Source: Acytostelium subglobosum LB1 (lineage: Eukaryota; Evosea; Eumycetozoa; Acytosteliales; Acytosteliaceae). Taken from it: a stretch of 64,000 bases of DNA. Positions within the stretch are counted from its first letter, which is position 1. The number at the start of each line of letters is the position of its first letter. Of the stretch, positions 1-64,000 are shown piece after piece. The notes below the pieces were generated by a model. It searched no databases. It had not been told where the DNA came from and saw nothing but the letters and a program-made list of their open reading frames with translations. The stretch lies in contig NW_012236528.1 of assembly GCF_000787575.1 (NCBI RefSeq), positions 1,055,552 through 1,119,551 on the forward strand, in the 5' to 3' direction. The translations under genes and the position numbers were made by a program.

Positions 1-502
1 ACCCATCGTGAAAGCCAATGATTCAATGAATCGACGTTCCCTCATAGTCACTTCACTCTCATTGAATTACTATACATTCAATATCTCATCGATCACAATC
101 AATCAATCGAGTTTCCATTAAAAATATATAAGTATATAAATATATTTGTTAAGAATTCTATATTTATATATATATATGTAGTCATTTAGATTCATCTTGA
201 TTGATTGATTGATTGAAACCAACGAAGATGATGCATGTTTGAACAGCAGTCTATTAACAAAGGTAATAGTATGTTGTAATAACATACATGTGACTGGTCA
301 CGGAGTTGCAAATCAAGTCAAGATTCTGATCGTCAAGATCAAAAGATTGGAAAAGTGTTGTTTTTTTGTCGTTTGTTGTCCAAGGTGGTACTCTGTGCAT
401 GAGATGGGATGCAGCATGAAGTGTTAAAGTTGTTCATTCTTTATTATACATAACTTTAAAGATATATAAAGATATAAAGATAGATAGATAGATAGATAGA
501 TA
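1..502. promoter_or_regulatory. Upstream region of the kinase/CYTH gene
   Basis: No convincing gene is visible here. The stretch is AT-rich, with TA-dinucleotide runs around 126-180 and short ATTGA repeats near 200-215. A GATA tetranucleotide run (about 479-500) sits immediately before the start codon at 503. This is most simply the promoter and 5' untranslated region of the plus-strand gene that follows. The open frames present lack good starts or coding character. Confidence 0.5.
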
Positions 503-2408
503 ATGTTGAGTAGAGCAAACGATAGATTAGCAAAGCTCTCACAACATTTGGATGTGTGCGGTACTTCTGCTGAGATCACCTCTTCCACAACATCATCTGC
601 AACAACAGAGTCTGCCATTGCTATCAAACCAAAGCCAAAGATATCAAAGCCTCATGATGATAATATAGAGTCTGATGGATCGTACGTCTTGTCCTTCATT
701 CATCACTCACAACAATCAATCAATCACTCACTCATGCACTCATTCAATCAATCAAACAATGTACAGGATCGCAAGGGAGAAGCTCAATGAGGAGGAGTTG
801 GACTTAACAGTGGAGTTGAATACAGGTACAAACACTTATGAGATGAAGCCAGTTCCAAATACTTTGTCATTCGATCAGGGATTCTTCCATGCGATCAGAG
901 CGATTGAGTTGCTGACTGAGCATGACAAGCAACGAGTGGTGGTCATTGGCATTGCTGGTCCAGTTGGCGCAGGCAAGACAACTCTGGCGCACAAAATATC
1001 ATCCCTCGTCAACGCCATAGTATTCGACCTTCAAGACTTTATCCGTATCGACATGGTCAAGGACAACAACTATGATGATCCAGTGCTGATAGACTTTGAT
1101 CGTGTTGTTGTAAGTTAGTGGAGAGTGTCCTAGTCCATCACTCATTCATTCATTCCTAACAATCATCATCATACACACAGGACACAATGAAGAGATTGAG
1201 GATGAATGAAGTTGTGGAGATACCAAAGATCATTAGACATAAGGAGACTGGCAATATTATCAAGGTGGAACAACATAAGGTATCATTGAACCAATCAAAG
1301 GTACTCATACTTGAAGGTAGCTATGCACTCAGCGCAAAAATCAGGCCCATCCTAGACATCAGCATTGCCATCACTGGCGGTGTCCATCTCGACCTAATCA
1401 AAAGAATCATGAGGGATATCGTCGTCAACAAAAGTTCATCAAAGGTATGATACCCTGGTCTTGTCTCCCATGTTCTGCCAACCCTCACCCTAACCCTACC
1501 CTCGCCCTCGCCCTCGCCCTCGCCCTCACTATCACTCAATCAATCAATCATTTTCCAGGATGTACTGTTACAAATTACCAATGTAGTATTTCCAATGTTC
1601 AAGGCATTCGTTGAGCCAGACTTGGATAATGCCAAGATCAAGATACATTCGTCGTATAACCCGATGAGTCAGGTGGTCGAGCCAACATATGTCTGCAAGG
1701 CCAAGTACGAACCACAGAAGGAGCACTTTGATCAATTCCTCTCATCACTCAATGTCAAGCCTGTCAAGAAGATCTTCTCGGACATGTACCTCTACCCGCC
1801 CAAGTACGGCTCTGACGGCATCTCCCAAGCCGACAAGACCAACTGGATCCGAATCCGACGTACCGATCGCGGTCAATTCAATATATACTTCTACAGAGAG
1901 GTACGTCCAACTTGGAAACATCCCAACTCAATCTATCACTCACTCAATCATTCAATCATTCAAAACATAGATAATGGACGCCAACATCAATACTAGACCA
2001 TCACTTAATTTCGAGATATCGGTAAAGACGATTGGAGGACTGTTGTCACTTGGTTATCAGATTGGCGCCATACTGAATAGAACGATCGAGGTTTGGTACG
2101 AGCGCAATGGTATCATCATCACAAAGGAGTATATCAAGGAGTTGGAGAAATACTTTATCCAGATCAAGGGTCAGAGTAGACGCGAGGTGATGAGCTTCGC
2201 CGACAAGCTCAAGATGACCAATATTCACGTGCCACAGACCTTCCTCTATCTCTACTTCAAGAAGCTCAAGAAGAGCAAGCTGAGACTGGAGGAGATGGAG
2301 CGTGGCGTGGCCAGCGGAGCCATCATCGCCAAGAACAACACCAGCAGCAACAAGAAGAACAAGAAGACGACGACGACGACGACGACTCAGCAGCAAATGT
2401 CCAAATGA
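503..2408 (+). CDS. Uridine kinase-like / CYTH (triphosphate tunnel) protein, TTM1/2-like
   Basis: Five exons: 503-681, 767-1109, 1181-1444, 1559-1900 and 1971-2408. All have GT-AG borders and consistent phase, giving about 521 residues. The N-terminal half holds a P-loop kinase with the Walker A motif GIAGPVGAGKTTL (exon 2), followed by the LILEGSYAL segment usual in uridine kinase/phosphoribulokinase folds. The second half begins VEPDLDNAKIKIHSSYNP and continues with charged strands typical of CYTH domains. This order matches plant TTM1/TTM2, where the CYTH part acts as a pyrophosphatase. The tail is rich in Lys, Thr and Gln. The P-loop is intact; whether the kinase half phosphorylates nucleosides cannot be told from sequence. 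The domain call is firm, the substrate is not. Confidence 0.85.
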
Positions 2409-2512
2409 TCATCAGTGTTGACTCAATTAAAGATCAGATTGATTGATTGATGGGAATGATTCCAGTTTGATTGGAATGGAATGATTTATTATATTATATA
2501 AGTATATACACA

Positions 2513-3317
2513 TTAACGATCACGACCAAACAATGTCTTACGCTGCTCAGCGGTGTATGATGTTGGTCTCTTGAGGTTCTGCTCATCATCGTAGACCTTG
2601 TAGGCCTTGACGGCATCCAACTGAGCCATTCTGTTGTGATAGTCGAATAACTTTGGATAGTCCTTCTCAGTGACCTCTTGCAACAATATGATGTTCTTGC
2701 TCCATGGATAGATGGCCAGATCAGCGATCGACAACTCATCGCCAGCAACATAAGCATGCTTCTCAAGCTGACGCTCAATCACATGGAACAATCTGCGAAC
2801 CTCATTATAATGTCTCTTGATTGGGTACTCATGTCTCTCCTCAGCATATCTTGTGTAATGTCCATACTGTCCCATGTTTGGTCCGAGTGATGACACTGAT
2901 TGATCGATGATATTAGTCATTCGCTCACTCATTCAATCATTCACTAAATCAATCAATGTAGTACATACTTTGGAAGAATACCCATCCGAGGACATCGTAG
3001 TGCTCTTGAGTGTGAGTGACCTCGTTGGGGAGATACTTGCCCTTGCCGTAGGTCTTGGCAAGGTAGATGAGGATGTTACCACTCTCGAATAGGACAATGG
3101 GACTCTTACCCTCTGGTACATTGGGGTCCTTGATAGCGGGGATCTTGCTGTTTGGATTGATCTTTACGAATTCCTCCTTGAACTGATCACCATTGGCCAA
3201 GTCCATATCGACCTTCTCATAAGGCAGACCTAACAACTCCAAGAATATATAAACCTTGGCAACATTTGGTGTATTCTTTGAATAAAGAGTGATTGGCTTA
3301 AGTGATGAAGTAGACAT
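2513..3317 (-). CDS. Glutathione transferase, Ure2/YfcG (nu-class) type
   Basis: Two exons on the minus strand, 3317-2969 and 2895-2513, joined in phase (243 residues). An upstream in-frame ATG at 3341 would add eight residues. The N-terminal thioredoxin-like half begins SSLKPITLYSKNTPNVAKV and carries the NPNSKIPAI and FESGNILIYLA segments that bind glutathione in this family. The splice restores FFQMSSLGPNMGQYGHY, the hallmark of the Ure2/YfcG group, in which disulfide-bond oxidoreductase or peroxidase activity with glutathione is known. The C-terminal helical half includes the N-capping segment GDELSIADLAIYPW. Cytosolic, with no targeting signal seen. Glutathione synthetase lies only about 5 kb away. 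Confidence 0.9.
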
Positions 3318-3341
3318 TGTACGAAGGACTGATGATATCAT

Positions 3342-3902
3342 AAAATATTATATATTATAAGAGTGATATTGATTGATTGCTTGATAGATTGATGGTTTGT
3401 ATTTGATTTGTATTTGTTTGTTTGTGATGTTAATTAATGACCAATATTGGATTCATTAAATACTTTGTTCAAGTTCCATTCTATCAGAATGACCGATCCA
3501 AGTGAAGAGTTGCGGTCATCCCACCACCAATCAATTTTCAAAAGTCATAGACCAAGTTCAAAGACTTTCGAATCTTCTAGAAGTGTGTGGTGAATGTTTC
3601 CACATTAGTTCACTTCCCTTCCCCCATTACTCTACATGCCCATTCCATTCGTCCTTATACCAATGAGTGAATAAGTCATGAGTGGATAGTAGAGTAGTAG
3701 TTGATTCCTTATGAATCGATGGACTAATAGTCATGATGATAGATGATTTGATCTTACTAGCATCATAATGTCTACATTGAATGTTGTTAGGTATGACTGA
3801 ATTATTTGAGGTCAATGTTTCTACAAGCATTTCACCATCATGATTCATTCTCCATCTCTCTCTTGTAGTTTCGTTCGATTACAAGTTGACTTTGACATTA
3901 CA
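3342..3902. other. Spacer between the transferase gene and the next candidate
   Basis: AT-rich spacer. It contains the 5' flank of the transferase gene and an unassigned minus-strand frame (3848-3627) with plausible composition but no supporting domain or splice partner. Nothing else was recognised. Confidence 0.4.
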
Positions 3903-4382
3903 TTAATGTAGTCCAAACTTATCTGCCATTTGATTACCAAGACAATCACCAATGCTATCACCAAAGTATTCTTTGTCAATTACTTTGTTGTTTTTAGAAT
4001 GTATTACAATGATTGGAGGAGGTGTCCTGACACTTACCTCTTGTCTCATCACTGACCCAAACAACTGTACATCAGCACAGACATTTTTGTGATTGATTGA
4101 TTTGTCAGTTGTAAAAATATGTGAGCGCGCAAAACCTGAAAAAAAAGATCAGTTTGATTGGTAGACCTGTTACAAGTGAGATCGATCTCACCAGAAACGC
4201 AACAACCACTAAAACAATCAGAGATGTGACTTGCGATGTGATTGGGCCTGATTTCGATGGACTGATCTGGGGGGTGTCTTACTGACGAAGTCCAACAGCT
4301 CAGAGTTAGTGGATTAATGATTGAATTAGTGAGTGTGTGAGTGATCGAGAGTGAGTGATGATAGGATAACACCGACAATCAT
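3903..4382 (-). CDS. Possible small spliced gene, unrecognised
   Basis: The best-supported part is a 3' exon of about 233 bases (4135-3903) that follows a strong acceptor (eight T then CAG). It reads through 76 codons ending SIGDCLGNQMADKFGLH and stop. A 16-base exon (4298-4283) and a start at 4382 can be joined in phase, giving about 86 residues, but the first donor (GTTATC) is weak. The peptide is not recognised. It may be a real small gene or chance. A further 73-residue open frame lies just downstream on the same strand (3848-3627). Confidence 0.25.
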
Positions 4383-4784
4383 TGCTGTATCTAGTCCCTA
4401 GTCTTTACATCTCTGTTATATGATTGAAAACAATCACATCGATATCCATTGTTGTATTTATACACACCTACAAACACACAAACACAATCACAAACACACA
4501 ATAAGGCATTGGCGATGTTAGTTTGATCATATATCCAACATCTGACACTACACACACAACACAACACAACACAACTTGCAAGTTGCAAACACACTTGTTC
4601 AAGAGTTTGCATAAACAGCCTCTCACACTCGCTTCACACTAGCCAATCAATCGATCAACCTACCAACCACACGTGCCAATCAATCAAACAGTCGTAGACA
4701 ACCCTTTGGCCCAGCGACTCGCTTTGCGTCCAACAAACACCCTCCTCCCCCATCCATCCATTCGAATCGATTGAACGAACTATC
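4383..4784. promoter_or_regulatory. CA-rich upstream region of the RasGEF gene
   Basis: This stretch lacks coding character. It is dominated by CACAAACACA and ACAACACAAC repeats (about 4460-4570) followed by C-rich sequence up to the start codon at 4785. That composition resembles a long 5' leader plus promoter. No RNA gene was recognised. Confidence 0.45.
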
Positions 4785-7700
4785 ATGGAAAGAGTCAAAC
4801 ACCTCAAGGTGCCGAACCAACATCAACGTCAGCGCTCGCAAAGCATTGACATGATTGTAATGGATGAAGTCAGCAAGATAATAAGTGACATGGACAACAG
4901 TCTACAACAGCAGCCACAGTCACAGTCACAGTCACAGTCACAGTTANNNNNNNNNNNNNNNNNNNNNNNNNNNNNNNNNNNNNNNNNNNNNNNNNNNNNN
5001 NNNNNNNNNNNNNNNNNNNNNNNNNNNNNNNNNNNNNNNNNNNNNNCCACAGTCACAGTCACAGTCACAGTCACAGTTACAGTCACAGTCACAGCAAACA
5101 CTACTACAGATACCACAAATACAGATGCAAGTGCCACTGGAATCACCTCGAAATGTCCGGTTCAACTCGATGAGCATGACATACTCGGTGCCGCCCTCGC
5201 CAAACACCTCATCGCCACCCTCACCCATCCTGCGTCATCATCAAAGCCTGTCAATACATCCGACCAACATTAACATCAACACGCCCTCACCCATCACTTC
5301 ATCAACATCACCATCATCTGTAACATTAAAATCGTCCAACAACAGTGTAACACCGCCATACATCGTCGGCAACTCGAGCCCACTCGAGGGCAGCTCGCCG
5401 TCACAGACGCCACCCCTGTCGGCACAGGACCAGATGCCATCGTCGGCCTACTATCCCAACCCGCATCACATATCCATCTCGATCTTGGACAAGGAGTCTC
5501 GCCTGAGCACTGGCTCCGACAGCTTCAATGCGTTCCCAGGCGAGCTCACCTCTAGCGGGTACATCAACAAGCGATCCAGTCTGTTCCTCAGCGTCCCACC
5601 CACGGCCACTGAGGGCGGCGTGGACAAGACTTCGACCAAGAAGGAACCAGAGATTCCACTGTATGAGCGCATAATGATGCGCCTGTCTACGCTGGTCGAG
5701 TCGTGGCCATGGCTCGTGCTCATGGTGCTGTCCATCCTCTTTATTATATTCATCGACGACGCTATTGGTGCGGCGGGCTCGCTACGCACCGACGCACTTG
5801 ACTACACAGTCCTGGCGCTGCGCATAATCATCCTAATCTTCTTCACATTCGATGTGGTGGCCAGCATCATCGTCTATGGCAGCCACTACTACAGCTCGCT
5901 ACCGCTACTCTTCTTGGACATTGTGTCGATACTCTCGATCCTGCCCAGCATCGTGTGCTTCTTCCTGGAGGAGCCACTGCCGTGGAAGCTACAGGTGTTG
6001 GTCATTGGCCAGTACGGCCGTATCATCCGTTTGTGCGGATCCTTCATTCGCGTCTCCCTGATATCCACGCTCCACAGACGACTGTGGCGCAATCGCAGGA
6101 CAAGCAGCCAGGACAACCTCCAGGTGGAGGCCAGTAAACTGGGCGACAAGCTGATGTTGGTCACTTTGAACAAGATAGTGCTGCTAGTGCTTCTGGTGTA
6201 CTTTGCCACGCAGCTGTTGACCTATCATCCAACTGGAAACAAGGCCATCGAGACCAATCTTGCGAACCTACAATATCAACAGATGAACCTGGAACCATAC
6301 CAATTTGCAGCGTCCGTACAGAACATATTGGCAACCAACAGCGAGATCCTAAAGTTGGTCATCTCAGGCCAAACATGGTTGAACAACAAGTCAGCAATCA
6401 ACCATCTACAATATGGCGCAGTCCTAGAGTACACCTATCAATCAACATCAATGATCCTGGACAACTCGGTATGTAGTCCATCCTTCCCTCGACCTCACTT
6501 GCTCACTCACTGACTCATTCAATCAATCAATCAAACATTACAGGATGCCATCAGATCATCCAGCATATACCATCTGTGTCTGACAATCTTTGTCATTGTA
6601 ATACTAATTATAGTCAACTTGATGATCATGCGCGACAGTTACAATCTGATCATTTATCCATTGGAGAATGTGATGGCAATCGTCAAGACTCTGTCCAAAC
6701 AGAATGCTGCCATACTAAAGAAGTCAGAGTCATTGGAGAATGCCACGGTTGCTGTCAAGGAGCCACATGGCAATAAGAATCATCACTCTGGACTGGACGA
6801 TGGGTCAGATGAAACTGGATTCCTCATTGGTATGCTTAGCGAGATTGATGGCTCACTTCAAGCGGCTAAAGAGAAGGTCGAAGAGGAGTCCAACCAGAAC
6901 TCCAAGCTCAAGAGCGAGATTGAGGACCTGAACGCCGAGAAGTATATACTTCAGATTCACTTGGATGTATGTAACATCTTCACTCAGCTAGCTGAGGAGC
7001 ATCGCCAGACCAGCATAATACTCATACACGACCTCCACCCACACTAGTCTGTTCTGCGAAGGATAGAGTTTGAGGACACTGTTGGAAAGCTGTTGAAGAA
7101 GAATATGGACTTGCTGGCGATCAATGCCAAGCCATTACCAGATGGAGTCAATGGAGATGATATCAAGTTCAAGACAGAGGACAACAATCCAGACAAGTTC
7201 ATTGTTTTGGCTGGCTCGTTGGACAAGCTGATCGATCGCCTGACCATCATCAACAACCATGACATGAAGTTTGCCAACGTCCTACTCATGACCTATAGAC
7301 GATTCATCTCGCCTGTCGAGCTGATGGAGCGTCTGATCATTCGCTTCTGTGTCACACCCGCGCTGGCACTGTCGCCCACCTTTTTGCAGATGGACGAGTA
7401 CGTCTCGGACTGGCGCAGGACCAAGCAGGAGCAGTCGCGTCTCAGCGTGTTCAACGTTATCAAGCTGTGGATTGGCAAGTTCTACTGGGACTTCAACGAT
7501 CCCAAGATGATTGAGTTGCTTAACTTTTTACTCAAGACCATCATGCCCTCGTTCAAAATGGATCGCTATGCTTCGCACCTCGAGACAGTGTTCCGTCGCA
7601 AGCAAGACGGCTACGTGCCACTTCGCGAGTACATCCCACCACCCATGCTCACACAGGAGGAGGTGGCCCAGATGATGGTCGTGGACGACCGCGTGCTCTT

Positions 7701-8412
7701 CAACTTTGACATCAACGACATTGCCATCCAGATCACGCTCATTGAGTTTGAGCAGTTCAAATGCATCCGCCCACACGAGCTGCTGGACCTGGCGTGGACA
7801 AAGGCAAAGACCAAGTACAAGACATCGCCCAGCATCTGCCGCTTCACCGAGCACTTTAACAACTTTAGCTTCTGGATCCAGATGCAGGTGGTCAAGCACG
7901 GCAAGGTCAAGGAGCGTGTGTCTGCACTCAAGCGCATCATCGCGTTGGGCGAGTGCTTTGTCAATCTGAACAACTTCTATGGCGCGATGGGCGTGCTGGC
8001 ATCGCTCGAGTCGGCAGCCGTCTCACGTCTCCAGAAGACATGGGATCAGCTGCCCGAGGCCTCAGTCGAATCATACCGCGCACTCCAGGCATTGCTGTCG
8101 CCCAATGGCAGCTACAAAGTGTACAGAGAGCGTCTGAACCAGACGTCATCGGCGTGCATCCCATACCTGGGCGTCTATCTCACCGACATTACATTCATCT
8201 ACGAGGGCAACCCCGACCACAAGGACGGTCTGATCAACTTCACCAAGTTGCGCGAGATCACCACGACCATCCTGTCCATCCTCCAGTTCCAAAACACGCT
8301 GGAGTACTACTATGAGCCCAACGAGAAGATCCGCTCGCAGCTGGACTTGCGCGCACCCAACTCAGACACCATCTACAAGATGAGTCTGACAGCAGAGCCA
8401 AGGAGAGCTTAA
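4785..8412 (+). CDS. RasGEF with six-pass voltage-sensor-like membrane domain
   Basis: Exons 4785-6468 (interrupted by the N gap), 6544-6966 and 7048-8412; about 1123 residues are visible. The Gln/Ser/Pro-rich start is followed by hydrophobic segments at about 5705-5760, 5810-5875, 5900-5967, 6010-6063, 6160-6225 and 6560-6625. The fourth has arginines spaced like a channel S4 helix (GRIIRLCGSFIRVSL), and a long loop separates segments five and six. A coiled coil (about 6700-6966) follows. Then come a RasGEF N-terminal domain (about 7195-7420) and a CDC25 catalytic domain (about 7660-8400, with HELLDLAWTK, KERVSALKRIIALGECF and PYLGVYLTDI). It should load GTP onto Ras-family proteins from a membrane. 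Whether the S1-S4 part senses voltage is inference. The start at 4785 is chosen because the Q/S repeat frame matches on both sides of the gap. Confidence 0.85.
4947..5046. other. Assembly gap of exactly 100 N
   Basis: One hundred N lie inside a CAGTCA hexamer-like repeat that codes for Pro-Gln-Ser-Gln. Exactly 100 is the usual placeholder for a gap of unknown size. It is not a multiple of three, so it artificially breaks the reading frame of the surrounding RasGEF gene: the frame to the left (from 4785) and the frame to the right (from 5047) encode the same PQSQSQ repeat. Confidence 0.95.
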
Positions 8413-8467
8413 TAAATGTTGTTCTTGTTCATATATAAGTATGTTGTTATTACAAGTATCTATCTAT

Positions 8468-10095
8468 CTACGAAAGGATTGGTGAATCGATGACTGCAAA
8501 GCCAGCAGCAACACCACCTTCATCGCTTGATGCTGTCTTTGTCCTTAGCAATATTCCTCCTTCTTCGTTCATAACGACCTTGTCTCCATTCCTACGATTG
8601 GTTGAATGAGTGAGTGAGTTAGTGAAAGAATGAATGGACGAGTGACTGGATCTTGGGCCAAGCTTACCCAATGTATAGTCCAAAGATTCCAAGCTCGTAG
8701 AGTGCCTCAATCTCGTGCAACTCACGCTCACGGATGATGAGTGTCTTGAATGGTCTTGGCTGGATGCGATCCATGAGGATGAATGATGAAAGTTCGTCAG
8801 GTGACATTGACTGAAGGGATGTGCGAACTTGGTCGTTGTATATGTTGTTGCCACCGCCCTCGCGCTGTGGCTTCATGACAAACAGCTCTGGGTGCTGGAT
8901 GGCGCGCTCAACCACTGCTGGATCGATGTCCTCCTTGGACAAACTGTACAGGCCAGTGAATGATTGACGCATGCGCTTCACGGACTCTTGATCCTGCAAC
9001 AGCTGCTCGAGCAGCTGTGGCTTGGCAATCGCCTGCTGGATCTTCTTGGCGCCGACCAAGTGGTTGGCAATCGATGGACACTTGATCGACAACGATCGCT
9101 CAATAACCAGACGAGCATCCCACTCAGCCTGAGTCGGATAGTCGGCGGGTGTGTAGCCGGCTCTAAAGTAGGATATGGCCACCTCGTGACCATCGATCAG
9201 CAATGCTCCAGTGTCTGCGCTGAGGCTGCCGCGCTCATGCACCTCTTGAAGCGTCCTCCTGATCATCTTGACCTTGTGTCTGTTCCAGAGATTGTACTCA
9301 ATGATCTTCTGGTCCCAAATGTTCCTCTCGCCCTTCTGCACGATCATCATGGCGACAGCCTTGTCATTGTTGTACAACTTGAATGCTTCGGCGATGGCTC
9401 TGGCAATGTTGACAGCAGTGTCGTTGACAGGCAGCTTGTCCAGAGGATACTGTTTCTCGAGCTGATTGTTGCTGATGAGGTACTTGTGCAGCTCGGACAC
9501 CTTTGACGAGAGACTGCCAAACGATGACGAGATGGTGTTGAGTTCGACCTGATAGAATCTCCATTCTCCGCTGTCCTCTGTTGAGTCGCCTGGTTGATGC
9601 AACATGTAATCCGATCTAAACAGTCCTAATTCAATCTGTTGTCTAACGCCCTCTGCATTGACCTTTCTGTGAATGTCCAACAATAATTGAGTAAATGTAT
9701 CTTGTACACTTGATTGATTGTGTGATTTAGTGAGTCGAGGGAGGTTAGTCAGTCAATGCTCAATGATGCCACAGCATTCATTCATTCATAGCTTACTTCT
9801 TCAATGTATCTTGGATGAAGTTGTAGTTGCGACTTAGGTGGTGTACGAGCAGGTTGTAGTCTGTGGCCAATGACTTGGCTTGGTGGAATAGTTGATCAGG
9901 GAAACGATTGGGCAATAGTGATATTGGAAGATGTGTGACGATTGGATAGGCAATTGCATCGCTCTCGGCCTGTGTCTTCTTCTTCTCAAAGACTAAAGAG
10001 TGGCCGAATGCCCAATCTATAGCCTGTTCAGCAATCTCCTTTATATTGCCAATTGATTGATAAGCTGTTGTTGTAACAGTTGTAGTTTTTGTCAT
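8468..10095 (-). CDS. gshB: Glutathione synthetase (eukaryotic type)
   Basis: Three minus-strand exons, 10095-9797, 9708-8668 and 8591-8468, give about 487 residues, close to the roughly 475 of the family. The protein catalyses ATP-dependent joining of gamma-glutamylcysteine and glycine in the cytosol. Family hallmarks are FRSDYMLHQ, the [14 protein letters not shown] substrate-loop region, [14 protein letters not shown] (the glycine-rich ATP-grasp loop) and a C-terminal segment with [11 protein letters not shown] and the alanine-rich loop [13 protein letters not shown]. The first acceptor is an AAG and not a CAG, but only it keeps frame and family sequence ([17 protein letters not shown]). 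The ATG at 10095 is preferred because the longer open frame begins with a non-ATG codon. The symbol follows dictyostelid usage. Confidence 0.95.
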
Positions 10096-10417
10096 TGTGA
10101 TCAAGATTATGTATAGTTATGTATTTGTATTATATGTATAAGTATAAGTAATAATAATATTAACAAGGTGTGTTTGAAGAATGACAAGATGAAGATTCTT
10201 GACCAAGTGTGGTCAAATCGAATCGTTTTCAAGATTCTTTGGAAGGTGCTTCTGTTTTGGTGATCTTTGGGTTCCCAATGGATGATCAAGGGAACAATGA
10301 CCATTATTTAAATATTTAATTTATTTTTTTATTGTTCTTTGAATAATTGATTGATGATTAATTAATTGATTGATTGATTGAGAGATGATTTCCAGTGTTG
10401 GATTGAATTTTTGTGGA
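10096..10417. other. Spacer between glutathione synthetase and B-box gene 1
   Basis: AT-rich spacer with an ATTGA-rich stretch near 10340-10382. It holds a short hairpin-capable sequence, TTGACCAAGTGTGGTCAA (10199-10216). It probably combines the promoter of the glutathione synthetase gene and the 3' region of the B-box gene. No gene seen. Confidence 0.4.
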
Positions 10418-12112
10418 TTAGTTTGTTACCAACTTGGGTGGTGTAGCAGGAGGTGATTGATAGTGAGAACTCAACCCTTGAAATATACTAGATAGAGACA
10501 CTGTGGAAGTAGCAGTAGTAGTAGTAGTAGTAGGGACAGGTGATTTTTGAGTGCTATCCAATGAATTGGTTATTGGTAGCGGTGATTTGGCTTGTTCAAT
10601 GGTAGTAGTAGTACCATTGCTCGAGGTAGGAGGAGGAGGTTTGTACTTTTGAATACCTCTTGATCCATTAACCAAGTACATCACTCCCTTGATAATCCTA
10701 ATATGGTCAAAGGTAAAGAATACTTGGTGGCTTATGATGGTGGACCTCTTTGTTATCATTGATATTCTGATAAAAAATAATGGATAGGTTAACATGAGGT
10801 AGAGATCTCCAGTGAGGCTGTCAAAGCATGATTTGCTATTTAGGATACTCGTGTCAATCATGAATTGGTCGGTGATGTCTTCAGATGACTTTGCAAAGGG
10901 ATTGAATATGACGATACGTCCATTGACCACCACATGGATCTTCCCAAGATGGATAAAAGTGCAAGTTGGGATACCTTTAGACAGTTCATCAATGTCACCA
11001 ATATGATCACATTCCTTGGTGATGACATTGAGCCTGTCAACCCTTGTAAGATACTTCTCTTCCATTTGGCCACCAATTATGTAAATGTAGTTGTTGGGAA
11101 CGTCTTGTAGAACAGAGATATTCATTCCACCTTCAAGAACGGTCTGTGTCCATGAAGGGAACTTCCTTGTACGTGAGAAGATGTAATATTGCAAATACAT
11201 CCTGGATTTGGATAGTCCTGATTCTCCAAAGACATAGTGATCATCACCAACTGAGCATGATTGAAAGATGGGACCCTTCACCTGAGTAAATGGCGTCCTC
11301 TCGAGTTCAACAATACTTCCATTATTGGTATCATACAATAATGGCAATCCCCTATTATCCACCATGAAGATTTGAGTATCCTTTGATAAACTCTGAGGAC
11401 ACACGGAGACATTGTTCTTGACAACCTCCATCAATGACACACTATCAGAATTGAGAATGAGATGCTCAGGTTGATTGAGGGTATCCTTGGTCTTGACTAG
11501 ATACTGCTGTAGCTTCTTGAGACGACTTGTTTCTTCTTTGGATCCGCTTGTATGGTTGGCAGAGTCTTTGATTCCCTCCATGAATGACCCAAATGATACA
11601 ACCTTGTTGACCAATTTGATTAAGTCGACAGCAGTCATGTCCACAATACAATGCTCCACTCCATCACAATGGTCGAGGAGACTCAAAGTAGAGTTGAGAT
11701 CTTTGATGACCTTCTCCACAGTTGATTCACCATCCTTGATACTTTTGATTAATGGCTGCTTCAACTTCTCTTCTTCCTTGTTAAGCTGTGTGTGCAACTC
11801 CTGGAAGACCTGACTAAGTTGGCTGACACTGTCGGTATGTGACTTGTGGACAGTGGACAAGGACTTGAGGATCGTCCACAATGTTTGAATATGATCTCTT
11901 TCCTTCACATAGATTGGAGTAGACTTGTTGGACAATGATGCCTCTGTCGCTAGCTTATGACCCAAGTGGTCCAATGTCACACACTCTTGACATACCAACT
12001 CCTTGTCATCCAGACACAGAAACATCTGTTTCAGATTATGTTTAACACAATGTTCACTGACCACCTCAATCTTAACCTCCTCGGCTTTATCACTTTTGGT
12101 ACTCTCAATCAT
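10418..12112 (-). CDS. B-box zinc finger / kelch-like protein, array member 1
   Basis: A single exon of about 564 residues. The ATG at 12112 is preferred over 12151 because the extra 13 codons are AT-rich and untypical. A B-box zinc finger lies at about residues 20-55 (CVKHNLKQMFLCLDDKELVC, then QECVTLDHLGHKL) with the expected Cys/His spacing. Next comes a helical, coiled-coil-like stretch of about 150 residues. The C-terminal half has kelch/beta-propeller-like repeats with the pattern NNYIYIIGGQ, TRVDRLNVITKECD and LGKIHVVVNGRIVIFNP. The tail is Ser/Thr/Pro-rich. It shares this order with the two genes at 13.7-17.6 kb. B-box proteins of this type are an expanded dictyostelid family; the substrate or partner is unknown. 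Confidence 0.85.
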   Translation of the reverse strand: MIESTKSDKAEEVKIEVVSEHCVKHNLKQMFLCLDDKELVCQECVTLDHLGHKLATEASLSNKSTPIYVKERDHIQTLWTILKSLSTVHKSHTDSVSQLSQVFQELHTQLNKEEEKLKQPLIKSIKDGESTVEKVIKDLNSTLSLLDHCDGVEHCIVDMTAVDLIKLVNKVVSFGSFMEGIKDSANHTSGSKEETSRLKKLQQYLVKTKDTLNQPEHLILNSDSVSLMEVVKNNVSVCPQSLSKDTQIFMVDNRGLPLLYDTNNGSIVELERTPFTQVKGPIFQSCSVGDDHYVFGESGLSKSRMYLQYYIFSRTRKFPSWTQTVLEGGMNISVLQDVPNNYIYIIGGQMEEKYLTRVDRLNVITKECDHIGDIDELSKGIPTCTFIHLGKIHVVVNGRIVIFNPFAKSSEDITDQFMIDTSILNSKSCFDSLTGDLYLMLTYPLFFIRISMITKRSTIISHQVFFTFDHIRIIKGVMYLVNGSRGIQKYKPPPPTSSNGTTTTIEQAKSPLPITNSLDSTQKSPVPTTTTTTATSTVSLSSIFQGLSSHYQSPPATPPKLVTN

Positions 12113-12151
12113 TCTTTCTTCTATTATAATATGACTAAATATATATAACAA

Positions 12152-12677
12152 TGTTAAAGTATATTTAATGATTGAATGATTGAAGAATGATGGAGGAGGA
12201 ATTAAACTTTAATGTTCATTTGGATATTCTATCCATTACACAGATTTGTACAACATATTATCCACGGAAACAGAGGCCCATTTTTGTGATCAACCAAGAT
12301 TTGGTCCCAGCAAAATAGTGAGATCTGGATCTCAAATTGGGTTTGATTGTTTTGATCATCCAACCACTTGCAAAATCAAGTTGGCCAAATGGTTAACTGA
12401 TCATTCACTCCGCCTCCAGCGCACAGTACGAAACTGCATCACTCACCTACTTCGCGATCAATGTGAAGGGCAATTTGGGACTGATTGATTGATTGGAAAC
12501 TCAAGTGATCACTGGCAACCAAACAAATGGTGAACAATATTATTCTATCATTCAATCATAGTATTAATCAATGAAACTATCAATAATAACTTTCATGAAC
12601 GTTATCAACGAGTTGGTTTGATCCTTGTAGTAGTAGGAAAGAGTAAACAACATAGATATATTTTTATTTCTTCTTGA
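12152..12677. other. Spacer between B-box gene 1 and the decayed copy
   Basis: About half a kilobase that includes the promoter of B-box gene 1. An 80-codon plus-strand frame (12246-12488) contains Cys and Trp residues but has no recognisable domain and poor context. No RNA gene recognised. Confidence 0.35.
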
Positions 12678-13310
12678 TTATTTTTTGGCTTGCCCAAAGA
12701 GGTCAGGCCTAACATTGTCAAACAAAGACATTGGTTTTCCATTTCCGTTAATTTGTCGACCGTTGTTAAACAAAGTTGTAGGTGCTCCAAAGGATGTAGT
12801 CTCTGGCGGATTTCCAAAGATTGAGTCCCTGGTCCATTTGCCAAAGATAACATCATACTTCTGGACAAACATATTATCATTCGATGTCAAGTATATACAT
12901 TGGCAATAGATTGTAATGTTGTCAGTTCTCCATGGTAAGAGGATTGTTGGTACAGTTGTAACTATTGTCAGAACTTTGGTCTCCATTGACAATCTGAGTA
13001 ATATTTCCGAATTGTCCACACCTATTAAAAGATAGAGACATTCTTGGTATGCATTAAAAATCGCTTTTCCTAACAATTGATTGTAGCTAACATTGAATCT
13101 GTTGGTGACGTCACCTCTGTTTGTTGACTAGATCATACTCAAAGATGCGTCCAGAGAACACCACAACCAATAGGTCGTTGTAGATGAATGCTACCAACGC
13201 GTTCGAAAGTGTTGTTGCTTATATCGAACTTATCAATTCTGGTCAGGTGTCCAGAGAGCGTTCTGCCTCCAATGAGATAGATATAAAAACCAGCGATCGG
13301 GAATAATACT
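12678..13310 (-). pseudogene. Truncated B-box/kelch-like copy
   Basis: This minus-strand stretch matches only the C-terminal third of the neighbouring gene at 13712-15571. Segments such as IYLIGGRTLSGHLTRIDKF and NNTFERVG are recognisable, then SFIYNDLL and GRIFEYDLVNKQ, then a clean 132-codon frame (13076-12678) ending in an FG-containing tail (SIFGNPPETTSFGAPTT). Relative to the intact paralog, about ten residues are missing after NNTFERVG (the YIPEIGGSTP part) with a frame change there. A second single-base shift occurs near 13133. No B-box or coiled-coil part is found upstream. It looks like a 5'-truncated tandem duplicate, though a still-expressed C-terminal piece cannot be excluded. Confidence 0.75.
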
Positions 13311-13711
13311 GATATTGATTAAGTGATGATTTAAACTCTCAAATAATGATGGTACTCTTCATATGTATGATTGTAGGTGTGGATAATGAAGATTAGGATG
13401 GGGTGTACTCGAATACAGTCTTGAATATTCTCATGAAGCGGGGGTATTCTTTCCACTCAATTCATCTCTCAACATTGGTAGAGTAGAGTTGTATATCGAG
13501 ATATATATATTAATTAATACAAATATATAAATAGATTTGAAAATGATAAGTACATCTTATAACGACTATTTATCTTCAGCAATGGATAAACCAATCAAAT
13601 ATTAATTTTAAATAAATTAATAATCAATCAATAAAATTAAAATAAAATCCATTCCAGGGTATTAACTAAGTTTGTATTTTATTAAAAGTATTTAATTTAG
13701 ATAAGAATTAA
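13311..13711. other. AT-rich spacer between B-box copies
   Basis: Very AT-rich, with TATA/TTAAT runs at 13500-13690. The part next to the decayed copy (13311-13450) may hold unrecognisable remnants of the same repeat domain. The rest resembles the 3' flank of the intact gene that ends at 13712. Confidence 0.35.
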
Positions 13712-15571
13712 TTATTGGCCAAAAGCATCAGTAAGTTGAAACAAAGAAGTGGTTGCTCCAAAGCCATTTTGAAGGGGAGGGAGAGGGGGATTGCCAAAGA
13801 CATTGTCCTTGGTCCAAATGCCAATGGAGGTACTATACTTCTGGACATTCTTTGTTTGGTTGGAAGTCAAGAAAATATTTGGATATATAAAGGACATTGT
13901 TTCAGTCCTCCAAAAATGAGGAAACGTTGCTGGTACAGATGTCAAGATGACCAATTGTTTGGTCTCCATAGACAACTTGAGAAGTACCTCACAGTGGTCC
14001 ATTTGTACCAAGAGATAGAGTGTTTCTGAGTATCTATTATAACAAGCCTTGCCTTGAAGATGATTGGAATCTACATTGAATCTGCTTGATACATCTAAAC
14101 TCTGATTGTTGGCAAAGTCATATTCAATGATTCGTCCATTCGATACCAAATAAAGAAGATCTTTGTAGATGAATGAGCAGATTGGAGTGCTTCCGCCAAT
14201 CTCGGGAATGTAACCTAGTCGTTCGAAGGTGTTGGTTGGTATATTGAACTTGTCTATCCTTGTCAAGTATCCTGCCGCCACTCTTCCACCAATGAGATAG
14301 ATATTTGAATAGTCCTTGAAATTGTAAAGTACTGATATTCTCTCTCCTCCTTCTCCAGTGGTGATGTCTCCTTGGTGGGTGTAAGTTCCTATATAATTTG
14401 AGAAACAAGAGTAGGTCTTGGAAGATATAGAGCCACCGAATATATAGATCCGACCACCACAGTCAGCAAATGAATCTCTTGTGTAGAGCCTTGGCTCGGA
14501 GTCCTCTACAGAGTATTTTCTCCAACCACCTTTCTCTGTGTCAAATGTTGACATGTATCCATCAGAATTGATTCTATAAAGATATTTGTCTGGCATCTTG
14601 AAGTCGTCGGGGATAGGATCAATTGATACTCCTTGTTGAACAAGTTGGGAAACATTATTCATCAACTGACTCTGGTCGAATTTGAAACCAAACTTGTCTG
14701 GCTGTTCATATTTGGGACGATGATTCTCTTCGTAGTTCATAAGATGATGTTGGAACAGATAGAGCCGAATCTCTGGTTCATTTGGATCTTGATACACTCT
14801 ATCAGTTTCCTCCACTTTGGAATTCTTGATCAAATTGTCCAAAGAGTCGGATGAGTGGATGGCAGTGACCAAAAATTCAATTGAGTTGCTTGGTATCTGA
14901 GGTAGTGGTTCCCCAGTACCATTGGGAGCCGACTTCGATTCCGTTACACACTCCTCGCTATCATCTTCCTCTAAACTCTCTGTTGCCTCTTTTTCATCAA
15001 CAACAATCTTAACTTTATCCTCATCCTCCTTCACTTCAGATTCTTGATGTATGAAAGATTCCCACCAACACGAGTTGGTATCGCTCTGGTTGGGGAGGCC
15101 AACTAGTAGGAGTAGGGAGTTGACTTCCTTTATGGCCTTCTCCAGTGTTGCCTCTGTTGCTTCAATGTTGGTAGTGAGTGGCTTAATCAGCTTGTGCTCC
15201 TCGAGAGTCAGAGCTTCATGTAGATTATGGAATAGCTGGTGTATGACCTTCTCTTGATCGGTGAATTCGTGATGGGCCTTTGCCAGACCCTTCATTGTTG
15301 TCCAAACATAATTCAAACGTTTGGTGTGCTCCACCACAATAGGTGCTTCTTTGTTGGCCATGTAATCAGAGTTGGCAATCTTGTGTCCAAAGTGTTTGGA
15401 AGATACACAACCTGAACATATCATATCATTGTCATCCAGACACAGGAACTGTAGTTTCTTGTCATGTTTATTACAACGACCAAAGGCCTTTCCAACATCC
15501 TTCACTTCTTTCTCATCCTTCTTCTCCTTCACCATCTCCTTATTGGTAGTAGTAATAGTTGCACCAAACAT
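13712..15571 (-). CDS. B-box zinc finger / kelch-like protein, array member 2
   Basis: A single exon of 619 residues. A B-box lies at about residues 30-65 (CNKHDKKLQFLCLDDNDMIC, then SGCVSSKHFGHKI), followed by a helical region rich in Leu and charged residues. An acidic Glu/Asp insert (about residues 175-215) is absent from member 1. Kelch-like repeats fill the C-terminal half: GRIYIFGGSISSKTY, SNIYLIGGRVAAGYLTRIDK and KDLLYLVSNGRIIEYDF. The last 30 residues contain FG dipeptides (NVFGNPP, GFGATTSLF, DAFGQ). The decayed copy at 12678 shares this tail, so that copy derives from this member. Function unknown beyond the domain order. Confidence 0.85.
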   Translation of the reverse strand: MFGATITTTNKEMVKEKKDEKEVKDVGKAFGRCNKHDKKLQFLCLDDNDMICSGCVSSKHFGHKIANSDYMANKEAPIVVEHTKRLNYVWTTMKGLAKAHHEFTDQEKVIHQLFHNLHEALTLEEHKLIKPLTTNIEATEATLEKAIKEVNSLLLLVGLPNQSDTNSCWWESFIHQESEVKEDEDKVKIVVDEKEATESLEEDDSEECVTESKSAPNGTGEPLPQIPSNSIEFLVTAIHSSDSLDNLIKNSKVEETDRVYQDPNEPEIRLYLFQHHLMNYEENHRPKYEQPDKFGFKFDQSQLMNNVSQLVQQGVSIDPIPDDFKMPDKYLYRINSDGYMSTFDTEKGGWRKYSVEDSEPRLYTRDSFADCGGRIYIFGGSISSKTYSCFSNYIGTYTHQGDITTGEGGERISVLYNFKDYSNIYLIGGRVAAGYLTRIDKFNIPTNTFERLGYIPEIGGSTPICSFIYKDLLYLVSNGRIIEYDFANNQSLDVSSRFNVDSNHLQGKACYNRYSETLYLLVQMDHCEVLLKLSMETKQLVILTSVPATFPHFWRTETMSFIYPNIFLTSNQTKNVQKYSTSIGIWTKDNVFGNPPLPPLQNGFGATTSLFQLTDAFGQ

Positions 15572-15835
15572 TCTTACTATTGATTGATATTCTATGTGAT
15601 AGTTGTGATTATTGAGTATGATTAATGATCACTATCATAACGAAGATGTGTTATTGCATAACATTATCAGATTGGTGACGATCATCCATTCATTCATTCA
15701 TTATCAAGATCCGGCTGGGGTTGTTCCAACAATCACACACACATCTTACAAAACGAGTGTGTGTATCAATCACCTGGCGGAACACTATCAAACTAAACAT
15801 ACAAGATGTATCATGAATATGGTCAAGCGATATGT

Positions 15836-17635
15836 TTATCTTCGCTGTGCCTGTAGTTGTGGAGGGAGTGGCAGTGGCGGATTAACAACTTGTGGCAGCA
15901 CCTGGTTGTTGTTGTTGTTGTTGTTGCCAAAGACAAACACTGCTGGTGGTTTGGCCGGTGCTGGTTGTGCTGGCGCAGCAATTGGCACAGCTCCACCAGC
16001 AGCTCCAACACCTCCAAATATGTTGAGGGGCTGTCTAGAATTGTCCATCAGTGTTGTCCATGTATCCTGTGCAATGTTGTATCTCATCACTGTATTGGTC
16101 GCCGGTGTATACAGATACAATGCATCGTTGATGATCGCCACCGAGTGCGTCTTCCACACCACCTTGTCGAGCAGTGGCAGCTGCGCCAGACATGTGAACC
16201 TCTTGGTGTTCAACGAGAGCTTGATAAAGACCTTGAGGTTGTCGAGCAAGTAGATGTGGCCGAGGCCGTCGTAGCACACGCGGCTCGACAGATGGATCGT
16301 GTCCAGGTGGAACTGAGGTGTTATGTCCACGCACTGTCGATTGAACATGTCATAGGTGAGGATGCGACCCGTGCAGACAATGTAAAGCAGGTCATTGAAC
16401 AAGAATGTGCACGTAGGTGTGCCAGTGCCCAGCTCCTCGATGCTGCCAATCCTGTCAAACACCTTGGTGTGTACATTGAGTCGGTCGATGCGCTTGAGGT
16501 ATCCACCGCCGCCGCCGCCAACAATGTCGGCAGCAGGTGAGCGTCCTCCAACCAAGTAGATGTAGTTGGAGCCATCGTAGCACACAGCCGCGCTGTTTCC
16601 TCCGTCGCCAGTGGTGACCTCAGCGTGGTCATCGTATATCTTGTTGTTGAGCGAGTAGCGCGAGTACGTCTTGGTCAGTCCTGAATCGCCAAAAACGTAT
16701 ATATAGTCTCCGACGCGAATGAGTGAGCTTGAGGTCTGTGAGCGCATCTCAATGTCCTTGGCCGTGTGCTGTGTCCATGTTGCGGTGCCAGTGTGGAAGG
16801 TGCTGAGCTGGCCAAGCGCATTAAGCATGTAGAGCAACGATGACTGTGGCTTCAGAGGCTCGGCCCTCAGTGTGCGATCAGTTGTCATGTCAAAGCCTAG
16901 ATTGATCGTCTTTGTAATGTCGCTCTTCAGCCTGTCCGACTGGAACTTGATCGAGAGGAAGTCGGGCAGCGAGTAGCTGACGTTGTTGAACGAGACCAAG
17001 TGATGTCTGAACTGCCCCAGCAGGTTGTCCTGGTCGCCAACCACAACGTCCTCCTGGATGGGCGACTGATTGGCCGTGACGAATGCCTCGATTGTGCCCG
17101 AGGACTTGATCGACGCGATCAATGGGGCCATGGCCGTGACGCTCACCTGCTGCAGTCCATGCTGTTGCGCGGCTGCCTCTTGATTGTTGGCGGGGTTGTT
17201 CACGCCGCCAATGAGCACAAGTATCGAGTTGACCTCTTTGATGATGTTCTCGATGGTCGACTCGGCCTCTTGACGCTTGGATACGAATGGCTTCTTCAAC
17301 TTGTGCTCTTCGATCGTTAGCATTGCGTGTAGCTCGTGGAAGACCTGCTGAACACGACTCTCATTGTCGACCAATGACTCGTGCACCTCGCCCAGATCCT
17401 TTAGCATGCGCCACAGTGCATGGAGACGATCCCTATGCTCTGCCACTATCGGTGTGGCCTTGTTTAACAACGATGCTGCATTAACAAACTTGTGAGCAAA
17501 GTGTTCTGTCGTCACGCAGTCTGAACAAATCAAAGTTCTATCATTCGTGCACAAGAACTTCAACTTCTTATTATGTTGTGGGCATTTGTCAACCATCTGT
17601 TCATCAGTATTGACATGTTTGTTATCCACCTCCAT
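15836..17635 (-). CDS. B-box zinc finger / kelch-like protein, array member 3
   Basis: A single exon of 599 residues. A B-box lies at residues 19-55 (CPQHNKKLKFLCTNDRTLIC, then SDCVTTEHFAHKF), followed by a coiled-coil-like stretch. Kelch-type repeats follow: IYVFGDSGLTKTYSRY, NYIYLVGGRSPAAD (with a Gly run), YLKRIDRLNVHTKVFDRIG and NDLLYIVCTGRILTYDM. The tail is Ala/Pro/Gly-rich with FGGVGAAGG, a poly-Asn run and a Pro-rich end. Its coding DNA is clearly more GC-rich than members 1 and 2, so the copies have diverged or been maintained differently. Intergenic spacing to member 2 is only about 260 bases. Confidence 0.85.
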   Translation of the reverse strand: MEVDNKHVNTDEQMVDKCPQHNKKLKFLCTNDRTLICSDCVTTEHFAHKFVNAASLLNKATPIVAEHRDRLHALWRMLKDLGEVHESLVDNESRVQQVFHELHAMLTIEEHKLKKPFVSKRQEAESTIENIIKEVNSILVLIGGVNNPANNQEAAAQQHGLQQVSVTAMAPLIASIKSSGTIEAFVTANQSPIQEDVVVGDQDNLLGQFRHHLVSFNNVSYSLPDFLSIKFQSDRLKSDITKTINLGFDMTTDRTLRAEPLKPQSSLLYMLNALGQLSTFHTGTATWTQHTAKDIEMRSQTSSSLIRVGDYIYVFGDSGLTKTYSRYSLNNKIYDDHAEVTTGDGGNSAAVCYDGSNYIYLVGGRSPAADIVGGGGGGYLKRIDRLNVHTKVFDRIGSIEELGTGTPTCTFLFNDLLYIVCTGRILTYDMFNRQCVDITPQFHLDTIHLSSRVCYDGLGHIYLLDNLKVFIKLSLNTKRFTCLAQLPLLDKVVWKTHSVAIINDALYLYTPATNTVMRYNIAQDTWTTLMDNSRQPLNIFGGVGAAGGAVPIAAPAQPAPAKPPAVFVFGNNNNNNNQVLPQVVNPPLPLPPQLQAQRR

Positions 17636-17888
17636 GTATGTATATTATATGTATCTTTATCTTTATCTCTATGTATGTGAGTGATCTAGGAATGAATGAT
17701 AGAATGAATGAATGAAAAGGGAGGGAAGTTCTTCAAATCTTCAAAAACTTCAAATTTGTGTTAATTCCAAAAGTGTGGCATGTACTTTGTGGGATTGACC
17801 CACCATTCACTTTCATTTCGAGATCGAACTTATACATGTACAGATAATAATAAATACTTAAAGACATACACATACATATACACATAGA

Positions 17889-19328
17889 ATGAACAATAAT
17901 AGTAATGATACACCACCTACTGTCACAGTGACATCGACTACATCACCAACAGCTACAGCAACAACGACAGTATCATCGACCAATGCAGTGATGGCAGATG
18001 ATAATATAAGTGAACATTCATTGGCATCAGAGTTTCTTACGACCAACTTGAACCCACCATTCAATAAGAAGGGTTCAATAGAGATATATAGAGACTGCTT
18101 CTACGCCAAGCTAACACACGGTCTTACCGCCTACCAATTGTTTGAGCCGGCCGTGTCAGAGTCGGACCCTTCACAACTCGAACCACGTCTAATCCGCAAC
18201 TTCAAACAAAAGACCTCACCAAAGAAGACCAAACTCGTACTCTACATGCATGGCATGTACTGGTGGGGCTTCACCTTCCACAGACTAGTTCAGCCACTCA
18301 TTCAAAAGGGATACACAGTTCTATTGTTTGGTATGTGGTCGTCAGTCATGGTGCAGTCAATCAATCAATCAACTATCTAACATGACTCAATGTGCGTACA
18401 GACTTTTATGGAAGAGGCAGGAGCGACTCGCCAGACATACCTTATACTTTGGACACATATTTGGGACAGGCTATTGATTTGATTGATTATCTATCGGTGG
18501 AGAGAGTATATTTGATTGGATATTCTATGGGTGGCGCAGTTGCCACTCACTTTGCTGCTACACATCCACAACGTATCATTCGTCTATGTCTAATGGGTCC
18601 AGCTATCATCCCCGTCAGCATACCACTAGTCGCCAAACTGATAACAATGCCATATCTTGGAAAGTTCCTTTTCAAACTGGCTGGTGCTAGCCAACTCATT
18701 CGCTCGGTCGAGAAGTAAGTCACACCTGGTGGGACATGACATGACCTGGCACGACTGACCCTGACACTCAATCGTCCAACCATGACACACATTCAACCAA
18801 ACAATCAAACAATAGTGATAGATTCAAGAATGACGTTACTGATCCAGAAAAGATTGATCCAAACATCATTGATGACATGATCGAAAAGGTCAAGTGGCAG
18901 GTACTTGAAAAGCCAGGCTTCCTTGATTCCTTCCACAGCACACTGTACAACAACAACTTTGCAAATGGGCATCTCCATTTGCTGCCAAACATACCCGCGA
19001 ACCTACCCATTACCGTCATTCTTGTAAGTGTCTCTCCATCTTTGTGTCGTGCATGACTCCCCAATCATTCAACCGACATATTAATTAATGAGCCCACAAC
19101 TGACAACATACATACCTGATCACATGCATACATACATCACATACATCATACATCTAGGGCTCCAACGATGTTGTAATACCTATCACTAGTGCCAAGTCGG
19201 CGATCAAACATCATCTGCCGCAGGCCACCATTGTCACTATTGAGAGTGGGCACGCCTTCCAAGTGGAAGCCCCACAACTACTGAAGGCAGCACTCATCGA
19301 TGAGTATCTCAAAGAGTCAGCTGTATGA
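17889..19328 (+). CDS. Alpha/beta-hydrolase fold protein
   Basis: Four exons, 17889-18330, 18402-18714, 18816-19023 and 19158-19328, all with GT-AG ends and matching phase; 377 residues. After a Thr/Ser-rich start of about 45 residues comes an alpha/beta-hydrolase core. KLVLYMHGMYWWGFTFHRLV contains the oxyanion-hole His-Gly, DFYGRGRSDSPD is the usual post-strand-4 loop, and LIGYSMGGAVATHFA is the nucleophile elbow (GxSxG, Ser). Near the C-terminus, GSNDVVIP supplies the acid and IESGHAFQVEAP the catalytic His. The triad is therefore intact. Such proteins include lipases and esterases; the substrate is unknown. No signal peptide or membrane segment was found. Confidence 0.9.
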
Positions 19329-19408
19329 GAGAACTCTCTCACGAACATATTAAACATTTTGGTATCAATCAATCAGGTGATATCAATAGATCGATATACA
19401 TAGCCGTC

Positions 19409-19893
19409 ATGACGGCAGGTAATGATAATGATTTGGCGCCAAAATATTGATATTTGACGATGATCACACGATTCGCAATGATCAGGAATGAAGCACAGAC
19501 TCTACCCCCATCCGATCGCGCATGTCGAACAACCTCGCGTTATATCTCAACGGCATGAACATGACAATCATGGACATCGAGATCAATGATTGCCTCACCC
19601 AGTGGCGTGTCTATTATTACATCGGTGGCAGGTTAGGCTGTTCAAGTAAGCACCCATCCCATTTGCCTTACTAGGTTCATGACGGTCAGTGTGTGTGGCC
19701 CTTCCCAACTTTGTTCTTGCCTTGACCCGTCGCCAATGATGGCCTACCCTATTTACACACCCTCACTCACACTCACTAACTCAATCAATCGACCAATCAA
19801 CAACCTTCGTGCCTTCACTTGCCTGACATGTGTTGCTGTTGCAAAGGTGCTGATGTCAATGTTAACAGCACAGCTGGTACTAAAGATATATGA
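19409..19893 (+). CDS. Candidate small spliced gene, unrecognised
   Basis: A three-exon model: 19409-19418, 19499-19645 and 19847-19893, about 67 residues. The middle exon reads cleanly (MSNNLALYLNGMNMTIMDIE, then INDCLTQWRVYYYIGGRLG) and ends at a GTAAGC donor, which is what draws attention to it. The first exon (MTAD) and the last are less certain; the last needs an AAG acceptor. No family is recognised. If real, it is a small protein encoded tail-to-head with the hydrolase gene. Confidence 0.3.
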
Positions 19894-21595
19894 TGGTGAT
19901 GTGTTTGCCTGTCTCCCCCAAGCCCTTAAACTCCCCCTTAACTACCAAACAACCAAGAATACCCGTATTCCATTCTTAACTTGTTATAGGCATAGCAATA
20001 TTGGCTAGGTCATCATCTCATCAAGTGATCATTCCATTCCATTCCAACATCCAACCTACATTCACACACAGATATATACACTACTTATTACTTAATCAAT
20101 CAATCAAACACATGTACATATAATCAGACACCAGTTGACAGACATAGCCAGACCAACATTACACCTACCCTCCGCCTCCTATCCCCATTTTCACTCTTCT
20201 TTTCTTGTAAATACTACTACTATTCCCTTATACCCCGACCCGACAGACCAATCACAACAGACCAACTACAACTACAATCACCGAACCTTGATGTAAGTTA
20301 CAACAACATACTACCATACTACATATATCACATATGGATGACCTTGAACATGCTACCGGTTTGCAAACTTCCCGCGCNTTTTCATCAACCACACTTCAAC
20401 ACATCCCAACCATCTTCATTGATTGATCAATCAAACTGTGTGTGTGAGTGTGCTTGTGTGAAGTGAGTGCCATTGGCACCAGCATCCTTCCTCTTTCGCC
20501 CAGCGTAGCCACACTAACTTCTGCTGCGACTTGTGTGCATTGTGTGAAGTGGAGATGATGGAGGATGAGGTATATGGCTGCGAATGGGTCTATCATTCTT
20601 CATTTGTACCCCGCCCCGATCCCAACACAGAAGTTGGAATTGACTACTCTTGCTTCTGTATCCAAATGTAGGATGGCCCACCCTCATTATATATATATTA
20701 CCAATAGGTGTTTGTATATATATCCACACACATCGTCGATTGATTGATTAATTGTTTGTTTGTTTGGTGTTGTTGGGCAATGTTTGTGTGTGTGTTTGAG
20801 GAGAGAGAGTGAGTGATTGCGTGTGATTGACAAACAAACAAACAAGCAAACAACAACAACTATAAGATCAAGTCAATGGTCTTTGCTGCATTCATTTCCA
20901 TCCATGACCAAACACACACACACACAGACATCACTATAACTACAATTACCAGTTCTTCTACTTCTTTAAGAACAACATAAAGATCAACAACAACTAAAAC
21001 AACGATTATTATATTACATTATGATACAGCGGGATACTTCCCATCCTTCATAACACAATCAGTCATTCAATCAATCAATCAATCAATCAATCTAAAATGT
21101 AAGAGTCAATTCAGTCTTGTTCCCATTAATGTGTTTCCAGTTTGCAATTTGCCCATCGACCTCACTGTTTCACTCAAAGTGTGTGGTGGAACTCTGTCGA
21201 CCTGGATGTTTGTTCATCGCAACCCACCACACACCAACCAAGAGGTATCTTTGGTCAATCAGCATTGACATCATATCCGATTGATTGACCAAAGTTTATT
21301 GTTGTTGTACATGTACACACGTACACCTCACTCAGTCAATCATATTGTTATTATTATTAATTAATCTTATATTTGATGATAGCAATCTCATCATCAATCA
21401 AACAAACACATTCAATCAATCATTGCCTTTATAAAGCAAAGAACTTTGGTTACTAACGTCACTCAACAGTTAATTCTCATATTATCCTTCAATCAGATAA
21501 TCAAATTATTATAACAACCAACATATTACACCTACAGTAGTAACTGTCTATCCATCCATTGTACATACATACATACTTCCCTACTTAAGAAAGAA
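19894..21595. promoter_or_regulatory. Long non-coding stretch, probably a 5' leader/promoter
   Basis: No credible coding frame is found in 1.7 kb. The stretch contains C-rich sequence near 20160-20290 ending at a splice-donor-like GATGTAAGTT. It also holds many CACACA, CAATCAATC and GTTTGTTT runs, and a single N at 20378. The pattern fits an extended 5' untranslated leader with an intron, upstream of the small gene at 21596, but this is inference. Confidence 0.4.
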
Positions 21596-21847
21596 ATGAA
21601 AGAACTATCCAACATACTTAATGATCTACACCTAGAGTGCCAGTCCCAACAACAACCACTGCCAATGACACAACAAGTTGCCAGACCTGGATCTCCCATT
21701 GTCAGTACAACACCAGGTTGTAGCACACCAGAGAGACCTACCACGCCAGTCCAACACTACGTGCCCAAATGTCCAGGTGCACCAATCAAAGCGCGTCAAA
21801 GTACCCAACGCCGGGGTGTCCTTCGTCCAAGGATGCTATTCCAGTAG
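21596..21847 (+). CDS. Small S/T-P-rich protein with RxLF end, possible cell-cycle regulator
   Basis: A single exon of 83 residues. The middle carries four Ser/Thr-Pro sites in about 20 residues (GSP, TTP, STP, TTP), typical of proline-directed kinase targets. Then follow CPGAPIKARQSTQRRGVL and a C-terminal RPRMLFQ. The segment CPGAPIKAR loosely resembles the CPPAPxKxR motif of plant SIAMESE-type CDK inhibitors, and RMLF fits the RxLF cyclin-docking (Cy) motif. Both are short motifs, so the role is a hypothesis only. The gene lies between long non-coding stretches, which suggests elaborate regulation. The frame has good codon character and a proper ATG and stop. Confidence 0.5.
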   Translation: MKELSNILNDLHLECQSQQQPLPMTQQVARPGSPIVSTTPGCSTPERPTTPVQHYVPKCPGAPIKARQSTQRRGVLRPRMLFQ

Positions 21848-22381
21848 TACTTGGCCACATCCACATCTACCTCCAGTAGTAGTACCTTCACATCCATGAA
21901 CCCTTATGGTTATGGACCAATCATCATCTACCCAACCTACCTTCATACACAAATGGAACCGTCCATCAATTGATTGAACAATGTCCATCACCCAAACAAC
22001 TCCACTCTATCGACAAAAGAGGGGATGGGAGGCCTGTCGGCCTGAAGCTGCACGGCCTACCCATCATATACTATATATAATTACCCTCCTCCAATGTAAC
22101 ACCATGTACCATTCATTCAATCGCCTCTACTCCTCAGACTTGACTAGCCTGAACCCAACACAATAAACAAACCCATTACCTTTAACTATCCCATAGGCCA
22201 ACGCATACTTCAAATGTTGTGAATGGACTGACGGAAGTGTGTTTCCTTCGCGCTTGTGTGAAGACGCACGACCTTGAGGCAAGTTCATCAATGATTCATT
22301 CTTTCATTCACTTTGCGAATCAATCAACTTTAAGACACATACTTGTACATATTAACTCTATCTATAACATACAACATCGCT
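21848..22381. other. Spacer upstream of the CTNNBL1 gene
   Basis: Includes the 3' flank of the small gene and the promoter and leader of the next gene. Short open frames have no recognisable content. Confidence 0.4.
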
Positions 22382-24384
22382 ATGGCAACAGTAAGTACTT
22401 CATTCATTCAATCATCATGATGATACTAACCATTGACTCAAACTCAATTAGAAACGAAAGAATGAACAACAGAATGATGTATTGACAAAGGTTAGGAGAC
22501 AGGATGGTGAGAATGATAATGATGGTGATGCAGTGGCAGAGGTAGAGTTTGAGGAGCTCAATCCAGCGACATTGAAGAAGTTGGTGTTGACATTTGAGAA
22601 GAAGTATAATATCAATCAAGAGATGCGTATCAAGTATGCAGACAACCCAGAGCGATTCATGACCAGTGAGATCGAGCTGGACGACGAGATCAAGAAGCTA
22701 CAGATCGTTGCCACGGCACCAGAGCTCTATCCACTCTTTGTCAAACTTGGCGTCATCACCTCACTCGGTTCACTACTCCTTCATGACAACGTGGACATTG
22801 TAATCGATATAGTTGATCTCTTTCACGAGTTGACCGAGCAAGAGACGCCCAACGACGACCAGACCCTCGCTCTAACAAACAGTTTGGTAAGAGTTCTTCA
22901 GATGCGAGCGGGGCGAGAGTGGACACGCGACTGACTGTACACCAACCTTAGATTGAGAATGGAGTCGTCGAGACGTTGGTGACAGTACTTGAGCGATTTG
23001 ATGTGTCAGAGTCAGATGACCAGGCAGCCATTCATAATACATTGTCTGTGTTTGAGAATCTGTTGGAGTTGAAGCCAATGGAGACGTCGAAACTGCTCGC
23101 GGACAAGTCAAACATGTTCAAGTACATACTCACGGCGATCAGATCACCTCCAGCTGCTAGCGTACCATTGAATGTTAGACTGTACTGTTGCGAGATCCTT
23201 TCCATCATACTCCAGACGAATGAGGAGTCGCGCGACAAGTTTGCTCAACTTGGAGGCATTGACTCATTGCTGGTCGTCAGTGCTGCCTACAAGAAGAAGG
23301 CGCCCGAATCATTGGAAGAGACAGAGATGGTTGAGAATGTGTTCTCCTCCCTATGCTCCAGTCTCCTTGGTAACCAGGCCAACAAGGATCTATTCCTACA
23401 ATCAGAGGGCATTGAACTAATGCTCATGTTCATAAAGTATGTAATGTGTTTGGCCGCCCTGAAACATGTTTCAGGGTCCCTGCATGGATGTACTAACCAA
23501 CCTCTGGCTTGGCGTGGAACAGGAACAAGACAGTGTTTAGGAGCTCGGCGCTGAAGGTGCTGGCCTTTGCACTGACGCGACATCAAGGAGCCAACGAGAT
23601 GTTTGTCGAGAGACTTGGATTGAAGACATTGTTCTCAGCGATGATGAAGCGAGTCAAGTCCAAGCACAACAAGAACAAGAACAAGAAGAACAAAGGAATA
23701 TATAATGAGATGGAAGATGATGGTATGGTTCAATTGACGGCAAACACGTCGCCTCGCCATGCACACCCACGATCACTGACTAACCAGCAACGACAACAAA
23801 CAACAGAGCATATCATAACGATTGTACACTCATTGTTCACAAACTTGGAGAAGGGATCAGCGAGATACGAGAGATTGGTGTCCAAGTTCACAGAGAATCA
23901 ATGCGAGAAGATTGATAGATGGTTCGAACTGTTTGATAAGTACTCCAAGAAGCTGAGGGAGGCCGAACAGAATCTTAAACAGGAGCATTTGGAGAATGGT
24001 GACGATGAGGACGATGATGACGAAGAAGAGTTGTTCTTTAGACGTTTGGATGCTGGTCTGTTCAAGTTACAGCACATAGACATTGTCATTGGCATACTAT
24101 TTGGATACAATGTCGGTGGCGACAACACTATAAAGGAGAGGATACAACAGGTGATCAAACAGAGGAATATAAACATGGATAACATCATTGGAATTCTTAA
24201 AGGTATGTTTTATCATGTCATGATGACATATGTTGATTGATTGATTGGCATACTGACTGACTAACTGAATGAACAATGAATAGAATATGAGGCAACGATA
24301 GAGACCTCACAATTGAAGGATCAGGATAAGGAGCGTGACAAACAGTTTATAGAATCACTCATCAATACACTGCGATCCAATTGA
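22382..24384 (+). CDS. ctnnbl1: Beta-catenin-like protein 1 (spliceosome-associated)
   Basis: Five exons: 22382-22390 (nine bases, MAT), 22452-22886, 22952-23436, 23523-24202 and 24284-24384; 569 residues, matching the roughly 563 of human CTNNBL1. The diagnostic line is unmistakable: MRIKYADNPERFMTSEIELD, VATAPELYPLFVKLG, NTLSVFENLLELKP, FRSSALKVLAFAL, then KFTENQCEKIDRWFEL and FFRRLDAGLFKLQHI. The protein forms an armadillo-repeat superhelix and belongs to the Prp19/CDC5L complex of the spliceosome; it is nuclear. A Lys-rich insertion (SKHNKNKNKKNK) and an acidic run near residue 475 are local features. The tiny first exon is supported by frame and by the KRKNEQQND continuation. Confidence 0.95.
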
Positions 24385-25930
24385 TCGACCATTCATCTAT
24401 TACATTATCATCATGTCAATCAATCAATCCATGGACACATGCATACATCATGGACCATGTCATGTCACCTCTGTTACTGCGCCACTAACGTCATGACCTA
24501 GCTTGCTAGACTGTAATGTCTACTCATGGCTGAGGCGACGTGTTTGGCAGAAAGGTCGATCGGATGCTACGCACAATACGTCATGTGACAATCAATCAAT
24601 CAATCAATCAAATGTGGAGTGATGATGGTGATGCGATTTCATAATGAAAGTGTCAGTTGTTGGCAATACATACTCCGAGTACTTCCAAATGGGGAAGAGG
24701 CAATCCAGTCTAAGTGTGTGTCATGGTGACAGTTGAATAGGTAGTGAGTGAGTGAGTGAGTGACTCGTGGCGTCTACCCAATGTGCGGCCACCTCTACTA
24801 CCACAACACTGGCAGGATGTTGTGTTGTTCTCTTTTAAGTTGCGGATGGGCTTAATTGATTGTCGGTTGATGATCAGCCAGACACATTCATGTCCAACCA
24901 ACCCACGTCGACTACCAACCAACCAACCAACAATACGATATTCTCAGCTCAACATAACTACCAACCATATTCTATTGAAGTTTATTATAACAACAATCAG
25001 CATGAATCACTATCACACTTGGATGACCTTTTAAGGTCAACCCACCCATCACCACCATCAACATTGGCATGGCTTGGCATCCTCCACAAAAGATGATGAT
25101 CAAGTGACCATGATTGAATGATGCATGTGTTTGGCTGCTGCTCTTGATATTGTTGGACACTTCTAAACACTTTGTCAATGCCATCCATCCATCAATCAAT
25201 CCATCAACTCCATTGGAAATGCATATCAATCACTACCTGTCATGTGATCATCCACAACTACCATCAATGATGTGTGTGTGGGTGTGTGGGTGTGGGTGTC
25301 ACCTGATCAACACAACACACACGAGTGAAGTGATGATGTAGGGAGTGTGTTGGTTGGTCAGGTGCATTGTTAGATGAGAGTTATAAGTATATTGTATAAG
25401 TAATAATACTGATCATACCACACTCACTCACTAACTCACTGATTCTCAATACACACAATTGAGAACTCATTTGAGAAATGATGGATGATGTTAACCTTAA
25501 GTTATGCATTGTATATACATTAACTTCCCGCACCTACGCATCCACTTCCACCCTCTACCTCATCGACCACCATCAGTCCACTGTCAATCAAACAATCAAC
25601 TCCCTCTGTTATAATGGGAGGATGAGGGTGCACTTGATGGGTGTGAGTGTCCTTTAATCGTGGAAATATCATTCATTATACGTCCTGCCAGGCAGTCATT
25701 CAGTCTCAAGTGTCCAACTAATAACACATCACATCAATCACATCATAATCCATCCATCAATCAATCAATATTACATTACATTATATTGATCCATCACTTA
25801 AATATCCCCGAATATATCATATCCTATTTACTTTACTTACTTTTAAAGTCCAACTTATATTCTTACGATAAATATTAATTTATATATATAATTAATTTAA
25901 ATTAATAATAATAATAATAATAATAATAAA
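24385..25930. promoter_or_regulatory. 1.5 kb non-coding stretch upstream of the MYB gene
   Basis: No supported gene. It holds many ATCAATCAATC and GTGAGTGAGTG runs and a CACACA tract. One Asn/Gln-rich frame (ATG at about 24890, to 25096) resembles dictyostelid coding sequence but has no domain. The AT-rich end (25840-25930) contains TATATA and TAATAA runs just before the ATG at 25931. It is probably the promoter and leader of the transcription factor gene; such genes often have long regulatory regions. Confidence 0.4.
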
Positions 25931-26238
25931 ATGATCGAGATGGTAAACACAATTCCAGGTTATCCAGCAGTGGGCTATCACACTGGATACCAGAGTCCAG
26001 GATATGTAATGCATCATGTCCAGACTGTGCCCAATGATTATGATGTGGCCAACACCTACTATCATCAACAACAGGCCAACCAATTATACCAAAGTATTCC
26101 GAGCAGTCCTGTAGTCAGTAAGAAGCGTGCATTCGAAAATCACCTCCTCACACACCCACCGGCTACGCCGTCCAACAACTATACTCGCCCAACTCCTATC
26201 AATTCCAACAACTTCAACAGCAACAACAACTCCAACAG

Positions 26239-26272
<34 letters not shown>

Positions 26273-27434
26273 TTCATCAACAACAACAACAATATCAACA
26301 ATACCAACAACAACAACAATTACAACAACAACATGCTCAACAACAACAACAACTTGTACAAGTTGGATCATCACCAAACTCAAACTCATTCTATTTGTCG
26401 AGTTCGCAACCGACTACGCCACCCGAGCCCAGTACAATGGTCGATCAGTTTGATGAGGACATTGATGAACAACTGCGAGAGTACCTCGCGCCAATGTTTG
26501 CCAAATACATGGACAAGTCCACCAAGGAACATCTGGCCGTGCTCATTGCAGAGTATCTCAGTGATGAACTACCACTTAGAACACTGGTCAATGATCTTAG
26601 AATGATTACAATGGATGATCGCACACTACTCCACTACCTTATCGAGATATTCATTGTTATGGATACCACCAACAAGATGTACAACTACCTTTTGGAGAAT
26701 GGAGTCGATGAGCCCGAACTAAATATAGATACCAAGAACTTTGCCATGTTATTCGATGCCGAGATGGTATTCAAGAAGGTATGTTTGATTGATGTATGAG
26801 AGGAATCATTCCAGCCCCGCCCCATCACCTTATCACACTCTAACACTCAATCACACCAACATAGAGGGAGAGATCAAGAAAGAGTGTGAGCAGGGGACTT
26901 AGGAATCCACCAAATAAGTGGACAAAGGAGGAGAGCCAAAGGTTGATCCAGTTGGTGCATGAGAGTGGAGATAAACAATGGAAGAAGATTGCCATGCAGA
27001 TTGGTGGAGGCAAGACTGGTGCACAGTGCGCTCAACATTGGAAGAGAGTGCTGTGTCCAGCGATCAGAAAGGGCTCGTGGGACGAGGAGGAGGAAGCCAA
27101 GTTGTTCATACTGGTCGACAAGCATGGACAGAGCTGGAAGAATGTGGCTTCGGAGATCCGCACCAGGACCGACATCCAGTGTCGCTATCAATACTTCAAG
27201 TCGTGTATGTCGCGCGAGGTGCCCTGGTCGCCCAAGGAGGACGAGTTGTTGCAGAAGAAGGTTATCGAGTGCAAGCAAGAGGGTCGAGAAATCAGTTGGA
27301 TGGATCTCTCCAAGTCGATGGCGCGTGCTCGTCAGACCAAGATACCCAGGACCGCTCTCGAGTGCAAGTCGCGCTGGGAGGCCATATCAATGGGATCAAT
27401 AGTCGATGGCATGGACCTGACTTCGCATTTCTAG
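25931..27434 (+). CDS. MYB transcription factor with three MYB repeats
   Basis: Exon 1 is 25931-26778 and exon 2 is 26865-27434; about 472 residues if one missing base is assumed. The first part (QSPGYVMHH..., Gln/Tyr/Pro-rich) is followed by a long poly-Gln region. Then comes an acidic helical segment that matches no domain I know. Exon 2 holds three SANT/MYB repeats: NKWTKEESQRLIQLV, KGSWDEEEEAKLFILVDKHG with W at the usual spacing, and VPWSPKEDELLQKK. The coding frame changes once within exon 1. From 25931 the natural frame is lost near 26139, where GAAAATC would need one more A to give KKRAFEKSPPHTPTGYAV. A homopolymer miscall is likely. It probably binds DNA in the nucleus. Confidence 0.85.
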
Positions 27435-28366
27435 GTGGGTGGTTGGCGGATTGATGGTCCACCATCCAAGGCACATTCATGTACAGTCTCTTCCTACTTT
27501 AATTAAATATATAGTAATACCCTTCCGAGATCTTCATTCTTTATAAAGTATAATTTATTGTTTGATCGGTTGAGACAATGAAAAGAGGCGAACCTAAGTA
27601 GATCTGTGAAGCGGAGCAGAGGAGTTCGTTAGTATATGTGATTGAATAGTAGTTGATGATGATGATTATGACGATGTTGATGATGATTGGTTGGGATAGA
27701 CATTGATTCATTCCATTCATCGAGTTGTTCAGGTTGTATAAGTTAAAGGGTCACGGGTCTAAGACCTATTTCTTTCAATAGTTTTCATCATTCAAGTACT
27801 CGTAAGAAGTATATGTCCATCATCAATCATTCCAACATCATCATCGTCTTATGTTAAATGTTATGTTCACCTACCATTTGGATTTGTTTGATAATGACTC
27901 GCTCAGTGGGTCGTCTTTTGGTATTAGTGATTGAAGCAATCACTTATGAAAAAATGAAGCAAGAAGTGCCTCAAAATATCTGCCCGGGTTTTTATTATTG
28001 ACTTTCGTTTGACTTGAATCTTGATTTGTCGGGATGGTCGTATTCTTGATTGAACGAATGATTGAACGTGTAATGATCATACAAATAATTGGAAATCAAT
28101 TAGATTGTTTAACCATAACAAATTATTGACAATCGTTATTTACTCTTTATATATGTCTATGATTGATTGTTCAAACAAGGTCTCATCACAGCAACAAAAA
28201 ACGTTGGAAGAAACCCTTGATCGGCCAAAGAGAGACATTTGGTCGACCAAAGAGACCTGTCCATCCTACTCCTTTTTGAATCCAATCAATGTGTGGAAGC
28301 TTTGATTGGCGAACATCCATCAATCAATCATCAATCAATGTATCTGTACAAAATAATTTATTCCAA
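27435..28366. other. Spacer between the MYB and kinase genes
   Basis: A 930-base stretch between convergent genes. It contains TGATGATGATT repeats near 27655-27700, but no supported gene or RNA. It presumably carries the 3' ends of both neighbours. Confidence 0.4.
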
Positions 28367-31300
28367 CTACTTCTTGTTGTGTGAGAATATTGAGAGAGCT
28401 GTGGCCTTGATCTGTTTGGTCTTCATGCGCAGACTGCTTGATGATGTTGACTTCTCTTTGGTTGCTGCTGGTGTCTCAGTGGTGTTGTTACCGCCACTGC
28501 CACTGCTAACTCCTGTGGTCGATGATGAGGATGAGGACGAGGAAGAAGAAGCCACGGGAGCCTGTGAGATAATTGATCTTCGCTTGACTGGTGTCTGTCG
28601 AGTGGTCGATGGAAGCTGTGACGATGATGGAGTTGTAGTTGTGCTTGGAGACTCATTGTTCGCGTTGCCTGGTGTAGCTGGTAGCTTTCTTGATGGTGGC
28701 AGTGGAGGTGGTCTGTGTGGTGGAAGCTGTCTTCGTACCGGAGGTGTCGGGGCACGTTTAGGTGAGACAAACTTGGGTGCTGGAGGTGTTGGTCTATTCG
28801 ATGATTTCCATGATGTGGCCGTATTGCTTGTTGTTGACGTCGTTGTCGTTGGAGTGCTGGTCGATGTCTCTGTGCCTGTGCCTGTGTTGGTGGAAGTTGG
28901 TATGGGGTCTTTGCCATCCTTGTCCAACGATACTGTCTTTGGAGTTGAAGTTGGAGTGGGTGGACGATTGGAGGATGATGGAGTGGGTGGCCTGTTGGAT
29001 GAGACTGGGGTCGCGGGCCTGGACATGCTCCTCCTCTTGGTGTTGCCAGCAAGTGGCTGAGCATCACCTGAAAGACTGGATGTCATTGGTAGTGGTGAAC
29101 TTGTCTTTCTCTGCATTCCACCAGCGGGTGGTTTGAGCATGCTGTTGCCAGTCAAAGGTGTTGGTGATCCATTCTTTGGAGATGCTCCAGATATCGATGG
29201 CTTCCTGCCGACGCCCAGTCCAAACATGTGTGAGGGTGACTTGTTGCCACTTTGATGTGGCTGGGTACTAGGCGGGCTAGGCAGATCATTGATGGTATTC
29301 TCCGTGATGATGTTGCCAATCATTGACAGTAGCTCACTCTTCAATGATGCTATCTCACTTGTTACATGCTGTTTGATGTTGGTCTGCAACTCTGTGAGTT
29401 CACTCTTTAGGTTGGCAACAGTTTGTTCCAGCTCCTTGATTGACTGTGAGTTATTCGACTCCCTTGTCACCAAGTTGTTGTTCATCATATCTCCAATGTT
29501 CGGTTGACTCAGTGTCCTCTTGAGTGCCGCAATGAACTCTGGTATATTGTCACTGATCATGTCCACTAAAGTAGTAATTGGGTGATTGAGTGAGTGATTG
29601 AAAGAGTGAGGGATAGTTCCAATAAGAGACATACCGTCGTCGTTGACAACCATTGTACCGCTGTAGTCTTCATCGTTGTCTGAGAGAAGACTGTCGTCGT
29701 CGTGGACGATGAATGTTGAGTTGTCGTGGTCGTCCTTTAAGGCTGATGTGGCGTCAGCTCGTGTGGCGGCAGCAGCCGATCCAACAACAGTGATACTCTT
29801 CTTCTTTTTCATCAAAGCAGCGCGCTTCTTATTACACTCCTCAATCAATGGTCTCAACGACTCTATTGATCCCGAGGTAGAATGTTGGACAATGAATGGG
29901 TGCTGGTGGTGGGAAGGTCGATGGAATGTTAGTGAATGATTGATTGATTGAGTGAGTGATGGAGGGTAGTTACCGAGAGTAGTTCCATTGCAGATGGTCG
30001 TTTGGCAGGGTCCTTTTGACAACAGCATGCTATCAGGTCGTTGAGCTCCTTGCTAAAGTGATGTGGCTTGGTGAGTGTTGGTGGGTTCTTGTTGGGGATC
30101 ATCAGCATGGCACGTGTTGGGGCCATCTGGTAATATGGAGGGAAGCCCTCAGCCATCTCAATGATCGATATTCCCAAACTCCATATATCGCATCTATTAT
30201 CATATGGCTTCTTCTGGATGATCTCGGGCGGCATCCACAAGGCTGGAAGGTAGGCATGTGATGGTGTCAGTGATCAATCAATAAATCATGATATGGTCAA
30301 GGACATACGTGTTCCAATGAACTCTGTGGACTTGGACAATTCGTCTTCGAGTTGTGCACTCACTCCAAAGTCTGCCAGCTTGACTATACTGTCCTCGTTG
30401 AGTAGGATGTTGGCAGCCTTGATATCTCTATGTATGATCTGATTGGCATGGAGGTAAGTCAGACCCTTGAGAGCCTGGCTTACAATGGCCGATATCTGTT
30501 TCTCTGTCAATGTCTTCTCAGTCAACTCAATCATATCTCTAATTGATCCCATACTACAATAGTCCATCAAGATCTAATCATTGTGTTTGAGTGTGAGTGT
30601 GTTAGTGATGGTGAAGGGGCTGGGATCATTCCAGGACCCAAACATACCCATAGTTTGTCACCAGAGTTACAACATCCAAAGTAGCTGACGATGTTGTTGT
30701 TCTTGCACTTCTTGAGGATGGTGATCTCTTTCTCGATGGACTCTGAATCTTTGAGCGGGATGACTTTGACGGCCAACTCAAAGTTGTTGTCCCGGTGGAG
30801 GGCCCGGTGAACTGTGCCGAATGAGCCAGTGCCAAGCAACTCCTGGAACAGGAACACTTGGTCCATATTCTCCTCGCCAGACCATTTGTAGTCAAAGTCC
30901 ACATGCACCTTGTGCTTGACGTTGAATGGCGAGCCCACGTCAATGTCTGGTGTGGCGCCGGCACCTGATGATGAGGGCGCGGGCAAGGGCGCGGCATTGG
31001 ATGCCTTGCGTTCGCGCATCTTATCCTTCTGTATCTTCTCTGCCTTTTTCATTTGCCTTGGCCACATTCTTGTTGATGTTGGACGATCCGGTGCTGCGCA
31101 CGCACTTGGCCAGCGAGTCAAAGATGATCTTGCGCTCCTCCTCGAATCTGTCCCTCTCGCGCTGAAGTGTCTCGCGCTCCTCTCTCAGCCTGGCCTCGCG
31201 CACCTCCACTTCACGCAACTGTTCGTCCATTGACTTTTTATACTCCATCTGTTTCCTGGCTGATGATGCGCCACCACTACTGATCAGTGGTGAGTTGGTA

Positions 31301-31449
31301 ACATTTGGTGGCGGTGGACCTCTTGGAGATGATGGTACATTTGATGATGTTGTTGACGATGATGATGATGATGTTGAAGTATGAATTGGACTTGACACCT
31401 GAGGTGTAGTCATCGTTGAGTTATTATTATTATTTATATCTTCTTCCAT
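28367..31449 (-). CDS. Ste20 group kinase, MST/Hippo-like, with N-terminal coiled coil
   Basis: Five exons on the minus strand: 31449-30648, 30573-30309, 30242-29974, 29902-29635 and 29565-28367; about 933 residues. A Ser/Asn/Pro-rich start and a charged coiled coil (LREVEVREARLREERETLQR) precede the kinase: GTGSFGTVHRAL, AVKVIPL (Lys), HRDIKAANIL, DFGVSAQL, GTPLWMPPEII. The phrases MDYCSMGSIRDMIE and IWSLGISIIEMAEGFPP match the MST/Krs (GCK-II) subgroup, as does the acidic GTMVVNDD segment after the catalytic domain. The C-terminus is Pro/Ser/Thr-rich. Exon 1 needs one A fewer in a run of five (about 31048) to read AKANEKAEKIQKDKM; an assembly indel is likely. It should phosphorylate Ser/Thr in a Hippo-like cascade; dictyostelid KrsA/KrsB are known relatives. 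Confidence 0.88.
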
Positions 31450-32080
31450 TATTATTATTATTTATATGATTGATTGATTGTTTGATTAATGTTGTTGGAT
31501 GGAGGTGATGCAAATAAGTAAGTAAGTAGTGATTGATGAGGTATTGTTGTTGGCACGTCACCAGAGGCCAACCCATCATCACATCCATGGGTTAGTACCC
31601 TCCCTCACAATAGTACCTGGCCACATACATCAACAACACCTTTTGATCACACATTACAACAGAGGGTGTTTTGAAGAGTCGGGTTATGATAATGAATGGA
31701 ATCAAAGAATTTGAACTTTTGTATGAAAATGATGATGGACTTTACAACAAGATTTACTCAAATAGGTATAGTTGTTGGGGAGATATACAAAGATGATCAA
31801 TCTTATTATAAGTATTTTGATGATGTCAATGGTTAATTAATTAATTAATTAACACCTATTCTCATCGTCAATTCAAATAAATAATACCATGGATGCAACC
31901 TATAAATATTTAAGTAAATCAAAAATGATGATTGCCCATCGATCGATTTGAAAAAACGAACGAAAGTTATCGATATCATATGATACACGAACGAAAAGAT
32001 ATGGTTAAATCAATGATTCATTATCTTCATTCATTCAACCAACCAACTATTTCAAACAAACAAGTAAAGAATATACAATA
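31450..32080. promoter_or_regulatory. Divergent promoter between kinase and LYAR genes
   Basis: AT-rich spacer between two genes that diverge from it. It contains TTAATTAATTAATTAA (about 31833-31850) and an AT-rich segment ahead of the ATG at 32081. No gene recognised. Confidence 0.5.
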
Positions 32081-32866
32081 ATGCCTCAATTCTCTTGTGA
32101 TAACTGTGGAGATGTATTAAAGAAGAATCAGATGTCTGGTCATGCGAGAAGATGTAGATATCCATCATTCTCATGTGTACAATGCAGTGCTAGATTCGGT
32201 ATTGATAACTTTGCCACTCATACCGTCTGTATGAGTGAGGAGGAGAAGGTACAAGGCAGGCTATACAAGGGTCCAAAGTACAATCCAAATCAAAAGCAAC
32301 CACAACAACAACAGAATGGAAACAACAACAAACCAAATGGTGCCAACAACAATAACAACAATAATAAGAATAATAACAACAACAACAATAATAATAATAT
32401 AAACAATAACAACAAGAGAGTTAAAGAAGAAGAGAAAGAAGAGGAAGTTAAAGATAATGGAGTAAAGAAGTTGAAGACTGACAACGATGTCAAGTCTGAT
32501 AACAAAGTTAAGGTTGAGGAGGAGAAGAAGAAGATTGTCGTCAAGAAGGATGACAGTGATAATGAGTCTTCAAGTAGCAGCAGCAGCAGTAGTGAGAGTG
32601 AGGATGACAAGAAGGTCAGCAGTAGCAGCAGCAACAGTGAGAGTGATAGCGAGGATGACAAGAAGGTCAGCAGCAGCAGCAGTAGTGAAAGTGAGAGCGA
32701 GAGTGAGGATGACAAGAAGGCTAGCAGCAGCAGCAGTAGTGAAAGTGAGAGCGAGAGTGAGAGTGAGAAGAGTGATAGCTCATCATCGTCCTCATCCTCA
32801 TCTTCATCTTCATCATCCTCCTCCTCATCATCATCAAGCAGCGAAAGCGAGAGTGATAGCGATTAG
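32081..32866 (+). CDS. LYAR-type C2HC zinc-finger nucleolar protein
   Basis: A single exon of 261 residues. The N-terminus carries two LYAR-type zinc fingers: FSCDNCGDVLKKNQMSGH with a Cys at the expected distance, then SCVQCSARFGIDNFATHTVC followed by MSEEEKVQG. This matches the human LYAR line (FTCNACGESVKK, SCIDCGKDF, KCISED). The middle is poly-Asn and Lys-rich. The tail is a long acidic Ser/Glu/Asp run (SSSSESESED repeats) that resembles casein kinase II targets. Relatives act in ribosome biogenesis and nucleolar regulation. The zinc-binding Cys and His are intact. Confidence 0.9.
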   Translation: MPQFSCDNCGDVLKKNQMSGHARRCRYPSFSCVQCSARFGIDNFATHTVCMSEEEKVQGRLYKGPKYNPNQKQPQQQQNGNNNKPNGANNNNNNNKNNNNNNNNNNINNNNKRVKEEEKEEEVKDNGVKKLKTDNDVKSDNKVKVEEEKKKIVVKKDDSDNESSSSSSSSSESEDDKKVSSSSSNSESDSEDDKKVSSSSSSESESESEDDKKASSSSSSESESESESEKSDSSSSSSSSSSSSSSSSSSSSSSESESDSD

Positions 32867-33039
32867 ATTAGTGCACTCAATCAAAAAATAAATGTATTAA
32901 CTGCCAATACATAGCTTTGGCATATACCCAATCAATCAATCAATCAATCAAGGTATTAGCATATTCAAGGTGATCAATGACAATGGTCATTGATAGATAG
33001 TTTATTGTGGACAACAATAGCGACCGATCAAGGTAATTA

Positions 33040-33519
33040 CTACTGTTCAATGCAGTTCTGATTGATAAAGTCATTGGCCTCGTTGGACCAGTTCCACATG
33101 CCTCCATCCATCTCACTGCCAATGCGAAGGGCAACCTCAGCCGAGGAACAGAGGTAGTTTGGTGCAGACATCTTGCTGAGATCGCCAAAGTCATTGTTAC
33201 AGGCGTCCACACAGTTGTTGTACATGGTGTAGCTGGCAGCGATGCAGGATGCTCCAATGGGTGGCGTGGCAACACATGTTCCAGTCCAGGCACAGTATCC
33301 ACAGCCGACAATAGTCACGACGGCACCGAAACACTTGAAGGCGCAGGAACCCCAGCCCTGTCCAGTGACCATTTCTTGTTGATTAATGTATTCATAGGCA
33401 AGATTGTTGGCGTCATCTTCAGACAAGTCCCTCCAGCCTTTGATTTCTTGTCCCAATGATACTTGACAGAATAGGACAATAACTAATATTAGTTTGATCA
33501 CTTTGGTTGTTATTATCAT
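33040..33519 (-). CDS. Secreted Cys-rich protein, unrecognised
   Basis: A single exon of 159 residues. The N-terminus (KVIKLILVIVLFCQVSLG) is a clear signal peptide with probable cleavage near residue 23. The mature part has a Gly/Cys-rich core, SCAFKCFGAVVTIVGCGYCA, which could be a hydrophobic hairpin. Cysteines recur in NNCVDACNNDFGD and near the end (YLCSS, NCIEQ). No family is recognised. It lies beside two other secreted products on the plus strand. Confidence 0.7.
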   Translation of the reverse strand: MIITTKVIKLILVIVLFCQVSLGQEIKGWRDLSEDDANNLAYEYINQQEMVTGQGWGSCAFKCFGAVVTIVGCGYCAWTGTCVATPPIGASCIAASYTMYNNCVDACNNDFGDLSKMSAPNYLCSSAEVALRIGSEMDGGMWNWSNEANDFINQNCIEQ

Positions 33520-34263
33520 GTTTGGAAATAATTAATTAATTAATTAATAGATTGATTATATTTAAGAAGGATTATTATTATTATTTGTTTGAGTTTGATA
33601 TCAAGTAATAATAAAATCCAGTTTATTTATAACTATGGATATTTTGGAAGTTATTCGAGGGACATCTTTGTCGGCCCAATCAGAATTGGGACTTTGGATT
33701 CAAGGTCAAGTCTGTAAAGATCACCCACCTTATATTCATATCTGATCAGGTTCTAATCTTCAGGTTTCAAGTCAACCCAATAATTATTCCTCAACTCACC
33801 CCACACTCAACCAATCAAGAATGAGTTGGTCCTACTCTCATTGGTCTGACCATTTGCATTTGATTTCAAAGACCATTACCTTTGGGGCACAGCTCAGAAA
33901 TGACCTACCAAACAAGGTCACTATTTCTGACTACATACCTTCTACCAAATATCACTGATATTATATTTATAATATTATTAGTATTATGGTTTATTTGATT
34001 GATTAATCGAACAAGAATTACCAAAAAAATAACTTAACCTTTTTAGGTAATTTTCAAAAAGTAGTTTGAAGTTTCTCTAGCAAAGTGATAAAACTTGTCT
34101 GGGTTGTGAGGGAAGAGTGTGTCCAGTGTGGTCTTGATCATGAGTGAAATGGTGTGTGAATCGGGGGTTAGTGAATGAAGTAGATGTACATCATCATGTT
34201 TGCTAGTTCACTCACTCACCAAGACAGTTACTCTATAAATCAATCAATCATATAATATATACA
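33520..34263. promoter_or_regulatory. Divergent spacer between secreted-protein genes
   Basis: An AT-rich spacer of 740 bases. Part of it (33890-33940) can fold as an imperfect hairpin: TCAGAAATGACCT pairs with AGGTCACTATTTCTGA with mismatches. No gene or known RNA recognised. Confidence 0.4.
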
Positions 34264-35451
34264 ATGATTTCCAAACAACTTGATATTTATACATTATTGT
34301 TATTTTTGTTCGTACAATTTATATCATGTTCACAACTTAAAGTAGGTTAAGATAGATATTAGTATTTAGATTCATTTTATTAATATTATATAAAGGATAA
34401 AGATCCAATTCTAAATGGATTCTCATGTCAAAGGAATAACTACTTCCAATATAGTCGATTCAATCTATTTACAGGTGATATGATAATCAATCAAACAATT
34501 GATCAATTTCAAGACCTGGATCTCCTGGCAGTACTCAGTGTCTCTTCTAACAACAATGATTTCTTATTATTTGGTCAGAATCCACATGGTTATCAATTAT
34601 TTACATATGATGTCAAGGTAATCTATTTCCCTATATCACTCATTGACTCACATTACTAACTCAAACATACCTAGATGAACAGTGTACAACTTAAACAACA
34701 AACATCAGCATTGAAGTCCCCAACTTATAATGTTTACTCACCAGTATCATATGACTTTGAGAGGAATACTGTACACTTCCAGATGAATCCAATGTGGACC
34801 AATGGATTAGGTATCATGTCTATTGACTTTGATAACCATCTCAAGTATGTAGAGTGAATGAGTTGTTCACCATGGTGTCCAGTTTACTAACATTAATTAA
34901 TGAATGAATACGTATATAGTACCTTTGTTACATTACAGAATTCATCTGTTATATTGACCAATTGTTTCTATGACCAGGATAGTCATGTATTCTACAGCTC
35001 ATACATTGATATTAATGCTTCTATGAATGTGGCACCATATGACACGAGAGGCCAAGAGAAGTTGAGACCATTCAATCTCACATTGGACTTTATATTATTG
35101 GACAAATACTATGGATACCAGAGTATATACATCTACCGTTCAAAGTTGTTTGTAATAGTTGGTTCAATGTCACCTGGTTTCCCTTTATGGATGGGTGCGA
35201 TCGACTTGGATTCTATGGAGATGTCTACAATATTCCTAGAACAGAGTATGATTGTTGGCAACAACGATCTTGTAGGATGGCGACCGGATTCTATCGATCT
35301 TGAACATGGACGCATCTCGTTGTACGCAGTCGTTTATCCAGACAACACCAAGTCCTACCTCTACATGGTGGATTTATTCACACTCTCCTACACCAAGACA
35401 TCGATGTTATTGAATCTCTCAAATGGAATGGATTGGACTATAATGACTTAA
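34264..35451 (+). CDS. Secreted protein, dictyostelid-type, unrecognised
   Basis: Four exons: 34264-34341, 34396-34617, 34675-34844 and 34920-35451; 333 residues. The first exon encodes a signal peptide (LLLFLFVQFISCSQ). The mature part has repeated strand-rich phrases (YNVYSPVSYDFERNTVHFQM, WMGAIDLDSM, SYLYMVDLFTLS) that suggest a beta-propeller-like or beta-sandwich fold. Asn-X-Ser/Thr sites are present (NSS, NLT, NAS). No family is recognised. Splice junctions are canonical apart from a GTAGGT donor at exon 1, and phase is consistent throughout. Confidence 0.65.
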
Positions 35452-35770
35452 GTCTTAAAGAAATCTAGATACTTGCAATTCTCTCTATTAGGTATCAAGT
35501 GTGTACGTCATACATGCAATAGGGTCTTTGTGTGGGTTGGTGTAGTCTCGGGTGGGTGGGGTAGACGACCGGTCGTTCCTGTGAGTTTGATTCAGATCTG
35601 ACGCAGTTTACAATATTTATCAAGACCTTTATTCAATTCCATATTAATAATTTATTTATTCAAATACAACCAAATTACAGTTACTCAAATCCACTTCAAA
35701 ATAATTTATTAATTATTTATATTTATTAATTATTTATATTTATTATTTATTTATTTAATTTTATAACAAG
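35452..35770. promoter_or_regulatory. Spacer between two secreted-protein genes
   Basis: AT-rich spacer. The last 130 bases consist almost only of A and T (TATTTATTAATTATTTAT repeats), as is typical of dictyostelid promoters just before a start codon. No gene. Confidence 0.5.
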
Positions 35771-35998
35771 ATGAGGACATTCAACATAATCAATATCTCA
35801 ATATGGCTGGTAGTGATGTTGGTATTACTGGTATCCAAGAGTAATGGAGAGTCTACATACCACGAGTGTGAATACAACTGTTATTTAAATGAGCAGAATT
35901 GTCTCTACAGCTGCGATTTGAACCGCAGAAGCTATTGCAACTGTTTTGACCTAGCTCTCAACTGTATTGCCATCTGTGAAGGTTATTATTATAAATAA
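35771..35998 (+). CDS. Small secreted Cys-rich peptide
   Basis: A single exon of 75 residues. A signal peptide (WLVVMLVLLVSKSNG, to about residue 26) is followed by a short mature peptide with eight cysteines in paired spacings (CEYNC, CLYSC, CNCFDLALNC, CIAIC). This C-x3-C-like pattern suggests a disulfide-linked helical hairpin. No family is recognised. It has its own AT-rich promoter. A perfect 11-base inverted repeat follows about 80 bases downstream. Confidence 0.6.
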   Translation: MRTFNIINISIWLVVMLVLLVSKSNGESTYHECEYNCYLNEQNCLYSCDLNRRSYCNCFDLALNCIAICEGYYYK

Positions 35999-36079
35999 AT
36001 AATATTAACTCTCTCTGATAATAGACAATTTACTTCACAAAGATATGTGTTTGTGAGGTGGGTGTATTATTTATCTGGG

Positions 36080-36111
36080 TCATTTACAACAACCACGAGT
36101 GTTGTAAATGA
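36080..36111. other. Perfect hairpin-forming inverted repeat
   Basis: TCATTTACAAC (36080-36090) and GTTGTAAATGA (36101-36111) are perfect reverse complements separated by ten bases. The repeat lies between the small secreted peptide gene and the left end of the transposon. It could act in 3' end formation or be a footprint of a small element; nothing more can be said. Confidence 0.5.
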
Positions 36112-36250
36112 TCAATAATAATATCTTGATCAGATGATTTGAATTGGAATATATATGTGACTTCGAAGGAAGGAATGTTGTCATTCAATTAATTTATTGA
36201 AATATAAAAAAACTATGATATTTAAGATATTATTAATTATTTTTATAGGA

Positions 36251-39200
36251 TTAACCCCTAAAGACAGAGATAGGCTGCGCACTAAGTGTAAGCGGGGTGT
36301 TGGTGCACCCCCTTACTTTATTTGGAATTAATTGTGCACAGTTTTGGAAAGTTACAAGTCAATTGGTATTGACCTGTTTATTGTAGGGTAAGGATAACAA
36401 GAAAGAGCCACAGATGACTAGACGGAGAAGGTGATCGAGCCCAGCGTCGGTTGCCAATAAGTAATGACATGATCCCTAGTGATGGACAACAAGTGTGATG
36501 GACTATGGCAACTAATCTGATTGATGGATTAATGATGGGATGAACCAGGTGTTTGATTGATCAATTGAGTGCATCAACAACATTAGTAAATGTGGTCAGT
36601 GAGTAACATCAGTGCAGACCGGACCTTGATGAGGACCTGGATCCGTCTCTTGAAGAGCGAGATACCTTTGGTGGTGTTCTAAGAGTTGGTCAATGGACTG
36701 GAAGGTGTCCGCTGTCTGCAGTGGCATGGGTCAGTGACAAATATTGTTGTCCTATCCATCATCGTCTGGGTTGTTGTTGATCCGCTTGTCGACGATCTTT
36801 TGTTGAGGTGGACGATGATGATTGTGATGATTGTGATGATTGTGATGATTGTGGAGATGTTGACTCCTTCCAAATGTATGAATGTTGGNGGTGTTGGGGT
36901 TGGTGCGGCACAGCTGGCAACGATGCTTGTTGTTGCTCCACCAATGATGGCGATGTTTGGGACAACGATGGTGGAATGTATCTCNTGCGCTTCTTAAATT
37001 CTGGAAGTTTGGTCAGGACCACATCTGGATACTGATCCGACTGTGTGGATGTCAATGATCCAGCAGCTTGCNTGATAAGGTCTATATACCTGATAACCTG
37101 ATAAAAAAAAAGGAGCAGGCGGAAAACTGCTCCGAGCAGCGAGGTTCTGAGGCGGCGCAATGGATGTCTCACTTGGAAGTGGATCAAGTTGGTGTATCTT
37201 CAAGTGCTTGTTGTGGTAGATGNTTGAACACTCTTGATGCAACACTATATGGCAACACAGGCAGACGTTGGTGGNATCTCCTCGATTGTCTCTATTCGTC
37301 TCTCCCTTGTCAACACAGTGTACGCACTTGAGAAGTCTCCGATTTTGTTTAAAGTCTGTGGCCACATCCATAGCATGTTTGGAAATGGTTGGCTTGTCAA
37401 CATTGGTGCCAGAGGTAAACATGAGGTTGTTCTTGGCAATCTTGATCCTTTGCTCTTGGGAGAAATGATGGAAANTTTGATGGCGAGGCATGTAGAAGAC
37501 GTTTGTGGTGTTGACATCTCTGCCCTGGGGCAGCGTGCAGCGTGGCAGTGGTGGGAGAAGATATCCGTTGATCGCCCCCAGCAGGTGGTCTCTGAAACAA
37601 ATGGGCTTGTCTGGTTGGCAAATCATGTTGAACAGTACCATTGAATTCCAGGCCAATATATAAAGGGCGTCATGAAGAAGTACCCTCCAGAAGGTACGAG
37701 CTCGATGAACATTCCTGTTGGGATTGATGACCATCTTGGTGCTGTCCACATAGTTATGACTAACATTATAACAGAAGACAACCCTTGGTGCCTTGCGGGT
37801 AACGGTCATATGACGTGAGGATCTATGTTGTTGGTGTTGATAAGAGTGTTAGTACATTGTTATTGTACGTTGTTACACCATCGATCTCCTTCATTCATGA
37901 TCCAAACGCACCTCTTCTCGTGGCCAACTNTGTCGTACATGCGCAAGGGATTTGGGATGTTGGTTAGGAAGTAGCAAACCTTCTTATCCCTTGCTCTCCA
38001 GGCTATCGCCGTGCTGAATGAGTTGGCGCCGTATACAACGGTGTCCACAAATTCCTTGTCGCTGCTTGCCTTCCTTCTGAGGACGATGCACTGCTGTCGA
38101 TAGTTCTCCTGCTCCTCAGTGCTCAACCTCAGCCAGTAGTTGACTTGATTGCTTCTCTTGCTGCTGCTGCTGCTGCTGCTACCTCGGGTATTGTTGTTGT
38201 TGTTGTTGTTGTCATCCTCTTCATCTTCATCGTCATCCTCATCTTCATCTTCATCAAAATCATAGTCGTCATCCTCACTGTCGTTGTCCAACCAATGCTC
38301 CATGGTTTGCTTGGCATGCTTCGCCCTCCTATTCTTTCTTTCCATCTGTTTCTTTATCATCTCGTTGTAACTCCTCTCCAAGTACTGATCATTGATAAAT
38401 AGAGGAGTGAATACATCAAAAGAGTTTGACCTCGATAGAGAAACAATGAAGTACTGGTTCCTCTTGGATAGTTCCTGAACGTTCTCATAGGTACCAAGAA
38501 CTCCTATTGAAGTTGACGTGTGTGTGCAAGGATGGTGTCAATGATAATGTGATCCAAGGTGATCCATCATGATCGTGCTAAAAATGTTGAACTTACCTGC
38601 GTCAATGGCGAAGCATCTGCTCTCCGTGGGTGTGGACTCTCCAGGCAGTTGGACTGCGTGGCGCATCATATCGTCCATGATCAGTTTGTTGACTGGCACT
38701 CCTTCCGTGCCATTGGCCTTGATGACATACTCCTGGGAGAAATGGTAGATGTACTTATTCTCATCCACTAGCTTCCATGTTACGCCGCATCGGTCAGCCT
38801 TCCCAGTGATCATCTTCTTTCCTCCTCCAAATCCCATCCACTTGTAGAGATCATCGTCCAAAGAGAGGAAGGGTGACTTCCTATAGAAGTTCTTGATGAT
38901 CAAGTTGAGGTCTGTCCGTAGCCATTCGTAGCTTGTCTGTTGGTTGGACTCTCGATTGGCAAAGCCAGGCATGTGAAGACATCTATCATATTGGAATGTA
39001 TATGAATGATTGATTGAGTGATAAGTAATTGAGAGATAATTGATTGATCGATTGAATGTGATTGAATAGACTGACACTTACCGATGGATCTGCTTGAATC
39101 TGTACCAAGACATCAGTGATTGGTACTCTGGTTTGTAGAGACTCAGTCTGAGACTAGCCTTTTGTTGGTGATTCCAGCATTCTTTGATACTGTTCACTCT

Positions 39201-40372
39201 GTCCAATCCCAAATGAAAGAAGATGGCAAAGTAGGCCTTGAGCTCTGTCTCTGAGATATCTGAGCCCCTTAGATACCATGGCATGGATCTTGGAGCTTCA
39301 TCTTCCTCGTTGCTATCATCATCATCGTCGTCGTCGTCATCAGTGATCATATCATCAAGGTCAAATTCATCATCACTGTCGCCATCATCCATGTCCTCGT
39401 CCTCGTCCTCGTCCTTGTCATTGGACTCAGTCTCATCGTCTTTGGCATCTTCATCTTCATCATCCTCCTTGTCCAAATCAAACAATTGGCCAGAGTTAGC
39501 CGCCACCAAGTCTGAATGAGTTCTTGAAACTGGATTCAGTCTCTCTTCATATTTCTTCCGACCAACAGCACGGTACCTGTGATGTAGTTATCTACGTTAG
39601 ACCATCTGATCCGTACCAATACTATTGTTGTGCCACTGGTGCCATCACTTACTCATTGGTTGCCCGATGGAGAGCACCAAGAACAGTCTTGAAGTAAAGT
39701 TTGAATAGATATGGCGCACCTCCCTGACGAGCCTTGCTCAGCTTATCAGCCATCTCTTTAGTAAGATGATCGCTCTGTACATATGATGTGTCGAATGGTT
39801 GTGTCTTCATTCGCTCATCGAGGTTCATCTCTCCCCTCTCCTTCGCTGTAGGACTCTTCTTCTTTGTTGCATTTGTTGTTGTTGTTGTTGTTGTTGTTGT
39901 TTGTTTGTTCTTTTTCAATGCTTGCTTTGTCTTCTTGGATCTTGAGCGAGTGATCACTGGGTACACATCCTCATCCTCTTCNGCTACATCTGCATCCATT
40001 GATGGATGCTCTGCGTTTTGATGCCATTGTTCATTGGGTTTTAGTGTATATATATCCCCTCGAACAAAGTCTGTTTAGGTGTACAGTATGAGAATAAAGT
40101 CTTGAGTGTGTATATCAATCAATTATTCAACTCCCAACATACTGTATCTGTTTGTATATTGTTTCTTCCTACTATTGGATGATGTTGCATGCTCTGTATC
40201 TCTATCTGTGTTTGTTGTAGAAGACATGGCGTGTTGACAATGAAATTGAACAAAGACAAAGAGCATGGGATTGTTAATGTNGTTAAATTAAATTTAATTG
40301 ATAAAAAAGGAAATTAGGGGTACTTATTACCTATGGGGTACACCAACACCCCAACTACACCTTAAGGGTTAA
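36251..40372. mobile_element. piggyBac-type DNA transposon, TTAA-flanked
   Basis: The element runs about 4.1 kb between TTAA at 36251-36254 and TTAA at 40369-40372. Both ends begin with the family signature after TTAA: CCCCTAAAG on the left and CCCTTAAGG on the right. The left end continues GATAGGCTGCGCAC, close to the canonical piggyBac end. A subterminal inverted repeat occurs near both ends: GGGGTGTTGGTGCACCCC at 36294-36311 and its reverse complement with one mismatch at 40335-40352. The minus-strand transposase fills the interior. Isolated N bases occur at 36889, 36985, 37072, 37223, 37275, 37475, 37930, 39982 and 40281, all within the element. It looks complete, so recent activity is possible. 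Confidence 0.88.
36759..39999 (-). CDS. piggyBac-type (PGBD/DDE) transposase, multi-exon
   Basis: Minus-strand exons: 39999-39653, 39576-39082, 38982-38597, then from about 38488 to the 37.9 kb region, and a last large part 37809-36994 with a further tail frame to 36759. The first four join in phase; the last junctions are not resolved. Family features in order are KAYFAIFFHLGLDRV, the LMSWYRFKQIHRC block, LSLDDDLYKWMGFGG (first catalytic Asp region), CFAIDAGVLGTYE (second) and VVFCYNVSHNYVD (third). ARTFWRVLLHDALYIL follows, with a C-terminal Cys-rich zinc finger (LLKCVHC, VCLCC, HQECS) ending IYHNK. Acidic low-complexity inserts are unusual for the family. Single N bases come from assembly ambiguity. 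The protein should cut at TTAA and reintegrate the element. Confidence 0.8.
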
Positions 40373-40700
40373 TCGCAATCTCGAATGGTAGTGACAATTC
40401 TCCTGCCATTCTCTATTTGAATACTAGAAGAACTTTATTATCTTACCAGGGTGATTATGTTGTAGGGGAAAGTTCAGATCAACTAAATCAAAATGCAGAT
40501 GACTTTTTAATTGATGTCCTGAATTCAAAAGGATAACATTGATACATTTCAAGGACGAATGAAGCCTTGAAACAGTTTGCAAAAAGGCGCCTTTTTTCTT
40601 CTAATATAGTAATAATAAATAAAGACAACACGTTTATTCCTCACCCTTCATTATACATGATATATATATATATATATATATAAATACTAGTACTAGATAG
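40373..40700. promoter_or_regulatory. Spacer upstream of the condensin gene
   Basis: Between the right transposon end and the condensin start codon. It contains a long TA run (about 40660-40684) just before the ATG and no gene. Confidence 0.5.
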
Positions 40701-43700
40701 ATGACATCTGTTGAGTTCTTGATACCTATACATTATGAGGACTTGGAGTCTGCCTCACACAATGTCAATGATGATGATGATGACTCTGGCGACACAACCA
40801 CCGACAAATACACAATACGTAAACAAATCAATGTATTAGAGTTGTCAGACAATACAAAGTTAAAGACATTAGATGGTATGTTATCGTCATTCATTCATTG
40901 ATTGATTGATACTAACATTCATTCAACATAGATATACATTCAAGGCTTACAAGGGATACATTGGATATACTCAATCACAACAACTTTGATCCATTGTTCT
41001 ACTTTATTGGGTATGTCTATTTAGACTTGAATATCAGTATACGCGAAGGCTAACACAACAACAAACATACAGCAAGATACCATCGTTACCAAATGATGTA
41101 AAGAACCAGGTGTTGTCAATATTACAGACAGGCCTGACAAAGATACATCCTGTTATACAGGACTTGATTTCAAAGTCCTCTTCAATGAATCATGGCTCAG
41201 ACGATTATACAGTGCATCTGCAACAGGTCAGGAACTCACTAAAGATATACGTATTCTTCATTCAATGGTTCAATCACTTTTCGACCAATGACAAGTCGGT
41301 GTCTGCGTCGTCAGGCGCTGGCGCGTCTGGCTCATCGGGCGCCACCACCGCCAACTCCAAGAAGCGAAAGACATCCAAGCAGACAGGCGTCGAGGAGATA
41401 CATTGGGAGCAAGAGGGCAGCAAGGAGCGCACACTCACGCTCCTACACAGTCTGCTCGAGCTCAATTTGGCACAGCTCTGGAAGCTCGACTGTCCCGAGG
41501 AGGCATTCGTACAGATGATCACCAGGATGGTCTACGCAATGATTGAGAACCAAGCCAACATCAGAAGCAAGCCAATCAAACAGACACTGTTTGCGATCAT
41601 CATCATACTGGTACAGCGCTACAATCATGCACAGATGATCACAGACAATGTGGTCCGTCTGCTCAATGCCCACGAGCACCTGCCGCAGCACATGGCCGAG
41701 CTCTACGGCGCCATCACATCGGTAAGCGAGGGCGACAAGCACACCCATCTCGTGGCCGATGCCGTTCGCGAGATTGGCAAGATCACATCGCGCGACCTCC
41801 ACGACAATGCCGGCGTGCGTCACATGTCAGAGTTCATTGGATTGCTCGCCAGCAACGTACCGGGCCTCATGCAGCCATTGCTGCCATCACTGCTCCTCCA
41901 GCTGGACAATGAGAACTACGCCGTCAGGAACGGTGTGATCGACTCGGTGGGCCACCTCATTGAGCACGTGCACAAGAATAAGGAGGCTCCCAACAGGAAG
42001 ACCACGCTGGACAGCCTCTTCCAGACACTGTTTGACAGGTACCGCGACGTGAATCCATACTCGAGGAACAAGGTACTGCAGACTCTACTTAGTCTGTTGC
42101 CCAAACACTTGGTGCCGCCACGCCACTACCGACACGTGGTGGAGATTGCCATTGGCAGGATATCGGACAAGGTGTCGTGGACGAGGAAGTACGCGATGCA
42201 GCTGTTCAAGGCCACGCTCAAGCATCAATACTACTCGGCCGTGCTCAGGTCAGACTTCTTTGAGCAGCTCAACGAGAAGTTCCACAGGCTGGAGAACGAC
42301 CTGCTGGAGCAGGACCAGGGATCACAGATGGTCGATGACAATGACGATGAGGCGCTCGAGCAGGACGACCAGGGTGACGACGAGGAGGGCAAGAAGAAGC
42401 CAATGTTTGCCAACATTCAATCGCTCAAGATTGACAAGGCGCAGCTGCAGGACCTGGTCGAGAACACGCCATATGTGAGCACGGTCGACTTCCCGCCAAG
42501 CAAATGGATCTCCACAGTGTTCCCCAAGATGAAGTCGTGGATTGTGGAGACGACCAAATTCATCAAGTTGATCGAGCAGCCAATGGACACCATTTGCATG
42601 CTTCTGGGCAGCGTCAACAACAGTGACGTGCTGGAAGCCATCAAAGTCATACTGAAAGCTTACAAGCTGGGCATCTCCAACTCCAAGCAGGCTTTGTCCA
42701 AGATGCTCGTACTGATCTGGAGCAAAGAGCAGCCAATCAAAGAGGCTACAATCGATGCCTTCAACAAGATCATTGTGCCCAATGACTCTGATCACTCTCC
42801 CAAAGAGCCCTACCTTATTGCCAAGCGATTGATTGAGTAAGTGTACTGTAGTTGTGTGATTATAATGTCGTCTCGATGTCTAACAGATACCTCCAATCTC
42901 ACCTTAGCCTGACCTTTGGAATGACCTTGGGAGAAATGACATCGTTGGAAGAGTTGGTCAAAGAGATGATGAAGAAGCAGTTCTTGAAGCCAAGCGTTAT
43001 ACATGCACTTTGGGATATCTTTTGTAAGTTTGATTGATTGATCCATTGATTGGCGATGCGATGCAAGCCCACTGACTCGCTCCCCTTTGTCATTCATCCA
43101 GCTGGAAAGGTACAACAATACAACAGCAGTGAGGATATACGTGGAGCATTGATTGTTCTATCGATGGCGGCCAATGTCGATCACAACATCGTGGCTGAAC
43201 GAGTCAACCTATTGGTCACCAATGGACTGGAATCAAACAAGAATGTATGTGGATGGCAGACAAACAAGGTTGTGGCCCATGTCGACTAATCAATCTCCCT
43301 CCTCATACTACTCCAGGACGATGAATACGTACCAAGGTACACATGCATCACACTACAGAAGCTGCGATCGGAAGAGGGCGTCACATCGTCCAAGATGCCA
43401 AGGATCAAGAATGACCAGGTCATCTTTGAGAAGTTGATCGATCATATGCTTCAGCAACCAACGTCACAGTCGCGATGGTTGATGTTTGCCGAGCAGGCCA
43501 TCAACACGATATACACGCTCAGTGAGCAGCCCGAGGCCTTGTCGGCCAAGATACTCAAGAAGTTGATCGCTCAGATCAATCAACAGACGCTGGAGACGGT
43601 GGACAGCCAACTGCTGAGCAGGTTCATCTTCATCCTCGGTCACATCGCCCTGAAACAACTAGTTCACATCGAGGAGATTCGTGGTGAGTTGAGAAAGCAA

Positions 43701-45370
43701 CGAATAGAGAAGAACAACAATCAGGCCAAGAGTTCAAAGAAGTCACAACAAGAGAGTAAGTCATGGCGTGAGGTAGTTGATTGATTGATTGCATGGACTG
43801 ACAAGGCTGGCGACACACTTAGACATTGAGAAGGAGTTGGGCTCAGAGCAGGCTGAGGCAGAGAATGAGGAGGACAAGTTACAGGAGAAGGCCGAGCGTG
43901 ATATCATCATGGAGAACAATCTGATTGGACGATACGTACCTTTGATCCAAGCCATATGCATCAATCAAGGCAACAACTTCAATGTATGTATCATCTACAC
44001 TGGATGATGACACGCATTGACTGACAAACACCCGCATCAACAGGACCAAACATTGCAGACGACTGCTGTGCTCACTCTTTGCAAGCTGATGTGTGTCAAC
44101 AGTGAGTTCTGTGACAACAACCTTCAGATTATATTCACACTGTTGGCCTCATCACAATCTGAGACCATTCGCTCAAACATTGTCATTTGTCTGGGCGACC
44201 TTGCGGTGCGGTTCCCCAACGTGATTGAGCCATGGACGCTCAAACTGTACGCAAGACTGCGAGACAAAGATGTTTCGACCAGGAACACAACGCTGATGGT
44301 TCTTACACATTTGATCTTGAACGACATGGTCAAGGTGAAGGTATCGATCAGTGAGCTGGCGCTCTGTCTCGTCGACACGGACCAACGCATCGTCTACAAC
44401 GCCCGTCTGTTCTTTAACAGTCTCAGCTCAAAGGGCAACACACTATACAACATCCTACCAGAGGTCATCAGTAGGCTTGCGATCGACAGTGGCGTCAACG
44501 TCACCAACGAATCAATCAGAGACATACTCAAATACCTCTTCTCCTTCATCCAGAAGGAGAAGCTCAATGAGAACCTGGTCGAGAAGATGTGCCATCGTTT
44601 CAAGATTGCCAAAGGTATGTATCCATGCTTCGCCAACTCAATCAATCTGGTCAGCCTCTAATCCACCTCGATCTTCCCTAGATATTGCCGAATCCAGGAA
44701 CATTGCATTCTGTCTACAACTGCTTAGCTACAGCGAGAAGTCTTTGCGCAAGCTATTGGACTCGTACAAGGTCTATCAGGACAAGCTGGTAGATGAAGAG
44801 GTGTCTCAACTGATGAGTGCGATCATTACAAAAGCAAAGAAGGGTGTTGGAGCCAAGCCGGCGGAATGGAAGCAGCTCATTGATGAGCTGGAGAGAAAGC
44901 TTACCATTCACACAGAGAATGAGGATGACCAATCACCATCTGTGGCAGCTCCCAGCACAGGCACACAGGCATCACGACCAAAGAGAGCGGTGACAAAGGC
45001 AAAGACAAAGGCAAAGGCAAAGTCAAAGAAGGACGATGACGACGACGATGACGATGAGGATGAGGAAGAGAGCAGCGACCAATCGATGGCCGATGATGAA
45101 GAGGATGACGACGACGAAGCAGTGGCTCCATCAAAGCCAACACCAGCTGTGACAAAGGCCAAACCACCTCCAGCATCCAGAAAGAAGCCGGCTGCTGCGC
45201 CAAAGAAGAAACCCGCTGCGCCTGCGCCAGCCACCAGGAAGAAGCCCGCCGCCAGAAGAAAGAAACCGGTGGAAAGCGAAAGCGAGGAGAGTGAGGAGAG
45301 CGACGAAGATATGGACAGTGAAAGCAGCGAGAGTCAGAGCGAGAGCGAAGACATGGACAGCGACAATTAA
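40701..45370 (+). CDS. Condensin complex subunit 1 (CAP-D2/Cnd1)
   Basis: Nine exons: 40701-40875, 40932-41010, 41073-42836, 42887-43023, 43102-43244, 43317-43755, 43823-43983, 44044-44614 and 44682-45370; 1385 residues, the expected length. HEAT-repeat content is clear (GLLASNVPGLMQPLLPSLLL, NYAVRNGVIDSVGHLIEH, PYSRNKVLQTLLSLLPKH). The Cnd1 core follows: LTLCKLMCVNSEFCDNNLQI, NIVICLGDLAVRFPNVIEPW, LRDKDVSTRNTTLMVLTHLI and NARLFFNSLSSKGNTLYN. The tail is Lys/Pro/Ala-rich with acidic Ser/Glu runs, likely flexible and phosphorylated. The protein helps compact mitotic chromosomes together with the SMC2/SMC4 ring. All splice borders are GT-AG and phase-consistent. Confidence 0.95.
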
Positions 45371-45534
45371 ACTATTATTATTTTCCATATAATCCTGGTT
45401 GTGTCGCCACGTGGTAGTTGGCGCGCGAACTTTCAAGTTCGTGCTATTGCTCACTCATTCTGTTCATTCATTCTCATTTAAACTCACTCATTGTTATAGA
45501 TATATATATATATATTCCATGAAGGAGTAGATGC

Positions 45535-46057
45535 ATGTATATGACAGGACTAAAGAGACTGCATTGTCAGCAAGAGAACGATAGCTTTGAGTCAGATAAC
45601 GATCAACAACAACAACAACTACAATATATAATAACGAAGAGGAATAGACTCGATCATCAACTACAGGAATATATTGTTCATACACCTGCTGGAGACAACA
45701 ACATCGATACTCCCAATTGTAATGTCTAATCTAATACCAAGCTAATACCATTGTATTGGCAGTTGGTTGGTTGCCTGAGTAACCTGCCTGACACGTGACA
45801 TCCCTACAGATGTCCCTTCACCTCCTCAGGTGCCCACGTTGTCAGACGACATTGTTGACTACTACAATGGTTGCCACATCAACAACAGCAACATCAATGG
45901 CAACAGCGTAACAAACAGATGCCACAACACCAACAGCAACAGCAACAGTTGTAGTAGACAGACTGCACCACCACCTCTTCCTCCACCTCCCAACATGTTC
46001 AAGCGAGCTGCATCGACCAGTGTTATTAATGTTGTTATTGGCCAACAACAGTCTTGA
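45535..46057 (+). CDS. Low-complexity protein, unrecognised
   Basis: A two-exon model, 45535-45718 and 45810-46057, joined in phase (donor GTAATG, acceptor CTACAG); 143 residues. Exon 1 has a poly-Gln run, and exon 2 is Asn/Ser-rich with a PPPLPPPPNMFKRA segment that could bind SH3 or WW domains. No family recognised. A second in-frame ATG lies at 45541. Confidence 0.5.
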
Positions 46058-46221
46058 CATCTGTAGCAGCACCAATCCTAATCCTATAAAATGATTGACA
46101 TGGGAGTAGGATGTTGATGTATATATACATTCGTTCGCGTATAATTCAACGCGTAAGCTAGACTATATTTAAAAGATGATTGATGGATCGCCTATTATGT
46201 ATGACTGGTCCAATCGTTCGC

Positions 46222-46650
46222 TCATGAGAAGGACGCACAGGCTTGAGACAACTTGGAATAGAACTCTGCGATGATGGTGAAGATCTGATCAATCTCTCGC
46301 TCGTCTTTGCACTTGAGCAGATACATGTAGATGGCAGTGGAGTATATGGTGGCCTTCTCCACCTTTTGGTTCAGCACTTTCTTTAGTTGAGTCAGTTTGG
46401 GCTCGGTGGGCAGAGGCGCCTGTGAGTTGAACTTGAACTGTGGCTGCTTCAACAGATGTGACATGGAGTCAAAGTTCTCCTGTGTCTGTCGTATTGCATC
46501 GCCACATAGCAACAGGCGATCGAGTGACACATCAGGATCATTGACTCCACTATTCAACCTATCTATCGTTATCTTCATATCATTCTTTATCAACTCCATC
46601 GTTGCCTCCTTCTTCTGGATCATTCCCAGACTAGTCTGTGATCGTTGCAT
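46222..46650 (-). CDS. Helical protein, unrecognised
   Basis: A 142-residue frame on the minus strand with strong helical and heptad character (KEATMELIKNDMKITIDRLN, LKKVLNQKVEKATIYSTAIY). An upstream exon near 46840 with a weak splice is possible, because the codon just before the ATG region is a stop in this frame. No family is recognised; the pattern suggests a subunit of a larger helical complex. Confidence 0.55.
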   Translation of the reverse strand: MQRSQTSLGMIQKKEATMELIKNDMKITIDRLNSGVNDPDVSLDRLLLCGDAIRQTQENFDSMSHLLKQPQFKFNSQAPLPTEPKLTQLKKVLNQKVEKATIYSTAIYMYLLKCKDEREIDQIFTIIAEFYSKLSQACASFS

Positions 46651-46705
46651 CTTTCCTCAATTGATTGATCGTTGAGTTGAACTTGTTTGTTGTGCTGTCC
46701 AGTAT

Positions 46706-46719
46706 TCGGTAGATTGATA

Positions 46720-46757
<38 letters not shown>

Positions 46758-46758
46758 G
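46706..46758. repeat. GATT tetranucleotide repeat
   Basis: About twelve tandem copies of GATT/ATTG. It lies just upstream of the short minus-strand gene, in the position of its leader or of a first intron. It matches the tetranucleotide seen in many introns of this window, in minus-strand orientation. Confidence 0.85.
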
Positions 46759-46840
46759 TCGGACCTTTGATGTCCTTGACTTTGACTTCCAATGCTTTCT
46801 GGTTGTTATTATGATGGTGGCTGGATTGATGGAATCTCAA

Positions 46841-47327
46841 AAAAGAAACAATGTTTGTTTTGAGATAAAGAGAAAGAGGGAGAGATGAGAGTATTGTTAT
46901 ATATCTCTATGATTCAATGTTTGAATGAATAAAGGGTCATGTTACTCATAGCTCAATAATGATCACCAACTAACCCTCACATCCACAGTACAACACCACC
47001 AAACAATTTGTGGTTGTGGGCTCAGCCCAGTCCAGGTTTGATCAATCACTCCCCCACAACACAACAGTGCCTCATCAACTAGAATCTGGTCATTCATTAA
47101 ATCAATCAACGAATGTTTATTGGTATACTCCAATTTATAACAATAACTCATATGAGTGATGTCATGACAGGAAAGGTTTAGAAGTAGTTGGATATGATCG
47201 ATCAGTTGATCCTCATTGTTTTATGTGAGTTCGTATGAGCAGACACTGGTGAGTCTGGTTGACTAACCTCGCGCTCATACCTCTTAGATCTAGTTTGTTG
47301 TTGTTGTTGAGAATGCTCGCCGGTGGT
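46841..47327. other. Spacer upstream of the helical gene and downstream of the ankyrin-like gene
   Basis: Contains no supported gene. A purine-rich run (46860-46890) and mixed AT-rich DNA are present. No RNA recognised. Confidence 0.4.
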
Positions 47328-49420
47328 TTACCGTAGTAGTAGCCTATCACACATATCCACAATCTTGAGGTTGACTGTGTGGTTGCAGGCGTAATACCTG
47401 ATGGTCTTGAGAACTGTAACCATATTCAAACTCTTGACATTGGCTCGTTGGAATGGCGGTAGTGCACTTCCATCGGCAGGTCACCCTCGAACAGGTACCT
47501 AATCACTTGGTGTTGGTTTGAATTGGCTGCGCCGTAGACACTTTGCATTGTTGGAAGATGTCTTTGTAGTTGTGCAGGTGTAATGCATCGATCATGTACA
47601 AGGCGGACAATGTCCAGTCTGCCATCGGCATGCCAAGTCCACCAACTCTGCAGACTTGTCGTCATCCACACTGATGTATCCTTTGTCAAAGAGATATGCC
47701 AAAATCAATGGGTTGATGGCTGCAAGAGATATTCAAACTGAAGGGATCACAACCAATGAACTTGTTTCTCTTCAAGATGGACAATACCAGTGGGACGAGA
47801 TATTACATCAAGATCTCCACGTTTGTAAGATGACTCAATCATGGGTGCAATGTGGTGGACGCGCATTTCACTAGTCGCACAATCTAGGTCGCTGACGACA
47901 TGCTTGTAGAGATGTTTGATCGCCAATTTAAAGTGTGCGAACGAGTGAATGTCTTCACTATTCAACAATGCGAGCATTTTGGAGAGCGACTTGGTCCTGG
48001 CCTCCTTGTTGGCGAACTCAATGATTGTTTCCTCGGTCACCGTGCTGTCAGGTATGCCAACCCGTTTAATCAACGAGCACAGCTCATTATAGCCGAGCTT
48101 GGTCTTGGTGTACATCTTTGATTGATTGGACATGAACTTCCTCAACATGTCCAGGTCACCTACTTCGCATGCTTTGAGACGAGCCTTTAGGTGGTTGGTG
48201 TGATTGGTGTCAATGTGCTGCTCCAACCATTCAATGACTGCCTTGTTACGTGACTTGATGGCCACTCCCATCAAACTAGAGAAGTTCCAGTTGATCTTGG
48301 GGTGAGCAATCAGCCTCTCGAGCAACTCCACCGACAAGATGCTCTGGTGAATTGCTTGGATATCAATTGTAATTTGATGATTGGTCGCCAAGTACTTTGG
48401 GTCAGTATCCATGTGATTGAATATGAAGTCAACTATGTCCATGCGTCCAATTTCCAATGCCTGGCTGAGATATAACAATGGATTATAGTGATGATCTTTG
48501 TTTGTAGATGATATGTGGAGTGAGTATAGTCGCTCGGTCAACTCAAGGTGTCCATGTTTCATTGCCAGTTGAAAGCACCGGGTGAAGTGTATTTTGGTCG
48601 TTGCTGGGATCAGTGGAAGTATGAGCTCAAGGAACTCCCTTTGTCCATACGTGCAACATGTATCAATAATTGTCTGTGCCTTGTCCATTGCCTGCTCCTT
48701 GATCAACTGCACCTTGGACTTGTCCTCCACAAAGTATTTGACGACCAGTGTGATGTTCAGCTCGATTGCCGCAATGAGCAGTTGAATCTCCAAGTCATGG
48801 CTGATCAATGAATGCTCATCCAGAACAACGAGCATATCGACAGCGTAAGGCTCTGAAAGCCAAATCTGATTGATTCTTGCAATGTTGTTGGGATTGTTGG
48901 CCAATGGCTTGAGGGTCCAGTTCAGCTTCATAATAAACTGAATGAACAATGGGTTGTGGACATGTAACAAGATGTCCTTGTCCAACTGGGGGCAGACCTT
49001 GCGACAGGTGATGAGCGTGTATAGCTCCACAGCCCACCGCCAGTTGTACTCTGTACATGCTGATACCTTGTAGATGAAGTAGAGTGATGGGGTTTTGTCG
49101 CACATGAGTGACATGATTGGGTTGCGCAGCAGTGCGTAGGTGGCCGTTACGTTAGCCTTGGACAAGGCACTCTCTAACAATGAAAAATTGATATGGAGAT
49201 TACTTGAGAATGTTGTTGTTTTGTAGTACTTGAGAAACCATTCCGCTGCACCATAATTGATGTATTGAAACAAGCAATGTCTGTCAAGTAGCTGTGAACC
49301 TTTGATCACATTGGCCCCCAGTGACCTATGAACATTGGTAATGTGTCCCATGATAATCGCAATAAGCTTCCTGTTACCAAACACTGAATGAATCGCTGAC
49401 TCCAATTGAGGATCACTCAT
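47328..49420 (-). CDS. Ankyrin-like family protein with decayed 3' end
   Basis: The main frame (49420-47747, 557 residues) begins MSDPQLESAIHSVFGNRKL, the usual start of a large dictyostelid family, and carries repeated helical pairs such as HGHLELTERLYSLH, IGRMDIVDFIFNHM and VGDLDMLRKFM that follow the ankyrin pattern. After about residue 550 the frame fails. Family-like pieces then continue in other frames: NPLILAYLFDKGYISVDDDK, DGRLDIVRLVHDRCITP and a final NLKIVDMCDRLLLR with stop at 47328. At least three single-base frame changes are implied within 450 bases. This could be 3' decay of the gene or assembly error; nearby homopolymer indels make error possible, but the density favours decay. 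Confidence 0.7.
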
Positions 49421-49503
49421 CTTGATATCAGTGTCAACAGGTCTGATTGAGTTGGTGATTGAGTGAGTGGATGAATAAGTGATCGTTTGATTGAGCGATT
49501 GAC

Positions 49504-51228
49504 TTACTTTGGAATACTATGATCAAATGGTGTGTACAACTTGGTCTGCTCCTGACATAACTTGATGATTCGATGTGTTCCTTGCACATATGCCTCCTCG
49601 ATGATTGATTGGATGGTCACCAACTGATATGAGTTGGGCTCATCAGTAAAGTCAGTTGAGGCTGAGTTTCTACCAAGTTCCTCCTCGTCGAGATGTTGGA
49701 ACAGATACTCGATTGTCTCGCGACATCCTGCGCCCAGTGCCACATCGAGGCAATTGTACTGAGGGCTTGGACCTGTGTGAAGTAGAGTCAACAGCTGCGC
49801 CGAGAAGACCGCTGCATATCGCATAATATCGACGCGATAATATGATAGGGATGATAGGAGCTGTTCGTTGTGGTTGACGATGAACTGGCAGACGATGTCG
49901 GCAGTGATGTTGCTGCCTGGCTTGCCCACAGCACGTACCAAGTTGAACAATGAATCTTCGCTGAATCTAAGTGTTTGTGCGCGGGCACTTGCAATCAGTC
50001 GTGCCATCGGCTCTGACATACGTTGACACATCTTCTCGAGCAAGTGCACTTCAGTAGCATCGTTCGCCATTAGTGACTCCATGCCCATATAGTCATCGTT
50101 GAGTATGGCCCCATGGGGCCTGACGATAAACACTCCCCCAGCCACCTGGTCGAGGTAACATTGCTTGATCATGTCCTCGGATGCTGATGTGATTGTGCCG
50201 TTGTCCATGTGATGTTGGACCAGTTGATTGATGAATGATTGGCGTCCATGCTCCAGCGCCAGCCGAATGTTGTCGACAATGTCATGATCTCTAAGGTAGT
50301 TTGAACCGACCACGGTCTGGCTCAACAATTGGAAGATGGCCACGTTGCCATGTTTGGCACATCGTCGAACACACTTTGCCAGAAGTGGTGCACTCTCTTT
50401 GTGGATACCGGTATCCACCGGCCTGTGGCTGTCGACACTGGCAACGTGCAGTTCGTCCGCCTGCTGCTCCAACACATCGCGATAGACCACGATGCGTTGC
50501 CCACTGGCGCCAATACAAATAAGTTCAGGAGACGTGGCGTCAGTGTGAGCATGCTCAATATGTTGCATGAGGAGTTCAACTGCCTGTTCTACTTGCCTAC
50601 CGTGTGGCAGAGGGCGCTCACACACTCTATCAAATGCAACATGATGGATAGTGTGCAGTACATCCTGGACCACATGCCAAAGACTGAGAGATATTATGAT
50701 CATTATACCTTTGATGATTACGACACGACAGAGCATATAAATCGCCGACATTGGGAATGGGCGGTAGGCTACGCCTGCGAGGTATCGTTTGAGAATGTCC
50801 AAGTTGCCATGCTTGAAGATGACAGTTGGCAGGGTCTTCATGTCCAGCATCATGCTACTGCTCTCGTCCAATAGATAGTTGAACACTGTATCGTTGTTAT
50901 ATGTGGCGGCTTGGAGCAACAGATTGAAGTCCATCGGGTAGTTGTGGGCAATGCTGTCAAACGCCTGAATGAACATGTGCGTAGCGTTGTACCTTAGCAT
51001 AATGCCCAATTGGCATTTGTACAAAACTGCTCCCTTCATTGATGTCTTGATACCAGCATGAGGCAGACGATACCAATCGCAACTAACTTCATCGTCGTCG
51101 TCATCATTTGTGAGTCTTGGAGGGAGGTCTGACAGACTTATCCATCTATTGTGCATATCGCTCACATGTTTAAAGATTAGCTTGCACAACAGATGGTTGT
51201 GGAATACTAAATGTATACTTTCAAACAT
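49504..51228 (-). CDS. Ankyrin-like family protein with an internal inverted segment
   Basis: An open frame of 574 residues starting MFESIHLVFHNHLLCKLIF, the same family start as its neighbour. Flanking parts (LDMKTLPTVIFKHGNLDILK; CAKHGNVAIFQLLSQ; GAGCRETIEYLFQHL) show ankyrin-like pairs. The middle (about 50400-50790) reads as unnatural His/Val-rich text, while the opposite strand there encodes fluent family-like protein. The frame ends at a TAA that lies inside a GTAAGT donor. Splicing it to the CAG before 49441 would enter the next gene in frame (IPKPVDTDIKMSDPQ). So either two tandem genes or one fused gene is present. Function unknown; ankyrin repeats usually bind proteins. Confidence 0.65.
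   Translation of the reverse strand: MFESIHLVFHNHLLCKLIFKHVSDMHNRWISLSDLPPRLTNDDDDDEVSCDWYRLPHAGIKTSMKGAVLYKCQLGIMLRYNATHMFIQAFDSIAHNYPMDFNLLLQAATYNNDTVFNYLLDESSSMMLDMKTLPTVIFKHGNLDILKRYLAGVAYRPFPMSAIYMLCRVVIIKGIMIIISLSLWHVVQDVLHTIHHVAFDRVCERPLPHGRQVEQAVELLMQHIEHAHTDATSPELICIGASGQRIVVYRDVLEQQADELHVASVDSHRPVDTGIHKESAPLLAKCVRRCAKHGNVAIFQLLSQTVVGSNYLRDHDIVDNIRLALEHGRQSFINQLVQHHMDNGTITSASEDMIKQCYLDQVAGGVFIVRPHGAILNDDYMGMESLMANDATEVHLLEKMCQRMSEPMARLIASARAQTLRFSEDSLFNLVRAVGKPGSNITADIVCQFIVNHNEQLLSSLSYYRVDIMRYAAVFSAQLLTLLHTGPSPQYNCLDVALGAGCRETIEYLFQHLDEEELGRNSASTDFTDEPNSYQLVTIQSIIEEAYVQGTHRIIKLCQEQTKLYTPFDHSIPK
50400..50790 (+). other. Apparent inversion inside the ankyrin-like gene
   Basis: On the plus strand, opposite to the gene around it, this stretch encodes family-like protein: DTGNVQFVRLLLQHIAID, MLNMLHEEFNCLFYLPTV, KCNMMDSVQYILDHMPK and HWEWAVGYACE. 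The left border coincides with a perfect 18-base palindrome, GTGGATACCGGTATCCAC (50401-50418). The right border lies near 50770-50800. Biological inversion and misassembly both fit. Confidence 0.65.
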
Positions 51229-51767
51229 GTTTCCTTCTAGATATTATCTATATAATGTAACTTTCAATCATCATCTTTCAACACAACTCATTCCATTGGG
51301 CTTTACCTTAAATTGAGGCAATGTAATCATATCCCGAAATGGAAAGTATACTTTGCGACACATTGTTGTGTCAAGATAGTTATAACAACAACAAATAATA
51401 TGTGTAATGCATGCACCTCTTGGTGAAGATGATGCTCTACATGTACTTGCTGCCAAACTACAAATTAATGTAATGTCCGAGTCCAACAAGTATCTTTCAT
51501 GCAATTGATCCTGCCTACGACCAATCGACAAACAGTTGGATTGATCAATTGGACTAACAACATACTAACTATCAACCATCCATTATCTTTAAACATTCTA
51601 ACATTACTATTCCCTGTTTATCTTTCAACAAAAAGAGTAGTAGGAAATTGGATGTAGTGTGAACACGAAGAATGTCAACTTCACTCAACCCCATCCATGA
51701 CTTCATTTCAAATAAACTCAAATATCTCTGTTTCTCTCTCTGTCTCTACACTTTATCATAGATTTAT
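51229..51767. promoter_or_regulatory. Divergent spacer
   Basis: Separates the minus-strand ankyrin-like gene from a plus-strand gene, so it should hold both promoters. No gene or RNA recognised. Confidence 0.45.
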
Positions 51768-52466
51768 ATGGATCAATATTGTCAACTTCACAGTCATCTT
51801 GACCTAAATAACTTAAAGTTACATACTCTCAACAACAATAACAACAAGAGTGCGAATGGCAACGCTGCCCCTTCGGACAATATAATCAAGAAAGAAGAGC
51901 ATCCTGAGGTATTATTCCCTCAAGCAACAATAACAACAATAACAACAGCGACCACTACATCAACATCAACAACAACAAGAAATAATGTTGATTGTTCACA
52001 ATGTAGAAGAGAACAAGAGCTTCATGTGGCGGGAATACAGGGTCTTCACATTGAGAGACCAATACAGAACATTGCCATCAAGAGGAACGTAACAATATCA
52101 TCACAAATAACATCATTAAGTCTACAAGAGCCAAGCAGTAGTAATAGCAATGGAAGTAATAGTAATACTGCATCTGTTGTAGTACCAATACATAAGCTAT
52201 CAATGAGTGATAGTAATAGTAATAATAGTAATAGTAATATAAGTCAACACCTTCACAATTTGAATGTATCAACTTCATCATCATCGTCATCAACACCATC
52301 TACTACATCCTCTTCACAACAACTGAAAAGAACAGGTGGCAGCAGCAATAGCAATATAGAACTTAAGCGTAACAATGAGACGATGAAAAGTGAAGTCAAC
52401 TCAATATCAAAGAAGTTGCGCAGGATGGATGTGGAGGATGAAGATCACATGCCTTACATATGCTAA
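51768..52466 (+). CDS. Asn/Ser/Thr-rich low-complexity protein
   Basis: A single exon of 232 residues with poly-Asn, poly-Thr and poly-Ser tracts. Islands of normal composition include a CSQCRREQELHVAG segment and a short basic C-terminus (SISKKLRRMDVEDEDHMPYIC) with a final Cys. An IKKEE site could be SUMO-like. No domain is recognised, so the role is unknown; the basic patch with an acidic flank might be nuclear. Confidence 0.6.
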   Translation: MDQYCQLHSHLDLNNLKLHTLNNNNNKSANGNAAPSDNIIKKEEHPEVLFPQATITTITTATTTSTSTTTRNNVDCSQCRREQELHVAGIQGLHIERPIQNIAIKRNVTISSQITSLSLQEPSSSNSNGSNSNTASVVVPIHKLSMSDSNSNNSNSNISQHLHNLNVSTSSSSSSTPSTTSSSQQLKRTGGSSNSNIELKRNNETMKSEVNSISKKLRRMDVEDEDHMPYIC

Positions 52467-52664
52467 GCCATAGGGTCGTCTATCATCCTCCCCAGTGCTG
52501 CTCCTGTGTATATAACATTCAATAAACTTAAACTGTCGCGCCGACAACGATGTCGCGCGTGCATGTCATCCATCAAAGTTAAAGAAAGTAGACTAGCCTG
52601 CCTATAAAGTCAGCAGGAATGATGTTTGAGAAGAGACATTTATGGATGATCTAAAGGAAGCAGC

Positions 52665-53923
52665 TTAGAATCTCAACTTGGAGAAGAACCACTTGGACTT
52701 TCCTGCCTTGTACCTATGATTGATTGATTGATTGGAGTGAGGTGAGATAGATGGTTAGTGACCATTCAATATGTTCAGTTAGCCACAAGGCCATCCATCA
52801 CAACACAACAATACATACTTGTCCTGGAAGATCTTCTTGACGGCGTGCTTGGTGGAAACACGCTTGGCTGGCTTGGAGGACTCAACAGTGACGGCCTCCT
52901 TGATTCCGTTGAAGGAGCTCTCCTCGCGGGTCTCGAAGTTGTAACTGTATTTGATATTGATTGATCGATTAGTTGTCAATGGTCCTAAGATTGATCGATA
53001 GTCTATGTACAGGCAAGTCCTGTATAAATCGCATCGCTTTTGTAACGCTGTATGTATGCCTGCTTGTTGATTACTTACCGGGTTGGCATGATGTGGTTGT
53101 AGTTGACGACCTTGACGAATGGGGTGATCGAGATTCTCTTCAAGATGGTCTTTCTGTTCATTCTTCTGATGACTCTGCGTGGGTACTTCTCAATACCGGC
53201 AACCAGACAGTGACCATAAGGGCGCTCCTTGGATGGCTCATCGAAGGGTGGATATTGCAGTCATTTTTAAAAGTCGTCTTTGTTTATGGGGTTGTTCGTA
53301 ATGTGATTACAAGACGAATGAAAGAGAGTGGAAAGATGTGATGATGATGTCGCATTGTTTATGAGATAAAGAACACACGAGACAAAATGCAATAGAGTCA
53401 TAATCTTTCATACAAGCGGTATGAGTGATCCATACTCATGCATAGTGTCATTGGGATAGAGTAGACATGATAGATGATGTGTGTGTTGATCGCTAAAGTA
53501 TGTATGATCATTCGCCTAAAGTGTATCTGTCTATTCAATCAATCCATTCTGATTCGTCATTCATTCATTCATTCATTCATTCCAACCTGTATCGATCGAT
53601 CGATTATCGCATCGCTGTGAAGAGATAGAGAGTGGAAAGTGGATAGAGTGGAGAAGTTTGCGATTCTTATCATTGGTATTCTTTACGACAACAGCCTTGC
53701 GACCAGCGTACTTTCCGTTCAATAGGATGACCAATCTTCCTTGTTTAATGCTGTGTATGATTGATGTTGGTGAAAGATACATGGATTAGCTTGACATGTC
53801 CTTCATTTCCTTTCGCTTGTCCAGAGATGTATCCTGTCGCTGTCTATCTTTTGTCGTCTGTCGTCTGTCATCCTATCCTGTCGTCATATCATGTCAATCC
53901 AACGATACATACAACTTTTGCAT
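52665..53923 (-). CDS. rpl27: Large ribosomal subunit protein eL27
   Basis: Minus-strand exons: 53923-53913 (11 bases, MQKF start), 53750 to about 53690, about 53244-53079, 52944-52819 and 52713-52665. The text matches eL27: IKQGRLVILLNGKYAGRKAV, KERPYGHCLVAGIEKYPRRV, FVKVVNYNHIMPTRYSYNFE, the Lys-rich middle, and the C-terminal KYKAGKSKWFFSKLRF. It belongs to the 60S ribosome. The junction between exon 2 and exon 3 is unclear. No AG lies before TTCGATGAG, where family alignment would start; the only canonical option (GTAAAG donor, acceptor just before CCATCC) keeps frame but drops about six conserved residues. The remaining borders are normal. Confidence 0.9.
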
Positions 53924-54150
53924 CGTGTAGTGTCTCTTGTGATCTCGTATCGTAATGTTCCGTTAAACGAATGGTGATAGCAATGGAGGCTAGCGCGCTG
54001 CACCTTCATTAGGAGGTCGTGCTTGGGTGTGTGGCTGCACAGACATTCACTCACTCGCTTCTGAAACCAACAAAAAAAAACACTATTTATTTCAAATTAA
54101 TAAAAATTCCAAAAACATATACATCTATTTTCGAACTTCCACTCATACAT
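53924..54150. promoter_or_regulatory. Upstream region of the eL27 gene
   Basis: Contains C/T-rich and A-rich (AAAAAAAAA) stretches ahead of a ribosomal protein gene and the 3' flank of the following one. No gene. Confidence 0.5.
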
Positions 54151-57100
54151 TCAATCGTGTTTGATGAGTTGTGGATCAAGTGATGGCAATGATGTGAGTG
54201 TGGAGAGTAGATGATGTTGATGGAATGGTATGGCGATGCTGTGGTGTGTGTCATCGATAACGAGTGAGAGTGATGTTAGTGTGCCAAAGATTGATTGTTG
54301 ATTGAGATGATTGATTAATGAGGCCATGTGTGTGTCGAGTGATCCATTGATATGGCATCTTATCATTCTCTCCAAATCATTTAGATGAATCGACAATGAT
54401 GTGATCGGTGTTGAACATTGTGGAAGCAATGTAATCACGTTGCTTAGGTCTTGGATGTCGAGGAACAGTGAGTATGATCTTTTGTGTGATAATGAATCAA
54501 CGGCAGTGGCACTGGCAGTGGCACTGGCACCAATACGTAGGTATAATAGCTGGATCGCATCAATCTGGTCCTTATTGAATCTCTTCATTTCTTTTGGCTC
54601 ACTGATATGTATGTTGGATAGGGATCCAGTGACGTAATGGAGGTGATCTGTGATGCCATAGTTATCCACCAATTTTTTCTCAACGTGGCTGAACTCCATT
54701 TGTGATCCAATGTGCAATGATGTGAGGTGGCCCTCCAAAGGACGTCCCAAGAATGATCGAAAGTTGATTGTCAATCGATTATTTATGGCTACATTCAATA
54801 ATGTTGTCTTTGGATAGTAGATGTTTGAGTATGATTGAGTCTCAATTGTTTGAAGTGATGTTCTGTTGGGGCCAAAGTAATGTTTGCACAATGATTTGAA
54901 CCAGGTCTCGGTCGCCTCGTCCTCATCATCATCCTTATCATCGCTGTCATCACCATTTAGATAATCATCATACAGATAGAATAATAATAGATTGTCGTCA
55001 GTGATATTCGTCCAATCGGCATAGTGATCCAGCTCCTCAATCAGTGTGATATGCTCCAGAGTATTCGCGCCTTTCACCACAATGTACTTTGAGTCGGAGT
55101 TGCTGTCATTGTGTATGAATGGTATGGTCACATGCCGCAAACGTTCCAAACATCGAGATAAGAGCGTGGTTGGGATGCGAACCAGATCTTTGGCATGCAT
55201 ATGAAGTGGCGTGTCCTGGAGCAAACAATATTTCGATCCAATATGATCGAGTGATGAGAACACTCTGAGTGACGGGAGCACTTGATTGGTGAGGGTCCAA
55301 GCACATGACTTGTGGAATTTACTGCTCACAGTTGCCAACTCCACCAACCAATATTGATAGTTGGTTTCTTTGGGGTCTTGATCTTGGATGGCTAATTGTA
55401 TGATCATGTTGATAACTGTCCAAGGGAGTGTGGGCAGGTGCAGGCGCTTTGACTCTGACCTGGGGGGCAGGTAGTAAGCTTGGGCTTGAGTATGTAGTGT
55501 GTTGCTAAATGATTGACACTTGAATTGTTTGAAGAGCTTGCGTTCCTTAATGAACTCTTCATCGTCATGATTCAATGTTCCCAACAACATATGTTTGGAA
55601 TGCTTGTAATTGGTGAAAAGTGGTTCGAGACAGAGTAAATATTTGAGGAAGTGGAAGATTGGTCGCACCAGCCCCACCATCATAAGATGTTGTTCAATCG
55701 CCACTACTTCCAGTGTCATGTGACGGTATGGATTTTTGGATGTTTGTGGGTCGGTGAAACGCTTGTTGTCCATCATGGTGTCAATGAATTGAATCCATGA
55801 TTCATTGGGGTCGAGACATAATGTTTGAATGAAAGATAATATAGTGCTCCTGAGTGATGTCCTGTGAATGTAAATGCCAGGCCTCTGATGATTACAATAT
55901 CCAAACAGGTGAATAAATCTTGAAGTGCCGAGCCAAGACTGTTGTATGCATCGAATGATCATATCGATGTTGCGCCACGAATCCATAAACTTGGAGTCAC
56001 TTGATGCGGCATCTAGGAATGTTTTGAACTCGGATGGATATTTATGGACCACCTCTTGATTGAATGATTGAATATCAGTATGATCATTGATGACCATCAA
56101 AATCCGGAACCCTTCCTCTTTTAATGTTCTAATGTCGCTCCCAACCTTTATCAAGCCTCTTGCCATCTCTAAATTCTGGTAGCGCGTGAGAGCAGAGGAT
56201 GACCATCTTCTATGATAGGTAAGATAATCAACCATTCCATTGGGCAGGGGTAGTCCACATGATTCAAAGCAACTTGTAATCCCATCCAAGAGGACAACCC
56301 CACCACGTACCATACCACCGAGAATAGATTGTTCGTACAAGTCGTATATCTAAATTGGACTAGTAAGTGAATGAGTGAGAGCGAGTGAGTGGCCGAGGGA
56401 GGCCGAAGCCTTACCTTGGGGAACTCTGAACCCATTTGTTTGATGACCAAGTTGATGATCTCATTCGTGCTAGATTTGATGTAGGTACCGAGTTTGAACG
56501 ATCTAATACTTTTGAAGAATATATATATGATATGAGGTTGATTTGATGTCAATGCTTCCACTCTTTGTTGTTGAGCATCATCATCAATATCCATAAATAT
56601 GCCAAGCTCTCCAAACTGAGAGTGAAGTTGCATGAACATCCTGTTTATTCCAGTATTGGGTCTCGGACCAATATGCTCATACGTTGTAGTGATGATCCTG
56701 ATTGAGTGATTGGATGATTGTGTGAGCGGACAAGTGGCATATAGACCAACTTAAACTTACTCGAATGCATGTTGCCTGTACAGGACATTGAGATACAACT
56801 CTGATTGAGACTTGTCATTGATTAGTGCAAGGTAGAGTAGTTTGGCCAAGGTTGTACTAATGTGGAACCATGATGGTGGAGATGGCGCCAAGAACCATTG
56901 ATTGAGCGAATGCTCCAATCGTTCTTTACCAAATATAGATGTGATCACATTATATGCTTTGTGTATATCGATGTAGAAGTGGGTGCCCATTGATTCTTCC
57001 TTGATATTGATCAAAATGGCAATGATCAAGTTGACATAGTGATTGATGATCTGGTCCATTTGATCATTATTCTGCTGCTGCTTCTGATGCTGGGCAAGAT

Positions 57101-57589
57101 CATGAAGGAATTTTGGATCAAAGAGGAACCAGAGTGATCCATAGACCAATGAGATATTGATTGAAGCAATGTCAACAAGTGCCATCGTCACGTCAAACAT
57201 TGATGTGGTAGTCAATCCATTCAATGCGAAGAACTGACTACCATTGACAATGTCGTGTTCCAATTGATGTATACCATATCTAACAAACTTGATCGACGCA
57301 AGTATCTCAATGATCAGTTTTCCAAGTGATGGGAAGTCTTTGAACAACTTGGAGGTTGAGCGAGTTGAGTGAGTGAGTGAGTGAGATATCAAAGGTATTC
57401 TGTATACTATACCTTGGATAAGATTGGTAGATCATTGATGATGTCAAGAGTACAGTGCAATCGAGTGAATACCTCAAGATCAGTATGAGAAGGTGTAATC
57501 GAGTCTCTTTGAACGATATGCCTTGCCTTCTCAGCCCATTCATTTGTTCGAGAATATTGTTGTAATTGTTGTTGTTGTAGATGAGTCAT
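54151..57589 (-). CDS. Large F-box/repeat-like protein, unrecognised family
   Basis: Four minus-strand exons: 57589-57413, 57347-56761, 56697-56415 and 56349-54151; 1081 residues, all in phase. The first 400 residues are helical and hydrophobic-rich (LGKLIIEILASIKFVRYG) with no known domain. The last 730 residues contain a probable F-box-like segment (LHLPTLPWTVINMIIQLAIQ) followed by leucine-rich repeat-like text (EHITLIEELD, LEGHLTSLHIGSQ, NVITLLPQCSTPITSLSIHL). An acidic insert (NGDDSDDKDDDEDEATE) lies within the repeats. The model may join what were two ancestral genes. F-box/LRR proteins usually recruit targets to SCF ubiquitin ligases; that is inference. Confidence 0.6.
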
Positions 57590-57738
57590 GTATTATCTAT
57601 TTGTTAACTCATTGAATGAATGAATGAATGAATGAACATTCCCTAAACCACTCCCTCAACTCAACTTCCACAAAGTTGCAAGTTGTTTTGTTGTTGTCGT
57701 GGCGATAAATAAAGTGTCGCACACCTTGGCATTCTTTA

Positions 57739-60700
57739 TTACATGATGGTGATGATTATGGTGACAATGGATACAAGTACAAGTACAATGAATGATGGTA
57801 TGTTCCTAACTGCAACAGATAGTCCTGTTGTTGTTGAAGAAGTAGTGGTAGTTGACGACTGAGTGGAAGTTGTTGGCGAGTTGGTAGTGGTCGTTGGTGA
57901 GTTGGTAGTTGTGGTGGTCGACGACGGTTGAGATGTTGTCGTTGTGGTAGTTGTCGACAAGAGTGTTGTAGTCGATGATGATGTAGTTGTGGTCGTGCTG
58001 ACTGGAGAGCAAGGTGTGGAGCTGTAGGTGCCACCGACCTTTGGACGAACGCACTCTAGATTGTAGCCAACAGAGTCAGATGATAACTCAATACGGTAGG
58101 ACGATGCGCCAACAGTCACTTCGAAGCAGGTCAGGGCGCCAACACAGCTGCCCAGCTTGGTCACGGTGCGCGTGGCAGGCAGCGAAGTCTGGTTCTTGGC
58201 GGCGGTCATCAAGAACACTCGGGCATCGGGCGAGCTGACGGGTGCGGACTGGGAGTAGCGTGTGCGATACACAGTGTTGATGGGTGCCTGTGACTCAAAG
58301 GTGATGTTGCCATCGACCACGAATGAGGTCAAGGCCGACACGGACGCTCCAACAATGCGGCCGACGGAGGTGGCCATCTCGGGCTGTGCGAGGTCATTGC
58401 ACTTTGGTCGGAGCTCAATCTCGGACTGACTGACCAACGAGGGTTCCGTGTGCCAGACCCACATGCCACACGTGGCAATGTATGTTGGAACGCGGTTCGA
58501 GTAGAAGTACTCGCTCACACTCACCGATTGCAGACGATCATGCTTGGTGAATGAGTCCACGAGGATGTAGTGGCCGCCTGGTACAGAGATGGCGTATCTT
58601 AGCATGCGCTTGAGCCATCCATCGGCACTCCTGTTGCGGCCAAACACATCGCTGCCGTCCAACTTGAAGTAGTCGATGGATAGGCCGTCGACAGTCTGGT
58701 TGAACTTCTCGATGGTTCCGCGCACCGGTGAGAACTGGCCCTTGTTGACAATGGTTGGCTTGCTCGAGTCCCAGGCATCCTCCACGACCATAGTACTGGC
58801 GCCTCCTCCTCCATTGTCCAACTGCAATGTCTTGTCATCCTTGGCGATGGTGCCGTATGACATGTCGCTGACGAACCTGCTGCCAAAGCCCGACCAGATG
58901 ATGCCTCCAAAGTCTGACTCTGTGTGGGGGTAGCCGTTGTACTTGGCCTCCAATGCCAGGCCCGTGTAGCCCTCAAGCTGGCGACGAACATCGATGGCGT
59001 AGCCATTGTCAACAACGCGACGACGGAACATTCCATTTCCACCCACTGGATACAGTGATGCCTTGTCGCCAAGTGATGGACACTTGCGAACGACGGCAGA
59101 CCAGTTACGCGCCATCACAGGGTAATAGTCGTAGCCAATGTCAAAGCCCGAGTTGAAGTAGTTGTTGATCCAAAACGCGGCAACAGCACATGGGTCGACG
59201 TTGGCCGTGCCCACCTGGAGTATCTCGCGAATGTACATTGAGTAGATAGGTGTGAGTGAGCCATACTGCGTGATGTGACTGTCACCAAAGTCCATTGTCA
59301 GGCCGTCCACGAGGATGGCATCCAGGATCCACTTGTAGCTTGTCTCAAAGTAGTTCCAGCGGGGCGATTCGAGGTGGATGCCAAAGGTGTTGCTGATCAA
59401 CATGTCCATCTCAATGATGTTGTCGACGTTCATCGATGTGTAGTGTGCCAGACCCTCGACAAACACGCCGTCCGACGCGATGGTGTAGCGAGTGCGGTAC
59501 ATCACGGAGAGGATGTCCGTGAGCAGACCCTGCGCAAGTGTACTGTTCTCATACCAGCGAGCAACAGACAGGTAGATGGCACCAGAGGAGAGCACGGGCG
59601 TCCAGTTGTTGCCGTTCCAAATGTTCCATGAACGGTTCTTGTAGTTTCGACGGAAGTTGGCGGCCATCTCATCGATCTTTGATGAGACTAGTGCGCGCTG
59701 GTCCACGGCCAGGTCGTTGTAGAACAGGTCGTAGAAGACACTCCAGTACTTGCACGGGCCTTTGGAGCCGAGGTCAAAGCCAAAGGGACCGTAGCCATCA
59801 CCATAGTTGGGGTCAGACCACACCCAGTTGCTGAACCAGGACAACTCCTTGGCAATGAAGAGTGGGACCAGGGCATCCAGGTCGGCTTGGGAGAAGTAAC
59901 AATCATTGCGACCAAGCGCAAAGCATGAGCGCAGGAAGCGTATGACGTACATGACGTTGAGGCCATTGTTATACTGATTGTACTGGTCCCATGTGACCGT
60001 GCCATCAAAGTACTTCTTGGCAAGGGTGTGCTGTCTGAGCGTGGCGACACGGTTGTTCCTGCACGATGAGCCAGAGAACAGGACTGTCTCATACGAGTCC
60101 CTGACACTCTTGACGCCAATTCCCAGTGTGGCAAGGCTGTCGCATGGCAGCGTGTAGAATGGGTTGACCTTGGTTTGCCAGAAGTATGAGTGATTGCCAA
60201 AGAGACGAGGGCGCGAGGGGTCTGGCAGCGAGTTGTAGGTGAACTCCAGACCATTGAGTATAGACACGGATACGATGCCAAGGGACTTGTGTTCGTAGAT
60301 ATAGCAGTTCTGGATGGGCTGAGTTGAGTCGCACTCAGTCTTGTAGGGATAGGTGTTGAAGGCAAAGATGACCACGTCGATCTCCTTAATCGACGCGTCC
60401 TTAAACTCGGAGGGCAATTGGATATTGAGCTCGGGGTCGTCCAAGTATGGACCCATGATCATGTAGCCACCTGCACTGGGCGTTCCAAGCAGTACCCAAT
60501 AGCCCGCGGCAGTGGTCCTGGACCATTGTCCCTCGATGCGAAGGTTACACTCGGGAGTCGAGCCACTCATACAGGGGTTGCCGCCATACGCGTAGAGTTG
60601 GAAGCCACCACCGCGGCGTGGGTCAAGGTTGATGCGCAGACTAAGTGGTTGGCCTAGCTCGGAGCGTGGTGGTACGGGGAAACGGAACTGTGCCCATGTA

Positions 60701-61220
60701 GGATTGGCACTAACAGGGGTCGTGTTGACTGGTTCGCGCTTGTTGTACAACACCATCACATTGTTGGTGCCTAGGCCAACGCGACAGGCAGTGGCTGCGC
60801 CATTCGCCTGAGTGGAGCCGTACTCTATTCCTTGTTGAGGGAACTTGGCAGTGTTGGGCAATGACAGACCACAGGCATTGGGTGTCCATTGACTTGCAGT
60901 CAACGTGAACGTAGTGAATGGATTGGATTCAAAGCTACTAAAGTCTGCGCCAATGTAGGTCTTTGGTGGTGATGGTATCGAAGAGTTGAAGTACTTCAAT
61001 ATGCTATTAGTGAGTGGCGTTAGTCATGTGTGTGGGTTGGAGTGCGGCAACTGTTACCGATGTGTGGCCGCATAAAACTTTAATGCGGCCAGTGTGAGCT
61101 AATTACTTACTTTGGATCGATTGAGTCCCAATTGGTAGTTGATGGTAATGCACTATGTACACATGATACACTAACAAGTACCAACAACAATAACATTAAC
61201 ATTGATGATGAGTTCATCAT
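57739..61220 (-). CDS. Secreted heparinase II/III or alginate-lyase-like enzyme with Thr-rich stalk
   Basis: Two exons, 61220-61111 and 61003-57739, joined in phase; 1124 residues. Exon 1 encodes a signal peptide (LLLLLVLVSVSCVHSA). The central region has the alpha-toroid signatures of heparinase/alginate lyases: WNIWNGNNWTPVLSSGAIYL and DGVFVEGLAHYTSMNVDNI, followed by a beta-sandwich-rich half. Asn-X-Ser/Thr sites are common. The last 120 residues form a long Thr/Ser/Pro stalk of mucin type, ending in a hydrophobic tail (FIVLVLVSIVTIIITIM) that suggests a GPI anchor or membrane helix. Likely role: cleaving uronate-containing polysaccharide at the cell surface or in the matrix. The substrate is inferred, and the catalytic residues were not matched one by one. 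Confidence 0.8.
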
Positions 61221-61906
61221 TGTATACTGACTGATATAGATATATTTATCTCTATCTAATCATGTGATTAAAGTAATGATGTTCCGTCGTTGAAGATGAT
61301 GATTAGACATGATGAAGATATGTTATGAACCTTACTTATGCGATTGAAATGATGATCGCTTTGATGCGCAAGTTAATAGCGCGCCTGCCCGTAGACACCT
61401 TATAAAGACACCTCACATGTCTCCAATAAATCATGACATCACAAAAGACAAGAGGGTCGCATGTGGCATGTGGCTGACCAAACGGTGTTTGCCCAATAAA
61501 TTGATATTATTAAATAAGGTGAGCCGGATGATCATCCGGTCCATGGCCACGCGGCGGACCCATCCACCACCTTTGGGTGGGTATCTTTAGCTTTGTTGGA
61601 TGGATGGTTGGACTGTTGATTGTTTGCATGAATACGGTTGGGTAACGGTCACATAGATGGTTGGACACAAGAAGCTGTTTGGTTTGGACACTCCGAGTGT
61701 TGGCTGGCTGGGTGGATGACTGGCTGATCAAGCGTGCGGGCCTTCTTGATGGTGATCATTGATCACAATCATTGTTGTGGTTATGACTAAGATTGATCAT
61801 TGTAAAGTATCAATCACCATCGAGCAGTTGTCGACGATTCAGTGAATGCCAACCAAGGGAGTAGTGTGTGAGTGATCGATTGAATGAACATCCTGCCTCG
61901 AGAGCA
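61221..61906. promoter_or_regulatory. Spacer between the lyase and TFIIE genes
   Basis: Holds the promoter of the lyase gene. A perfect 16-base palindrome, CCGGATGATCATCCGG (61524-61539), and nearby TGATCATTGATCA-type sequence are possible protein-binding sites. No gene seen. Confidence 0.5.
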
Positions 61907-62662
61907 TTAGTTGGCATTAGGATCAAAGTCTTGGATGTGAACATTCGTCACCTTGGTCACTCTTCTCTTCTTCTCTTTCTTCTCCACTTGCTTCGCCTTG
62001 ATGGTACGCGCAGTCTCTGCAAACTCGACCAGTGACAGACCAGCCTCCTTCATGGTTGACTCGAGATCGACCTCCTTTGGCATCACAATGTCCTTCCACA
62101 TGTTGACAAGCTCAGCGCTGACGGGTATCCTGTAGCGCTCGTCATTGTAGAACAACATCTGGTCGTCTGCCTTCTCGTTGTGCTTGACGACGAAGATCTC
62201 CTTGGCATCGCGCATCCTGTTGACGTCCTGCTCGATCTGTCTGTATGACTCGCGCAGCTCGCCCATCGTTATGCCGTACGGGTACTTTGAGAGAAGTTCG
62301 ATGATGTCCTTTGGGCTCTTGACATCAAACAGCGGCTTGAAGCACAGTGTCGTATCGTTCAGGAACTCTATCTTGGGGTTGGCGCGAAGACTGTCGATCA
62401 GCTCCTGGTTACCCTCGATCCTGTGCGGTGTCGATGCCATCAGCTCCTCGAATGTCGCTGGCTCGCCTTCAAGCGACTTGAGATGTGTGAGGATGTCGTA
62501 GACGACACGACCAATCGGTACATTCTTCTGCTGTGACACTGCCGCCGACGACGACATATACGTCGCCTTTGTAGCCGATGACAGCGGTCTCTTCTGTTGT
62601 CCATTCAAGAATGATTTGCCATCACCAAATGTCTTCCTTTCTGTAATCTTCTGACTATCCAT
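61907..62662 (-). CDS. gtf2e2: General transcription factor IIE subunit 2 (TFIIE beta)
   Basis: A single exon of 251 residues. The first winged helix (GRVVYDILTHLKSLEGEPAT, then IDSLRANPKIEFLNDTTLCFKP) and the second (SPKDIIELLSKYPYGITMGEL, then EIFVVKHNEKADDQMLFYND) align with human GTF2E2, including the NNPKIE and ILFFND counterparts. The C-terminal tail is Lys-rich (KQVEKKEKKRRVTK). TFIIE beta works with TFIIE alpha to recruit TFIIH and open promoters for RNA polymerase II in the nucleus. Length is slightly under the usual 290; the N-terminal Ser-rich part is shorter. Confidence 0.93.
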   Translation of the reverse strand: MDSQKITERKTFGDGKSFLNGQQKRPLSSATKATYMSSSAAVSQQKNVPIGRVVYDILTHLKSLEGEPATFEELMASTPHRIEGNQELIDSLRANPKIEFLNDTTLCFKPLFDVKSPKDIIELLSKYPYGITMGELRESYRQIEQDVNRMRDAKEIFVVKHNEKADDQMLFYNDERYRIPVSAELVNMWKDIVMPKEVDLESTMKEAGLSLVEFAETARTIKAKQVEKKEKKRRVTKVTNVHIQDFDPNAN

Positions 62663-63258
62663 TCTATACTCTGTTAATGTTTTATATGTAATGATATGTT
62701 GATTATTGGTTGTTGTTGATGGTTTGATTAAGTGATAGGATGGATGAGTACTTGTGATGTCAGTCAGAGTACTACTATTGAAGAAGACGATGAATCTGTC
62801 TCAATGTTCAATTATCACTTAATCATTCGATTGAATGAATGGGTGAGAGAGTGAATGAAAGTGAACAGACCTTGTTTTTGAAGTTGGAAGTTGAACCTGA
62901 AGTGGGGGGAAGGAATGCACACTTAGTTAACCCTTGTTTATTCAAGTTTCTTACAATACTTACAAACTCAAAAGTTTAAGTTTAATCAGGCAACAAACAT
63001 TCTAGTGAGATCATGATCAAGTTCCTTTATTGATTTATGATCATAAGCATAAAGGATATACTATGGTCAAAGAAATAATAATACTAAAAGGAAGATGATA
63101 TAGAAAACCACAATGTTGGAACATTTCCAACTCGAACTACTAGGCAAGTAGATAGTCTTATCAGCAATCTCCAACCACTAAAGTAATCCCCAACCTTTAT
63201 ATATTCCCCTATAACATACTATTAATAATCTTCATTCAATTATTCGTATTGACCTACG
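62663..63258. other. Spacer upstream of TFIIE beta
   Basis: AT-rich, 600 bases, no supported coding frame. It probably includes the TFIIE beta promoter and the 3' flank of the ubiquitin-like fragment. Confidence 0.45.
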
Positions 63259-63456
63259 TTAAGATATGATCAACTTGATTATCACGAATAATAGGTTACA
63301 ATGATCAACAAATACCTTACGACCAAGCACCCAAATTTGCTCACTGTTTACTCCAATCCTCCATATCTTGGATTTATCTATGACATTCTCGATCTTGTCT
63401 GAGTCCTCTTCCTCAAGTGTAGTCTTACCTGTGAGAGTTTTCACGAAAATCTTCAT
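63259..63456 (-). pseudogene. Ubiquitin-derived fragment, diverged
   Basis: A 65-codon frame that starts like ubiquitin (KIFVKTLTGKTTLEEEDSDK, then IENV, where ubiquitin has [21 protein letters not shown]). It then diverges to KSKIWRIGVNSEQIWVLGRK, a loose echo of the central part of the fold. The Lys-48 region and the C-terminal Gly-Gly are absent; the frame runs on into unrelated hydrophobic residues. It could be a decayed copy, or the first exon of a diverged ubiquitin-like gene, since a donor-like GTATTT follows RK. The first reading is preferred. Confidence 0.65.
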
Positions 63457-63503
63457 GCACTCTTGTTTGTTTGATTGTTTGTATGTTTGTCATCTTCAAC
63501 TTG

Positions 63504-63739
63504 TTAGTCATTATCATCATATACATAGTCATTGTCCAAGAGGATGAAGTAATCGAGGGTTTCACTAAACTTGCGCATCACTAAAACACACAAAAAAAAC
63601 AAAACAAAAATACAAACTGGGCTGAGTTATAGTGAGAACTCCTCATACTTGGCCCACCAAAAACACCAAAAACAATTCTCCACTCACCTCTTCCTCTTCC
63701 GCCTCCTCCACACTTCAGCAACAACACAATAACAATCAT
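63504..63739 (-). CDS. Possible tiny two-exon gene
   Basis: A two-exon model, 63739-63688 and 63580-63504, with a strong GTGAGT donor and TTTTAG acceptor; 42 residues. The first exon is hydrophobic and Gly-rich (MIVIVLLLLKCGGGGRGR), then MRKFSETLDYFILLDNDYVY with stop. The splice signals are good but the peptide is short and unrecognised. Confidence 0.25.
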
Positions 63740-63833
63740 ACATCATCTTACTAGTACTATAAATCACTCACTCACTCTCTCCTCACGCACTCCCGATCCT
63801 CGCCTCTCTCCATCAACTCTCCATCATCTATCT

Positions 63834-63871
<38 letters not shown>

Positions 63872-64000
63872 TCATCAATATCAACCTCTTCACTCGTTTA
63901 TATTTGTACAATACTATATACAACATTATCTACCATTATCTATACTACCTATCAATCAATAATCAATCATTCAATCTATTAGCTGTTCATTTAAGAATGT
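63740..64000. promoter_or_regulatory. Right-edge spacer
   Basis: C/T-rich then AT-rich sequence with CAAT repeats, cut by the window edge. It looks like a promoter or leader of a gene lying beyond the window on the plus strand. No gene can be supported. Confidence 0.35.
63834..63872. repeat. CAAT tetranucleotide repeat
   Basis: About nine copies of CAAT/AATC in tandem (around 63835-63870), part of the same simple repeat family found in introns of this window. Confidence 0.85.

Follow-up and report, generated by a model that had tools for sequence, protein, structure and literature searches.

The gene at positions 4785–8412 of the Acytostelium subglobosum sequence analyzed here (a stretch of 64,000 nucleotides, referred to below as the window) raises the question of whether an activator of Ras can be built permanently into a membrane and, if so, what its membrane domain might contribute. 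Guanine nucleotide exchange factors for Ras (RasGEFs) are usually described as being recruited to membranes. Proteins of the family (of the SOS1/CDC25 type, including the 25 Gef proteins of Dictyostelium discoideum) have a RasGEF_N and a CDC25 domain in common with the product of this gene, for which an initial annotation had proposed a fusion of these two domains to a six-helix, voltage-sensor-like membrane domain.

The available parts of a 2005 survey (PMC1273635) describe 25 RasGEFs in D. discoideum, half of them without informative additional domains. A membrane-spanning domain goes unmentioned in sections 9 and 10 of that survey, and within its available text the word ‘transmembrane’ occurs once, in the legend to Figure 1, where segments predicted by TMHMM2 are drawn as blue bars on the D. 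discoideum RasGEFs. Because that legend mentions such bars, orthologues of the present gene may be known yet unremarked. According to the available parts of a 2021 survey (PMC8923023), five dictyostelids have 27–29 Ras GEFs each and, when GEFs of every family are counted, 79% are conserved among the five species, so that an orthologue is likely to be on record; the word ‘transmembrane’ is absent from the main text of that survey. Among the matches listed in the open-licence literature, part of which was crowded by papers on channels, there was no paper describing a RasGEF with a voltage sensor or with six helices.

The window has a G+C content of 43.5% and, judged by its poly-asparagine stretches, short GT-AG introns and types of gene, a dictyostelid look. 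Modeling of the RasGEF gene placed it on the plus strand, as three exons separated by two GT-AG introns, which bears out the location originally assigned to it. Exon 1 (4785–6468) encodes a low-complexity N-terminus, the first five membrane segments (S1 to S5) and most of the loop between S5 and S6; exon 2 (6544–6966) encodes the end of that loop, S6, the helix that follows it and the first part of a linker; and exon 3 (7048–8412) encodes the remainder of the linker, the RasGEF_N and RasGEF domains and the stop codon. Intron 1 (6469–6543; 75 bases, GTATGT...ACAG) contains an in-frame TGA, and intron 2 (6967–7047; 81 bases, GTATGT...CTAG) is open in frame until the TAG of its acceptor site. The coding region of exon 1 is interrupted by an assembly gap of 100 Ns (4947–5046) with CAGTCA-type repeats on both sides. 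The reading frame shifts by one base across this gap, so its length of 100 is nominal and not the true one. The spliced product comprises 54 residues ahead of the gap and 1069 behind it, with no stop before position 8410; residue numbers given below start at the first residue after the gap.

The window has ten single ambiguous bases (N) in all, of which nine fall within 36889–40281, perhaps reflecting polymorphism or a collapsed repeat. A glutathione synthase ORF on the minus strand (8664–9683) is convergent with the RasGEF gene, and is followed by three adjacent ORFs, also on the minus strand, that match B-box and Kelch (10418–17635) and may represent a local duplication. Further along are a PAK-like ORF (30567–31121), which combines a P21-Rho-binding domain with the beginning of a protein kinase domain, and an ORF of 1086 residues (57739–60999) with a threonine-rich tail, a hydrophobic C-terminus and zero Pfam matches at E ≤ 0.001.

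Coding log-odds, for which ten further long ORFs in the window supplied the codon frequencies, amounted to 0.32 per codon for exon 1 (in frame after the gap), 0.51 for exon 2 and 0.62 for exon 3, as against −0.44 for intron 1 and a neutral 0.05 for intron 2. The 19 codons of exon 3 that precede its first in-frame methionine (7048–7104) scored 0.54 per codon, near the mean of the exon. A single fused protein is favored because this signal runs through exon 3 upstream of that methionine, and the continuity of coding signal over the exon junctions agrees with the original assignment of the membrane and GEF parts to one gene. The locus might instead yield two products, namely a membrane protein whose frame ends in intron 2 when that intron is retained, and a soluble RasGEF made on its own from the methionine near 7100. 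The open frame and neutral coding score of intron 2 would allow for this, but the coding signal ahead of the methionine and the GT-AG sites carried by both introns argue against it, and we regard such an arrangement as very improbable. Since intron 2 has a length divisible by three and a frame open to the acceptor TAG, its retention would give a membrane protein extended by 26 residues and lacking the GEF, and a membrane-only product of this kind is possible. An integral-membrane RasGEF, as predicted from the gene model and the coding signal, is well supported.

The GEF domains named in the initial annotation were readily confirmed. Pfam matches far above the respective cut-offs identified a RasGEF_N (REM) domain at 7204–7521 (PF00618; 78.1 bits versus a cut-off of 28.3, E = 7.1e-22) and a RasGEF (CDC25) catalytic domain at 7717–8253 (PF00617; 194.3 bits versus 23.1, E = 2.1e-57), both on the plus strand. 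A search of the PDB with the last 447 residues of the protein returned 28 distinct sequences at E ≤ 0.001. SOS1 ranked first (E = 4.3e-43) and aligned across residues 45–410 of the 447, with both domains included. The GEF module looks intact and complete, and exchange activity is predicted from its domains.

Five strongly hydrophobic segments were identified upstream of the linker, all on the plus strand: S1 (5710–5769; WLVLMVLSILFIIFIDDAIG), S2 (5809–5880), S3 (5905–5967; LLFLDIVSILSILPSIVCFFL), S5 (6151–6207) and S6 (6574–6630), with peaks of mean Kyte-Doolittle hydropathy (over 19 residues) of 2.48, 2.52, 2.42, 2.37 and 3.14, respectively. The fourth segment (5995–6072), also on the plus strand, is amphipathic and lies below the hydropathy threshold of 1.4 used for listing, so that five of the six hydrophobic segments originally described are recovered by hydropathy and the remaining one is an S4-like amphipathic helix. 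Shuffling of the whole protein did not discriminate (five segments were observed at a threshold of 1.6, and 1000 shuffles gave a mean of 2.2 and a maximum of 6); it is the strength and order of the segments, and not this count, that leads us to consider them other than a product of chance.

Inspection of the translation revealed a Phe-x-x-Asp motif in S2 (Phe266 and Asp269; 5842–5853), an aspartate in S3 (Asp291; 5917–5919) and three arginines in the fourth segment (Arg325, Arg328 and Arg335; 6019–6021, 6028–6030 and 6049–6051), after which comes a basic stretch. Residues of these kinds occur at the charge-transfer center of voltage sensors (a phenylalanine and an acidic residue in S2) and in their S4 helix. 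The arginine spacing noted in the initial annotation is thus present, with positions i, i+3 and i+10 ahead of the basic run, although it is sparser than in a classical S4, where every third residue is basic. These features also bear on another possible role for the helices, which is that they only keep the GEF at a membrane (the plasma membrane, contractile vacuole or an endosome) and transmit no signal. RasGEFs are commonly controlled by membrane recruitment, according to the available parts of the 2005 survey (PMC1273635), and a plain anchor would be in keeping with that; six helices with sensor-like residues at set positions, however, would seem to exceed the needs of an anchor, and we judge that role to be distinctly unlikely.

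The loop between S5 and S6 (6220–6564, plus strand; spanning intron 1) is long, as had been described, at about 90 residues. It is hydrophilic, with one N-glycosylation sequon and zero cysteines, is predicted to be extracellular, and gave zero Pfam matches up to E = 10. The balance of basic (K+R) to acidic (D+E) residues is 7 to 3 in the S4–S5 loop and 5 to 2 after S6, on the putative inner side, and 1 to 4, 1 to 2 and 4 to 6 in the putative outer loops (S1–S2, S3–S4 and S5–S6, respectively); the N-terminal flank is neutral (6 to 6) and the S2–S3 loop is uncharged. This pattern fits the positive-inside rule with a cytosolic N-terminus, from which we infer the topology. The six-segment layout would suit an ion channel, here with a GEF as its tail. 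On reading the S5–S6 loop, however, no selectivity filter (GYG-like or other) was recognizable, and the membrane part has no match to the Ion_trans family, which together make a channel extremely improbable.

Profile searches of the membrane part against ion-transport and voltage-sensor families, as suggested in the initial annotation, failed to place it in any of them. In Pfam, neither the membrane part within the 1069-residue protein nor the 340-residue membrane part taken by itself matched Ion_trans or another family up to E = 10, and S1–S4 alone matched only PalH (E = 1; 8.8 bits versus a cut-off of 34.1). NCBIfam likewise gave no match to the membrane part, and a phmmer search of the PDB with the 340 residues returned nothing at E ≤ 10. 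When S1–S4 alone was compared with the PDB (177,635 sequences), the one match at E ≤ 10 was the proton channel Hv1, at an E value of 5.1 that is not significant by itself. In that alignment, FxxD of S2 lies opposite FxxE of Hv1 and two S4 arginines are aligned; the S3 aspartate is one residue off, and a glutamine stands opposite the first of the three S4 arginines of Hv1. Hv1, for its part, is not known to carry an enzyme.

We compared S1–S4 with two profiles built from bacterial matches to PF00520, both of which are far from any eukaryotic sensor. From 56 loci (L017–L072), four (L018, L019, L021 and L022) were excluded beforehand and 52 were aligned; removal of a duplicate (L071) left 51 sequences for a mixed S1–S4 profile, 18 of which were picked by hand for a Kv-type profile. 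Against the Kv-type profile (HMMER), S1–S4 scored 8.5 bits. Shuffling within each segment gave at least this score in 22 of 5000 trials, and shuffling with the segment order reversed did so in 19 of 5000. None of 203 length-matched membrane windows scored as well, nor did any of the 78 scored among 80 other membrane ORFs (81 found in 1.2 Mb, less one ion channel), the best of which reached 6.2 bits. The same was true of an earlier, smaller set of 18 negatives from L001–L102 (0 of the 17 scored), which is not a clean set, in that some of its loci carry channel fragments, and which the 80 ORFs supersede. Positive controls scored well above 8.5 bits: Hv1 reached 15.0, and five bacterial sensors that were not part of the Kv training set reached 39.8–48.2.

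The mixed profile (HMMER) gave S1–S4 a score of 2.6 bits, which is not significant: 521 of 5000 shuffles, 703 of 5000 reversed-order shuffles, 4 of the 80 membrane ORFs and 17 of the 203 membrane windows did as well (and 0 of the 18 in the small set), and Hv1 scored 29.8 bits. With hhalign, the observed score was matched by 1 of 400 shuffles for the Kv-type profile and 4 of 400 for the mixed one, at probabilities of only 8 and 11%; the former alignment covers 20 columns, all of them within S3, and the latter 45 columns. In the HMMER comparison, the start of the S4-like helix aligned to the S4 of Kv sensors. Because two profiles were tried and the Kv-type subset was chosen by hand, we treat this likeness as suggestive. 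The voltage-sensor-like character originally ascribed to S1–S4 is thus retained in part: the Kv-type profile sets the region apart from most shuffles and from all 78 scored ORFs, but the mixed profile in HMMER does not, Pfam gives no Ion_trans match, and the comparisons weakly suggest a divergent, voltage-sensor-like S1–S4.

Sensor modules coupled to enzymes do exist, as the initial annotation had pointed out. The examples described in the available parts of PMC10651576 are the phosphatase Ci-VSP and protist adenylyl cyclases that combine a sensor with a K+ pore. As proposed for the present protein, Ci-VSP/TPTE proteins have a four-helix sensor joined to a cytosolic signaling enzyme (PMC10651576); here, in contrast, S5, S6 and their large loop follow, a RasGEF stands in the place of the phosphatase, and control by voltage is hypothetical. 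Four S4 arginines are named for Ci-VSP (PMC10651576), compared with three here. The adenylyl cyclases of Plasmodium, Paramecium and Tetrahymena, which we compared by description (PMC10651576), also join a sensor-like membrane part to a signaling enzyme in single-celled eukaryotes, but they are described as having a K+ channel pore, of which none is recognizable here, and their enzyme differs.

A sharper form of our preferred reading, with which it overlaps in probability, would have S1–S4 act as a working sensor through which membrane potential sets exchange, as in the voltage-sensing phosphatases. The acidic residues of S2 and S3, the S4 arginines and the weak similarity to Kv sensors are consistent with this, as are the fusions of a sensor to an enzyme already known from protists and an ascidian (PMC10651576); Dictyostelium amoebae, moreover, have been described to migrate in electric fields. 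The S4 charges, however, are few and irregular, and the glutamine opposite the first of the three Hv1 arginines (in the alignment at E = 5.1) speaks against a functional sensor, so that voltage gating appears unlikely. The fuller proposal, in which membrane potential acts directly on RasGEF activity via the divergent S1–S4 and thereby gives electrotaxis and excitable Ras waves an electrical input, is in our estimate quite unlikely. The membrane part may be similar to domains of six helices in the cyclases of algae and ciliates.

Between S6 and the GEF module lies a charged helical linker (6808–7110, plus strand; spanning intron 2) that may form a coiled coil, although by a simple heptad score its 74 residues were matched by 151 of 2000 shuffles. 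Pfam searches with the piece after S6 gave matches below the cut-offs only, the best being to the helical or coiled-coil families DivIC (E = 0.003) and COG3_N (E = 0.0046). Stretches after S6 (YPLENV and DETGFL) resemble a HAMP linker by eye only. Pfam HAMP did not match after S6, and a whole profile from 30 bacterial HAMP matches scored 0.3 bits; of its two half-profiles, one had its score equaled in 1364 of 5000 shuffles and the other in 985, and their best places in the whole protein lay elsewhere, for which reasons we rejected HAMP.

Structure prediction of the segments by AlphaFold2, run without an alignment, returned helices where they were expected, but at a confidence (pLDDT of 52 for the exon 1 part and 48 for a longer part that included 25 residues of read-through intron 1) that leaves the folds not usable. 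One helix, at low confidence, runs from S6 into the cytosol, and the linker appears as a long helix, again at low confidence. A Foldseek search with the exon 1 model gave zero matches at E ≤ 0.001; its five matches (all at E > 5, and including TRPM5 and SLC9C1) are meaningless given the low confidence of the model. The predicted helix leaving S6 would also suit a receptor for a ligand or contact, in which the 90-residue S5–S6 loop is the sensor and S1–S4 is a scaffold or relic. The length, hydrophilicity and glycosylation sequon of the loop and its want of a visible pore are in line with such a role; the loop nevertheless lacks a Pfam match up to E = 10 and is free of cysteine, and no ligand is known. 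We consider a receptor of this type somewhat unlikely.

Relatives of the membrane part were sought with single-sequence patterns in viral and genome contigs, and also in plasmids and in 200 genomes belonging to a single bacterial phylum; none was confirmed. These scans covered viruses, bacteria, archaea and plasmids, and so are silent on eukaryotes, and one of the empty results carries no weight of its own. The piece from S6 to the end of the protein had no relative in the viral contigs.

The reading we prefer, to which we give about an even chance, is that of a membrane-embedded RasGEF with a divergent, voltage-sensor-like S1–S4 that is not a channel and that relays a membrane cue. Its parts differ in strength: the predicted integral-membrane RasGEF is solid, and a divergent voltage-sensor-like S1–S4 without a pore stands at about even odds. 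In this preferred scheme, a single protein would be an exchange factor for Ras-family GTPases that resides permanently in a membrane, with the first four helices forming a divergent voltage-sensor-like bundle and the S5-loop-S6 hairpin occupying the place that a pore would take in a channel. Alterations of the membrane domain (a shift of the arginine-bearing S4, or a rearrangement or pairing of the hairpin) would reach RasGEF_N/CDC25 by way of S6 and the cytosolic helix, and would change the access of that module to Ras at the same membrane.

A polytopic RasGEF would couple a membrane event directly to Ras, with no adaptor between the two. In Dictyostelium, an excitable network has Ras at its core and depends for its behavior on RasGEF activity (as described in the available parts of PMC10933043). 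Given that position of Ras and the migration of the amoebae in electric fields, sensor-like helices on a RasGEF would open the question of how fields reach Ras to a direct test, by the removal of one gene, and in a social amoeba with such a gene Ras could be switched on directly by something sensed at the cell membrane.
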